Shown here: positions 1-64,000 of the stretch, one piece after another
Layout of the letters: each line of letters begins with the position of its first letter
Numbering within the stretch: the stretch's first letter is position 1
Assembly (NCBI GenBank): GCA_960531495.1
Contig: OY482852.1
Coordinates: forward strand, 34,913,117-34,977,116
DNA: 64,000 bases
Reading direction: 5' to 3'
Source: Zeus faber
Lineage: Eukaryota; Chordata; Actinopteri; Zeiformes; Zeidae
Made by a program: the position numbers and the translations under genes
The notes under the pieces: generated by a model
Database searches by the model: none
What the model was told of the DNA's origin: nothing
What the model saw: only the letters and a program-made list of their open reading frames with translations

Positions 1-1434
1 GCGGCTTGCTTCAGGCAGACCTGATGGCATGCAGGACTCCATCCCAGAATAGCCCCTGTGGACCAGTCGAGGTGTGGGTTGTGACGCTGGAGCCATGGGA
101 ACACCAGGAGGAGAGGGTGACGAGGTGAGTGCAGGATGGAGAACTGTATCGTCTCGTGTTGGTTGCCGGACAGGAGCATGCGGATGGGCACTGTCTGATG
201 GGTGACTGTCCCCAGGAGGCGGCCATCCAGGGCAGTGGCAGGTACAGGAGAAGGCAGGAGAACTCGACCAACACCCAGCTGCCGTGCTAGGTTATCGTCG
301 ATGATGTAAACATCGGAACCAGAGTCAATAACTATGGCGAGGGAATGTGAGCCTTGGGGCAGGAGCAGCCGAGCCTGGCAGAGGGGGCGTAGGTTGGAGG
401 GGGATTTGGAGGTGTGGCTCACCAGGACCTCCTCCCTCACTGGCGAGCCCAGCCCTTTTACCGGACACCCAGAAATGTATGGTCCAGCTAGACCGCAGTA
501 GAGGCAAAGGTTCCCCACCTGGCGTCTCTCCTTCTCCTCTGGGGTGAGGCTGGACCGGCCAACCCGCATGGGAGAGGCCTCACTCGTGGGTTGACGGGCC
601 GGAAGAGCTGGCGGCCCGGAGGAACCTGGAAGACGGGTTGCTGGGCGGCGCTCGACTTGCCTCTGATGCCTCTCTCGCTGGCGGGCCTGGATGCGTCGGT
701 CGTTACGGGAAGCAAACTCAATGATGCCATCGAGAGAGGTGGGCAGGTCGTGGGAAACTAGCTCATCCTTCACGTACTCTGCTAATCCCATCAGGAACGC
801 GTCAATCTGGGCTGCCGGGTTCCACTCGCTCAGTCGAGCCTGGGTGCGGAAGTCGATCGCGAAATCAACCACGGAGCGGGACCCTTGACTGAGACCCAGG
901 AGACCACCAGCAGCATCGGGACCTCGTGATGTAACCCCGAACACCTTGCGGAGCTCGGCGGCGAAGGAGGAGCAGGCTGGTGTGCGTCGTTCCCACTCGG
1001 CCGCTCCCCATAGCCGAGCGCGGCCCGTCAGGTGATTTACTGTGAACGTCACCCTGGCTTCCTCGGAGGCGAAGGTGTGGGGCTGCAGAGCGAAGAGGAT
1101 GGAACAGTAAGTAATAAACGGACTACAGCCGTCTGCGTCTCCGGCGTAGCGTTCTGGAACCCCCACCCGGGGCTCCAGGGAGTACCCAGGCTGGGCTGGT
1201 GCAGGTGGGTCCGGGGAAGCAGGCGGCGGGATGAACTGACCAAGAGCGATGGCGAGCTTCTGGACCTGGCCAGCTAGCGTGGCGAGCCCTTGCTCCTGGC
1301 TAGCCGCTGCTAGCTGAACGTCCGCTGAGGTAGACTCGGACAGCCTCCTGGTGTTGGAGCTGTGACTCCACCCTTCCCAGGCGTGCCAGCAACTCGGGGT
1401 TGTGTGCTGAGTCCATTGTTGGCCAGATTGTACT
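1..1434 (-). mobile_element. Ty3/gypsy-type LTR retrotransposon, gag and protease part (fossil)
   Basis: Read on the minus strand, this stretch gives gag-like sequence (including a Cys-rich zinc-knuckle remnant) followed by a retropepsin-type motif, DSGSD, near 320 and then a typical post-active-site stretch. It starts just inside an adjoining LTR and runs off the window start, so reverse transcriptase and integrase, if present, lie outside. No long open frame survives; it is broken with several breaks. The gag-protease order and the DSG motif are those of vertebrate Ty3/gypsy elements. The exact clade was not determined. Confidence 0.7.
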
Positions 1435-1850
1435 GTAATGGGTGTGGTTAGGACCCAATTGCAGCACAAAGACAGGCAGGGATATTTGGTAATGTCTTTT
1501 ATTTGTAGAGCAGACGGAAGACAGGCAGGGAGCAGGCAGGATACGTCATCTGGGACAGGCAGGTTCGATAACGAGGAGTGCAGACAGAAGACAGGCGGAG
1601 TGGCAGGCAGGATACGTGGTCGGAGCGAGGCAGATTCGGTAGCAGGGAATCAGTCCGGAGAACGCTGGAGAGTCTGGTGCAAGCATCGAAGACAATCTGG
1701 CAATGGGTGACTGGTGAGAGAGGCATATATAGGGGTTAGATTGCAGATCTGGAACAGCTGTGTGCGCAGGTGAATAGAGTTGGGCTAATGGGACAGGTAA
1801 GGAGAGGGAGGGGAAAGTAGAAGAAGGCGGAGATCATGAAACCTGCACAA
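1435..1850 (-). repeat. LTR of the Ty3/gypsy-type element
   Basis: On the minus strand this block begins TGTTGTGC and ends CATTACA, giving the TG...CA ends of an LTR. It carries a TATATA box near 1728 and an AATAAA signal near 1500, in the right order for U3-R-U5. The gag leader starts directly after it. The outer edge at 1850 is inferred from the TG/CA rule only. Confidence 0.6.
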
Positions 1851-2421
1851 CAATGGATCCAGGTGTGTGTTAAAGTAGTAAGATTAAAAAGTTGAACTCT
1901 ATAAAAAACGGTTTCACATTGTGTCTTCACATCACATGGAATATGGAGGAATGATCTTCACCTCGACGGTCGATTTAAAGGGAACAATTGATCAGTGTTG
2001 TTCAGCACTGTTCAGCAGCTCTGTGAACTGTTTCCCCATGAAATCTAACTGGAATATTTAACTCCACGGTTTAACATGTATCTACTATTTATAAGTCAAA
2101 CTCAGTTTTGAAAATACGTTGAGAGATAAAAAAAAACACACAAAGGAACAATCTAATTTAAATTTTCCTGCTAGAAAGGTTTTTTCAACTTATTTGGCTG
2201 CTCGTGGTGATTTTAGGAATGCACAATATTGCGGGTTTTTCTGTGGTGGGTCACATTTTTTATCATTCTTGCAGTTGAATCTGGAGTGCCTTGAAATTTG
2301 ACAACCCTTGTGACAAGTTTTGGTTCCGATGCTGCTGCGCCTCAAGCCCAGCGGTGTGCCTTACAAGCTCATTAGGCTTCGATTCAGAGTGCGAGCGTGT
2401 GAATCTTTGACTCTCAAACTG
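1851..2421. other. no gene seen
   Basis: AT-rich sequence with no coding signal, RNA gene or recognisable repeat. Confidence 0.5.
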
Positions 2422-2570
2422 AAAATAACTACTGAAGATTAAATTAATGTGGGCAAAAGGTCAAGGCATTTGGCATAATTCATATTGGATGTGACTGATT
2501 TACACTTGGCGGTATTCCTGTGAAAATTCCATTCACAACTCAAAGGCAAACCGACTCTTCTGACTCTCAT
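2422..2570 (+). repeat. left arm of a diverged inverted repeat pair
   Basis: This arm matches the reverse complement of 4480-4646 in blocks: AATAACTACTGAAGATT, GGCATTTGGCATAATTCAT, and TCCATTCACAACTCA followed by GACTCTTCTG. The order of blocks is the same in both arms, but spacing differs. The pair encloses about 1.9 kb without an ORF. A long-TIR non-autonomous DNA transposon is the simplest explanation, but I see no target duplication. Confidence 0.6.
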
Positions 2571-2934
2571 TGTTCGTTCACGTCCTCCCTCACTCACTAT
2601 GCCTTACACCAACTGAATCAAATTAACGAAGTCAAAGAATTGAACAAATCATTTTACCGAGTCACTCTTCAACAAACTAATCCCACAAAAGAATCAAACT
2701 TTTAATCACTAATTCGTACCTGGTGGAAAAGCGGCGCTTTTTCTCTCTCTGACCATTAGACATCTGCAGTGGTTTCTTGTGTCTATCTCTCCAGAGACCT
2801 TGTACACACTCACACACACTCTCCTCTTGACCCCACAAATCGATCAGCCGCTGGTAGTGTGTCCTGGACAAGCTCAAATTTTCTCTTTTATTCGGGAGGA
2901 TTGATGTTAGCAGTGGAGTTAAAAGAGTGCGCGT

Positions 2935-2935
<1 letters not shown>

Positions 2936-2977
<42 letters not shown>
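2936..2977. repeat. (CA)n microsatellite
   Basis: Pure CA/AC dinucleotide run. A looser CA-rich tract follows at about 3119-3175. Confidence 0.95.
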
Positions 2978-2979
<2 letters not shown>

Positions 2980-4479
2980 AACACAAATACATTCACACTA
3001 AGAATATGCCCAAAACACACACCAAAAATGAAGATGTAGTTCACAGCCATACTTAACACACCACTCAGGTGCTCACATTCCCATAGACATGCAGATGCAC
3101 AATGCCCCCCACCCCCCGACACACACACATACAGACACATAAGTTGATACACACACATACACACACTGAATAAACTCAACAACGTAACACACACTTAATT
3201 TACAAAACACAGACCCACACGAAGATGACCAGGACATAACCAGCTCACCTTGACCTCAACTCAAGTAGACAGCCATAGCTCTGGCCAATCATGATGGCCT
3301 AGTAATTGGTTGGATGTGCTTTAAGGGGGTGTGCCCTCAATTAACAGCTAGGCCACTTGTTACACGAACACACACACAAGAACCCCATTGTTCAAAAAGC
3401 CTTTTGCAAGGGTGGATGATGAAGACTGTACATCCACCATGGAACACCGTTTAACCACTGGAGAGGTTAAGGGAGATAGATGGAGAGAGAGATTGGGGTA
3501 AGGTGGAGGTGGGGTTGCTTCTCGCCAGGTACACAGAGGTATGTAATTAATTATGAACTCTCACCTGCCCCAGCCAAGAGTGGATGTAACTGGTCAAAAC
3601 TGTTCCTCAGCTTTCTTGTAAGTTATATACTAGGATATTCTACTCATACATCGTTTTCATGATGTGGTGCAATTTACTTCACCACTTTATATTTTTTCAC
3701 TAACATCTGGCTAAGGACCTGTTTGAAGACATTGCAACAATATTTTATGCCAACCAATCCAACAAATCTTTGTCAGTAAACAGCCAACATGATAACAATG
3801 TTTTATCTCTAGATTGCACTTGCAGATGATGTGGACATAGGAGACACTGAAGTTAAGCATTGAAATCTGAAAATTGAAAATAAATTTTATTCCATTATAG
3901 GGATGGAGGGCTGTGAGCACGTATTGATGGAACCAGTGGAATTAGCCAATAGGGTGGCCTATATGGTAATGGTGGGGATAGAGGGTAGCCACTGGGCATG
4001 GTGCTGGTAGTTTGGGATTATCACTGTGGATGTATAGCCAGAAGAGTGGTAAGCAGTGGGTGCCAGACGTCGGTATAGATAGAAGTTACTTTGGGACGCC
4101 AGAATGTTGTGCCTTCTGGACATGTAGAGGGCCTAATTCAACAAAAAAATGCTGAAATAGGCTGCCCACTTGATATCCTCAGTCAAATACTCATGGCGGC
4201 ACTTATAGTAGTTTTCGCAGCTTGGTAGCCAACTAAGCCATTTGGAGGAGTGATGAAAGACTTGACTCGACTTAGTTGGTAACTTGGCAGAGTAAAAAGA
4301 TTTGTAACATTTTGCAACTCTTGTTTGTTTAATTAAGTTGGAAGAATACACTGAGTAAGACTTTGAACTTTGAACGATGAAAATAGTGATAAAATCTGTC
4401 TCTTTATGGAGATTTGGCTCTTTACGAGTGACTCGGCAAATAGATTAGTTACATTTGCCGACTCATTAGACATAATGAC
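2978..4479. other. no gene seen, interior of inverted repeat pair
   Basis: Lies between the two inverted arms. It contains CA-rich tracts and AT-rich sequence, and no ORF longer than about 90 codons with any family resemblance. Confidence 0.5.
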
Positions 4480-4646
4480 CCAGAAGAGTCATTTTGGCTC
4501 TGAGTTGTGAATGGAATTCTCATAAGAATCATTTAATCTCGTCATAATTATTTATTTAGGGATAATAATAAGTGATATTCAGTCAGTATTTTAATATGAA
4601 TTATGCCAAATGCCTTCAGCATTAATATAATCCTCAGTAATTATTG
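4480..4646 (-). repeat. right arm of the diverged inverted repeat pair
   Basis: Reverse complement of the blocks listed for 2422-2570. Inside and just after it, CTCAGTAATTATT (from 4632) and AATAATTACTGAG (near 4700) form a second, local 13-bp inverted repeat, so the outer end is itself palindromic. Confidence 0.6.
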
Positions 4647-6360
4647 TGAATTGGCGAGCGAGCAAGAGAGAGCGTGGGGGAGTGAATCTTGGACTGAAAA
4701 TAATTACTGAGAATTAAATTCAGAGCCAACCAACTCTTTTTGCTCTCTTTCATCGTTATCGTGAATCTGGATTCGTGAACATAGCGATCAAATTACAATT
4801 TTGCATGTGTCATGCCCGTCTCCTGAATCGTTTAATATAATTCAGCTGCTATCCAATTGTTGTTGGGTCTTGCATCACTACACATGACAACTCCAGTGAA
4901 ATACTTGCATGGGCTCTTGTAGTTGTGGTCACAGCTTTGTCCAACAAAGCCTTTTGGAGCTAGGTTTATGGAGATTTATGGTGGCACTGCAGGTACTCTC
5001 CTCATTGACAGGGGCAGGTGTGTGAAGTTGTTTTCTAAACTGGCTAGCTTCTGTGTATGCAGTTCCCTAATTATCAACACATGGGATTTAAAAACTAGAT
5101 GTTGTGTAATTTTGAATATTCAGAATTTGATAAAACTGCTACATTTGCAGGTACTTTTAATGCTGCTACATCTAGTGGCAAGGGTTACAGATCCTTTTAG
5201 AGTTTGATACTTTTATTACCGACACTTCAGCTAGCAATTAGGTGCAGTTTGGCAGGTAATTATAGTTCTAAAGTAGTACAAACTTTCAATACTTTTTGCA
5301 GCTCTCCCTTGGATAAATTTGCCGGACTACCTGTATCTGCCACTGCCTTCTTGAACCATGGCCATCTAAAGCCATGTTTCCACCTATTCTAACCAGAAAC
5401 TGTTTTTTGAAGAAACTAAAAGGTTCCTTCAGACCGTTGTTGTCTGTGTTTCCACCAGAGTCTAAAGACCCACAAAGATAATACAAATTAGCCTGCTGAC
5501 ATATTAAATAGCGACTACTGTTCCATTCCAGTCCAGTAGGTGGCTGCAATGCCGCAATACACGGGGTCCAGTTTATTCGTTTTAGGTATTACAGTTTTTT
5601 AGAGTTTGGTTTTTTGTTTCTTTGAAGTGCATCACAATTTACTAAACTTACAAACATCAAACATCATGGAGTTAATTCGTCGAATTATGTCCATAGTGAT
5701 CTTTTTTTTTAATATTGTGACTGACGTTGAGGACTGGATTTTTGGACAATGGCTTTTGTATTGTCCTGATTTTCAGCTATGTTTCCACATCTGGAACAAT
5801 AACAATGACAAACTATGTAATTACTTTACAGAACAATAATAATAAATACATGTTATGTTGTTAATATAATAAATACATGTTTGTTGTAATTACTACTTTA
5901 TTGTATTTTTTCATTTAATAATGTACAATCAGAAAATTCATTTGAATAGATTACCTGTCTATATCGTAATGGAGACAACATTTATGGAGCTTTAACATTT
6001 ATTTGTCATTAGAATTATTATGGAAGAACTTGTCAAGAACACTTTCTGTCTTTATTTTAACTCTGTTACGTTTAGCTGCAGGAAACTGTTTATTCATGAC
6101 GTTTCTTAAAAAAAACACATTTATTTTTTATTTTAATCCAAATATTGTCATTGTAATAACTTACCTTGTTTGTCAGTACATCTGGAGTCACAGTGACAGC
6201 AGGTGATGTTGAGTCTCGTGTGGCTCAATGATTATGTATTTACTGTACGTATGATTATGTATTAAGGGAGTTTTTGTGCTGCAAGCTCCCTAAAGTTCCT
6301 GGACTAGAAAGTACTACCCCTCGAGCAGGAATTTGATGGTTTTGGTTTAGACAGTTTCAG
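4647..6360. other. no gene seen; possible old DNA-transposon debris
   Basis: AT-rich. The stretch 5400-5600 (a GTTTCCACC motif) and 6270-6340 (AAGTTCCTGGACTAGAAAG) resemble ends of fish non-autonomous DNA transposons, but I cannot define borders. No coding or RNA gene signal. Confidence 0.35.
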
Positions 6361-6620
6361 TACATAATATTTGGTCCGCAGGGAGTAGTGATGGAGGTCC
6401 ATGATCAACCAGGTGGAAAAGCAATACTGAATTGGTATCATCTGTCTAATATGGCACCGCATTTCACCTTGCTGATAAATAAAGGATACGAATCCAAGGA
6501 CTTAGGTGATATGATGAAGCAGGAAAAGGAAAAAGAATGGGTAAAAACTTTATTATCCTCTGATACTCAAATCTAAATGCAACCGTTTTATCAAAATACT
6601 TTGTTTCACAGAAATGGAAG
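6361..6620 (+). other. possible retrovirus-like coding remnant (fossil)
   Basis: A short open stretch (62 codons from 6388) has a non-random feel, with a PHFTLLINKGYESKDLG-like segment that recalls a spacer region seen in fish endogenous retroviruses. It lies just upstream of LTR-like and pol-like fossil sequence. Identification is weak. Confidence 0.25.
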
Positions 6621-6993
6621 GAGAGCTACAGGAAATTGAGACAACTGAGAAGTGACAGATGGAGGAGATAGTGGAGAGATGCAGACAGGATGTGTTAAGG
6701 GAGAGTGGAACAGGTAATTCCAGGACAAGTATGGTCCAAGAACCTAAGCCGGAAGCAGAGACAGGAATAGAAGTTACAACAGATGAAAGCAGCAGGGGTT
6801 TTGATTGAAATTCAGAGTTATTGTAACACCCCTCTGCTGCCAGTGCTGAAGGCGGATAAACAAAAATAGCGGTGTGGGAGTTTCTTCCCACAGTTAAGGG
6901 TTCAGGGAGGGAGACAGAGTCTTCCTGGCCATTGAACACAAACACGGCTTGAGTTCTTTTGCCCATTTCAGTCAGGCACGCAGGCCACAATTA

Positions 6994-7003
<10 letters not shown>

Positions 7004-7038
<35 letters not shown>
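7004..7038. repeat. (TA)n microsatellite
   Basis: Pure TA run inside the LTR-like sequence, replacing a short AT stretch present in the related copy near 27,700. Confidence 0.9.
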
Positions 7039-7040
<2 letters not shown>

Positions 7041-7091
7041 GAGGATCTATTCTAATGGTTTTTTATAGTCCTCCCGGCGCAGGAGGAATAG

Positions 7092-7486
7092 AAGAAAGAG
7101 TCTTTATTCGTCACGCAACACATGCTTGCACACACACGCGCTTTGATGGTGGCCGGTGAAATGGATCCTCTGCATTTGACCCATCCTTGCTTGTCCTTCC
7201 TCCGGGAGCAGCATACGTGGACGCGCCTGGGGACCAGGTGATAAGTGTCCATCGCTGGTCAGATGATGGGTGCATGTTTTTGGTGGGGGTCATTACTGAC
7301 GTGAGGTGGAGGAAACCCCATGTGAGCACGGGGAACACATGCAAACTCCACACAGAAAGGCTCCTACTTGGGAGATATACCCGCGCACCTGCGGAGCACG
7401 GTGCCAACAGCGCCCCAGGCGGGAATCGACCCCAGGACCTTCTTGCTGTGAGGCAGCAGTGCAATGCACTGCGCCACCGTGCCACA
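7092..7486 (-). mobile_element. tRNA-derived SINE-like insertion
   Basis: Minus strand: the head GCACGGTGGCGCAGTG resembles an A box region, and GTCGATTCCCGCC a B box. A widespread teleost core follows (TGTGTGGAGTTTGCATGTG), and the tail carries AATAAAGACTCTTTC. The 6-bp sequence GAATAG occurs at both borders (7086-7091 and 7487-7492). The related uninterrupted copy near 27,765 has GAATGG once at the same point, which supports a true insertion with target duplication. Confidence 0.75.
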
Positions 7487-7740
7487 GAATAGCATTCCGC
7501 TCTTAGGCTGTTCACGAGCCCGTGCGCCGATCTCCTTTGTAAGACAGACCAAAACATTAAGAAATCTCTCTGCCTTGATTCGGACCAATCAGCGCCATGC
7601 ATGCGCTGATTGGGCCGATTCGAGGCAGCTTGTTTGCCGCGGAAAATGGAACCGTGCTGTCGTCTGCAGCCGGTGCTTGACCACGCCCTTTTGTCCGCCA
7701 CATGAGGCTAGTGCATTATCTATAAGCTGTAAATTATGTC

Positions 7741-9290
7741 GTGGAGGATCAGCAGGCCGAGGTTCCAAATCCGCACACGCTGTTGACTAATGTCCCCCCA
7801 GACGCCAAGTACTTCACAGTAATTGATTTGTGTGGAGATTTTTTCAGTGTTCCACTGGCACAGGAGAGCCAGCATATATTTGCATTCACATACAAAGGAA
7901 AACAGCACACGTATACACGCATGCTTCAAGTTTTCAAACACTCACCACATATTTTTAATCAGGTTTGAAAGCTGACTTAGAGGAACTGGTGTTGGAGGGC
8001 ACGTGGATTCAATATGTGGATGATCTACTGTGTGCTCCACAACATTACAGTGTCATAGTTACTTCATGGCTGTGTTGCAAAAAATAGCAGTAGGAGGGCA
8101 TGAAGTGTCCCAGAAAAAATGACAATATTGTCAACCAGAAGGAGAATATTAGGGCTTTACGATGACCCATTGTGATGGGTGGGGTGGCTAAGGTACGCTT
8201 TTAAAACCGCCCCTCTCAGAGAAATAATGAAAAATGCAGACCAGACTAATTTGTATGCTCGGTTGACATGAAACTGTGACGCTGTAACAGCTTTAACACA
8301 TTAGCTTACCCGTATTAATCGACACCGTTCATTTTGTTGGTGGCAAATTGTAGTCAAAACTCTGCTTCTGTCGTTCTGATGCAGAAACATAGAGTGGCCT
8401 TTGAAAACAACCCATAGCATACTATAGCACCAAACTGGATGCAGTAGCCCAGGGCTACCCTCCATGCTATCAGGGCCTAGCTGCCGTACAGTATACATAT
8501 GATAAAGCGTCATGGATTACAATGGGATATCCGGTAACGATATACACCAATCACAAAGTGACAGAGATGATAGAACAGGGAAAGTTCGTGGTAACCAATG
8601 CTAGGCTTTTGGAACATTTAACTTTGCTAACATACCCAGATGTCACATTGAAAAGATGCTCCACATTAAATCCAGCAGAGACTCCCGCATGAGTGTGTGG
8701 CAGATTCACTTCAATACACATAACTAAGACCGGATCTGTGTCCACACAAATAATAAATGCAGATGATGAGCTGTTTGTGGATGGATCATGCTTCAAGGAT
8801 CACATTGGTAACCACGCATGGTTTGCTGTGGTCTGCCGTCAGGCTGATCAGCAGTTTATCACAATCCAGAGTGAGGCCTGTCCACAACCATGCTCAGCAC
8901 AACTGGTGGAACTGATAGCTCTAACAGCAGCACACAAAAAAGTTGAAGGAAATATAGTAAATATTTAAACCGATTCTGCAGATGCACATGGAGTGTGTCC
9001 TCTGTTTGGAGCAGTATGGAAACAAAGAGGGTTCAAGAAAACTGATGGCACACCCATTCTGCATCACACTGAAATTTATGACCTAATGTCAGCGTTGCTG
9101 TTACCAAAACAGGTGGCAATTGTTAAGTGTCAGGCCCAAAAGAAAGGCAATGACTACATAATCGTTGGCAACAATATGGCAGATGAAGCAGTGAAACTAG
9201 CTTAAAAACGTGCATGTGCAACAGGAATTCAAGCACCGCTGATTATACCCAAGGCGGTGCCAAGCTTAGACTCAGACTTCCGGTCTGAGA
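7741..9290 (+). mobile_element. retrovirus-like pol fragment: RT and RNase H (fossil)
   Basis: The plus strand encodes a reverse transcriptase stretch (KYFTVIDLCGDFF, then a YVDDLL-type motif near 8010), connection-domain-like sequence and an RNase H domain (DDELFVDGS, an acidic residue in VELIAL, and a late D in MADEA) that ends near 9205. Domain order is that of an endogenous retrovirus. It is broken with several breaks and lies in the opposite direction to the adjacent LTR-like block, so they may not belong together. The continuation is displaced to 10,986 by an L2 insertion. Confidence 0.8.
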
Positions 9291-10985
9291 GGACACTGGC
9301 GTTTATGTCGCCGCTTCTTAGTCGCCTCATTTAAGCTTAATTTGTCTTTTTGGTACTTTCCTAAAGTTCTTTCCTTTGGCCGCCCAGCTCCAGCAATGTC
9401 TGTCCAACCATGAGCTCTATGAACCCCTGCAGTCAGCCTACAGAACACACCACAGCACAGAGACAACCCGAATCAAGATCACCAACAACCTCCTCCTTGC
9501 TGCAGACACCAGTAACATCAGTATCCTCATCCTGTGGGGGTGGTAGCTCAGGAGGTAGAGCTGGTCGTCTAGTAATCTAAAGGTTCCTGGTTCGATCCCA
9601 GGCTCCTCCTGCTAGCATGCTGTAGTGTCCTTGAGCAAGACACTTAACCCCTAATTGCTCCTGATGGCTGCGTCCGTCGGTGTTTGAACAATTGTAAGTC
9701 GCTTTGGATAAAAGCGTCTGCTAAATGACTAAATGTAATGTAATGTAATCCTCCTGGACTTTCCGCTGCTTTTGACATGGTTTCCCACACAATCCTCCTC
9801 AAACGCCTATCCGACCTCCTTGGCATCACTGGAACAGCTCTGTCATGGTTTCACTCATATCTATCAAAAAAACTCAGTTTGTCAAGATCAACGGCTCCTC
9901 CTCCCCCCATGCCCCAGTCAATCATGGCGTCCCTCAAGGCACTGTGCTCTGTCCAACACTCTTCACCATCTATCGGCTCCCCCTCGGCCAGATCATTCGT
10001 CACCATGGTCTCAACTTCCACTGCTACGCTGATGATACACAGCTTTATCTCAGCACCTCACCATCCACTCTGCTCCCCCCACAGTCTCTGGTCAACTGCC
10101 TTCATGCCATAAAAACCTGGATGACAACTAACTTACTCCAACTCAACAGCAAAAATTCAGAGCTCATTGTTGTGGCCCCAAAGCCGCTGCTCCGGAAGGT
10201 TGGAGATCTCCTTCTCCTCGTCGGCGGCTATTCCATCAAAACATTCCACAACCTGGGTGTTATCCTGGACTCTACCCTCTCCTTTCAGTCACATGTAAAA
10301 TCCATCACCAACTCTGCCTTCTATCACATCAAAAACATCTCCATCTCTCACTCTCAGACTCCGTGACTGAAATCCTCATCGAACGCTTTCATCACCTCCC
10401 GGTTGGACTACTGTAACAGAGTCCTGTCCGGGTTGGCCAACAAAGCCCTGGACAGGCTACAGTATGTGCAGAACTCAGCTGCCAGGGTTGACACCCACAC
10501 CAAGCCCTGGAAGCACATCACCTCCACCCTCATCCACCTCCACTGGCTTCCGGTCAAGTTCCGCATCTCCTACAAACTTCTCCTCACAGACCAATCCCTT
10601 CATACACTCGGCCCCCAATACCTGTCCGATCTCCTCTACCAACACAATCCATCCCGGAACTTGCGTTCCTCAAACATGGGTCTGCTGTCCATCCCCCGTA
10701 CCAGATTACAAACTTCCGGGGACAGAGGTTTCAGTGTGGCACCCTATGGAACCCTCTCCCTCCGTAATCCATAATGCCCCAACCCTGGACACTTTCAAAA
10801 CAACCCTCTAGACCCACCTTTTCACCATGGCCTTTCCCCATTATTTAGTTGGTTTAGATATTCCTTTGTTTTGTTTTGGTTCCTCTCTCCCTTAATCCCC
10901 CCCCCCCCCCCTTGTCCCTCTCCTGTAAAGCCATCTTGGGTTCTTTGATAGGTGCTCTACAAATTTAAGTGAAGTTATTATTTTA
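9291..10985 (+). mobile_element. L2/Maui-like LINE, 5'-truncated, inserted in the retrovirus-like fossil
   Basis: CR1-group L2 reverse transcriptase: HHSTE-type entry near 9450, LDLSAAFD near 9755, [13 protein letters not shown] near 9930, the catalytic [10 protein letters not shown] near 10,020, then the C-terminal stretch with HWLPVKFRISYKLLL near 10,550. The 3' end (TGTAAAG..TCTTTGATAGGTGCTCTACAAAT) is the typical L2 tail. The element starts inside the RT domain, so it is 5'-truncated. The frame changes at least three times and a SINE interrupts it, so it is dead. Retroviral sequence lies on both sides. Confidence 0.85.
9535..9748 (+). mobile_element. tRNA-derived SINE inside the L2 LINE
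   Basis: Head with A-box-like TAGCTCAGGAGGTAGAGC and B-box GGTTCGATCCC, the body TGTCCTTGAGCAAGACACTT, and the widespread teleost tail GGATAAAAGCGTCTGCTAAA ending in TAATG repeats. It splits the L2 codons between ILIL and LDLSAAFD. A short ATCCTC/ATCCTG-type duplication flanks it. Confidence 0.9.
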
Positions 10986-11500
10986 GATGATCTTATCAGA
11001 AGGCAGGAGAAGGCGAGTGTGTAAGAACACAGATTGTCGATGAAAAGAGGGGGCCAAGGACGACGACGGCCTGTGGAGGGCCCAGGATGGACAGTTTGTG
11101 GCTCCTACAGTATTACTAGGATTTCTCATTACTGAGGCATATGGTTTTGACCATTGTGCAAGAGGGGAAGTGGTAAGGAGAAAAAATGGGGGATGGTAGC
11201 TCAGGCGGTAGAGCTGGTGGTCTAGTGATCCAAAGGTTTTCTGGTTTGAGCCCAGGCTCCTCCTGCTAGCATGCTGTAGTGTCCTTGAGCAAGACACTTA
11301 ACCCCTAATTGCTCCTGATGGCTGCGTCCGTCAGCATTTGAACAATTGTAAGTCGCTTTGGATAAAAGCGTCTGCTAAATGTAAATGTAAAAAAAAGCAA
11401 GGATATTGGTCTCCCGTCTACAATGAATGGTAGATGTGCGTCTGGCTGAATGTGAAGTATGTGCCCAAAATAACATGTGAGGTGGGAAGCTTTTTCATGT
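10986..11500 (+). mobile_element. retrovirus-like pol continuation, integrase N-terminal region (fossil)
   Basis: Either side of a SINE, translated fragments resemble the zinc-binding start of retroviral integrase (a heptad with GFDHCARGE, then a CEVCAQNN-like stretch near 11,455). This is the expected continuation after the RNase H domain that ends near 9205; the L2 LINE lies between. Broken, with several breaks. Confidence 0.6.
11187..11396 (+). mobile_element. tRNA-derived SINE inside the retrovirus-like fossil
   Basis: Same family as 9535-9748: GGTAGCTCAGGCGGTAGAGC head, CTTGAGCAAGACACTTAACC body, GGATAAAAGCGTCTGCTAAA tail with ATGTAA repeats and a short A run. It divides the integrase-like relic. 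Confidence 0.9.
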
Positions 11501-11521
11501 CAACATATATTAGCATGGGTT

Positions 11522-11704
11522 GAGCAGATGCTTTTATCCAAAGCGACTTCCAATTATTCAAACACCGACAGACGCAGCCATCAGGAGCTAAGTGTCTTGC
11601 TCAAGGACACTACAGCATGGTAGCAAGAGGAGCCTGGGATTGAACCAGCAACCTTTAGATTACTAGACGACCCTCCTCTACCTCCTGATCTACCGTCCCC
11701 CCAT
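11522..11704 (-). mobile_element. tRNA-derived SINE, minus strand
   Basis: Reverse complement of the same SINE family (tail GCTTTTATCCAAAGCG near 11,530; head near 11,700). The tail is shorter than in the other two copies and this copy is more diverged. Confidence 0.85.
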
Positions 11705-12006
11705 GCAAAGGGGAGGCCTTTGTGGAGGACGGTGTTGATCCATCAACATCAGGGTTACTCTGCTTTTATTACCCCAGATATGGCTTTAGCCTACAATGTT
11801 TCGTTTAGGAGGTGAAATTGTCAAGAATGGTTGTGTGATCAGCATCAACACCTGTTCAGTACTTTTCAGAAGCTGTTTTTTTCAAATTGTATTCAGCATT
11901 AGTTTAGTCAACACCTGTTAGGAGCATACTATGTTGTTAAGAAGCTGCTTTGTTCCCAAAATGAAATAAATACAATCCACATCTTGAGGTACCAAACGCG
12001 AAGCCT

Positions 12007-12078
12007 TAGCAGAAGATGGTTTCGATCCATCGACCTCTGGGTTATGGGCCCAGCACTCTTCTGCTGCGCCACCCTGCT
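12007..12078 (-). pseudogene. initiator tRNA-Met (CAT) relic, full length
   Basis: 72 nt, the normal length of vertebrate initiator tRNA-Met. From memory of the vertebrate gene it differs at about four positions and keeps the CAT anticodon, the GGGCCCATAACCC anticodon arm and the GGTCGATGGATCGAAACC T arm. The acceptor stem can still pair with two G-U pairs, but the D stem has a mismatch and no T run follows. Probably a pseudogene, but the best candidate in the array for residual function. Confidence 0.75.
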
Positions 12079-12595
12079 TTTGCGAGCCTCTGGTGGTACT
12101 TGAGCACACAATGCCTTGTTTAGGAGGTGAAATTTCCGAGGGAAATTTTCATGAATGGTTGGAAGATGTTTTGCAATCAGCATCAACACCTGGTAAAGAG
12201 ATGATTTATGGGTAAGAAGCAGTGTTCTCCTCAACATATTGTTAGCTAGAGTTCAGGTCCCAATGCATTTTGTCTGATGGTAAAGGTAAGGCCTTAACAG
12301 AGGATGTTTTTTATCAATCAATCTCTGGGTTATGGGACCAGCATGCCCAGCTGGCAAATCTACTTAGAAGCACATCAGGTGGGACTTGTACCCACAATTC
12401 TTGGTTTCTGAGGGGAAGATTGTCATGACTGGTCGTAAAATGTTTGAGTGTTCAAAAGCTGTCATGATTGGTCTTCAATTGTTCAGTGAACAGCATGGCC
12501 ACCTGTAAAGTACACGTTGTGTTGGTAAGAAGCTGTTTGGTTTTCAACATGAAATTAGCATGAGTTCACATCCTGTGGTAGCAAATGCGAGGCCT

Positions 12596-12667
12596 TAGCA
12601 GAGGATGGTTTCAATCCATTGACCTCTGTGTTATGGGCCCAGCACGCTTCCGCTGCACCTCTCTGCT
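12596..12667 (-). pseudogene. initiator tRNA-Met relic, full length
   Basis: 72 nt with about five differences from the vertebrate gene as I remember it. The CAT anticodon is kept, but changes in the anticodon stem and T arm weaken folding. It is the twin of 12007-12078 in the array. Confidence 0.75.
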
Positions 12668-13726
12668 TTGAAGAACCTCATGTAGGAGTTGAGCCCACAA
12701 TCCTTTGTTTTGGAGTGTCTTGAGTGGAGGGAAATTGTCATGAATGGTTGAAAAATGTTTTGCGATCAGCATCAACACCTGGTAAATCGATGTTTTATAT
12801 GCAAGAAGCAGTTTCCTCCTCAACTTATAGTTAGCAAGAGTTCAGCTCCTAACTCATTGGATCTGATAGTAAAGGGGAGTCCTGAACAGAGGATGTTTTT
12901 TTTATCAATCAATCTCTGGATTATCGGGCCAGCATGCCTCAGCTGGCAACTCTGCTCATAAGCACATCAGGTGGGACTCAGACCCACAATCCCTGGTTTC
13001 TGAGGAGAAAATGGTCATGACTGGTTGTAAAATGTTCCTGAGTGTTTAAAAGTTGTCATGATTGGTCTGTAATTGTTTTGTGAACAGCATGACCACCTGT
13101 TCATTAAATGTTGTGTAGATAAAAAGCTGTTTCCTTTTCAACATATACTGTCATTGGTATGAGTTCACATCCTGAATCATATGTTGTGGCCTTAGCAGAG
13201 GTTGGTGTTGATCCATCAACATCGGGGTTATGGTTACTTTGCTTTCAAGAACCCCAGATAGGACTTGAGCCCAAAATCTCTTGTTTAGGAGGTGAAATTG
13301 TCAAAAATGGTTGGTTGATCAGCATCAATACCTGTTATTCACATGTAAGTCGCTCTTTTTTTTTTTTTCCAACATATAGCTGGCATGAATTGACATCCTC
13401 AAACATGTTGTGGTTGCAAACTGGGGGCCAGCCTGCCTCAGCTGGCAACTAAGCTTATAAGCATATCAGGTGGGACTTGGACCCACAATCTCTGGTTTCT
13501 GAGGGGAAAATTGTCATGACTGGTTTTACAATGTTTGTGAGTGATCATGGCTGGTCTGAAATTGTTTTGGTAGCAGAATGACCACTTGCTCAACACAGGT
13601 TGTGGACAATTAACAATTAGCGTGAGTTCACACATTGTGGTAGCAAGGGAGAGGCCTTAACAGCGGATGGTTACGATCCATTGAACTCCAGGCCCTGGAA
13701 GCTTCTGCTTCACACTCTGCTTCAAA

Positions 13727-13799
13727 GCACCCCAGATGAGACTTCAACCCACAATCCCTGGATTAGGAGGCCACTGCCTCATCCATCAGGCCCTGCCTG
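13727..13799 (-). pseudogene. tRNA-Arg(CCT) relic, nearly full length
   Basis: The only Arg copy in the array that continues past the anticodon to the D arm and acceptor. On the minus strand it shows GGCCTGATGGATGAGGCAGTG, here split over D arm and anticodon stem, then CTCCTAA (anticodon CCT) and GGGATTGTGGGTTGAAGTC. The acceptor stem is mismatched, so it is read as a pseudogene. Confidence 0.7.
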
Positions 13800-13800
13800 A

Positions 13801-14618
13801 TAAACATGTCAATGAAACAAGTGAGATAAGAGTGGTATGTGTGCTGTACATAATACGTAATGCATAATGTCAAACTAGTTTGACACATAAGTCCTTGGTG
13901 AAAAAAATAGCATTTTAATCTAAAATATCTGGTAGGATTGCTAGAAAAGATACTGTCAGGTCTTCAATTAATTTGAATTTTTTTCATGTATAACAAGGCG
14001 AGAGAGAGCTGTAAAGTTAAAGATAGACAAAGTATTCGGGAAGTTGATGTGATGCATTTGGTATTCCTTGTTTAGAATGAAACTTGGAGCAAAATGAGTC
14101 TAAAAGTCATTTTAGTGGGATTTTGGTTTGGCAGAGGAAGCTGCAGAACTCAATGAATTAACTAATAGTCAAATGGTGTACAACGGTGGTCTATGCTGTG
14201 GGAGTATTAATAGATATTGAACGGCTTGGACTGTTGGATTGTGTTTAGAGAGATGATTGTGATGTTGATCATAGTGGTGTGGTGAGTTGTAGCAAGTTTT
14301 AAGTTGCTGGAATGTGTTTTTGCTTCATTAACTGCGACTTTGGTGAGGTTAGGAGTATGGTGAGTTTTTGTTTTAGAATTATAGTTTGTGCTTTGTTAAT
14401 TGATTTTATCACAAAGCATTCCAAATTGATAAAACTAAATTGATCAAAATAAAAATAATAATAACTACTTCTAAATTATGTTTTAAGACATTACGGAGGG
14501 CAGAAATGATGCATAGTTGCAGCAGAAATGAATTCGTTTTTGGTTTATAAAGAGTTATTCTTTTTAGATTTACTTTATTTTTCCCTTTTGTGTTCTTGTG
14601 TCAGTGATCTGCTGGTTG
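13801..14618. other. no gene seen
   Basis: AT-rich, no coding, RNA-gene or repeat signal recognised. Confidence 0.5.
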
Positions 14619-14760
14619 AGATAAGATAATCCTTTATCTCTCCCACAGTGGGGTTGTCTGCAGTGTTACAACAAATTGGCACAATGGCACAAAGCATTAG
14701 TAAATTGGTAATTCTAAATCAAAGGATATGATAAATAACTAAATAGTATATATTAAACAC
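14619..14760 (-). mobile_element. possible LINE 3'-end scrap
   Basis: GATAATCCTTTATCTCTCCC followed by ACAGTGGGG resembles the antisense 3' end of Rex1-type LINEs (compare 38,366-38,410). Too short for a firm call. Confidence 0.3.
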
Positions 14761-14834
14761 TATACATGAAATAATGATATTGCATGAGTGAATTGTTAGT
14801 TTTGGTGTGATATACAACTGTGTTTGTATGTTTC

Positions 14835-15147
14835 ATATGGCATAGATAGAAGGCATATTCCTTCTATCTATTCCATTATATTTCAATTTATTTTTTTTGT
14901 ATTTTATTCTATATATTTTTATCTTATTCTATAAGTATTCCACTTACTGTATTACGTTTTAGGAGTCAGTTAGTCGGTCTATTAGAAAGGAATTTTCTAC
15001 TTTTTATCTTGTTTTCTTTTTTCTTTTTTCCTAGGACATATTGTGTGTAATCACCGGGTGCGTTGCATTACATTTCACTGCATATATCTATGGAAGTATG
15101 TACTAAATGTATGTGACAAATAAAAAATCTTGAATCTTGAATCTTAC
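14835..15147 (+). mobile_element. Rex1/Babar-like LINE 3' UTR, severely 5'-truncated
   Basis: Matches the 3' UTRs of the minus-strand copies at 25,470 and 42,893 (GTATTACGTTTTAGGAGTCA; CACCGGGTGCGTTGCATTAC; tail AAATCTTGAATCTTGAATC). Only the non-coding end was inserted. It contains a 12-bp-arm hairpin at 14842-14871 absent from the relatives. Confidence 0.85.
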
Positions 15148-17050
15148 TGGTTACTTTGTTTTTCTCAGTAAGGCTGGTGATTGTTGAAGTAAAATCAAAC
15201 AACATTATTATTTTTTTATTTTTGTCTTACTCTAGAAGTAATCGCAATTTGACATTGAACAAGATAGATGTTCATATACAGTATAAAACTTAACAAGTAG
15301 TTCAACAAAGGGGAATGTTTGTTTTGTACATAAGAGAGGTAATGGATTGTGTATGTTCACTTTCTAAAAATTAAAACACTTAAATAAACGTGAAATAAGT
15401 TGACCGTTTCAATGTTTTTTAATTTGGACATTCAAAAGTTTTAAGTTTACACTTGCAAATATCTTGTGATTCGATTAATGTTGTAATTATGTACTGGGGA
15501 ATTAACCAACCCGTCTATTTAGTTTTTATTTCCGCAGTTTTAAGCTGAGAATCCACTCACTGCAGTCTTGAATTTTGTCCAGTGTAGATGTGACTGCGTC
15601 TGATTGGGAAGACCTGGAGGACTGACAAAGAGATCAGATCAAAGAGAATTGCTCTATAATTGAGTAAAGCTATAACATGCCCAGCATTCAAAGGTCCTTG
15701 TAAATGACTGATATGATTGCTATTTGTATTTAACTGATTTGAAAATTTGATTATTTAATAGGCCCAATTGGAATTATTTTGAGATGATATGCATGCAAGT
15801 ATATAAATGGAGAGACCTTGATTGAATTTAGCTCTATATCCCAGATTGAGCTCCATCGTTAAAAGTTATTAAAGCATCAAATATTATAGAGTGCCTTATA
15901 GAAACAGAATATTTCTTGATTAGTTCTTATTTTGATATGACATTTTGGTTGTCTCTTCTAGCTGTTGAAGCAATGTTCAGAAGCTGAGTATACATAGTAT
16001 AGTAATAGTCAGGGACACTGTTGTCAGAGCACCCTGGAGTGGTTATCTCTATAACTATGCTTGTTACAGTGGTAGACCTCTCCTTTCATCCTATGATAAT
16101 GTATGAGACCAATACATTAAGCACCGCAGGGCATTCCACACAGGCCCAAAGAACATTCCTATTTTACTCCAACTAAGAGCTGTGGAATGACTGACCACCT
16201 GGTCAGTCATTCCACAGCAGTCCTGCCGGAAATGATATATGTGTGATTACCATGGGGGCTGCTTCTGTGTTTTCTCAGCCATTGTTTCATCAATCTGTCA
16301 ATCCTGATAGGACACAGATTATAGACGAAAGTGATTGCTTCAATGATTTGCAGATAATATGATAATAGCCCTTCTAGGTTTTAGATGGTCTCAATTTGAA
16401 TGCTAGCGATGTTATTGCCATTATACATATTTGTTTTAAAAAGCTTTTAACTTGATTAGAAATTCCAAATAACCTTTCAAATTTTTCTCTAATCAGACTG
16501 CAGTATGATTAGATGACTTATGGTTGAATAATCCCTGTCAAAAGCTAAGACTAGCAGTTCAAAGCTTAGCACATAATATATTTAATTTTTAGGAGTTAAG
16601 TCATGTAAATTGACCGTGAGATAATAGATAGTTGATCAAATGTTATTTTTCAACACCAGTTAGGTTCTATTAGTTTGACGATGTTAGGCTTCTCTTAGAT
16701 TGATGACTGCTGACATCTCAGGCTTGTTGTTTGCAGTTATTAATTGTACCTTTAAGGGTATGAGTAAGAATTATACAAATAAATCAATTAAAATAGGAAT
16801 ATAGTAATGAAGGCTAAATATTAAAATGTTTTAGTATGTGAATCACATTTTTCTTACCCTTGAGTTATGTGGAGCCTCCGGTAATGTTTTTGTTCTGCCA
16901 CATTACGGAAATGTATTTTGACTGATTTTGAATTTATCAATGGCAGCACACTTAAAATATTGATGGTTCTACTGATCTGCTTGTGTTGTGGATACACAGG
17001 ACTTCCTAAAATACTTAGTCTGATGTTTTTTTCTTTTCTTCTCCCTTATA
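15148..17050. other. no gene seen
   Basis: AT-rich sequence without ORFs or recognisable elements, apart from the palindrome at 16179-16218. Confidence 0.5.
16179..16218. repeat. perfect palindrome, 19-bp arms, 2-nt loop
   Basis: Left arm GCTGTGGAATGACTGACCA, loop CC, right arm its exact reverse complement. It lies in otherwise featureless AT-rich DNA. Confidence 0.97.
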
Positions 17051-17558
17051 ACTCCAGCCGGCACTAAATAACAGTCATTATTTGAGTCATGACATTTATA
17101 TTTTAATTTTGTCTCCTCAAGGTCACACCCTGGCATGGCCTTTCTTGGCTGTTGTGGTTATTGTTGATTTTGGATCGGGGAACAAGGCGATGCTTGCCCA
17201 GCCATTGAGCGGGAGAACGCTCAATTGTTGCTCTTCAAATAAATCTTTATACACCTGCTCCATGTTTGGTTTGCTGGATTACTTTAACTGTGGATGAGGG
17301 AGATGGTTTTATGCTAGCTGTGTTGTTGTAATCTTATGGAGATGAATTGCATCTTGTTGCATACTATGCTTGGAAACTTGGTGCCAGGGTTATTGGGTTG
17401 ATTACATGCTGTAGCCTTTATCTTGCTACAAATCAAACCGGCTCATTTCTCTCAGGCAACACCTCTCCATCATCAACATGTGCAACACTCACTTTGCTTA
17501 CTCCAACTTCTCTTCTTCCCTCTTTTGGTGATTCACATGATTACTTGACGGTGTTGCA

Positions 17559-18263
17559 ATGAACTCAGCAATGGACACTGACGATCTCATACCGGGTGCA
17601 GTAGAGGTTAGTGTCCTGGATGAGATTAACACGAAGCTGGACATGCTATGTCCACTTCTCTGAGACATTACCGAGATCCAAGCCAGCCTTGATTTCCTGC
17701 ATCACACGGTCGGCGAGATGCAAAAAGAAAACGTGGATCCTCCGCGAAAACCTCTGCAAAGCGTCTCACAGCGGAGATGGAAGTTGTAAAAAAATAAAAT
17801 AATGAAAGAGACTCTCCTGGATATTCAATCCAGAAGTATGCAGGACAACCTCATCTTTTCTGGGAGCCCAGAGAACAACACCGAGTCCCCAAAATATATG
17901 GTGAAAGACTTTCTCTGCACCGCCTTGAAACTCTCGACGGACACCGTGAAGCAGATCACCTTTCACCGAGTTCATCAACTGGGACACGGCGTGGGGAACC
18001 GTCCCCGCTCCATCATTGCTAAGTTTGAACACTTCAAGCACAAGGAGCTGGTTAAAAGCAAAGGACGGGAGCTGAAAGGAACCACGCTGGGTATGAACGA
18101 TCAATTCCCCAGGGAGATCAAAGACCGAAGGAAGGCGCTGTATCCTTTCCTGAAGGAGAACCGGCAAAAGGGTAAACGCGGATCGATGGTTGTTGACAAA
18201 TTATATATAGATGGTCTGTTATACCGAGACTCCTCCACCACACCCTGGTTACTCTTATCATAA
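17559..18263 (+). pseudogene. L1 ORF1 (coiled coil plus RNA-binding domain)
   Basis: ATG at 17559 opens a frame that continues to 18263, with two in-frame stops (near 17,662 and just before 17,802). The first part (EVSVLDEINTKLDML) is heptad-like and would form the trimer coiled coil. The second, from 17802, holds the conserved core: NLIFSGSPE, VKQITFHRVHQLG, RPRSIIAKFEHFKHKELV, then KLYIDGLLYRD. L1 ORF1p binds L1 RNA as a trimer and forms the RNP with ORF2p. Confidence 0.8.
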
Positions 18264-18675
18264 TGTATGTATTCTTGTAATTCCAGTCATTATATACTGA
18301 AAGATGTAGGAATAGGCATGCTATCTATGTCAGGATTTAAAATATCGCTCACTCTCATCTCACCTTCCTAATTCCCCCTCCATACTTCTCTCATCATCTC
18401 ACCTCCCTAATACCTCTCTCCTTACTTCTCCTATAACTCTCACTCTATAATGTCTTTCACTTCATGTATGTCTATTCCGACAATGTTCTGTGTTTATCTT
18501 TGTCTACTCGTCATTTGTTTGTGTAGTTATGTATCTCTACAAACTTCCTCCAATACTATGGCAACAAAAAGGAATATAAAGGAGGAAACCCCAGACTTAT
18601 CTATGGGAAAGAATGGCAACCGTAGTATAACTATTGCCTTGGATGCACTGTGCCATCACCCCCTAACTAGCTTCA

Positions 18676-21110
18676 ATGACACCCATTAAGTTTGTTGGTT
18701 GGAATGTGAGAGGCTTGGGCTCACCTGCTAAACGTAGCAAAATCCTAACTCACCTCACCAAGTTGAACCCCAGCTTCTGTCTACTGCAAGAAACCCACCT
18801 CACTGCATCTGAGCACCTCAAACTCAAAGCTAAATGGGTTAATCAGATGTTTTCCGCATCATACAACTCGAAAAAAAGAGGTATATCTATATTGATCAAT
18901 AAAAGTATCCCATATCAAAATAAAACCACAATATCAGACCCAGGAGGGCGTTTCATAATGATGAATGGGAGTTTAGGTAACATCAAATGAACCATAGCTA
19001 ATATTTATGGCCCCAATGAGGATGACCCAAATTTCTTTCACAATATATTTTCAAAACTTTTAGAATTTTCTGAATAAATTATCATATTGGGAGGAGACTT
19101 CAACACGGTACTGGATCACATTTTAGACCGTTCTCAAACCAGAAATATTCCCAAATGCTGGCGTTTCGCCGGACACTATAAAACAATATGAGTGATCTTG
19201 CTCTTGGGGATTGTTGGCGATCAAATAACCCACATTCTATAGAATGCACATATTATTCACCACCCCACCAAAGTTTCTCTCGAATCGACCTTTCCTTGAC
19301 AAGTAACTCCGCACTGTCCAAAATCACTTATCCAGAAATCCACCCTATTGTAATTTCCGATTACGGGCCGATTCGTTTCAACCTGATAAATGAAACAAAC
19401 CGGAACCCTCCCGGCAGGTTGCGGTTTAACACCTCACTTTAAACGGATAAAGATTTTAACCATTTATTTTATAAGAGAATGGACTTCCTTCATTGAACTG
19501 AATGACTCCCCAGAAATATCACCATCCTAACTTTGGGAAACAGCTAAGGCTGTTCTAATAGGTAGTATTATTTCATTCTCCACTCACAAGAAAAAGAAAG
19601 GACAAGAATGGCAAAATAAACTCCAACAGCGACTAATGGAGTTGCATTCCCAACAAGCCCACTCATCTTCTGAGCAAATCCGAAATGAGATCAGGACAAT
19701 TACATCTCAACTTGAAACTATCATCCATCAAAAGACACTATTCCTTAGGACACGAACAAGAGCAAATTATTTTGAATTCAATGACAAATCAGGTAAATTT
19801 CTTGCCAATCAATTGAAACGTGAGAGAGAAAAATCACTTATTACAGCCATCAAAGATCCACAGGGTAGACTAACATACTCTCCGCAAGACAACAATAACA
19901 TATTTAGAGACTTTTATAAGAACCTATATCAATCGGATAATGAATTTAATATATCAAACATTCACTCATTCCTTGATGATATTGACCTTCCTAAACTTTC
20001 GACGGAGCAGGCTACCACCTTTGATCAACCACTTACTCTTGAAGAACTCAAGAAAGCGCTCTTCTCTCTGCCCAACAATAAATCACTTGGATCAGATGAC
20101 TACCCAGTGGAATTTTATAAACACTTCTGGCCACTTAACTCCCCATTATTCATCAGAATGGTTACAGAGGTCAAGTCAACCTCCACCATGCCTCCGCACA
20201 TGAATACTGCTCTCCTTTCAGTTTTGCTCAAACCCAAAAAGGACCCAACCTTCACCTCCAGTTACAGACCCATAAGCCTTATTAATTGCGACCTTTAGAT
20301 TATAAGTAAAAGACTAACCAGCAGAATTAAAAAAGTAATTCCATTTATAATTCACCCAGATCAAACCAGCTTTGTCAAAGGCAGACACTCATCCAGCAAT
20401 ATGCGTTGTTTATTCAATCTGATGAGCATATCTAAAAGGAACAACTTTAATACTATTATTGCCTCGTTGGATGCCGAAAAAGCATTTGATCGAGTGAATT
20501 GGTCATATCTCTTTTCAATCCTCATCAAATTTGGCTATGGAGAGTTCCTTATTCAATGGATCAGAATCCTCTACAATTCTCCATTTGCTTCTGTCATCAC
20601 CAATGGTTACACCTCACAGCGTTTCACTCAACGCTCTCCCCTTTACTATTCGCCATCTTTATTGAATCCCTCGCGGTGGCTATCCGTCAAAACAGTAATA
20701 TTGTAGGCATACAAACAGGAAACTGTTCACAAAATCAGTTTGTATGCAGATGATATCCTGTTGAACATACAGAACCCAATATAATCACTACCGGAGTTGT
20801 TCAATCTTAGTTCCAAATTCTCAGCTATCTCAGACTATTTAATAATTTGGACTAAAATCACAGTCTTACCACCCATTGGGGAGGACTGTAATGCTGCAAC
20901 CCAGAAACTTCACTTAACCATCACAACAGGCAATATTAGATACCTTGGTATTGATATCTCCCCCAATCTATCAGATTTGTTTACCCTTAACTTCACTCCA
21001 TTGCTCAAATTAATTGAAGAGGACCTCATTTGATGGAACAACCTACCCATCTCACTAATTGGTCGGATAGCAGCAGTGAAAATTGATATACTTCCAGAAA
21101 TAAACAACAA
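18676..21110 (+). pseudogene. L1 ORF2 (endonuclease and reverse transcriptase)
   Basis: Start ATG 18676. The endonuclease N-terminus is clear (VGWNVRGLGSPAKRSKIL, LLQETHL, then IYGPNEDDP and LGGDFNTVLD). Reverse transcriptase motifs follow: SLGSDDYPVEFYKHFW near 20,100, SYRPISLINCDL at 20,290, SLDAEKAFDRVNW near 20,480 and SLYADDILL near 20,745. At least five in-frame stops and several frame changes break it, and the C-terminal Cys domain is missing. No target preference can be seen. Confidence 0.8.
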
Positions 21111-21484
21111 ATTTTCACTGACCCCAGTGCAACCAACAGTACATTGGTAGACTCAATAATCAACAACAACACTGTAGATTCAATAGTCAACAAATGTTAT
21201 TGGAAATACAAGAAACCGAGAATTAAACTAGCAACACTACAGAAAAACAGTCTGTGGAGGCCTCGCAGCCCCAAACTTTAGATACTACTACCTAGCAAAC
21301 CATCTTCAATTTATAATTAAATGGGCCTCTACCGGCCCAACTGAAACCAGGCCAACTGACACCAGGTCGGTTTCATTTTTCTTTTTGTTTGCCTAACCCA
21401 ATTTAAATGCATTGGTTGAAATAACAAAGTCTCTATCAAAATGTAAAGGCAACAAGGTTACTTTGTTTAAGTGGAGATACTCAC

Positions 21485-21763
21485 CCATGCTCCCTGACTC
21501 TGGACCCATGGATCAAGGTGGTGGCCCAGGTATATGGTCATCCAGTCTACGATGCAGGGCACCATGTGGTTCATGTCCTTCTGCATGCAATCCACGCAGA
21601 GGGCACCTCCGAAAGCAAACAGGCCCACGAGGCGTCCCCAGTTGATCCCGTCCCGAAACACCTCGTCCATCACGTTCTCAAAGCTGTTGTAGGCCGTGGC
21701 GGGAAAGATGTGGAGCTGGGACAACGTCTCGCTGAAGGCTTTCATATAGCGCAGCTTAAACTT
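21485..21763 (-). pseudogene. bcl2l1: BCL-2 family exon fragment, Bcl-xL-like, with intact splice donor
   Basis: Minus-strand open frame of about 93 codons. It begins in the C-terminal part of BH3 (FKLRYMKAF), then SQLHIFPATAYNSFENVMDE, BH1 with FRDGINWGRLVGLFAFGG, and BH2 HLDPWVQSQGAW. Bcl-xL proteins block BAX/BAK at the mitochondrial outer membrane; BH1-BH3 line the binding groove. The reading frame ends at a Trp codon directly followed by GTGAGT, which is where BCL2 and BCL2L1 coding exons end. An intron boundary means it is not a processed copy. The BH4 and loop part of the exon is missing upstream, replaced by a palindrome and GAGACCTCT repeats, and no tail-anchor exon is seen. Most likely a duplicated, 5'-broken exon; a live alternative gene is possible but unsupported. 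Confidence 0.8.
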
Positions 21764-21778
21764 TAAAAAGCTCAAAAT

Positions 21779-21816
21779 ATATAGCTGATGAAAGAGACCT
21801 CTTTCATCAGCTATAT
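21779..21816. repeat. perfect palindrome, 18-bp arms, 2-nt loop
   Basis: Left arm ATATAGCTGATGAAAGAG, loop AC, right arm its exact reverse complement. It abuts the broken end of the bcl2l1-like exon. GAGACCTCT repeats (about 21,809-21,866) follow. Confidence 0.97.
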
Positions 21817-22560
21817 GAGACCTCTGAGACCTCTATAGACCTATATGAGACCTCTGAGACCTCTCTTTTGCTGTGCTCCATGCTGAAAACTGCCAAGCTG
21901 CTCGGGCGTCGACCTCTTTCTGCTGTTATTTTTGGTAAGTCAGTGAGGTAGCGCAATAATTTGTCAGTTGGAAACGGATGGCATCGTTCAAACGCTGAAT
22001 CCCCAATGGAGGAGGGCTTTGACATCACAAAGAAATCACATGCGGCTGCTGGCCTACGGGTGCAGGGCCTATGTGGGGGATGATTCCCCTTATCAGTGGC
22101 CAGTTAATTAGTACTGGGTACCTTTGTAGTAACAGATAAGGGAAATTCAGGTGTTGCAGCAACTCAATGGGGAAGCATAAAGTACAGAGTAACAAGAGGG
22201 GAATGTACACTCAATTCACAATATATACATACAAGAAGCAGTCAAACACTAAAAAAATTCTATATTCTATATATTGTATTATTATTACTGCTATTACTAC
22301 ATATTATCACTATTACTACATCTTACTAATATTAACTCATATTAGCAATATATGAGAGAAACTTATAATTTTTAATAGTGCTTAAATATGTTATAATTAT
22401 ATCACATCTTATTATAATTATTATTATTATAATTATTATTATGGTTGTTGTTTACACGCATAGTACAAGCATGTGAACCTTTACGTTTGTCAACTTAATG
22501 ACAGAGTGGTTAACATGGCTTCATCCAAGATTCACGTAGCTCAGTTGCATATTTGGGGTA
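21817..22560. other. no gene seen
   Basis: GAGACCTCT tandem repeats, then ordinary sequence, then an AT-rich tract with ATT/TTA runs (22,250-22,445). Confidence 0.5.
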
Positions 22561-22629
22561 GTTTATTAAAATAATGGTTCATTCAATTTTTAATCACTGA
22601 TAACACATTAACTGTCACATGTACCTGGA

Positions 22630-22905
22630 TATTCTTTGCCTTTCTTGAAACTCTCCTGCAATGTCTTCTGACGGACAGCAGGTGGTGCATGGGACTTTGA
22701 GGCTTGCTGGTTGTCTTTATGGCGATGTTCAGCCTCTTTAAAAGTGTCAGGGTGCGCTGTCTAAATGCTTGGAGGTTTCTAGTGTTGCTGCTATGTGGCA
22801 CCAGTTTATTGCAGACGGAGCATATGGCATTACCTTTGTTTATGGGAGAAAAATAGCACCACACTTTCACACTTTTTTTTCTCTCTCGACCATCAATGCG
22901 AAGTG
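22630..22905 (-). pseudogene. BED zinc finger remnant of a hAT/ZBED transposase
   Basis: On the minus strand a KVWCYFSPINKGNAICSVCN stretch, then KLVPHSSNTRNLQ, is a BED-type zinc finger start: an aromatic W-x-F pair followed by C-x2-C. The His pair is lost and the catalytic region is absent, so only the DNA-binding start survives. Confidence 0.65.
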
Positions 22906-23020
22906 GATCGGCTGGAGTCTGCACTCCAACAGCAGCAGCAAGATGGAAAACAGCAGCTCCTAACTCTACAGGCACAGGCAGACCAGGCCCATGAAATGGC
23001 TAAATGTCATGCGTAGAAAC
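22885..23020 (+). pseudogene. coiled-coil gene relic, short copy
   Basis: Encodes VDRLESALQQQQQDGKQQ and LLTLQAQADQAHEMAKCHA, nearly identical to part of the longer relic at 35,400-35,515. Heptad pattern of a coiled coil. The parent gene is not recognised. Confidence 0.6.
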
Positions 23021-23029
23021 GTACGTTTG

Positions 23030-23600
23030 CATCTTAACCAGGTTGCAAATGCCTCCTGTAGCCAGTTAAGGGTATTTCAATACTTTACTGTGGGATTTTT
23101 GTACACTTTGCCTACTTGCAGAACAGTTGTTGTTTGGAAATATTCTTATCATCCTTGCATGTGTGACATCGTTGAGGTCTGGTGCTCCCAGCTTCCACAC
23201 AACCTCAAACCATAAAGGATCCACCCCATGCTTGACAGTTGCCTTCTTTACAAATACTTGAGTATTAACGTTCTTCGGTTGTGACCCAAAGGTTCACTTT
23301 TGTTTTTTTGGACCCCAAAGCACATTGTTCCAAAAGGCTTCTGGCTTCCCAAGGTTCTCATTGGCGTACTTCAGACACTTGATTTTGTGCAATGGTTGGA
23401 GAAAGGCTTCCTTCTGGCAACTCTGCCATCAAGGTCTTTGTTGGCTATAGTGCATTGTATTATGTGGTTGTCCTATGAACAACTAGACCTGTCCAGTGGC
23501 GTGTTCTGCAGCTTTTTTTCAGTGATATGTGGTTTCTTTTGAGCTTTTCTCACCAGGCCAGTTTATCTGGAATCTCTCCTCGTCTTCCAGACCTCAATTT
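23030..23600 (-). mobile_element. Tc1/mariner transposase fragment, heavily decayed
   Basis: Minus-strand translation in shifting frames gives LKYANENLGKPEAFWNNVLW, then an AWGGS..V.GC-like stretch where Tc1 elements have VKHGGGSVMVWGC. Frames change repeatedly and no inverted ends are visible. Old. Confidence 0.7.
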
Positions 23601-25339
23601 CTGATGATTTTTCGGACAAAATAGGTACATTCAAACATTAAGTTTAATTGTAGCCTTCTTGTTGGTGGAAGTGAACGATCTTCATTTGACATCATTTGAC
23701 AATTCCGGAGAGAGAAGCCCATGGTTGTAAACTCCAGAGAGAACAGCCACCACAGTATGATAGGAGAAGGCAGGGAGTGACGTCAGAATAAATAGTTAAA
23801 CACTGGAATCACATTCACCTGATGCTGAAGCTCTAAGAAGTAGAATCAAGCATGGGCACTAGTAATCATCTTTTTAAAAAAGTAACAATGAATGATACAG
23901 AAGAGTTTGCAAAAGTTTGCACGGTGTCTTTTTCCTTTTTTTAGTGTGTAGAAACTGTATCTTTTGCAAACCCTTTTTTTTGAGCCAACTCGAGTTGGCA
24001 ATATTTCTGCATCTGTCTGCTTAAAAGGCAACACATTTACAGATGTGACTTTTTCCATTGTTCTTTTGAATGAAGGCAGGCTGCGCTGCTGCAGCCATTT
24101 TTGTGTTTTCTCAGACTCTCAGGTGCCTCTTGCTCCCGCTCTAAGATTGAGTCACTTGTTCATTTGAAGAATGCATAATATCGGTTCAGTGCGGTACCTG
24201 TTGGTACTGCTAGTAACTAGTACTGTACTGTTATTTTATTCTGTATTGACTTGGTACCAAAACATCCCTTCTTGTGACATTCAAATATTACGTGCAAGTC
24301 TTCATCAGTAAATCAAAAAACGGTCCTGTGCCACTTGAGAAGCAGATGGGGAGGTGTCATATAAAAATCTGAAAATATAAAATGCTCCTAGAAACTCATC
24401 ATTAGCTAGAACTTTCTGCCACAAACACCATGAAACAAAAACCTATGGTGTGTTGTTTGTCCTCCTGAGTAAGCGGTTAATCATTTGGAAGGTATCTGTT
24501 TACTTCCATTTTTTTAATCCAAGCAGATTTAAAAAGTCTACCTGGTTCATATTAATGCCCGCCATTGAATTTATAATACCACACTTCTGCTGTTATTTCT
24601 GCATGCGGTCTGTTTGCGTTTGGCTTGTGGTACTACCGCCACAAGAGGTCTAACCAAGCAGCTCTGTGCACAATAAACTGCAAGGCTCTTCCCCGTGTCA
24701 GCCAGTCAGAGTGGCAAAAATACTATAATATACCACTATAACATACCACTGAAAAATCACAAAAATGAAAACAAGTCTGGTTTCTACCCTGGGCACATCA
24801 TTTATAATTTTAGGGAAACTGGATTAACACAATAAACAGAAATGAAATAAAATTTGGTGAAAATGTTTTTTGTTAAACACTGGCACAATTTACCTTTGAC
24901 AGGAAAACAATTTTAGACATTAAAAAAAACAACTTTGTTCGCTCTGACAGATTTGGGGGGGCAGCGCCCTAGCACCCCCCATTGACCGGCCACCATTGGC
25001 CTCATGGTTACGGGAGCAGGGACTGCGCTCTGATGCCTCCATGCAAGACCATCTGTATTTCCTGTGGCATGCACTCCAGAAGAGGGAGCGTTGTCTGGTC
25101 ACTGTACCAAAGACCTGGATACTCAGCGTTCAGTACACGCCAATGAGATGGCAGAAGTAAGTAAGTCCTTGGCACAAATCCATGCCTTTACAGAGGAGAA
25201 AAATATGAGTTCATATTAATTAATATATTATAAGTGAGGACAGCTGCATCAGCTAATATCTCTGCAAGATACCCAGAGAAAGGAAGTGGTTGAAATGCTG
25301 CGCCAGCATGGACTAACGGACATGATCCACAGGAGTGCG
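23601..25339. other. no gene seen
   Basis: Mostly non-coding. At 24,960-25,130 the plus strand has a short coding-like stretch (DHLYFLWHALQKRERCLVTV) that I cannot assign; it may be a scrap of a mobile element. Confidence 0.4.
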
Positions 25340-25465
25340 ACAGAACAAGTGGCCTGCATCCTGTTACAGAAATAAAAGGGTTGCTTTAATCTGCAGTTTG
25401 TCTGTTGGAACTCAGAAATTGACTGCATTTTATAGAGCATCTTTCCAGTCTTGCAACCAGTCAAT
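25340..25465 (-). repeat. LTR-related scrap (fossil)
   Basis: Shares about 40 bp (GAAAT.AAAGGGTTGCTTTA, CTGCAGTTTGTC) with the LTR near 33,655-33,700. Taken as a small piece of the same LTR family. Confidence 0.5.
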
Positions 25466-25469
25466 GCAC

Positions 25470-26470
25470 TATCAAGATTCAAGAGGTTTATTTGTCACAT
25501 ACATATACATACTTTCATACATATATGCAGTGAAATGTCAATGCAACGCACTCGGTGATTACACACATTATGTCCTTGACTGAACACAGTAGCTGCCTAA
25601 GAATTTCTAATTGACTTGAATTTCTAACTGATTCCTAAAACGTAATGCAGTAAGTCGAACACTATAGAATAAAATAAAAATATATACAATAAAATAAATA
25701 GAATAGATAAAGGGAATAGGCTTATGTATATGGGATCGCATTATGTATATGGGATAGCCTAATTATGTATATACAGATATGTGCATTAAAGTGGCATGTG
25801 AATGAAGTGAGGTAGCGTTTGTGAGATGCACAGTACACAACAATACGGCGCAGCAATACGGTAACATTGAACAACCCAGAACAGTGACACAGAATGCGGT
25901 ACAGTACGCTACATACAGTACAGAAGGTAGTGGAGCCTCTGTATGTGGCTCAGTGAGGACCCCTGGTGGGGTCAACATTGAAAGTTCTTATGGCTTGCGG
26001 GAAAAAACTCCGTCTCTCTGTTCTCGCTGTGTGACTGCGGAGGCGCTTGCCTGACCGCAGCAGCTGGAACAGTCCGTTGTTGGGGTGGTGAGGATCCTTC
26101 ATGATCCTGCGGGCTCTGCTACTACGCCTCCTGCTGTATAAGTCCTACAGGGAGGGGAGTGTAGTTCCAGTGGTACGTTCAACTTAACGCACCACCCTCT
26201 CCAGGGCCCGCCTGTCCTGAGCAGTACAGTTCCCAAACCAGGCAGTGATGTTGCCTGTCAGGATGCTCTCCACTGCTCCAGAGCAGAAGGACTTGAGGAT
26301 CCTCACCGAGACCCGGAATTTCCTCAGCTGCCAGAGGTGGTAAAGACGCTGCCTCGCCTTTCTCACCAGAGTGTCTGGTTGTAAAGTCCATGTTAAATCC
26401 TCTGTGATGTGGACTCCCAGGTACTTGAAGCTACTCACCCTGTCGACAGAAGTCCCATTTATCACCAACC
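25470..26470 (-). mobile_element. Rex1/Babar-like LINE, 5'-truncated
   Basis: Minus-strand 3' UTR ending in a GAATCTT-type tail at 25,470. Before it lies the C-terminal coding end ([46 protein letters not shown]) from 26,468. It is closely similar to 42,893-44,601 and stops inside the region after the catalytic domain, so it is a recent but truncated copy. Confidence 0.85.
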
Positions 26471-26485
26471 ATCACTTAACAATAT

Positions 26486-26667
26486 ACGCCTCAATTTCAC
26501 TCATCGATGGCAGCGGCAACCATGCAAGGTGCACACCAGCTCATAGAGAGCACTTTAGGGTTCAGTGTCTTGCTCAAGGACATTTTGACGTGCTGCCAGG
26601 AGTGACCGGGTATTACCCCAGGAACCCGCTGATTACTGGACAACCAGCTCTACCTCCTGCGCCACCA
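26486..26667 (-). mobile_element. tRNA-derived SINE relic
   Basis: Reverse complement of a SINE head: GGTGGCGCAGGAGGTAGAGC, then GGTTCCTGGGG as a B-box-like stretch, then TGTCCTTGAGCAAGACACTG. The tail is missing. Confidence 0.6.
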
Positions 26668-27440
26668 TCTGCCACAAGCCACAGAAGGCATTTATATAGA
26701 CACAGGGGGCGTTCACAGATTGTGTTATCTTTCAGTTGACATGGGCGCAGTGTCTCATGCAGTCCCAGACGTATGGCCATGTGTACTCCATTGGTTGTGG
26801 GGTCCTAGGTATGAGGACCCCATTATCTTTTAGTGGTTGAGCATTATGCCACAGTGTCCGGATTACTATTAAAAATGTTGTGATTAGTATGAATACTAGG
26901 GTCCCTCTGACCCTGCAGAGTCGTTAATGGGTTAAATGGATGCAATGTGCTTTGCCGGCTCAGGCTTTCTGCTGGGTGTAATAACTGGTAGTGAGTACTT
27001 AGCTTTTGGCAGTGGCATTGGCTTCCTCGGTGGATGCAGCGCTCATGGTGTTGGTGTCGTTTTGTCCACAGGTTGGCAGGGATGTCGGTGAGCGGAGGAG
27101 ACAGTTCTGGTGGTTCAGTTGGTTCCGTTGGTTCCGTTGGGGTGAGTTGCGTTCAGTTGTGGTTATATATGGGTTTTAGTTAATAATCAGCACTACTGTC
27201 TATGCCAAATGTGTGTAGCTTGGAGTGGGTGCAACTCAGCGGTATCATCTTGCTGTGTGGTGGCTAATCTGTGGATCCTGGATGGGGTTAGTCACACACA
27301 CACACATTCACACATCATCAGCAAAGCGCATGCAGTTGGAAACAATTTTGAGCTAAAATTTTTCATCACAATTAACAGGTAATAAATAATTATTCTGTGT
27401 CATTTTAGAGTAAAACAGGAAAGAGAAATTACAATTTTGA
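26668..27440. other. no gene seen
   Basis: Contains a small hairpin (TGGGGTCCT near 26,798 and AGGACCCCA near 26,814), GT-rich sequence and a short CA run. No coding or RNA gene. Confidence 0.45.
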
Positions 27441-27870
27441 AAATAAAATTCAAAATATAAATGGGGCGGACAAAGGGGCGTAGTCAAGCACCGGCTGCGG
27501 ACCACAGAAAGACTCCGGGGCGCGTTTTACTCGCCGCTCTGCCCCTCCCGGGTCTGTGCTCAGGCGCCACTTGTGGGAGTCTCTGCCCACTGGTAAGTGT
27601 TTAGGGAAGGAGATGGAATCCTTCCGGCCGTGATGCGCCGACATGGCGAGAGTTTTATTGTTCATTTCAATATGCGGCACGCAGGCCACAATTATATATT
27701 TCACTGAGGATTATTATAATAAATGTGGATAATGATGATCCTCTTGGGCGCAGGAGGAATGGCGTGCCACTGCTGGGCTGCTTATGAGCCTGTGCGCCGA
27801 TTCCCTTTGTAAGACAGACAAACATTAAGAAAACTCCCTGCCTCCAGTCGGACCAATCAGCTGAACACAA
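27441..27870 (-). repeat. LTR and primer-binding region of a retrovirus-like element (fossil)
   Basis: Minus strand: CCAAT-containing upstream part near 27,850, AATAAA near 27,655, and an LTR end next to TGGCGCC at 27,563-27,569, a lysine-tRNA-type primer-binding motif. It shares ordered blocks with 6830-7725 and lacks that copy's SINE. At 27,465-27,500 it also contains, in the opposite orientation, the segment found at 7660-7705, so it is rearranged. Decayed. Confidence 0.6.
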
Positions 27871-27929
27871 GTGGACAGAAATGGAATAAATTTCAATATT
27901 TATGTGACAAATAATCTCTTGAACTTGAA

Positions 27930-28200
27930 CCTAAGGATCAGCTGATTCTTAAAACTTGGAACGAGCTTCCTGTCACATACCACACAATGCAGCTTGTGAG
28001 TATTGCCGTATTGACCATGTTTGGCTCTCCATACGCATGTGAGCAGTCTTTCTCGCATCTGAGGAACATTAAGACCAACCTACGCTCACGTTTAACTGAT
28101 GGAAGCCTCAACGTAGCATGAAGCTTAACCTCACTACGTATGAACCAGACTACAAGGACATCAGTAACACCGTGCAGCACCAAAAGTCGCATTAATGGTT
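27930..28200 (+). pseudogene. hAT transposase C-terminal dimerisation remnant
   Basis: Plus-strand translation gives SIAVLTMFGSPYACEQSFSH, then LRNIKTNLRSRLTDGSLN. This is the conserved hAT C-terminal block of the ZBED5/SCAND3-like type. No upstream catalytic part is adjacent; it is a different, older copy than the hAT at 28,744. Confidence 0.75.
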
Positions 28201-28735
28201 TAAAGTATTTCATTTATTATTGGTTAGCTACAGTATAACAACAATTACTAAGAAGAATAAAGAGAATCCTTAGTAATTCTCTTCATATTCTTGCTGTCCA
28301 GGAAAAGAGAACGGAGTATAACAACAATTACTAAGGAGAATAATGAGAAATTGATTATATATTGCGCTTTTTTTAAGTACTCAAGGATGTGTTATACATT
28401 AAAAATGTATGCCTTACTTAAAAAATTCACACATTTAGTTGCATTCAATTGTATTAAATATTATATGGCTCACAAGGAAATACATTTAGAAATATTTGGC
28501 TTTTCTGGCTCTCCCAGCCAAAAAGGTTCCCGACCAATGCTCTCGCCGCTCACTTCCTCCTATCTCCGTCCGTGACTTTTAACAGTCCATTTCTTATCCA
28601 TTTTCCATGTCATTCTATTTCCCTCACAATACAATAATATGTCCGTCATCTTTATCCCAACAGCAGTCAAACAACAATAATTTCAGCAATAATGCTGCAA
28701 CACAAAATACAGTGCACATGAGGAGGAAGCACACA
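28201..28735. other. no gene seen; direct repeats
   Basis: Two direct copies of ATAACAACAATTACTAAG at 28,234 and 28,317 start about 33 bp of similarity. The first copy is also followed by CTTAGTAATT, giving a small hairpin. Otherwise AT-rich. Confidence 0.5.
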
Positions 28736-28743
28736 TTCTACAA
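28736..28743. repeat. hAT target-site duplication, left
   Basis: TTCTACAA, identical to 30896-30903. Confidence 0.95.
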
Positions 28744-30895
28744 CAGTGATTTTCAACCAGTGTGCGTGAGAGATCATCAGTTGTGCCGTGGGAAATTATC
28801 AATGAATGCTCTATTTTCCAACTCCATTCATATATGAACTATAAGGCGCATCTGTCCCTTTAAGAAATGGAACCGTAGCACTCCCGCGTCACCTATGAAG
28901 TGACGCGGGAGTGCAGCGAGTGACAGTGATGGAGAAGTTTTTGAGAAGGGAAAATGCAAATGCCGAACAGGGCGCTGAACAAAATTCTGACACAGATGAA
29001 GGCCCTAATATGAGTGGTGGACAAAAGAAAAAAGAAAAGACGGTGAGCTCGAGGCAATACAGCGAAAGCTCTTTCATTTGGATTCACTTTCACCGGGGAT
29101 GCAACGGCACCGACTCCGCTGTGCTTGGTGTGTGGTGAGAAGCTGTCCAATAGCGCCATGGTGCCAAGCAAGCCTAAACGCCATCTCCAAACGAAACACC
29201 CTTCCGTTCAAAACAAGCCGACGGACTATTTTGTACGCTTACGTACAAACAATGACCTTGTTAAATACCTTGTCGCTGATCTCGTAGCTAAATCAAAAAA
29301 GTCCCACACTGTGGCAGAAACATTAATACTGCCAGCTTGTAAAGCCATTGTAAATGAGATGCTCGGCCCTGACGCGGCCAAAGAGATAGCTAAAGTGCCT
29401 CTCTCAGATAACACAATTGCCCGTCGTATTGATGACATGTCTGCGGATATCGAAACTGTTGTTTTAGAAAAGATGCGCATCAGTAAGAAATTTGCCTTGC
29501 AACTTGATGAGTCGACGGATATTGGTGGACATTGTCAGCTCTTGGCCAACGTGCGTTTTGTGGATGGAGAAGCCATTAGAGAAAACTTCCTATTTTGCAA
29601 GGCACTGCCAGAAAAATCAACAGGAGAGGAAGTATTTCGGGTCACGTCGGAATATCTTGACAAAAGCGCACTTACGTGGGAAAACTGCACAGGTGTCTGC
29701 ACTGATGGAGCAGCAGCCATGGTCGGGCGCATCAAAGGCTTCGTAAGTAGGGTCAAAGAAAAACCCAGATGTTACTGTTACGCACTGTTTTTTGCACCGT
29801 GAGGCCCTCATGGCAAAGCCCTTAGCAGCAGATCTAGCTCCTGTGTTGGATGATGTTGTGCGCATAGTGAACTTTGTGAAAACGCGACCTTTGAAATGTC
29901 GCTTATTTGGGTCTTTGTGTGAGGAAATGGGAGCGGAACATAAAGTCTTGTTGCTCCACACGGAGGTCCGGTGGCTGTCGCGCGGCAAAGTGCTGGTCCG
30001 AGTGTATGAGCTGCGAGAGGAACTTAAGGTTTTTCTGACAAACGAGAGGTCCGATTACTCAAAGCTGCTTGCAGGTGATGAGTGGTGTGCAAAGCTGGCA
30101 TACCTGGCTGATATATTCCATCATCTGAATGAACTTAACACACGGATGCAAGGCCGAAATGAAAACCTGCTTACAAGCACTGATAAAATGAACGGATTCC
30201 GTTTAAAGTTGCAGCTCTGGCAACAACATGTGCAGTGTGGCAGCCTTGAGATGTTCCCACTCACCGTGAAGCTGCGTGATGGCAACACTGCTGCAATGTG
30301 CGACGTGATTGGCACACATTTGAAAACTCTTGAGGAGAAGTTGTCATTTTATTTCCATTCAGCCTTCACAGAATGCCTTGACTGGGTTAGGGACCCATAC
30401 AGCTCAGCATCCATTGCTGGAAAGGACATGACTTTAAAGGAGCAAGAGGAACTCATTGAACTGAAACAAGATCGTAGTTTAAAGCTAAAATTTGCTGATC
30501 TTCCTTTGGACAGTTTTTGGTTATCTGTTGCCAAGGAGTTCCCCATTCTGGCCAACAAAGCTATTTTGACATTGCTCCCGTTTTCAACCACATCTGTGTG
30601 AGCTGAGCTTCTCAAGCTTGGCTGCGATAAAAACTAAAAACAGAGAGAGACTGAGAGCTGTTGAGCAAGAGCTTCGTGTGTGTCTTTCGACCATTTCTGC
30701 CAGGATATCCATTTTGTGTTCATCGAAACAGGCCCAGGTTTCACACTAAGTGAGTGTATAAATACATTAAAAAACATATTAACTATATGTATTACTGCGT
30801 TAGTGTCATTCTGTGTCATTTTGGTTGGTGGTGTGCCCCAGGATTTTGTAAATGTAAAAAATGTGCCGCGGCTCAAAAAAGGTTGAAAATCACTG
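28744..30895 (+). mobile_element. hAT (Charlie/ZBED type) DNA transposon, nearly whole
   Basis: 2152 bp bounded by perfect 15-bp terminal inverted repeats (CAGTGATTTTCAACC; its reverse complement at 30881-30895) and a perfect 8-bp target duplication, TTCTACAA. Eight-bp duplications and the CAGTG..CAACC end are hallmarks of hAT-Charlie elements. One transposase gene fills the interior. The clean borders and single-base lesions suggest a young insertion. Confidence 0.95.
28929..30749 (+). pseudogene. hAT transposase, ZBED5-like, with about three frameshifts
   Basis: Cut-and-paste transposase. From ATG 28929: a Lys-rich N-terminus, a BED-type finger ([20 protein letters not shown], then [10 protein letters not shown]), the catalytic core entry [17 protein letters not shown], the [15 protein letters not shown] block near 29,720, [20 protein letters not shown] near 29,970, and the C-terminal hAT dimer block starting [20 protein letters not shown] near 30,597. 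Stop TAA at 30,749. By comparison with this protein family, small deletions shift the frame near 29,075, 29,765 and 30,590; otherwise the order and length are complete. Confidence 0.9.
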
Positions 30896-30903
30896 TTCTA
30901 CAA
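30896..30903. repeat. hAT target-site duplication, right
   Basis: TTCTACAA, identical to 28736-28743. Confidence 0.95.
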
Positions 30904-31074
30904 CTACCAAAGTCTTACCACGTCCCAGACATTCAACACTAATACAGATTTTTAAAATGGCTCTGCGCAGAATAAACAGATCTCACAGCATACGGAGCAC
31001 ACACACTAATCTCACAACATAGAGAACACACACACGCAGAAGTCAGTCATAGACTGTAGTGAACAGCAATGTTT

Positions 31075-31460
31075 TTAACCTGCTTTAAAAGTGTTGAATG
31101 TGGGGGCCTCTCTCAGGTCCTCCAGCAGGGTGTTCCATTCACTTTGAGCATAGATAAGGCAGCCTCCCCTGCTTTAGAATTGGTACGAGGATAGTTTAAA
31201 GACTGTGGACTGTGGACCTGAGAGTTCTATAATTAGCATTTATTTTATTTACTGAGGTGCAAGGCCATTTATAGCTTTATATACAAGTAGCAGAATCTTA
31301 AAATCAATCCTAGTTTTAACGGGGAGCCAATGTAGAGATCTAAGAACAGGTGAGATGTGTTCACTTTTTATTTTTTGTCCCAGTGGGAACGTGTGCAGCT
31401 GCATTTTGGATGAACTGAAGCCTCTGCACAGCTGATTTCGGGAGGCCATTGAATAGACCA
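31075..31460 (-). mobile_element. L2/CR1-like LINE 3' fragment
   Basis: Minus strand: a stretch SEHISPVLRSLHWLPVKTRI, then DFKILLLVYKAINGLAPQ, which is the conserved C-terminal block of L2/CR1 reverse transcriptase ORFs (compare HWLPVKFRISYKLLL in the copy near 10,550). Short 5'-truncated scrap. Confidence 0.75.
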
Positions 31461-32030
31461 TTACAGTAGTATAATCTACCTGTTATGAATGCATGGATAC
31501 ATTTTTCAGAGTCTGCTTTTGACAGGAAGCCTCTTCATTTTTGAAATGTTTTTTTTTATAATTATGTTTTTTTTGTGATGTGATTGATATGGCTCTTGAA
31601 ATTTTGATCGCCGTCAATTATTACACCCAGATTTTTGACTTCATTCTTGCTGTCCAGAAACAGAGAACTGAGATGAGTTGCAAATTTCTGTCTCTGAGCC
31701 TTTGCACCAAAGATGAGTAGTGCAGTGTATTGTCATCATTTTCTAATTTTGCTACAGCCGATGGCGGTACATGTTTTATCAGACAAAGGAAGTTTTACGG
31801 GTGTTTCGGTGAAGGGTATTAGTGTGTGTGAGGCTCACTAACGATAAAGGTTAATTTATGACTTAAAAGATTTAAATCAATGGTTGGGAACTCGACAACG
31901 GCATTCAAATACACGGACGTGTGTATTTCATCATTACTTTTATCATCGGGTGTAATTGAGTGTGTGTGGGTGCGATTCACAATATTCACATTTGTGTGTG
32001 TATGTGTACGTGTCACCTGATCAGGGTGTG
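31461..32030. other. no gene seen
   Basis: AT-rich with GT-rich patches (31,955-32,015). No gene or clear element. Confidence 0.4.
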
Positions 32031-32034
32031 CAGA

Positions 32035-33000
32035 GCCATCGCTTGGGTCGTTCCCTGGGGTCCCCTCCTCCCGGCGTCAACTCTGATATTGTCCAGATTT
32101 CTGTTGCAGCATGGAACAGTCGCTGGTCCAGTGTCCTTCTGGCCACAGCGATGGCACTATGTTGGGACTTCCTCGGCCTCGGGCGATTGAGACGGCTTCC
32201 ACGGAATCCTCCGCCTCGTTTGGTCTGGCCTTTTGATCTTGTTTGCCGTCTTTGTCCCTTTGGTGTGTCTCATAGGCGTGTTCAGCATGGAGGATGGTGT
32301 CACCGAGGGTCGCCGTCTTCCAGGTGACAAACGAGCGTTTCAACATGTCACCGAGTGGGAACATCAGTCCGTTGATGAATGTGGACTGTAGATGAGTCTT
32401 ATATGGTGTCAGGGGGAGTGCCCCCATATTTTCAGGTTTCACCAGTCCACTGTGGTTGTGGAAAACAACTTTCAGGCGTCCGGCGTAGGCTTGTGGTGTC
32501 TCGTCGCCGTGGAGGTCGACCACTGGTATGTCTGCGTTGATGATGTTAGGCTCATCGTTAAGGACGAGGTTGGGTAGATTTGGAGGTTGACCCCGCACGG
32601 AAGGATAGGAGTCCAGGTCCAGATCCAGTATTTTCACCAGGAACATAGGATACAAGGAAATACATTTATTAGCATTATACGGTGGTGGTGCTGATGGTTT
32701 CTACTTTCTTTGTTCCTTTTCCTGGCCCTGTCTCTTTCCCTGATCTCCATCTCTCGGCCCTTTCCCTCTCCCTGCTTCTCATCTTTGTTCTTTTCTCTTT
32801 TATTTGCTTCCTCTGCCCACTCTCCAAAAGCCCACCAATCGGCCTTGTACTTCCTCTTTTTCATTCCTTTATCTTGTAATCTAACCTTCAGCTGCTGTAG
32901 CTGATTCAGACTAAAGCTTCCTCCTGTGGGAAAACCTAAGCTTTCCCATTCTACCAAACTTATACATTTGTAACATTCCTTCGATCCCCTAACTTGTTGA
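32035..33000 (-). mobile_element. retrovirus-like gag fragment (fossil)
   Basis: Minus-strand reading gives a charged Lys/Glu-rich region (about 32,700-32,950), then a gag-like stretch (VVDLHGDETPQAYAGRL, LQSTFINGLMFPLGDML) and a zinc-knuckle-like end (GHWTSDCSML). It follows, on the same strand, the LTR at 33,530-34,000. Broken, with at least two breaks in the visible part; pol is not present downstream. Confidence 0.65.
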
Positions 33001-33057
33001 TCCTTCTGTAGTGTTTTACTATTACTTTTATTACTATTACCAAGTCTACTTTGAATT

Positions 33058-33060
33058 ATT

Positions 33061-33103
<43 letters not shown>

Positions 33104-33106
33104 TTT
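33058..33106. repeat. (TTTA)n microsatellite
   Basis: About twelve TTTA units in the leader region between LTR and gag relic. Confidence 0.95.
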
Positions 33107-33529
33107 TGTTACTAATTTATTTAATGGTTGCCTTTTAACCTGGAGATTTCCTTTGTGTCAATTGGGGTTTCCGTATTCTCCCTTTTTATCTATTTCAAGT
33201 AACTATTTACCGTCTCCATATATAAATCACATTCTATTTCACATACTTTACCGTCATAATAGAACTGTGGAAACCACATTTCATTTGACGTACTTAACGG
33301 TCTGAATAGAAGTAAACATAGTTGTCACTATATTTCCAGGTTTCTTCTAAACCTTGGTTAAAAATTAAGGAATAAAACAACCAATGTCCTCACTTTTGGA
33401 AAATCCATTGGCATTTGGATCATAAAATAAATCCTGAATATTTTTAATTTTTGAATTTACAATTAGAAGATTTATTTCAAACACTTCGCACAACATCTGT
33501 CTCATCCCGCTATCAGGAACGTAGAACGA

Positions 33530-34000
33530 GGCGGCGCCCCAGAGTCCCACCGAAGGACGGTGCTCCAAACGAGGGTTTTATTCGATGCCGGCTCTGTTGT
33601 TGATGGTCCCCCTGGACGCAGGTTGATCCTGTTCCATGATACCAGATTCAGGTTAAAGAAATTAAAGGGTTGCTTTATTCTGCAGTTTGTCCGTCGGTGG
33701 TTTTGAATAAAGAGGCAGAGAGATGCTGGTTTTTCTTGTACAAGGGTCGGGTCAGAGGTTTGCTCTCGTGCAGCTCTCTGAGGCGAACATTATTTTCAGG
33801 GAGTCAGAGAAAATATGATCAGTTTGACGTCACAGATTTATACGTGTTCCAGATAAGTCTTGACACGTCATGGACAGTAAAGTGCTGTTCTTGCTCTTCA
33901 GCTGCATCGGCGGGGGAGGGCCGAAAAGATGATAGCATACAGACTCTACTCCCATTTGCACGGTTTGGAAAACCATGGGAAAATAAAGATTTGTGACTGA
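33530..34000 (-). repeat. LTR of the retrovirus-like fossil
   Basis: Minus strand: TATAAA near 33,840, AATAAA near 33,575, then an end next to GGGGCGCC at about 33,534, a primer-binding-like motif. Outer border uncertain. The gag fragment follows downstream. Confidence 0.55.
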
Positions 34001-34734
34001 GGGTATAATTATGAGGTTGTGTTCTTCATTATGTGTGTGCATATATGTTTTTTTTTTTTATTTGTTTGTTTTATTTATTTATTTTTTTAAACCTGTGCTG
34101 TCAGCATGCAATGGCATACAACACAGAGTATTTGTATGCCATTGCATCTAGGACAGAGTAAGTCTGCAAGTGCAGTTCAGGTTCTCAACCTGCAATGCAA
34201 CTCTATATAAATTCTTAAATCATCAAGAACTGCTGCAATAACTCTGTCCTGTGGATGACCTGTAGGATGACAAGAGCACAGTTTTTGTTTATAAAGAACC
34301 ACTGCCAACCCCCCTCACTGCAGAGCTCTTTATCATGTTTGGGTCTAAAAACAACTGATCTCTACTCCAAGAGGGGGAGAATCACCACGGGTGAGACAAA
34401 TAAACATAGAACCAAGCAACATTTACACAAAAACATAAACATTGGACGACAACAGGTATTGAAAAACTGTGTCTGTGTGTAAGTAGTGCACCGGTGAGTG
34501 TACATGATTATCCCTATTGGTACTGGTGTAGAAGGTTGGTATTACAGTATGTCGTGGCGCCTTCAAGCAACGGAAGGGGCCCCGAATCCCCCCGAACTTC
34601 GCAGCCTTGTAGACACCCGACGGCTGCAGGAAAGCCACGCGCACCCTGCCTGCAGCCACAGAAGACCCCCAGGCCCCCAGAGAAGCCAGAGGGCCATGGA
34701 GCAACCCCCACACCCAGCCCCGAGGAGCATTACT
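34001..34734. other. no gene seen
   Basis: T-rich stretch, then a palindrome (34106-34147), then sequence of rising GC content from about 34,550. No supported gene. Confidence 0.4.
34106..34147. repeat. palindrome, perfect 16-bp arms, 10-nt loop
   Basis: Left arm ATGCAATGGCATACAA, loop CACAGAGTAT, right arm the exact reverse complement. Hairpin-forming on either strand. Confidence 0.97.
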
Positions 34735-34870
34735 CACTCACAGGGAGCAGGAGGAGACCCCGCACCCCAGGGGCGCAAACATACAACCAACCCCCAGGTG
34801 CAGGCACAAGACGCAGGCACAGAACCCGGGCCGCGGGCGCTAGGCTTGGACCACCGGCCCGGATCCGGGT
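34735..34870 (+). repeat. GC-rich dispersed repeat, copy 1
   Basis: Contains ACCCCGCACCCCAGGGGCGC, then CATACAACCAACCCCCAGGT and GCAGGCACAAGACGCAG. The same ordered blocks lie in reverse orientation at 42,580-42,715. Of unknown class; the surrounding Pro-rich open frames are a composition effect. Confidence 0.7.
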
Positions 34871-34909
34871 GTGCATATATGTTTATGTGATTACATAGAT
34901 TTAGATATA

Positions 34910-35720
34910 TTGTTACAGTCCTTGTAGAGAGCACTTCCCTGCTGGAGAAGACGGATGGCTCTAAAGGATCAAGAGGACAAAGAATCTCTGCACAAGCCCA
35001 CCGACTGGAGGTCGATGCTCGGGGAGGGAAAGAGAATACAGATGGAACAGAGGTCAGGCTGCTGTATGGCCAGGCAGTCGCTATTGAGGGTGCCCTTCTG
35101 CAGCGGGAAGAGGGTTTGTGCCGACTAGACAAGGGCCAGATTGAAATCCAGGGGGCTGATGGATGTGTTGGAGTCTGCTCACATGATGCAGAGAGCTCAT
35201 TAGTGTAAACTGCAAGAAAGTCAACTAGAGGTTGAACAGTTCAAGCAGGAAGTAGATCAACTGAAGAATTGTGAAATTGTTGTGCTGCGCAGAATGCTCA
35301 ATCGCCTAGACCAGGAGATGAGAGCCCTTTGAGTGAGGGTGCATTCACTTGATGCTGAGAAGATCTCCATGCAAGAGAGGGTGGTATCTCTGCAGGACAA
35401 AGTGGATCGGCTAGAGTCTGCACTCCAACTTCAGCAGCAAGATGGTAAACAGCAGCTCCTAACTCTACAGGCACAGGCAAACCAGTCCCATGAGATGGCT
35501 AAATGCCATGCATCTGAGTTGGCCCGGAGAAACCAGACCTGCGGGATTTTAAATGAGAAGATAATTGCTCAGACAGACTGCCTTGCAAATTTGGAGAAAG
35601 CAGAGGTAACACTGCAGAAGGAGGTGCAGAGACTGGAGTCTGCCCTCCAAGATGAGAGAGAACTGACTAAAAATCATCTCCTTACTCTCCAGATACAGAC
35701 GGGATCTCACACAGTTCTTA
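34910..35720 (+). pseudogene. coiled-coil gene relic, long copy
   Basis: Plus strand. From 35,165 a heptad-rich reading (EVEQFKQEVDQLKN, LRRMLNRLDQEM, then SLDAEKISMQERVVSLQDKV, DRLESALQLQQQDGKQQLL, LQKEVQRLESALQDERELTK) predicts a long parallel coiled coil. In-frame stops occur near 35,205 and 35,330, so it is not intact. A possibly related open part (LLYGQAVAIEGALLQREEG) lies at 35,040-35,130. A shorter copy is at 22,885. I do not recognise the parent gene. Confidence 0.55.
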
Positions 35721-35779
35721 CTTCTATGGGGATGGCACTCTTGGCGAGCACTCGCTCCACGTCTAGGATCTTGGTGGAG

Positions 35780-38106
35780 GCGTGGGCTGAACTGGTGGCG
35801 TTGAGCTGCCTCCCGAGGGAATTTGTCATTGTGATAGCGGTATATCTCCCCCCTCTGCTAACGCCGAAGCGGCCTGTGACGTCCTGCACTCAGCTGCGTG
35901 CAGGCTGCAGACACAGCACCCATTTAATCATTTAAACATTTAAACCGATTTTAATCATGCCTCTCTGTCCTCCACTCTGCCCACTTTCTCCCAGTGTGGT
36001 ACATGCCCCACCAGGGACAATAAAACACTAGACTTATTATATGTCAACATCAAGGAGGCATAGAACTCATCCCCCCTCCACTCCTGTGAAGATCAGATCA
36101 CAACCTGGCTCATCTCCTACCTGTGTACAAACCTCTGGTGCTCAGGCAACCAGCTGTGACCCACACAATGAAAGGTGGTCTAAAGAGACTGAAGAGGCCC
36201 TGCAGGACTGCTTTGACTCTACTGTGTGGGAAGAACTCTGTGATCCTCATGGGGAGGACATCACAGTCTCACTGACTGTATCATGGATTACCTAAACTTC
36301 TTTGTGGAAAACGCTTTACCCACCAGGACTGTACGGTGTTCTCCCAACGACAAACCCTGGATTACTCCGGATAAAGAGGCTCTCCTTAAGTGGAAGAAAA
36401 GGGCCTTTGAATCAGGAGACAAGGAGGGGCTGAAGGAGGTACAGAAGCATCTAAGGAGGAAGATCAGTGAGGGGAAGGACAGTTACAGGAGGAAGATGTA
36501 GGACCAGCTGCAGCAGAACACCAGAGGAGTCTGGAAGGGCCCCAAATCCATTTTGGGCCACAATGAACCAGACTTCCAGGGTGTGGGGGATCAGAGGTGG
36601 GTGAATGATCAGAACTTTTTTTTCAACAGATTTGATCAGTCACCTGCCCCTCCCCCAGCCTATTCACCGCTTCTGCAACCTCCGTCATCCGCACCCCAGG
36701 TGTTCTGCACCACCCCCTTCCTTCGATACTCACAGCCCCCCCCACTGCTTCTCATACCAGAGACACAACACCCACATTCACACCCTCCACTCAGCCCCCC
36801 TGCTCCAATCTTTCCCTCACTATGATCCAGGTGAGGAACGAGCTCAGAAAGATGATGGTGAGAAAGGCTGAAGGTTCGGACTGCATCAGCTCCAGGCTAC
36901 TGAAGACATGTGCAGACCAGCTCTGTAGGATAGTGGAGCACATGTTCAACATGAGCCTGAAGCTGGGGAGAGTGCCACGGCTGTGGAAGACATCCTGCGT
37001 GGTACCGGTGCTGAAAACCCCGCACCCCAAGGACCTCAGCAGCTACAGGAAGGTGGCACTGACGTCTCACTTCATGAAGAGCCCGGAGAGCCTGGTCCTT
37101 ATGTATCTCCGCCCCCTGGTGAGATCAGCAATGGACCTGCTCCAGTTTGCCTCCAAGCCTGGCATTGGGGTGGACAACGGCGTCATTTTCATGTTACATC
37201 GAGCTCTCTCTCACCTGGAGAAGCCTGGGAGGCTTCAGCTTCTGCTTGAGGGACAAGCTGCAGCACACAGGAGTGGACCATCACCTGTCTTCCTGCATTC
37301 TGGACTACCTCACTGACTGGCCACAGTACGTGAAGTCTCAGAACTGTGCGTCTGACATGGTCATCGCAGCACGGGGGCCCCGCAAGGAACGGTCTTGGCA
37401 CATTTCCCCTTCACCCTCTACACTGCAGACTTCACGTACAGCTCAACCAGCTGTCACCTGCAAAAGTTCAAAGTGTCACAACAGCTGACAGGAAGAGACT
37501 TGATAAACTAATCAAGAAGGCCACCTCTGTCTTGGGGTGCCCCCTGGACCCGGTGCAGGTGGTGGGAGAAAGGATGACAAGCTAAGATGATGGCTAAGCT
37601 GTCATCCTTGACGGAGAACGAATCCCAACCAATGCATAAGACTCTGACGGCACTGGAGAGCTCTTTCAGCGATAGGCTGCTTCACCCAGTGTGGGATGGA
37701 GCGCGATCGCAGATCCATCCTTCCTGTGGCTGTCGGACTGTATAACCAACAGCGCACCTAGTAGACCACACACACACACACAGACACACACACACACACA
37801 ACTGTGAAAAATCCAAAGTGCAATTATTTAAAAAAAAAAAAAAAAAAAAGTACAATCCCTGATGTGCACTTTGTCAAAATATGTGCAATACTCTTGATTA
37901 CTTTGCTTCCTATTTATGTTGTTTCTACTTAGGTATATATTTAATATATTTTTTATATTGTTTATAGTGCTTACCTTTATTCTTACGCACTTTTAGTTAC
38001 TACAACTCTTGATTGATGCTCTCTATTTTCCTCTTTCACTTTTTGCTGTTGTAACTGTGCAAATCTCCCCGTTGTGCGACTAATAAAGGTTTATCTTTAT
38101 CTTTAT
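35780..38106 (+). mobile_element. Rex1/Babar-like LINE, 5'-truncated and internally reduced
   Basis: Plus strand: the end of the endonuclease (FVIVIAVYLPP near 35,825; CPTRDNKTLDLLYVNIKE near 36,005), a linker (TVRCSPNDKPWITPDKEALL), then the start of the reverse transcriptase (KAEGSDCISSRLLKTCADQL, RVPRLWKTSCVVPVLKTPHP) and a shortened C-terminus. The catalytic YADD/FSDD region is missing through deletion. A CA tract (37,770-37,800) and A run (37,829-37,850) sit in the 3' UTR. The end is TTTATCTTTATCTTTAT at 38,090-38,106. Confidence 0.85.
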
Positions 38107-38364
38107 ACAAACTTTTATGAAAAGATGACAGATGACAGCTTATCTTTACCTACCATGGAATGGGAAAGATACCTTGCTGTTTCCAGCAATATCAACCTGT
38201 GGAAGCTTATTTGCAAGAACACCTTTTCTATGACCTGCAATTCCAAAATGCAACTCAACCAGTATAAGATTTTGCACAGAGCACATATCACACACAAAAT
38301 TTTCAAAATGGGTTTCATGGATAAAGACGTTTGTTGTCATTGTTCCCTTTGTACCATAGATCAG
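38107..38364 (+). mobile_element. L1-type ORF2 C-terminal scrap
   Basis: One open frame: MEWERYLAVSSNINLWKLIC, then MQLNQYKILHRAHITHKIF and a Cys/His end (VCCHCSLC). This is the C-terminal domain of L1-type ORF2. It is squeezed between a plus-strand and a minus-strand Rex1-like element. Confidence 0.75.
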
Positions 38365-41300
38365 TATTAGAATCAGAATCAGAAATACTTTAATAATCCC
38401 AGGGGGAAATTACTTTTGTTACAACTCCAAATCTACATACAACATATTTACATACAACATATAATAAATATTAAGTAACATATTTATATATATATACACA
38501 TATCTATATACACATGGTAAAGTGTGAAATGTACAGTTAAAATGTGCAAAAAGAAGAAGGTGCAGAAGTGGAAGTCTGTGTTTTGAGGTCAGGTTACAGA
38601 GAGGGGATGTCTCTGACTCCCTGAGGGAGGTAGAGATTGAAGACCACAGGCAGGAATGATTTCCTGTGGCGCTCTGTGGTGCATCTGGGTAAGAGGAGTC
38701 TTCTGCTGAAGGTGCTCCTCTGCTGGGCCAGTGTGTCGTAGAGAGGGTGTAAGACACTTTCCAAGATGGACTGAAGCCTGGACAGCATCCTCCTCTCTGC
38801 CACAGTCGTCAGGGTGTCCAGCTCCTCTCCTACGACGTCACCGGCCCTCCTGATTAGTTTGTTTAGTCTGTTGTTGTCTGCGACCCTCAGCCCACTGCCC
38901 CAGCATGTGACCGCGAGAAAGATTGTACTGGCCACAGCAGACTCATAGAACATCCTCAGCATCGTCTGGCAGATGTTAAAGGACCTCAGCGCCCGTAGGA
39001 AATAGAGTCGGCTTTGGCCCTTTTTGTTGACTGCCTCGGTGTTTCTGGTCCATTCCAACTTGTTATTGAAGTACACCCCCAGGTACTTGTACTCCTCCAC
39101 AGTGTCCACAGGGACCCCCTAGATGGAGACAGGGGTCAGGGGTGTTTTTGCCCTCCTCAGATCCACTATGAGCTCCTTTGTCTTAGTCACATTGAGCTGC
39201 AGATGGTTCAGCTCACTCCAAGTGACAAAGTTGCCCACAACAGTCCTGTATTCACTCTCATCACCCTTTTTAATACAACCAACTATTGCTGAGTCATCAG
39301 AAAACTTCTGAAGGTGGCAGGACTCCGTGCAATAGTTGAAGTCTGAGGTGAAGAGGGTCAAGAGGAATGGAGAGAGGACAGTCCCCAGTGGGGCCCCAGT
39401 GTTGCTGACTACTCTGTCAGACACACAGTTCTGTTGGCGTACATACTGCGGTCTGCCCGTCAGGTAATCAACAATCCAGGACACGATGGGGGCCTCCACC
39501 AGCATCGCAGCCGTCTTCTCACCCCGAAGAGCCGGACGGATGGTGTTGAAAGCACTGGAGAAATCAAAGAACATGACTCTCACAGTGCTCGCCGGCTTGT
39601 CCAGATGAGTGTAGACTCTGTTCAGCAGGTAGATGATGCTGTCCTCAACTCCCAGGTGGGGCTGGTAGTTGAACTGCAGTGGATCAGTGAAAGGCCTGAC
39701 CATAGGCCTTAGCTGCTCCAGGACGTCCCACATCATGAAGGTCTTCATGATGTGGGACGTCAGAGCCACCGGTCTGTAGTCCTGAGGGCCGCTGAGACGC
39801 GGCGTCTTCGCTACAGGAACGAGGCAGGACGTCTTCCACAGCACAGGGACCTGCTGGAGGTGCAGGCTCAGGCTGAAGACTTGACTGAGTACTCCACACA
39901 GCTGGGGGGCACAGGCTATAAGCACCCTGGGAAATACACCGTCGGGGCCTGAAGCTTTGCCGGAGTGGAGTCTCGTCAGCTGTCTTCTCACCAGGTCAGG
40001 CGTGAAGGACACTGTAGAGGTGACAGTTGGGGGAGGGGTGGGGTCCTCATGTTGTGGAGGACATGATGTAGAGCAGGGGGGAGGGGTGGAGTAGGTGGGT
40101 GTGAATTGAGGCGGTGAGGAGCAAACAAGGGGTCTGTAAGGAGGAGGAGTAGGGGGAGATAAAGTGGCAGTAGTTGTTGAGCAGCCAGCAGCAGAGACTT
40201 GTGGGGGATGGGCCGCAGTATCAAACCTATTGAAAAATAGGTTCAGTTCATTGGCCCCGTCCGCACGGCCCTCCAACCCCATGCCACCCGTCTTCTGGAA
40301 CCCAGTGATGGTTCTCATGCCACTTCACACATCCCTCATGTTTTGCTGGAGTTTTTTTCTCCAGCTTCCTCCTATAACTGTCTTTTGCCTCCTTGCTTGT
40401 AAGTTTGAGTACCTCCTGCACTCTCCTCACCTCATCATGGTTGCCATCTTTGAACGCCCTTCTCTTTGTTCAGGATGGCCTTAATGTCCTTAGTGATCCA
40501 TGGTTTATTGTTGGCGTAACAGGTGACAGTCCGAGCTGGGACATTGCAGTCCACACAGAAGTTGATATAGTCCGTGATGCACTCTGTGAGCCCATCAATG
40601 TCCTCCCCTTGGGGCTCACAGAGTGCAGGCCAGTCAGTCACTTCAAAATCAGTCCTGCAGTGCTTCATAAGCCTCCTCTGACCACCTCCTCACAGTCCTT
40701 GTGGTCGTAAGCTTCCTCTTCACCAGAGGCACATAGCAGGGTTTGAGCTGAACCAGGTTGTGATCTGACCTGCCCAGAGGGGGGAGAGAAGAGGAGATGT
40801 ATGCATCCTTAATGTTAGCATACATCAGGTCCAGGGTCCTCTCCTCTCTGGGAGGACAGCTCATGTACTGTTTGAAAGTCGGCAGAACTCTGTTCATGGT
40901 GACATGGTTAGAGTCTCCCGACATGATGATGAGGGCACTGGGGTGTTGAGTTTGAAGTTTGGAGATGGTGGTGTGTATGATGCTGCAGGCAGATGTTGGG
41001 TTTGCAGAGGGAAGGATGTACAGGACAACGATGATGACTTGCGGGATCTCTCGAGGCAGATAGTATGGACGGAGTCCAACGGCCAGCAGTTCAGTATCCG
41101 GGCTAGAGATCTGTTCTTTAATGGTGATGTAACCAGGATTACACCATCTGCTGTTAACTAGAACTGCAAGCCCCCCGCCTTTCCGCTTACCACTCTCGGT
41201 ACAATCCCGGTCCGCCCAGACGGTGTGGAAGCCATGGACAGAGACATTCTGGTCCGTAATGTCCCTGTGCAGCCATGTCTCAGTGAAACACATCAGACTG

Positions 41301-41830
41301 CACTCCCGGTACTCTGCGTGGCTCTGCGTTAGCGCCGTTAGCTCGTCCATTTTGTTGCTGAGAGACCGTACGTTTCCGATAACAACAGAGGGGAGACACG
41401 GCTTAAATCTTCTCCTCTCCATAAGCCCGTCCCGTCTCGACCCTCCACTCTTCCCCCGACGTTGCTTCCCTCCTCTGCATCCCCGGTGTGTTTTCTTCCA
41501 GAGTTCAGATGGTATATCAGCTGGTCTGGCCACCATGCCGGCCGGCATTAGCGCGATCAGGTGTTCTCTGGAGTAACCAAAGGCAGCGTGTCGCGGTGGA
41601 AGCGGCATAATAAAAACTACACAAAAAAAACAACATGAAAACTCTCTAAAAAAAACTTCGTTAGAGAGAGCAGGACTTCACAGAGTTCGAGTGAAAAAAA
41701 CAGAACGAACAAAAGAGAATGAAAGTTAAAAAGCAGACTCAAAAGTAGGAGCAATTTCACAGGCAGCATGCAGCTTTCGCGCACGCGCACTTCGATGACT
41801 ACTTTCATGCCATCTGACTCTTCCCATCTA
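38365..41830 (-). mobile_element. Rex1/Babar-like LINE, almost full length
   Basis: Minus strand, one ORF class in pieces. Endonuclease 41,608-40,649 (VVIGNVRSLSNKMDELTAL, MCFTETWLHRDI, IIMSGDSNHVT, GRSDHNLVQLKPCYVPLV); linker 40,668-40,249 (NNKPWITKDIKAILN); reverse transcriptase 40,318-39,119 (KASGPDGVFPRVLIACAPQL, FFDFSSAFNTIRPA, GAPLGTVLSPFLLTL, KFSDDSAIVGC); C-terminus 39,109-38,594 (EEYKYLGVYFNNKLEW). An in-frame TAG at 39,119 and about three frame changes disable it. The 3' end at 38,365 carries a GATTCTGATTCT tail. The 5' limit near 41,830 is a guess. A 19-bp-arm palindrome replaces part of the RT. Confidence 0.85.
39722..39761. repeat. perfect palindrome, 19-bp arms, 2-nt loop, inside LINE RT
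   Basis: Left arm GACGTCCCACATCATGAAG, loop GT, right arm the exact reverse complement. It keeps the reading frame: the protein reads TSHIMKTFMMWDVLEQLRP where this LINE family usually has TSHIMKTFERLVLEQLRP or similar. Confidence 0.97.
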
Positions 41831-42059
41831 TCCAATGTTTTGATGGACCAAAATCACCAAGAAGCTATCAACCCTTCTGGATTGCGGCATTCCAGTCTCC
41901 CTGTCTATATGTCTCCTTTGTGACCTCTCCTCGGTTGACTCACCACTCAACCACCACCAACCCAGAATACATCTCAATGGAAAAACTTTTGGCAGTATCC
42001 AAAAAAAGGTCAATTAATTTCATAAAATATGGGCTACTTTTCATAACTCCATCCATTGA
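41831..42059. other. no gene seen
   Basis: Short mixed sequence between the Rex1-like LINE and a GC-rich repeat. Confidence 0.4.
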
Positions 42060-42715
42060 TACTTGAGTCTTCCTTCCGGGGCGCTGGTCGGTCGGTGTGG
42101 GGGAGTGGTCGGCCGGGGGACCGCCGGGTGGGCCCCCGCCAGATGGGCTGGAGTCCTGGCAGCTTGCACCTGGGGGCTTAAGGGCTTTGCGACCTGGTGG
42201 GGTTGCAGAGAGCGCCGCTGGGAGCCTTCCGGGGCCCCAAAGGGGCTGCTTGCTGTTGTGGGTGTGGGTTGGGGTGCGGGGGGCGGCTGTCGGCCTTTGC
42301 TCCCGCTGTGGGCTTCCCTGCGGCGGGTGCCCCAGGTGCCAGGTGGAGGGTCCAAATATCTGGTGGCCAACTGGTGTTGGCAGGGGGGGGCTAAAACCCG
42401 TGCTGAGCACACTCTGCTACATGGATGGGCACTCGGGGCTCGCGGCTGGGTGGGACTTCTGGTCGGCTGCGGTGGGGCGGGCCTCGGCGTTGCGCTGGGC
42501 ATGAGTGGGCATGGGGGTCCCGCTGGCTCGCCAGGTGGGGTGTCAGTGTGTTGGCGCAAGGCCTGGCTCCGGCCTGTGGTCCGTGTCTGGCGCTCGCAGC
42601 TTGGGTTCTGCGCCTGCGGCTGCCTCTTGTGCCTGCACTTGGCGGTAGGTTGTATGTGTGCGCCCCTGGGGTGCGGGGTCTCATCGTGCTCCCTGGGATG
42701 ATTATTTAGTATGAA
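42060..42715 (-). repeat. GC-rich repeat region, copy 2
   Basis: Its end (42,580-42,715) is the reverse complement of 34,735-34,870. The rest is G-rich on the plus strand, with long accidental open frames in several phases that look compositional rather than coding. Confidence 0.6.
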
Positions 42716-42892
42716 ACTCCCAATTGTTTTCTGATCTGCTCTCGTTTGCCCTGTTAATTATTTTTTTTTACTACATTATGCTATTAATAAGCTACAAACT
42801 CACACTTCCCAGATCCCTTTTAAATGAAAACATAAAGACATACTGGATGCAACAACAGCCGGACGGCTTAAAGGACGACAAAGCAAAGTGGA

Positions 42893-44601
42893 TTCAAGAT
42901 TCAAGATTTTTATTCGTCACTTACATATACATACTTTCATACAGATATGCAGTGAAATGTAATGCAATGCACCCGGTGATAACACACAATATGTCCTAGG
43001 AAAAATTTCTAATAGCCCAACTAACTGACTCCTAAAACGTAATACAGTAAGTCGAATACTTATAGAATAAAATAAAAATATATAGAATAAAATACAATAA
43101 AAACTAAATGAAATAAAATGGAATAGATAGAGGGTATATGCTTATGTATATGGAATAGGCAATTATGTATATACAGATATGTGCATTAAAGTGGCATGTG
43201 AATAAAGTGAGGTAGTGTTTGGGATAATACAGCACAGTATACAACAGTACAGCGCAGCAATACGGCATCACGAACAACCCTGAACAGTGACACAGTATGC
43301 TACATACAGTACAGAAGGTAGTGGAGCCTATGTGTATGGCTCAGTGAGGACCCCTGGAAAGGTCAGCATTGACAGTTCTAATGGCTTGCGGGAAAAAACC
43401 CTGTCTCAGTCTCACTGTTCTCGCTGTGTAATTGCGGAGGCGCTTGCCTGACCGCAGCAGCTGGAACAGTCCGTTGTTGGGGTGATGAGGATCCTTCATG
43501 ATCCTGCGGGCTCTGCTACTACACCTCCTGGTGTATGACTCCTGAAAGGGGGGGGAGGGTAGTTCCAGTGGTACGTTCAGCTGTATGCACCACCCTCTGC
43601 AGGGCCTGCCTTTCCTGAGCAGTACAGCTCCCAAACCAGGCAGTAATGTTGCCTGTCAGGATGCTCTCCACTGCTCCAGAGTAGAAGGACTTGAGGATCC
43701 TCACCGAGACCCGGAATTTCCTCAGCTGCCTGAGGTGGTAGAGACGCTGCCTCGCCTTTCTCACCAGAGTGTCTGTGTGTACAGTCCATGTTAAGTCCTC
43801 TGTGATGTGGACTCCCAGGTATTTGAAGCTACTCACCCTGTCGACAGAAGTCCCATTAATCACCAAGGGCGCGTGCGTCCTCGATTGTGATCCACGCCTA
43901 AAGTCCACAATCAGCTCCTTGGTTTTGCTGACGTTCAGGTGTAGGCTGTTGTCCTGGCACCAGAGTGACAGGTCAGCCACCTCCTCACGGTAGGGCTTCT
44001 TATCGCAGTTAGTGATCAGGCCCACGACCACGGTGTCGTCAGCAAACTTTATGATGGTGTTGAAGCTGGACCTGGCCACACAGTCATGTGTGTACAGGGA
44101 GTACAGTAGGGGGCTGAGGACGCACCCCTGGGGGGATCCTGTATTCAGGGTGAGGGAGCTTGACATGTGCTTCCCCACCCTGACCACCTGGGGGCGGGCT
44201 GTGAGGAAGTCCAGGATCTAGGCGCACAGCGGAGCATTCAGTCCGAGCTCCTTCAGCTTGACAGCCAGTCTGGTGGGGACTATGGTGTTGAAAGCTGAAC
44301 TATAATCGATGAACAGCATTCTCACATAGGCCCCCTTCTGGCCATCCAGGTGCGTGAGGGTGGTGTGCAGTACCTGAGAGACTGCGTCATCCGTGGATCT
44401 GTTTTGCCGGTAAGCGAACTGCAACGGGTCCAAGGTGCGGAGGAGGGAGGCGCAGATATAATCCCTAATCAGCTTTCGAAACACTTCATGACCACCAAGG
44501 TGAGGGCCACCGGATGGTAGTCATTCAGGCAGGCGGGAGAGGCGATCTTTGGGACAGGAACGACGGTGGACCTCTTGAAGCAGGACAGGACCACTGATTC
44601 A
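42893..44601 (-). mobile_element. Rex1/Babar-like LINE, 5'-truncated
   Basis: Minus strand. RT from 44,484 (DPLQFAYRQNRSTDDAV, LFIDYSSAFNTIVPTRLAVK), then 44,187-43,519 ([45 protein letters not shown]) and the C-terminus to 43,341. An in-frame TAG at 44,218 and a frame change at a G run near 43,550 are the only lesions seen. The tail GATTCAAGATTCAAG is at 42,893. Close to the copy at 25,470-26,470, so recently active. The 5' end stops inside the RT domain. Confidence 0.88.
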
Positions 44602-44776
44602 GCCTCTTTAAATGGATCCCATTGTACATCAGGGAACTGAATATAACATAACTTTTACTTCTAATACATTAAGTACATTTCAGTACATTATTACCCTGAT
44701 GTTAATCTTGTTTATTTGCCTTCAAATATATAAAACACTGCAAAGCCAGTGTTTGATAAACAACCAGATCACAAAT
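44602..44776 (-). repeat. tRNA-Gly repeat unit, downstream flank, copy 1
   Basis: This flank plus the tRNA relic is nearly identical to 48,050-48,277 (about ten differences over about 225 bp by eye). It looks like a unit of a former tRNA-Gly tandem array or a local duplication. Confidence 0.8.
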
Positions 44777-44828
44777 TGCATTGGCTGGGAATCAAACCCA
44801 GGTCAACTGCTTGGAAGGCAGCTATGCT
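44777..44828 (-). pseudogene. tRNA-Gly(TCC), 3' 52 nt only, cut by a LINE
   Basis: Minus strand: starts AGCATAGCTGCCTTCCAAGC (anticodon TCC) and ends with the T arm and acceptor to TGCA. The first 20 nt, with the A box, are missing; in their place lies the A-rich 3' end of the LINE at 44,829-46,595. The B-box position reads GGTTTGATTCCC. Confidence 0.9.
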
Positions 44829-46595
44829 TTTTTTTTGTTGTTGTTTTTTATTATAAAAAGCAGACTTGTTACATTTCATTTATTTTCAGAAGACATTCAT
44901 AATACACCTTCCTTTACAGCAACACAGTCAGTCTTTATTCTTTTCTTCCCCCCCTCCTGGAGATACGCAATCTGGTGGCGTCTGGGCTCTTTCTACCTCC
45001 AAATTAAACTCTACTCCCCTCTCCTTAGAAATCACAACTGTTTTGCTCCCTCTAACCAAAGACTCCAAACTCCTCTTATCATACACCCATATTATCTTAA
45101 TATTCTTCTTAAATAATGCCTAAAAAAAAACCTGTCTATTTTTTTCCCTTCAAAATGAGCCATGTTCCTTCTCAACAAGATTGTGTATCTTGCCGCACTC
45201 AAGATGTAATTCAAGAAAACCACGTTGGTCTTCTTGTCCTTATCCACCACCCCAAAAATAAATACCTTCTTCCACTGAGCGCCACTTGTATATCCCCCCC
45301 CCCCCCATTGGCTGCTATCAACCGCTTTATCCTCTCCAAAACCCCCCCCAGTTCCGTACACTCTATGTATAGGTGCATTACCGTTTCTACTCCCCCTCCA
45401 CACACGTCACACTCCCTCCCTACCTCTCTATTTTTCTGATGTATGACTTCATTAGTATATATGCGGTTATGCCACAATTTGAAATCATTCTGCGCACACT
45501 CCAGACTATTGCATTTAATGTTTGTTTGTTGCCACATTTCCCTACTTGTGATGTCCTTGAATATTCCCCTCCATGCCACTTCAGCTGTTGGCCTCTTAAA
45601 TTCCCTGTCCCTGAACACTTCGTACAGCGCTTTCGCTTCCCACTCCTCCAGCTTCTTCACTCTCCCCCCGCACTCAATCCCTAGATCTGGCAACGGGCTC
45701 ATTCTCACCCCACTGTGGCTCCTATTAATCATACCCACCCACTCCACTGGCACCACACTTTTAATTTTCCCATATATCCTGCTTATCTCGCACCTCTTTG
45801 CCTCATCATTCCATTCCCTCACCGCATCCACTATCAGCCCCTCTCTCAAGAAGCCCGGTATCACCTCATACGTGTAGTCCTTCAGCTGTCTCAACCCCGC
45901 ATACCAAAAATCCTTATTATATATATAGTCCCGTGGTTGTGTTTGATTTTTCATTTAATAGGACCGGCTGGTTTAGGACCACGTCTATTGTATCACAATT
46001 ATACACTATTTGCTTTAGCAGCTCAGCCCATACCATGAACACTTCCTGGTAATAGGCCGGCACCGTTGTCATCATGCCCTTCTTCATCGACACTAACAGA
46101 CCATATTCCTGGCATCCCGCATGCTTATAAGAGTAGTTCCTTGAAGAAGGCCTTCCAGCCATTCTCCTCTTTATTATATATATATTTCTTAACTGTTTTG
46201 ATTCTGGCCGCCTTCCACCTACTTCTCAAGTCAATCAGGATGAGACGACCCTTTTCCTTCCCTCCTATCAGGGTCCGCCGCGCTATCCTTGCTGGCCCTC
46301 CATCCCATATAAATGTACCTATTCCCTCCTCTATCCCTTTAACTACCCACTCTGGCATGTCCATTACATTCAGGACATACCCTATTTTCGCCATAATCAA
46401 CATATTTACTATCACCACCTTTCCTGCAAACTTTATTTTCCTGGTTTTCCAGTGGTTCAGGCAGCATTTCATTTTATTCAGGACCTCAGTCCATGTCATG
46501 TTCCTCCCCTCTTTCCCGTCAGCCGCCATGTAGATCCCTAGTATTTTGATGTACTGATTATTAACCTTGAGCTCCTTCTCCTCCTGCACCTGATT
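44829..46595 (-). mobile_element. Tx1-group LINE A (Dewa/Mutsu-like), in tRNA-Gly, 5'-truncated
   Basis: Minus strand. The ORF2 part begins inside the RT thumb (VNNQYIKILGIYMAADGK, VVIVNMLIMAKIGYVLNV, FIWDGGPARIARRTLIGG) at about 46,589. It continues through QEYGLLVSMKKGMMTTVPAY, KDFWYAGLRQLKDYTYEVIP and a Cys/His domain (VGRECDVCGGGVETVMHLY), ending with ARYTILLRRNMAHFEGK near 45,140. It has a few frame changes, one at a G run near 45,300. The 3' end (TTTTTATAATAAAAAAC, A-rich) joins tRNA-Gly directly. Close to the 5S element: 58 of 69 residues match in one stretch counted by eye. Tx1-group LINEs of the Dewa family are known to target tRNA arrays. Confidence 0.85.
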
Positions 46596-48046
46596 GATGG
46601 ATAAAACAATAGATCAGATAGGATGTGATTCATCTGATCGATAAGTCCGGAGCAGGTCCAATAAGTAAAGTTAATGCATTTATTTCTGAGAGCCGTTTAG
46701 ATTGACCGGGAGCCGCACCGCACACCTTAAATGAAATATTTTCTATCCAACTTTATTTTATTTAAAATTATTGGGAAATATCGCAACAAATTGAATCCCA
46801 ACACTTAATCTATCGCAAAACTCTTCATATCGTGATGATATTGTGTCGTGAGGTCTACGATGATTCCCAGCCCTATTTGAGGGAATGATATATTTTTATA
46901 TATATATTGATAATTATTTCCACTTTTATATTCTGACACATTATAACCACTTTTCAGTGACTACCGAAGTGGGCCACAGATAAAGCCTTGGGCTACATTT
47001 TTGTTTTCACTTAATTGTTGTGTCCTCCCAAGGTCTGGAAGCCCCCACACCTAACACAAACAGATGCAAACACAAACTCATTGACGAAAAATGTAACATT
47101 CCAATGGAGCAATCAACCCCATTTCACTGAGAGGTGAAAATTCCGATCCTCCCAATTCAATGGGATCTCTGTAGTGGAGGAACCTATGTAGGTTATTCAG
47201 TTTACTGTCATATAGGACTTCTTAAATAATGACTCAAAGCTATTAATCATTATCAAAAAAGGTGGCGATTCATGAAATAGTTGCCAACTAATCGGTTGAC
47301 TAATTGTTGCAGCTCCAAAAAAGGATAATTAAATATATTTTTTAATACAAACCATGAACTTAAAACTGTGTTAACAATCTTTAGTGTTAAGTAGAATCCA
47401 TACACTATGAAGCCTAGTTATCTTTTGTACATATTGCTGGTGTATATTTTATGCTATTGACTTTTATTTATTAATTTTTAATATGTTATTGTTTTATTGT
47501 TGCTTTTTGAACATTTTAGATTTAATCTATTGAATGTGGGGTGGTTGAGGGGGGATGAGGCGTTTCTCAGAGAGCGCTGCAAATGCAGAAATCTTTTGCA
47601 ATATTTCACAATTATTTTGATCCCAATAACTCCTAAAAATTGAAATTTCAAAGACCTTTTATATTGAAATAAAAATGCCAACGACTAGAACCTATAAATC
47701 TACACACTTGGCCACCTTAAAACAAAGGAAAACTGTGACTTACCTCTCTCTAAGTAGTACATTGCTGTGTTTGTCTTATCTTACCATTCAGTATGACACT
47801 ATATTATTGTGGCCCACGGATATTAAAGATGTCCACAATCACATTGAATATCACTATTATTATTGTCTTTATTTTAGTCGATTTTTTTTAGGTAAATAAT
47901 TTGATATTCTTTATACTACTCCTTTGCATTTTTGATTTTTTTTTAATTCTGTTTTTTTTTTTCATCACAACTATGCCCTTATTTGACCTATTATGTAGAG
48001 TTGAGTCAGCTGGGAACTGGCTGCCAGCGGACAGGCCTCCGGCTGG
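46596..48046. other. no gene seen; hAT-like MITE debris
   Basis: At 46,770-46,880 and 47,280-47,315 there are motifs (TATCGTGATGATATTGTGTC, GATTCCCAGCCCT, GACTAATTGTTGCAGCT) common in fish non-autonomous hAT repeats. Borders cannot be fixed. No coding signal. Confidence 0.4.
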
Positions 48047-48225
48047 GACAGCCTCTTTAAGTGGCTCTCATTATACATCAGGGAACTGAATATAACATAA
48101 CTTTTACTTCTAATACATTAAGTACATTTCAGTGCATTATTAACCTGATGTTCATCTTGTTTATTTGCCTCCAAATATATAAAACACTGCAAAGCCAGTG
48201 TTTGATAAACTACCAGATCACAAAT
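48047..48225 (-). repeat. tRNA-Gly repeat unit, downstream flank, copy 2
   Basis: Near-identical to 44,602-44,776, same orientation. Confidence 0.8.
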
Positions 48226-48277
48226 TGCATTGGCTGGGAATCGAACCCAGGTCAACTGCTTGGAAGGCAGCTATGCT
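48226..48277 (-). pseudogene. tRNA-Gly(TCC), 3' 52 nt only, cut by a second LINE
   Basis: Same 52-nt remnant and same break point as 44,777-44,828. The B box here is the consensus GGTTCGATTCCC. A different LINE, B, ends in an A run against the same nucleotide. Confidence 0.92.
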
Positions 48278-49652
48278 TTTTTTTTTTTTTTTTTTTTTTA
48301 TATAAAGGAAAGCTTCATAAACACATACAGGTTTTACCGACCATCACTCAAAAATATACATCATTATTCTGGTTCACTAAGGCACATTAATACAGGTCAG
48401 GCCTCATTTCACCATCTCCTTCCCAGGTATGCAAAATGACAGAGTTCCATATTTCAGATATTTATAATCGGTCCCTCCCTCCTTACGTATTTAATTATCC
48501 TGCTCCCTCCCACCAGCATTGTAAGGTCCTTCGGCCTGTGTTTCCAAATCATCAAGAAGTTTTTGTTCAACAGTGCCTCAAAAAGGATTGACACCGGTAT
48601 TACTTTCCTCTCAAAATGTGCTAGGTTCCTCCTCTGCCATATTGCATACCTTGCATTGCTCAGTACGAAGATGAACAGGTTTTTGTTTTCTCCTTTATCC
48701 TTCCCCATGATCCCAAAGAGCAGGGTTCTTTCCACCTTTCTATCTCCAAAGGAACCCTCATCTCCTCCATTCCTCGTTATCACCTCCCTCAAAAGGTCCA
48801 GGAAACCTCTCAACCCCTCACACCGTGCATACATATGCAGCAGAGATTCCGCCTCTCTCCCGCATATGTCACACTCCCTTGCCACCTCTTTATTAAATTG
48901 GTGTATTACTATATTTGTATACACCCTATTTTGTCTTATTTTGAAGTCGTTATTTTCGCATTCTGTACTGTTGAATCTTATATTCAAAGTACCCCATATT
49001 TCTTCACTGCTTATCCCTTCAAAACTCTCCCTCCACTTCTCTTCCACCATCGGTTTTCTAAAGGCCTTTCCCCTAAACAACTTATAGAACCATTTAGATC
49101 TACAATTTACCAAATCCATCGTCTGTTCCCCGTTTTTGATCTTTAGTTTCGGTAGATCTCCGCATCCTGTTCTTCTAAAGTCCCTGTTTATTTCTTCCGC
49201 CCACCCTATCGGAATAGCTCTCCTTACTTGTTCATACATCCTTCTTATATCTCTCTCTCTTATATCATCATCCTACTCTTTTACCGTGTCAATAATCAGC
49301 CCCTTTTTAAGGAACCCCGGAATCACCTCATATATATAATCTTTTAGTTGTCTCAGCCCGGCAAACCAGAAATTTCTGTCATATAGGACTCTGTCCTGTT
49401 CTTTTATCCTTTCATTTAGAAGGAGTGGCTGATTTATCACCATATCTATGTTTTCACATTTATAACTAATATTTTTCAATAGTTCAGCCCATACCTCTAG
49501 TACCTCTTGATAGAAAACAGGTATATCTGCCATCATTCCTTTCCTCAGCGAGACTAGAATACTATACTCCATGCAGCCTCCACACTTATGCAAATATTCT
49601 CTAAAGAAAGTTTTCCAGGCCTTCTTCTCCTTTTCATATAGAAATCTTATTA

Positions 49653-51355
49653 CCGTATTTTCACGACTATAAGGCGCATATAAACGTCTTTTTTTTTTCC
49701 TCAAAATGTGCGGCGCGCCCTATAGTGCGGTGCGCCCTATGTGTGTTGTTACTGCGGACGTTGTTGAGACCACCATGAGAACGTTAAAGGGGGAAGTGTG
49801 GGCGTGGATTGTGTATAAAAGAACAGGTATGTGCTTTATGCAGAACATTGTTGTCTTAACAACCCTTAAAATGGCAAAGAGACACGCCTATGAAGCACAG
49901 TTTAAACTGAAGGCTATCAGCTACGCAGAGGAACATGGAAATCGAGCAGCCGCGAGAGAATTCAAGATTAATGAATCGATGGTTCGCAAGTGGAGGAAGA
50001 TGGAAAACGAACTCCGACAGGTGAAGAAGACGCAGCTGAGTTTCCGCAGACATAAGGCGAGGTGGCCCGAGTTGGAGGAAAGACTCGAGCGGTGGATCAT
50101 CGAGCAAAGAACGAGTGGGGCGAGCGTTTCGACGGTCACTGTTCGACTAAAAGCAGTAACGCTAGCGGAAGAAATGAAAATTGAACATTTTCAAGGAGGT
50201 CCGTCGTGGTGCTTTCGTTTTATGAAACGGTGCCATTTTTCCATCCGGACCAGGACTACAGTAGCGCAGCAACGTCCGGCGGATTATAATGAAAGATGGC
50301 GAGCTTCCACTCCTACTGCAGCAAACACATCGCCGACAAACGCATCCAGCCAAGCCACATCACCAACATGGACGAGGTGCCGCTCACTTTCGACATCCCG
50401 GTGAATCACACGGTGGAGAAGAAGGGGACCAGCACGGTAGCGATACGCACAACGGGGTATGAAAAGGTGTCGTTTACTGTTGTGCTTGGCTGCCACGCAA
50501 ATGGACAGAAACTGCCGCCTATGGTGATTTTTAAGAGAAAGACTTTGCCTAAAGAGACTTTTCCAGCTGGAGTCGTTATTAAGGCAAATGAAAAGGGCTG
50601 GATGGATGAGGAGATGATGAAAGAGTGGCTGAGGGAGGTGTATGTAACGAGACCAGGTGGTTTTTTCCACGCATCACCATCGCTGTTAATCTGTGACTCC
50701 ATGCGTGCCCATCTCACAGCCGATGTGAAAAACAAGGTGAAACAAATGAACGCTGTGCTTGCTGTTATTCCGGGAGGTCTGACAAAGGAACTTCAACCGC
50801 TCGACATCGGTGTGAACCGGCCGTTCAAAGTAAGGCTGCGAGCGGCGTGGGAGCGATGGACGACCGACGGAGACCACAGTTTCACGAAAAGTGGAAGGCA
50901 GCGCCGGGCAAATTACGCCACAGTTTGCGGATGGATTGTAGATGCTTGGGCTAACGTGTCTGCTGGCACTGTTGTTCGAGCTTTCGCAAAAGCCGGCATC
51001 ATTTCCGGGGAGCCGCACGGCGCGGAAAGTGACTCTGACAGCGAAGAAGGGGAAACTGGCATGTCTGATTTAGCGCAGCTGTTTAATTCAGTAACAGAGG
51101 ATGATGACTTCGATGGGTTTGATTAATACTTTGTAATAAATACATGAATAAAGCACAAACATACTCAGTTTTGCTCCCGCTCTATTTTTAAATACGCAGT
51201 AGAGGTATTTAAACGTAGTAGAGGATATGTACCGGTATATAAAACCCGCGCCCTATAATCCGGTGCGCCTTATGTGTGTGTTAAATACAGCTGAGGCACA
51301 CATAACTGAGACTGCGCCTTTTAGTACGGTGCGCCTTATGGTCGTGAAAATACGG
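49653..51355 (+). mobile_element. pogo-superfamily DNA transposon, nearly whole, inside LINE B
   Basis: 1703 bp. Terminal inverted repeats of about 26 bp with one mismatch start CCGTATTTTCACGAC and continue ATAAGGCGCA; the target duplication is TA (49651-49652, 51356-51357). It interrupts LINE B codons between KAARSK and FLYEKEKKAW. Related terminal motifs (GGCGC.CCTATA) repeat inside each end. Later than LINE B. Confidence 0.95.
49871..51126 (+). pseudogene. pogo/Tigger-like transposase, one frameshift
   Basis: ATG 49871 gives MAKRHAYEAQFKLKAISYAE, an N-terminal helix-turn-helix (AAAREFKINESMVRKWRK). Then a CENP-B-type second helix-turn-helix (ELEERLERWIIEQR) and the DDE catalytic domain: NMDEVPLTFD, LLICDSMRAHL, LQPLDIGVNRPFK, giving the three acidic residues D-D-D. 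An acidic tail (SDSDSEEGE) ends at TAA 51,126. A single base is missing near 50,291 by comparison of the two frames; everything else is open. Pogo transposases cut and paste at TA sites. Confidence 0.92.
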
Positions 51356-52026
51356 TACTTTACTCCTCGCCGCTTTCCATTTGCTATCTATATCTACTAA
51401 TCCCAGCCCTCCCTCCTTCCTTCTCCCTATCAATGTTTTCCTCGCTATGATGGCTGGTCCACCTCCCCATATAAAGCCCATAATTTCTCTATTCATTGCC
51501 ACTCTTACCCACTCAGGCATCTCCAGCACATTCAAAACATAGCAGATCTTCGACACAATCATCGCATTCTTCACCACCACTTTCCCTCCAAGTTTTAACC
51601 TCCTTTTTTTCCAGAAGCTCAAACCCCTTTTCATTTTATTCAACACCTCCGCCCATGTTTGGTCTCTGGTTTCTCTCTCATTCTCTCCGATATATATGCC
51701 CAGGATTTTAAAGCTGCCTCTGACTTTCTCCAGCGGGGCTTCGCTCCCTTTCTGTTCCATTCCCCCTATATACATCATTTTGGAATCATCTATATTTATT
51801 TTTGCTCCCGATGCTTCACCATATCTCTCCATACACCCTATGATTCTTCCTACACTCTCCTCATCTTTTACTGTTATAGTTATGTCATCAGCATATTGCT
51901 GTAGCACACATGTAGCGTTGCATTTCACCCGGCTCTGCGAGCAATTGTACAGTAGCTTTATCCATCCTACTATCCCGTTTCCATACCCGAATACCTCCAT
52001 TGTCCGAAATAAAAAATTGTGGTCCA

Positions 52027-52494
52027 CCCTATCAAACGTCTGTCCGTCTCTCCGGGGCTCCGTCTTGCCACACGCGGGTTCCAGTTCTCCACGGCGCTAC
52101 ACTTCTCCACGAGGTTCAAACAATCCACGGCGTTCAACTTCCCCGTTTCGTCATCGCAACGCTGCTCTGTCCGTCCGTCTCCCCGCCCCCTCCCCGTGCT
52201 CCGTCTCCGTCTCACCGCCCCTGGGCTCCACTTCTCTGTCTCTGTCTCTGTCTCTGTCTCTGTCCCTCCGCCGCTCTCGTCCTCCACAACACCCGGCGCA
52301 CCCTCCGACCCTCCGATCAGCTCCGTGCTCCGTCTCCCCGCCCCGCCCCGCCCCCGGGCTCCACTTCTCTGTCTCTGTCCCTCCACCGCTCCGGTCCTCC
52401 CCGACACCCGGCGCACCCTCCGACCCCGTGCACCCACACTTAAGCGCACCCCACCCAGCCACAAAGCGAGAAGCGGCTAGAAGTGGCGAGAAGC
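52027..52494 (-). repeat. Tx1-group 5' UTR segment with tandem repeats
   Basis: 52,030-52,230 is nearly the same as 59,905-60,113, the 5' UTR of the 5S-associated LINE. Beyond that it has two tandem units (each starting CTGGGCTCCACTTCTCTGTC or similar, about 52,218 and 52,345) with CTGTCT and CCGTCT short repeats, typical of promoter-bearing LINE 5' UTRs. It joins the 18S relic at 52,494. It is much better conserved than the LINE B coding part it is fused to. Confidence 0.7.
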
Positions 52495-52528
<34 letters not shown>

Positions 52529-52942
52529 ACAAGCTTATGACCCGTGCTTACTGGGAATTTCTCGTTCATGGGAAACAGTTGCAATCCCCAATCCCCATCA
52601 CGAGTGGGGTTCAGCGGGTTACCCGCGCCTGTCGGCGAAGGGTAGGCACCACCATTATCATTATCTAGAGTCACCAAAACGGCCGGGGCGCACCCACGGA
52701 AGCGGGGCACCCCGCTTGGGTTTTAGATCTGATAAATGCACGCATCCCCGCAAGGGTCAGCGCTCGTTGGCATGTATTAGCTCTAGAATTGCCACAGTTA
52801 TCCAAGTAGCGGATGAGCGAGCAAAGGAACCATAACTGATTTAATGAGCCATTCGCAGTTTCACTGTTCAGCCGTGTGGACTTACACTTGCATGGCTTAA
52901 TCTTTGAGACAAGCATATGCTACTGGCAGGATCAACCAGGAT
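52495..52942 (-). rRNA. 18S rRNA relic with large internal deletion
   Basis: Minus strand. The 5' end starts CCTGGTTGATCCTGCCAGTA at 52,942 and runs about 280 nt to TGACTCTAGATAA near 52,665. After about ten extra bases it resumes at GTGCCTACCCTTCGCCGACA near 52,652 in the 3' domain and ends at TTTGTACACACCGCC (52,495). About 1.3 kb of the usual ~1.85 kb gene is missing, including most of the decoding structure, so it cannot give a working small subunit. Confidence 0.93.
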
Positions 52943-53525
52943 AGCATTCGGTTTTTCGCGCACGGGCGGCGCGGAGAGGCACGCGCCGCAGATAGCACTG
53001 GGGCGGGGGGGGGGGCGCGCGCGCGTGCCTCGGTTCGGGTGACAGCACCCCCGGACGGGGGCGTTTGCTCCGCGTGTTTCAACCACTAGGGCGGGTGGCG
53101 AGAGATTCGAGAGAAACCATCGTGTAGGCGAGTGGGCCGAGGCCGTGGGGAGACAGTCGGTATGGTTGCCTTGGAATCGGCGTCTCCCGGGCACACGGCC
53201 CGCCTGAGTAGGACAACTGGGACAGACGGGGCGGCTCACCTTCGCTCGTGTTGTTTTTGCATCGGCGCCGTGGGGGCTTTTTGAGACGCCCGTCGTCTCG
53301 GGCCCCGAGCGGCTGCCGTGCGGGTTGCGGACCCCTGTGGGTCGTGAGTAGGAGAACCGGCCGGGGGAACGGCGCGGGGCACTCACATGGGGGGTCACTA
53401 TTGCATATCGCTGTGGAGGCGCCAGTCCGGGCTGGGACACACACAGTTGTGGTGGCGGTGCTTAAGCTGCTGCTGATTTCACTCACTCACACACTCCTGT
53501 CTCTAGTCCCTCAGAGAGCTTGCCT
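52943..53525 (-). other. 45S 5' external transcribed spacer (ETS)
   Basis: GC-rich sequence directly upstream of the 18S 5' end on the minus strand, with the composition and position of a 5' ETS. The transcription start is not identifiable by eye; the TATATA at 53,528-53,534 in the adjoining spacer repeat is a possible promoter-near landmark. Confidence 0.7.
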
Positions 53526-53915
53526 CCCCATATATACGGTGAGGAAGTGTTTTAGTAACATGAGTGTTTACAGGGGGTGCCCTAGGCCAGGTGAAACCAA
53601 CACGCGTGCCTGATTGTCACCCTGAAGATGGGGACGGCTGCAACTGGTGATCTGCGTCGGACTTGGAAAAAATCCTCGCCGCTCCGATCCATTTGCATTG
53701 CTTCCGTGGGCCTGGGACCCTAGCTCCCTATAAACGGTGAGGAGGTGTTTTAGTAACGTTAGTGTTTGCAGGGGGTGCCCTAGGCCAGGCGAACCCAAGG
53801 GCCTTGCCTGATTGTCCCCCTGAAGATGGGGACGGCTTCAACTGGTGACCGGCGTCGGACTTGTAAAAAAAATAAAAATAATAAATCCTCGCCGATTCAA
53901 TCCATTGCTATGTGT
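53526..53915 (-). repeat. rDNA intergenic spacer repeat, two ~198-bp units
   Basis: Units at about 53,526 and 53,725. Shared blocks: ACGGTGAGGA.GTGTTTTAGT, GGGGGTGCCCTAGGCCAGG, CTGAAGATGGGGACGGCT and CGTCGGACTTG. Each starts with a TATA-like stretch (CCATATATACGG, CCCTATAAACGG). Such units in other vertebrates may hold spacer promoters or enhancers for RNA polymerase I; that role is inference. Confidence 0.8.
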
Positions 53916-53939
53916 TCGAGCGGGGACGCGGACACGGCC

Positions 53940-54345
53940 GCCACTTGGTCCCGTGGCTCGAGCCCGTCGGAAAGTGCTCCGACAGGGGACGCTGACACGG
54001 AACACGGGACACGGACACGGAACACGGAACACGGACACGGCCACGACACGGACACGGCCGCCTTCCGGGCCCCGGATCGGGGCTTTGCCAACGGCGCATT
54101 ATGCTCAAAGCAGTGCGTGTCACTCGGCGGCCACGAGAGCTTCCGCCCGCCCTTGGTCCCGTGGTTCTAGCTGGTCGGGAAGTGCTCCGACTGGGGAAGG
54201 GCCGCTTTCCGGGCCCCGATCCGGGGCTTTTCCAACGGCGCATAATACCCAAAGCAGTGCGTGTGACTCGGGGGCCACGAGAGCTTCCGCCCGCCCTTGG
54301 TCCCGTGGTTCTAGCCAGCCAGGAAGTCCTCCGTCCGGGGAGGGG
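53940..54345 (-). repeat. rDNA intergenic spacer repeat, ~144-bp units and a short ACACGG array
   Basis: Two full units at 54,058 and 54,202 plus partial ones at 53,940 and 54,295. Shared: TTCCGGGCCCCG, GGCTTT.CCAACGGCGCAT, AAAGCAGTGCGTGT and CCCTTGGTCCCGTGG. Between them ACGGACACGG/AACACGG repeats fill 53,994-54,057. Confidence 0.8.
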
Positions 54346-54430
54346 AATATATAAATGGGGAGGGGAAAAAGAAGAAGAAAAAAAAAAAATTAAATAATAA
54401 TAATAATAAATACAATAAAATGAAATAAAA
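54346..54430. other. A-rich tract with TAA/ATAAT runs
   Basis: Low-complexity A and AATAAT tract downstream of the 5S relic. On the minus strand the 5S gene is followed by a T run that could serve as an RNA polymerase III terminator. Confidence 0.6.
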
Positions 54431-54524
54431 AGGCGCACAGCACCTGGTATTCCCAGGCGGTCTCCCATCCAAGTACTAACAAGGCCCGACCCTGCTTAGC
54501 TTCCGAGATCGGACGAGATCGGGC
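54431..54524 (-). rRNA. 5S rRNA, 3' 94 nt, cut by a LINE
   Basis: Minus strand: GCCCGATCTCGTCCGATCTC, then GGAAGCTAAGCAGGGTCGGG, CTTGGATGGGAGACCGCCTG and the 3' end with GGTGCTGTGCGCC. The internal promoter boxes are present, but the first 26 nt are missing; the LINE 3' end lies at that point. Not functional as 5S rRNA. Confidence 0.95.
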
Positions 54525-54621
54525 TTATCTTTTTTTTTATTTTTTATTATAAAAAGCACACTTTTACATTACATCACTTTTCATTGTACATACATACTCC
54601 AATTCCTTCACAACCTCAACA

Positions 54622-57600
54622 TCAGTTTTCACTCCCCCCTCCATCCCCTGAAGACACGCAATCTGGCCTCATCCGGGCTCCCCCCTCATCCAAATTAAAC
54701 TTCACTCCCCTCTCTCTAGAGGTTACCACTGCCGCACTCCCTCTTACCAAAGACTCCAACCTCCCCTTGTCATGTTCCCATATCATCCTAATGTTCTTTT
54801 TAAATAATGCCTCAAAAAAAAACCATGCCGCTATCTTTTTCCCTTCAAACCGAGCCATATTCCGCCTCAGCCAGATTGCATATCTTGCCGCACTCAACAT
54901 GTATTTCAAGAACCCCACATTTACCCTCTTGTCCCGCTCCCCCACTCCAAAAATAAGGACCTTTTTCCACTGAGTGCCACCTGCATATTTCCCCCCCCCC
55001 CGTTTGCTGCCACTAGTCGCTTTATTCTCCTCATAAACCCCTCCAGCTCCGTGCACTCTACATATAGGTGCATCACTGTCTCCACCTCCTTTCCACACAC
55101 ATCGCACTCCCTCCCTACCGCTCTGTTTATCTGATGCACAACTTCGTTCGTATATACACGGTTGTGCCAGAGCTTAAAGTCATTCTGTGCACACTCCAGG
55201 CTATTTCCCTTTATATTTGTTTGCTGCCATATCTCCTCGCTCTTGATATCCTTAAAGATCCCCCTCCATGCAATCTCAGGCGTCGGCCTCTTGAACTCCT
55301 TATCCCTAAATAACCCATACGGCGCCTTCGCGCCCCACTCCGCCAGCCTTCTAACCCCCCCTTCCCACTCCACCCTTAGCCCTGGCAATGGGCTCTCCTT
55401 TGCACCCCTGTGGCTGCCGTTAATCATCCCCACCCACTCCAGTGGCACCACACTTTTAATCCTCCCATATACCCTACTTAACTCACTCCCCCTTACCTCC
55501 TCATTCCATTCCCTCACTGCATCCACTATCAAGCCCTCCCTCAGGAAGCCCGGTATCACCTCGTAGGTATAGTCTTTCAGCTGCCTTAATCCAGCATACC
55601 AGAAATCCTTATTATATATAGTCCCATGATTATATTTAATTCTCTCATTTAGCAGTGCCGGCTGATTTAGCACCATATCTATTGTGTCGCAGTTGTACAC
55701 TATTCGTCCAAGCAGCTCAGCCCATACCAGGAACACCTCCTGGTAGTAGGCCGGCATTGTTACCACCATACTCTTCCTCATTGAGACTAGCAAGCCCTAT
55801 TCCTGGCACCCCGTCTGCTTATGCAGCAGCTCCCTGAAGAAGGCCTTCCAGCCCTTCTCCTCTTTGTCATATATATATTTCTTCACCGTTTTAATCCTGG
55901 CCGCCTTCCACCTGCTCCTCAGGTCGATCAAGTTGAGCCCACCCTTCTTCTTTTCCCCTATCAGGGTCTGCCTCGCTATCCTGGCTGGCCCTCCCCCCCA
56001 AATGAATTTCGCAACCGCCTCTTCTACCCCTTTCACTACCCACTCCAGCATGTCCACCACACTCAGGACGTATCCTATTTTTGCCATGATTAAACTATTT
56101 ACTATCACCACCTTCCCTGCCAGTTTTACTCTCCTGGTTTTCCAGTGGTTCAAACAGCACCTCATTTTATTCTGTACTTCCGCCCATGTCATTTTCCTCC
56201 CCACCTCCGCATCCGCTGCCATGTAGATCCCCAATATTTTGATATACCGATTGTTGACCTCCAGCTCTCTCTCCTCCTCCCCACTCCCCGCATCCCCTAT
56301 GTACATGATCTGGGACTTTTCGATATTTAATTTAGCCCCCGACGCCCTCCCATACTTCCTCACACACTCTAGGACCACTTCCAGGCTCGCCCTATCCCTC
56401 ACCGTTACTGTGATGTCATCCGCATACTGGTTGAGGCTGCATGTCCTCCCTCCCGGCATCTCTATCCCCCTGATTTTGCTCTCTTGCCCTGTGAGTGTGG
56501 CCAGTGGTTCCACCGATATGGTGTACAGGATCGAGGACAGGGGGCATACCTGCCTCACTGACCTACCCAGTTTGATGACCTCCGTCAACACCCCATTACA
56601 CTTCACCCGGCTCTTTGACTCGCTAAGTATAGTTCTTACCCACCCTATTATCCCCGGCCCATATCCAAAGGTGGCCATCGTTTTATACAAGAAATCATGA
56701 TTAACCCTGTCAAAGGCCTTGTTGAGGTCTAGAGCCGCCAGTATCCCCCCTGTCCGCGTCATGCACTCCGTTAGGTCCCTTATCGTGTGCAGCGTGTCCG
56801 CGATGTCCCTCTTCGGCACACTGTATGCTTGCGCTGTCCCGATAATATCACCCAACGTCCTCTTTAGTCTATTCGCCAATATTTTGGCCAAGACCTTGCC
56901 ATCTGTGTTCTGCAGGGTTATTGGCCTATAATTCTTCAACTCCTCCCTGCTCCCGTTCTTTTTATATATAAGCCTAATTATCCCCGTCGCCATGGAATCC
57001 GGCACCCTGCTCGTCCTTTTTATCCCCTCGAAGACCCTCGCCAGCAGTAGTACTGCGTCGCTCTCAAATTTTTGGTAGAACTCCGTCGTGAGCCCATCCC
57101 CCCCCGGACTTTTCCCTTTTGGCAGCGCCCTTATGGCCATTTTTATCTCCTCGTTACTTATGCTCCCCTCACACTCCTCCCTCCCTTCCTTCGTAACCCT
57201 CGCCCTAACGGTCCTCAGTATCTCCTCCCCCTCTTCTGAGTCTACCCCTTCCTCCCTATATAACTCCTCGTCATACTCCTGCACTACCTCCAAAATCTCA
57301 ACGAACCCCTTAACCATGTCCCCCTTCTTGTTCTTCACCTGCCCTATGTACGCTCTTTCCTGTGCCCTGTTCTCCAGGCGCAGGAAAAAGGCCGTACATT
57401 TCTCCCCCTTCATCGCATACCTAACCCGGCTCCTTATCAGAGCTCCTCTGCACTTTTCCTCCTCGTATTTCCCCATCTCATGCTTCAGCCTCACCAGCTC
57501 TCCCACACTGTAGTCTGGGTTTCGCTCTATCAACCCCACCTCGTCCCTCATTCTTCTTTGCAAGTCTTCCACCTTCTCTTGCCTCTCCCAACCCCTCATT

Positions 57601-58489
57601 TTAGCGCGCCTGATGCTAATCTTCTTAACCTTGGCTTTAAGCGCCTCCCACCACCCCACCTCCTCTCCCTGCCCCAGTCTCCTGGTGCTCCATTCACGCA
57701 TAACCGCGCTGATCTCCCGGACGTAGCCCTCGTCTGCCAGCAGGTCCGCATTCAGGCACCACGTACCCCCCCCCCCCTTCTTCCCCCCCCTTGGCCCAGC
57801 CTGACGCACACCTTTGCGTGATCACTAAATCCCACAAAAGCGTACCCCACGCTGTGCACCCTCCCCACACACTCAGGCCCTGCCAGGCATAGGTCTATCC
57901 TAGACTGCTTGAGTTCTGCCTGCACCATTTGCCTCCTCGAGTATCCCCTCCTCCCCCCATTCCCCTCTCTCCATACATCTACTAGCTCCTTCCGCTCCAT
58001 TAGGTCCAGCAAGGCCTTCCTTGAGGCATCCGGTCTAAATTTGCTGGTTCATGGCGCGTCCAGCCTGTCGCTCCAAACATTAAAATCCCCTACAATGATA
58101 ATGTTCGGCACCATTAGCGACTCTAGGCCCTCAAAGAAGGCCTTCCTGTCCTTCTCCACATTCGGAGCATAAATATTGAGCATCCTGTAATCAAACCCCT
58201 GAAGCCTAAAGTCTATGGCCACCATCCTCCCCTGCCCATCCACCGCACTCTGTCGTACACCCTCCAGCACCCCCCTCTTCACCAAAATCGCCACCCCACA
58301 TGATCTATTTGTCCCGTTGCTCACATATATCTCCCCATCCCATACTTCCCCCACCAGTGGGACCATTTCCCGTGTCCACCCCGTCTCTTGTATGCATATT
58401 ATTTCCGCATCACACACCATAATCACCCTCCTGAGCTTCTCCCTTCTCCTCAAACCATCAGCATTTATGGACATAATGTTACAAAACAT
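54622..58489 (-). pseudogene. Tx1-group ORF2: endonuclease, reverse transcriptase, Cys/His domain
   Basis: Start ATG 58,489. Endonuclease: NIMSINADGLRRREKL, IICIQETGW, LNIYAPNV, IIVGDFNVWSDRLDAP. An in-frame TGA sits near 58,053. A frame change lies at a C run near 57,780. RT 57,809-55,797: KGKSPGGDGLTTEFYQKF, NYRPITLQNTDGKVLAKILA, LDLNKAFDRVNHDFLY, QYADDITVTV, FIWGGGPARIARQTLIGE. An in-frame TAG at 55,797 (CQE/GLLVSM), then KDFWYAGLRQLKDYTYEVIP and the Cys/His domain VGRECDVCGKEVETVMHLYV. A second frame change at the C run near 54,995, then ARYAIWLRRNMARFEGKK to 54,622. This enzyme nicks the target and primes cDNA from element RNA. Confidence 0.88.
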
Positions 58490-58532
58490 GCATTTTTGCT
58501 GTTACTTTTGTATGTATTTTCAGTCCCGATGC

Positions 58533-59798
58533 CTAAACCTTCCTCCTTCCCACCTTTCTCCCCTCTCTCTCTCTGTCTCTCTTTCCTCTCACCTTCCTCT
58601 TGGCCGCCAACGCCCGTCCCGGAGATTGGTCCATTGTCCCCTCCTCGGAGCCCGATGGCCCCTCCTGCTGCATGTCCACTGCCTGAGGCGTCCCCTCCGT
58701 CACCCACTCGCAGTCGTCCGCCTCCGTCGGTCGTTGCGCCTCCTCACTCCGCGCCTCTCCCACTCCGTCCCTGTCTGTTCCCTCCGTCCTCGCACACCCT
58801 CCAGGCGTCTCCCTCTCCACTCGCTTCCTCCCCGACCTCATCTGCCCCGGCTGGATATCCTCCTCCTCCGCTCCCCACTCTTCCAGCAACCTCCTCTGTT
58901 GCTCCTGCTGCATCGCGTCCCCGCCATCTTCCTTCTCTGTACAGTGTTCCTCGTACGTGCTCTCCTCTTGTCCCGCCTCTTCCTCCGAGTCCACGAGACC
59001 GCTGTTTTCCCGGCTCTCCGGCGCCGTCCCCTCGCACTCGCAGATGTCCGCTCTCCTCTGGCATACTTTGCACCGCGCCTCCTCCGCCACGCACTCTCTC
59101 CTGTAGTGCCCTTGCTCCCCGCATCCGAAGCACCGGAATTCGGGGCACTCCCTCAGGATGTGTCCTGGCTTTATGCACTGCCGGCACACTTTTACCTGCC
59201 GGTCGTGTATTACCCGGCAATGCTCAACCCCAGCCAGCGTCTCAAATTTTGCTGAATAAGGCAGCGATGTTATTTCCCCTCCAAACCTTACTTTCAGGAA
59301 TCTGGTGCCCTCGGCTATATTGGTCCCCGGCCACATTCTCCGCTTTATCGGGGAGGCTGGTGTCACGCCCCACTCCCTGAGTTTCATCAGGATGGCCTAT
59401 TCCTCAAGGTAGACCGGGAGGAACATGAAGGAAACCACCACCTCACTCCTGTCCACCTCCACTGCCATGACTCTGTTTCCTTTTATTCTTATCCCGTCCA
59501 TCAGCTTCTCTTTACCGGCCAAATCCTCCATAGTAACCTCATAGCTGGTCGGTGTGAGGTACCGACACCCGGCCACTGCACCGCATTCCTCCCCGATCCT
59601 CTTGAGCATTTCCATCATTGTTAATCTGTCCGGCCCCTCAAAGCTCACTCTTGCTGTTAATCGCCCCTCATACCTCCTCTGCTCTCCATTTACATTGTTT
59701 CGTCCCTGTATATTCTCTTCGCCTCCCTCCGGCATTTCTCCTCTCTCCTCCGCGCGTGGTCTCGACGGACCCGCTGCTTCCGGCTTCCGCTCCGTCAT
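58533..59798 (-). pseudogene. Tx1-group ORF1 with three CCHC-like knuckles, one stop
   Basis: ATG at 59,798 (MTERKPEAAGPSRPRAEERG). Then a possible RNA-recognition-like part (VSFEGPDRLTMMEMLKRIGE, YEVTMEDLAGKEKLMDGIRI). A single in-frame TAG at 59,397 interrupts YLEE/AILMKLREWG. Zinc knuckles follow: CRQCIKPGHILREC, CFGCGEQGHYRREC, and CKVCQRRADICEC, which lacks the usual His position. The C-terminus is acidic then basic. ORF1 proteins of this group bind element RNA and chaperone nucleic acid. It ends 43 bp before ORF2. Confidence 0.85.
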
Positions 59799-60113
59799 CA
59801 CGAGAGGCGTGTCCAGAGCGGTATGGCCGTGCGCCGTCAGCACATGTGGGGGTGCAACTTTTTTAGGAAACCTCAACCTTGCTGTCGCAGCGCGGCTGCC
59901 TCCGTCCGTCTCTCCGGGGCTCCGTCTGTCCGTCTCTCCGTGGCTCCGTCTCGCCACGCGCGGGTCCCAGTTCTCCTCGGCGCTACACCTCTCCACGAGG
60001 TTCAAACAATCCACGGCGTTCAACGTCCCCGTTTCCTCATCGCAACGCGGCTCCGTCCGTCCGTCTCCCCGCCCCCTCCCCGTGCTCCGTCTCCGTCTCC
60101 GTCTCACCGCACC

Positions 60114-60526
60114 GCACCGTTCCTGGTTAATCGGCCAGTCCGATGACATCGGTAGTGTCGCATGAATCAAGCTAAACTGAAGGCCTGACGGTCAACAGTC
60201 GCTCACTAATCATTACGAGTTCCCACTGCCCCCTACACTTTACCCGGCGTTATACGCCAGGAGGGTGTGTAGGGACTCCCGTTCACCGCACCGACCCACC
60301 CAGCCGGCCTGAAGCCTATCACTATTGCCATAGGTTGATGTTGTATAACAGGACATCTTTGCCGGCCAGCACGGCAAACTTTAAGAGGTTGGGACGCTCC
60401 AAGATGGGCCCCTCAGTTAGCCCACTTGGCACCCATTTTGATACTCCAGAAGTGTGATCCTGGCCGCCTTCGTTCTCCCCGTTTTACCCGGCTCTCCTGG
60501 CCGGGAGGGTATCTCCGTATACCCAT
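60114..60526 (-). other. R2 element 3' UTR
   Basis: Follows the R2 stop codon on the minus strand and runs to the Tx1-type 5' UTR. In R2 elements the 3' UTR folds and is recognised by the R2 protein for target-primed reverse transcription. No 28S rRNA sequence is seen at its end, where a normal R2 would have it. Confidence 0.7.
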
Positions 60527-63500
60527 TTACCTCACTGCCTCGCGCAGAAAGTCCCTAAGTACATCCAAGGAGTACAGCAGGGCCCTCCGGCTAATCAGTT
60601 TGGCAAATCTCGCCCTCCTCGCTACAGTTAGTCCCAATTCGATGAGCACTGCGGTACTGCATGAAGGCCATTTCCCTCGCGCTCCTACCGGGAACCCCAT
60701 GACCTTCACTGTTCCTCCTCCCATAAGTCCCGAGAGCTGTTCTTTGATGGGTGTATAATGCACGACTTTCTCCTCAGCGGCCGCCATCAAAGTACCGCTT
60801 TCGTACTCATACCTGATGGTAACATCAAGCGCTAGGATTTTGCCGGCTTTGACACAAACCAGATCGGGAATCCGAATCACCCCTTCGGGTGACACGACTC
60901 GAACCTCTCTGGTCGTCTCCCAACCGACCCTCTCAGCCTCGATGGCCAGAAGGTCGCATATCTTGTGGTGCCTCCTTATTCTACTTCCCTGGACGGCCGG
61001 GCACTGCCCCAAGATATGCGAGCAGGTTTCCAACCTGGCGTGGCATCTCCTAGACGTCGCGTGTTGTTTGGGTCTCCCTCTTGTAAGGAATTCCCTGGTG
61101 GGGTACACACCAGCCCTGAGCGCCAGCGCCGCAACATAGTGCCTCTGTCTGAAACCCACTTTCATGGGCTCATAGAGCCACGAGTTGCTCAGCCTGTCGC
61201 CCGCAAACTGGTCCGCCCCAACCCCTTGGACCTGCAGCTTCTGCCACGCCACGTTTTCCGCCTGCCTCCAGTCAGGTATTACTGGAGAGCCTCCTGATAC
61301 GTTGCTTTCCAATGTCCACTCTGGGACTTCTTCCCGGCCAACGCCTACCTGTCGCCACATCCTACACCACACCTCTCGGGTCACAGTACTCATCGTCATG
61401 TGACTTGTCCATTCATCCTCCGAGATAGCCATATTGCCGGCTCTTTGGATTTGTATTTTTGGGATGGCCCGCTCAAGCCTGGGCACTCCCAGACCTCCGT
61501 CCCGATTGCGCGAGTACAGTAGTCCATTACACGTAGAAGGGGGTAAATGGAGCCATGTCTTCACCGCATTGCGGACCATCCCGTCGATAATGGCAAGAGT
61601 TGTTGCCGGCACTCCCCCCAGATCTGCTTGGTACAGTAGCCTCGGTAGAGCAAACGAGTTCAAAACCTTCACTCGTTGTGAAGGCTTTAGAGGAGCCTTT
61701 TTGATCCTTCCTATCCATTCCTGGATTTTCGGGATCAGATCTGGAGTCTTAATGCCATGACATGGTCCCACTTCCACTCCCAGGTAACGCACTGTTTCAC
61801 CCGGCCCAATCATATGACTGGGCTCCTCCCCAATCATCCAGGTTTTGCAGTCGTTCACCACTCCCTTCTCCAAGTAGAAACCATGACATTTCTTGGGCTG
61901 AATTTTCAGCCCAGTCCATTGGCAAAAGGACCCCAAGATGTTCAGGTTCCTCCTCATTCCCCTTTCCGAGCCACTGACCAACACGAGATCATCCGCGAAT
62001 GCCAGCGTGGTGATCTTGCGATCATCCCAACTCAAGCCATCTCCCTTCGTCTCCAAGCGCTGGATTAAGGGGTCCATTGCAAGATTGAAAAGCAAGGGTG
62101 ACATTGGGTCACCCTGCTTTACTCCAATCTGCATGTCGATAGTGGGTGTCTTGATACCCGCACTACCGACCCTTGTCACGCAGTCCACGTAAGAGTTTTT
62201 GATTAACTCTATTACATGTCGGTCCAGTTGTCGTTGCTCCAGCGCACATTGGATGTGTTCGTGAGCTATGGAGTCAAACGCCTTGGCAAAGTCGACAAAT
62301 ATGACTGCTAGTTTGTCCCCTGTCAACCTCGAGCGCTTAATGATCCCATTCAGGATCACCAGATTTTCCGCGCAACCACTCGAGGCGGCAAGGAACCCCC
62401 GTTGCCTAGGATTCAACGGACAAGCTCTGGACAGCCTCATCGTCAGAATCCTAGAGAGCAGCCTCAGTACCATGGAACCAATAGTAACGGGTCTCCACCC
62501 GTCCGTGCTCTTATTTTTTATTGCATTCCTGGACTTTGGTAGCAGCTTTGTTCGACACGCCTTGAATTCCTTCGGTATGACTCCATGGACCGTCCATGCT
62601 GTGAACAGCCTCGCAAGTTGTTCACCCCTTGGGTCCCAGTCAAGCAATGCTTGCTTCCTGATTCCATCGGGACCAGGGGCCGAACCGTTTTTCATCTTTG
62701 CCAGGTTTTCTCTTACCTCAGCAGACAAGATGGGCGTATAAAACTCCTCGTTTCGAGCTTTGGAGGAGGACTTAAACTTGCCGAGCCCGTGGAATAGTCC
62801 CTTTCCCCTCCATCGTTCACGGAACGCTCCGTGAACCTCTTCAATTGGTAGGGTACATTCCACTTCATCCTCACCATCTAGGATGAGGGTTGCCAGTCTA
62901 GCTTGATCCCTTTGGTACAGCTGTTGATGTACCCGGTAATCTCGCTTTTTATGGGAGAGCCGCCTCTCCCACCCTTTCATGGCTCGACGTTGTTCTCTGC
63001 CTCCTCCACCTCTGCGAGGAGCCTTCTGCTCACCCAATCTGGAAATAAGATCTGACGCTGAAGACTGGATCAGATCAGGATTCTGGTCCACGTCCCTGAC
63101 AAACTCTGCCATGGCCCTGACCTCACTCTCATTTTCCATCCCGTCCCTGCCCACAAGTGCAGCTCGGAGCTGATTGTGCACAGAGTCCGGCACAGGCAAT
63201 GGAGCGATCGCTGTTTCCAGAGGTTCTTGTTCCCTCTGTTCACAATCAAGGCCATGACGTGCCCTTTCGGCTAGCAGTAGTCTCCGTTTGTTCCTCACCT
63301 GCTCGTCCGTTTTACCAGATCCGAGCTCCTCTGCAATGAGTATGTTGGCCATCGGTCCTCCTTCATACTTTCTTTCGAGCCTTATCAAGGTCTCGACTTC
63401 CTCAACTTTCCACAACTTGGTCCCCCGAATACCACTCGTTCCACCACCCCTTGCCGCACACCTTTCCCTGTTCAGTTCCACTGGGTGGTTGTGTCGCTTG

Positions 63501-63976
63501 TGCTGCGTCAAGCCAACTTTCGACTCAAAGCCTTTCTTGCAGAGTTTGCACGCGAACTCTCCTTCCTCTCTCACGCCCTCCACGATTCCCCGACATTTGG
63601 GGATGTGGCACGCTATTGAGTGACCGCTGGCATTGGTCCGCCCACATTCACGACACGCGTAGAGAACCTGTGTACCTGCATGCCGGTTCGCGCAATGCTT
63701 ACCAAACATCATGATCCCACTGGTCTCTACCCCACACACTGGACACTCCAGTTTAGGACTCGGCAACGTAATGGTGATACAAGCTGGATCAGGCGTTACT
63801 ATATGCTCACCTTGATCCTGGTTTTCGGAGGTAAGCTGCGGTTGATGTTTTTCCTTGGGTCGTACCGCATAGGCTTCCAAAATCTCATCGAGAGGGCTCT
63901 TCTCTGAGACTACAGGGCGTGTCGGAGGCAAGTATTCGGCATCCCCATACCCAATGTATGAGTTCACTACCGTCAT
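60527..63976 (-). CDS. R2 protein: DNA-binding, reverse transcriptase, endonuclease
   Basis: 1149 codons without interruption. ATG at 63,976; an in-frame TAG lies two codons upstream, which fixes the start to this ATG or later. Three N-terminal zinc fingers: CPVCGVETSGIMMFGKHCANRH (residues ~78-99), CRECGRTNASGHSIACHIPKC (~108-128), and CKLCKKGFESKVGLTQHKRHNH (~143-164). A Myb-like region follows (~186-235). RT motifs: VDFAKAFDSI (~561-570), GVKQGDPMSPLLF (~618-630), and FADD (~660-663). The C-terminal zinc knuckle is CHARLETCSHILGQC, and the PD-(D/E)XK-like endonuclease has IPDLV...LALDVTIRYE (~1030-1057). Three fingers place it with the three-finger (A-type) R2 group. All catalytic signatures appear present, so the copy may be active. 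Confidence 0.95.
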   Translation of the reverse strand: MTVVNSYIGYGDAEYLPPTRPVVSEKSPLDEILEAYAVRPKEKHQPQLTSENQDQGEHIVTPDPACITITLPSPKLECPVCGVETSGIMMFGKHCANRHAGTQVLYACRECGRTNASGHSIACHIPKCRGIVEGVREEGEFACKLCKKGFESKVGLTQHKRHNHPVELNRERCAARGGGTSGIRGTKLWKVEEVETLIRLERKYEGGPMANILIAEELGSGKTDEQVRNKRRLLLAERARHGLDCEQREQEPLETAIAPLPVPDSVHNQLRAALVGRDGMENESEVRAMAEFVRDVDQNPDLIQSSASDLISRLGEQKAPRRGGGGREQRRAMKGWERRLSHKKRDYRVHQQLYQRDQARLATLILDGEDEVECTLPIEEVHGAFRERWRGKGLFHGLGKFKSSSKARNEEFYTPILSAEVRENLAKMKNGSAPGPDGIRKQALLDWDPRGEQLARLFTAWTVHGVIPKEFKACRTKLLPKSRNAIKNKSTDGWRPVTIGSMVLRLLSRILTMRLSRACPLNPRQRGFLAASSGCAENLVILNGIIKRSRLTGDKLAVIFVDFAKAFDSIAHEHIQCALEQRQLDRHVIELIKNSYVDCVTRVGSAGIKTPTIDMQIGVKQGDPMSPLLFNLAMDPLIQRLETKGDGLSWDDRKITTLAFADDLVLVSGSERGMRRNLNILGSFCQWTGLKIQPKKCHGFYLEKGVVNDCKTWMIGEEPSHMIGPGETVRYLGVEVGPCHGIKTPDLIPKIQEWIGRIKKAPLKPSQRVKVLNSFALPRLLYQADLGGVPATTLAIIDGMVRNAVKTWLHLPPSTCNGLLYSRNRDGGLGVPRLERAIPKIQIQRAGNMAISEDEWTSHMTMSTVTREVWCRMWRQVGVGREEVPEWTLESNVSGGSPVIPDWRQAENVAWQKLQVQGVGADQFAGDRLSNSWLYEPMKVGFRQRHYVAALALRAGVYPTREFLTRGRPKQHATSRRCHARLETCSHILGQCPAVQGSRIRRHHKICDLLAIEAERVGWETTREVRVVSPEGVIRIPDLVCVKAGKILALDVTIRYEYESGTLMAAAEEKVVHYTPIKEQLSGLMGGGTVKVMGFPVGARGKWPSCSTAVLIELGLTVARRARFAKLISRRALLYSLDVLRDFLREAVR

Positions 63977-64000
63977 TGCCTAAACGATCACTTGAGGATC

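Follow-up and report, generated by a model that had tools for sequence, protein, structure and literature searches.

A truncated Tx1-type LINE in Zeus faber, referred to hereafter as LINE A, adjoins the 3' part of a tRNA-Gly(TCC) gene, yet falls within a clade of LINE copies found in 5S rRNA genes. It was identified in a stretch of 64,000 nucleotides (the window), together with a 5S-inserted relative (the 5S LINE) and a distant one (LINE B). On balance we favour the view that a Mutsu-like 5S family left LINE A in a different multicopy Pol III gene by one stray insertion, and that LINE A does not belong to an established tRNA-Gly-specific lineage.

Three Tx1-type LINEs and their target genes

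The earlier note had recognized three Tx1-type LINEs in the window, and all three are real; each lies on the minus strand (Table 1). The end that it gave, 60113, lies beyond the 5S LINE, in flanking spacer.

Table 1. Positions in the window of the three LINEs and of the gene parts adjoining them.
Feature	Position	Strand	Description
5S LINE (Mutsu-like Tx1)	54530..59805	-	5' end, ORF1, ORF2, 3' UTR
LINE A	44828..46586	-	5'-truncated in RT, frameshifted; upper end approximate
LINE B (distant Tx1)	48277..52036	-	starts in RT; upper end approximate
Type-2 5S rRNA gene, interrupted, 3' part (GATAAGCCCGATC...GTGCGCC)	54432..54529	-	
Type-2 5S gene, 5' part (GGCGCACGGCCATACCGCTCTGGACACGCC)	59806..59835	-	
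tRNA-Gly(TCC) 3' part, from nt 22	44777..44827	-	downstream of LINE A
Second tRNA-Gly(TCC) 3' part	48226..48276	-	downstream of LINE B

The 5S LINE carries an ORF1 with a CCHC domain (PF00098, E 3.1e-06) and one in-frame stop, and an ORF2 encoding endonuclease, RT (PF00078, E 5.2e-31) and zf-RVT (PF13966, E 5.8e-07), in which two stops and two frame changes are present. The endonuclease portion matched L1 endonuclease structures, the top match being 2v0r 'LTX' (E 1.9e-14), and the apurinic-like endonuclease domain of a Tx1/Mutsu-type LINE is present in the element.

The 5S LINE is flanked by two parts of a 5S gene. Its 3' UTR terminates in CTTTTTATAATAAAAAATAAAAAAAAA and its tail adjoins GATAAGCCCGATCTCG of 5S; a 5' part, whose first 7 nt complement the 3' end of the gene, lies at the 5' end of the element. 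GATAA was considered as part of the tail and rejected, as it is type-2 5S sequence. An empty type-2 gene was read at C122, and the insertion point falls between CTCTG and GATAAGCC, i.e. after nt 22. Where the empty gene shows GATAAGCC, the 5' copy of 5S shows GACACGCC, as seen in two copies; this may be a duplication of 8 bp in which two bases differ, or a piece of 5S brought along by the element RNA. In this assembly the family usually targets 5S rRNA genes of a rare class, type 2.

Mutsu is placed in the Tx1 clade. As far as it is described in the parts of the literature consulted, it is a LINE in zebrafish 5S rRNA genes, with two ORFs and a length of about 5.5 kb (Kojima and Fujiwara 2004; Locati et al. 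2017). The 5S LINE, at 5.3 kb, likewise has two ORFs and lies inside a 5S rRNA gene, whereas the family described here also has a copy, LINE A, in tRNA-Gly; the likeness to Mutsu is one of description, not of sequence or insertion base, and the homologues used in a separate tree carried no family name.

LINE A is truncated inside the RT and has no endonuclease, which precludes the comparison of endonuclease loops suggested in the earlier note. It retains the 3' UTR and A-rich tail typical of the family, intact to the last ~9 A residues, and this tail adjoins GCATAGCTGCCTTCCAAGCAG, the 3' part of tRNA-Gly(TCC), with the junction after nt 21. LINE A thus does not lie in a 5S gene, as a Mutsu-type LINE would. 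A DNA insert, located at about 49652-51357, splits LINE B; the remaining part of LINE B opens in the RT, and its tail abuts tRNA-Gly(TCC) at the base used by LINE A. The 5' part of the tRNA was looked for beside LINE A and LINE B and was found at neither. Placing both cuts near the internal promoter start, as proposed previously, was loose: the tRNA-Gly junction presumably sits just past the A box, and we take the 5S junction to precede the internal control region of 5S.

LINE A among the copies of a 5S family

LINE A and the 5S LINE share 78% DNA identity over 1767 bp and 408 of 542 comparable ORF2 residues (75%). The close match reported around KDFWYAGLRQLKDYTYEV was borne out, although the ORF2 alignment gave 59 of 69 residues and not 58, and CTTTTTATAATAAAAAA was found at the 3' ends of both elements, as stated. 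The two are not sisters, however: dS between them is ~1.1, and LINE A is nearer to another copy, L024, which adjoins 5S and forms with L030 a near-identical pair at 89% DNA identity to LINE A. LINE B proved as distant as had been claimed, with 246 of 506 residues identical to LINE A (49%) and 307 of 620 to the 5S LINE (50%).

The assembly contained 14 matches to the LINE A 3' end (~7 groups once duplicates were merged), and our total of 5S insertions derives solely from these. Nine had readable 3' junctions. Seven of the nine, in four groups, lie in 5S: the window 5S LINE with its duplication twins (L025, L026, L027), the near-identical L028 and L029, L031, and L024, the tail of which is trimmed. 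The 5S junction of L024 is not clean, since neither the terminal stretch of the 3' end nor the tail is present in this copy. The two tRNA-Gly junctions are those of LINE A and its duplication twin on C19. Among the remaining five matches, the junction of L023 is deleted and four (L030, L032, L033 and L034) run into N. A copy on C93, 72-74% identical to the 5S LINE, has the 5' part of 5S at its 5' end, as does the window copy. These junctions and the empty gene at C122 bear out a fixed insertion site in 5S genes, as expected of a Mutsu-type element. A search of ten large regions of the assembly yielded only distant LINEs, at about 25-28% protein identity.

In the tree of the family, LINE A fell within the clade of 5S-family copies, and at the RT level it descends from that family. 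An arrangement in which the other family copies form a single clade without LINE A was rejected (AU p=0.0023), with LINE B and L041 as outgroups and with L030, L032 and L034, the targets of which are unreadable, counted in the 5S group. With LINE B as sole outgroup, bootstrap for the position of LINE A was 75-76. Quartet site counts conflicted (51 for LINE A with L024, 51 with the 5S LINE, 11 with L031); the conflicting sites did not cluster along the element, and a window scan along it gave no support for a mosaic origin of LINE A. As the nearest relative of LINE A lies beside 5S and the AU test rejects its exclusion, mixed targets within one clade are confirmed; the pattern that would have spoken against a switch, separate old clades with one target each, was not what we found.

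The same rejection suits a reading in which tRNA-Gly is the ancestral target, kept by LINE B and LINE A, and 5S was acquired as a target on two occasions, once on the branch of the 5S LINE and once on that of L024/L031. Once the state of LINE B is counted, this costs two steps, as does 5S ancestry in the family with tRNA-Gly gained in LINE A. We nevertheless regard it as unlikely: the exact same 5S base would be needed twice, and the other outgroup, L040/L041, has neither a 5S nor a tRNA-Gly target at its 3' ends, where an Rfam search gave none. The LINE A branch also counts against it, since it is short and looks, from its substitutions, neutral. Private changes at the three codon positions were 8/13/10 in LINE A and 10/10/8 in L024, as compared with 37/40/97 on the 5S LINE branch.

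The tRNA-Gly unit across the assembly

The tRNA-Gly piece beside LINE A and its 3' flank are part of a multicopy unit, for which a search gave 40 scored matches among 146 candidates, five of them LINE A or LINE B loci. Twenty of the other 35 were read, and all 20 had the 5' part and no insertion. A purely local duplication of the tRNA-Gly piece was thereby ruled out. ARAGORN called tRNA-Gly(tcc) in 12 of these 20; the eight without a call (seven on C21, one on C75) look degraded.

The pattern A6+tRNA-Gly (<=2 mismatches) occurred five times in the 803-Mb assembly, always at the LINE A and LINE B loci and their twins, while the reversed pattern, used as a control, occurred nowhere in it. This search misses junctions that lack an A tail or lie within assembly gaps; within its reach, several independent copies of one LINE lineage at tRNA-Gly were not found, LINE A and LINE B each being one locus with duplication twins. 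With no further case of the pattern beyond LINE A and LINE B, a recent family-wide switch is rejected. The switch proposed in the earlier note stands as a tRNA-Gly copy within a 5S clade; as a family-level change or a lineage of new specificity it is unsupported, because LINE A is a single truncated copy without endonuclease, its changes are flat across codon positions and the pattern occurs at LINE A and LINE B only, so that one tRNA-Gly locus and its C19 twin face four 5S groups.

Confinement of the pattern to these two loci, at the same tRNA base, would also be expected if LINE A RNA had been integrated in trans by B-type, tRNA-Gly-specific proteins, the target then reflecting the LINE B machinery. 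The 3' ends of LINE A and LINE B do resemble each other (GCTTTTTATAATAAAAAA versus GCTTTCCTTTATATAAAAAA). However, LINEs usually act in cis, and B-type elements are rare in the assembly (LINE B itself, its two duplication twins and, with a different flank, two copies on C1), which makes this an improbable route.

Because the 5' part of the tRNA is missing, the LINE A junction may be a rearrangement. Specifically, a 5S-inserted copy could have recombined, at a point inside its A tail, with a B-type copy that occupied the neighbouring tRNA-Gly unit. LINE A and LINE B lie 3.4 kb apart, both lack the tRNA 5' part, their 3' flanks show 94% identity across 258 bp and the LINE A flank is nearest to that of LINE B (96.9%). 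Yet the LINE B flank is as near to other units (97.2%, L052 and L053), the family tail kept to its last A residues would have left very little homology, and self-BLAST of the window gave no LINE B or 5S LINE match directly upstream of LINE A. We consider such an exchange very unlikely.

A stray insertion and its implications

A stray insertion is consistent with the observed 5S junctions of the family, the nesting of LINE A, the restriction of the pattern to LINE A and LINE B, the uninterrupted multicopy tRNA-Gly units and the flat codon pattern. On this view the 5S LINE and LINE A belong to one Mutsu-like Tx1 family, and LINE A RNA would have been integrated by target-primed reverse transcription between nt 21 and 22 of the tRNA-Gly(TCC) gene. 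The route was probably the usual one of APE nick and TPRT, with the nick coming from an endonuclease of the 5S type that tolerated a site of partial similarity (GATAAGC versus GCATAGC), and not from B-type enzymes. The tRNA 5' part would subsequently have been lost, and LINE A would then have decayed as dead DNA.

Chance mis-targeting poorly predicts that the exact base hit by LINE A is also used by the distant LINE B. Similarity of the target motifs is weak: the 7-base comparison ranked first of the 81 registers when gaps were cheap and sixth of 81 when ungapped, and the similarity vanished when the left flank was added (45 of 73). Since the junctions lie 21-22 nt inside both RNAs and two diverged lineages enter the tRNA at one base, recognition of Pol III genes by Tx1 elements of this clade might depend partly on position, a latent second target surfacing repeatedly; we give this little credence.

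Comparable targets are known from other elements, to judge from the excerpts consulted. Dewa of zebrafish resembles the LINEs described here in being a non-LTR element of fish that is associated with tRNA loci; it differs in lying in the spacer of another tRNA (tRNA-Leu) and not within the gene, and is likened by description, not sequence (PMC3706591). Dada families of ray-finned fish likewise have tRNA and 5S genes as targets, in some cases at the A box; certain families hit several tRNAs, and target sequences are similar between related families, but they are DDE DNA transposons, not LINEs (PMC8869645, PMC3706591). TRE5 of Dictyostelium, an L1-clade LINE, targets both tRNA and 5S genes; it inserts upstream at a distance, its ORF1 binding TFIIIB, whereas insertion here is inside the gene at one base (PMC5911963).

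The titles and excerpts returned by a literature search, which did not include the 2004 Mutsu paper, contained no description that we recognized of a Tx1 element inside tRNA-Gly. To our knowledge, target change in site-specific LINEs has mostly been inferred from old, fully separated families. LINE A, which nests among 5S-inserting copies but sits in tRNA-Gly at a base that a distant relative also uses, is a candidate for an intermediate in such a change, and it opens the question to a test that needs a single endonuclease and two short DNA targets.

The three LINEs and their setting

Three Tx1-type LINEs, all on the minus strand, lie in the window (C8:34913117–34977116), which is ~32 kb from the end of the 35-Mb contig C8 (assembly of 803 Mb, 153 contigs). 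The genome is probably a fish's, to judge by UnaL2 elements and one cyprinid name among the homologues. Segmental duplicates of the region with the LINEs, 99–100% identical, lie close to the C8 and C19 ends and also on C105. The insert that breaks LINE B resembles a pogo/Tigger-type transposon. The sole large-rRNA call within the window is an 18S fragment, which is internally deleted, as it spans the whole model in ~500 bases; no 28S-like sequence was seen by eye after the R2-type ORF. Published passages place Tx1 among the three groups containing most target-specific LINEs (PMC4640811) and describe Mutsu as a 5S-specific zebrafish LINE (PMC3706591, PMC11202950).

Features of the window, with LINE B relatives on contig C1
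Feature	Position	Strand	Description
5S LINE	54530–59805	minus	ORF1 with CCHC knuckle; ORF2 with L1-like endonuclease, RT, zf-RVT
LINE A	44828–46586	minus	start inside RT
LINE B	48277–52036	minus	start inside RT; broken by TA-flanked DNA insert
DNA insert in LINE B	49652–51357		inverted CCGTATTTTCACGAC-like ends, TA flanks
R2-type LINE	60527–63976	minus	uninterrupted 1149-aa ORF, R2 structures E 7.5e-265; just upstream of 5S LINE
18S rRNA fragment	52438–52940	minus
177-bp spacer repeat	52037–52213, 59923–60099		copies 94% identical; one ahead of LINE B, one ahead of 5S LINE
SINE-like pair	9536–9734, 11188–11388		two tRNA-like heads, then UnaL2 3' tails
L040, L041	C1:3.19–3.20 Mb		third Tx1 lineage, nearest to LINE B; ~6.8 kb apart; 3' flank CAGCTCAAGGGAACCACG

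Junctions in 5S and tRNA-Gly genes

The 5S LINE is flanked on both sides by 5S sequence, the 3' part reading GATAAGCCCGATC...GTGCGCC and the 5' part GGCGCACGGCC..., with complementary ends. An uninterrupted gene of the same type (L069, C122:1750–2150) reads CCGCTCTGGATAAGCCCGATC, which places the entry point between CTCTG and GATAAGCC. Two diverged elements, the window's own (59806–59813) and L044, have GACACGCC in the 5S copy at their 5' side, in place of the GATAAGCC of this empty gene. The genome holds two 5S gene types. The type with the readable LINE junctions is the rare one among the listed hits of 132 pattern hits; the remaining genes in that list, an array on C3 (15.67–15.92 Mb) and two on C6, are of the other type (CACGCTGAATACGCCC and close variants), in which none of the seven readable 5S junctions lies. 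The two types recall the maternal and somatic 5S types reportedly named in the title of a 2017 paper by Locati.

LINE A and LINE B end at the same point of tRNA-Gly, between nt 21 and 22. Rfam made no tRNA call at either, only the tRNA 3' part remaining there; a 5' part was looked for beside both and none was found, so each has a truncated or deleted 5' side. The tRNA-Gly unit occurs in many copies (146 candidates, 40 scored matches, five of them A or B). Twenty of the other 35 units were read, and all 20 keep the 5' part in place without an insertion; ARAGORN called tRNA-Gly(tcc) in 12, and the other eight look degraded. A large cluster of units lies at C21:21.68–22.90 Mb, the tRNA part being damaged in many. 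A search for A6 followed by the tRNA-Gly 3' part (≤2 mismatches), which is blind to junctions lacking an A tail or lying inside gaps, returned five places in the assembly, all of them A/B loci and their twins, and the reversed pattern returned none. That an exchange within the A tail made the LINE A junction seems to us quite improbable.

Family copies and the position of LINE A

The 3' end of LINE A gave 14 genome matches. Segmental duplication accounts for four of them (99–100% identity), namely twins of LINE A on C19 and C105 and two twins of the 5S LINE. Readable 3' junctions lay in 5S at seven loci (the 5S LINE and its twins, L025–L027, with L024, L028, L029 and L031) and in tRNA-Gly at two (LINE A and its C19 twin); the junction of L023 is deleted, and L030, L032, L033 and L034 run into N. 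L024 has lost its tail and the last stretch of the 3' UTR, and joins 5S directly. Rfam called 5S at five of the 18 loci submitted (L024, L025, L027, L028 and L029, the last two below gathering score). Matches to LINE B comprised the window copy itself, two duplication twins, both at tRNA-Gly, two copies on C1 (55% protein identity) that are followed by neither 5S nor tRNA-Gly at the 3' end, and, as the sixth match, a 31-base fragment on C13.

Identity to LINE A is 89% for L024 and L030, 76–83% for other family copies and 57% for LINE B. A protein tree with 43 sequences pairs LINE A with the 5S LINE, and LINE B joins the pair (local support 1.0). SH-aLRT/UFboot values for the placement of LINE A were 100/76 and 96.7/75 with LINE B as sole outgroup, and 99.8/95 and 100/95 when L041 was added. 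With both outgroups, a single clade of the other copies excluding LINE A was rejected (AU p=0.0023); the constrained group includes L030, L032 and L034, whose targets are unread, and duplication twins, L028 and L033 were left out beforehand. Quartet counts around LINE A conflicted (51/51/11), with no clustering along the element. We consider it unlikely that LINE A retained an old tRNA-Gly target.

Purifying selection is evident at the deeper splits: between LINE A and the 5S LINE, dN is 0.13 and dS ~1.1. Private changes by codon position, by contrast, are flat in LINE A (8/13/10), and number 10/10/8 in L024 and 37/40/97 in the 5S LINE.

A proposed landing of LINE A in tRNA-Gly

The earlier note had proposed a target switch between these relatives. 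We lean towards a one-off landing in tRNA-Gly: LINE A would have come from a 5S-inserting family, landed once and decayed afterwards. This reading gives no account of why LINE A took the exact base of LINE B. Integration by B-type enzymes would place LINE A at the site of LINE B, and we think it unlikely.

On their 3' sides the two targets are partly similar (GATAAGC and GCATAGC). Among 81 registers this similarity ranked first when gaps were cheap, second when they cost more and sixth when none were allowed, and it was lost once the left flank was included, so the likeness is a hint only. Passages of PMC8869645 describe Dada transposon families whose targets drift between tRNA and 5S genes by sequence similarity, a precedent for what LINE A may have undergone.
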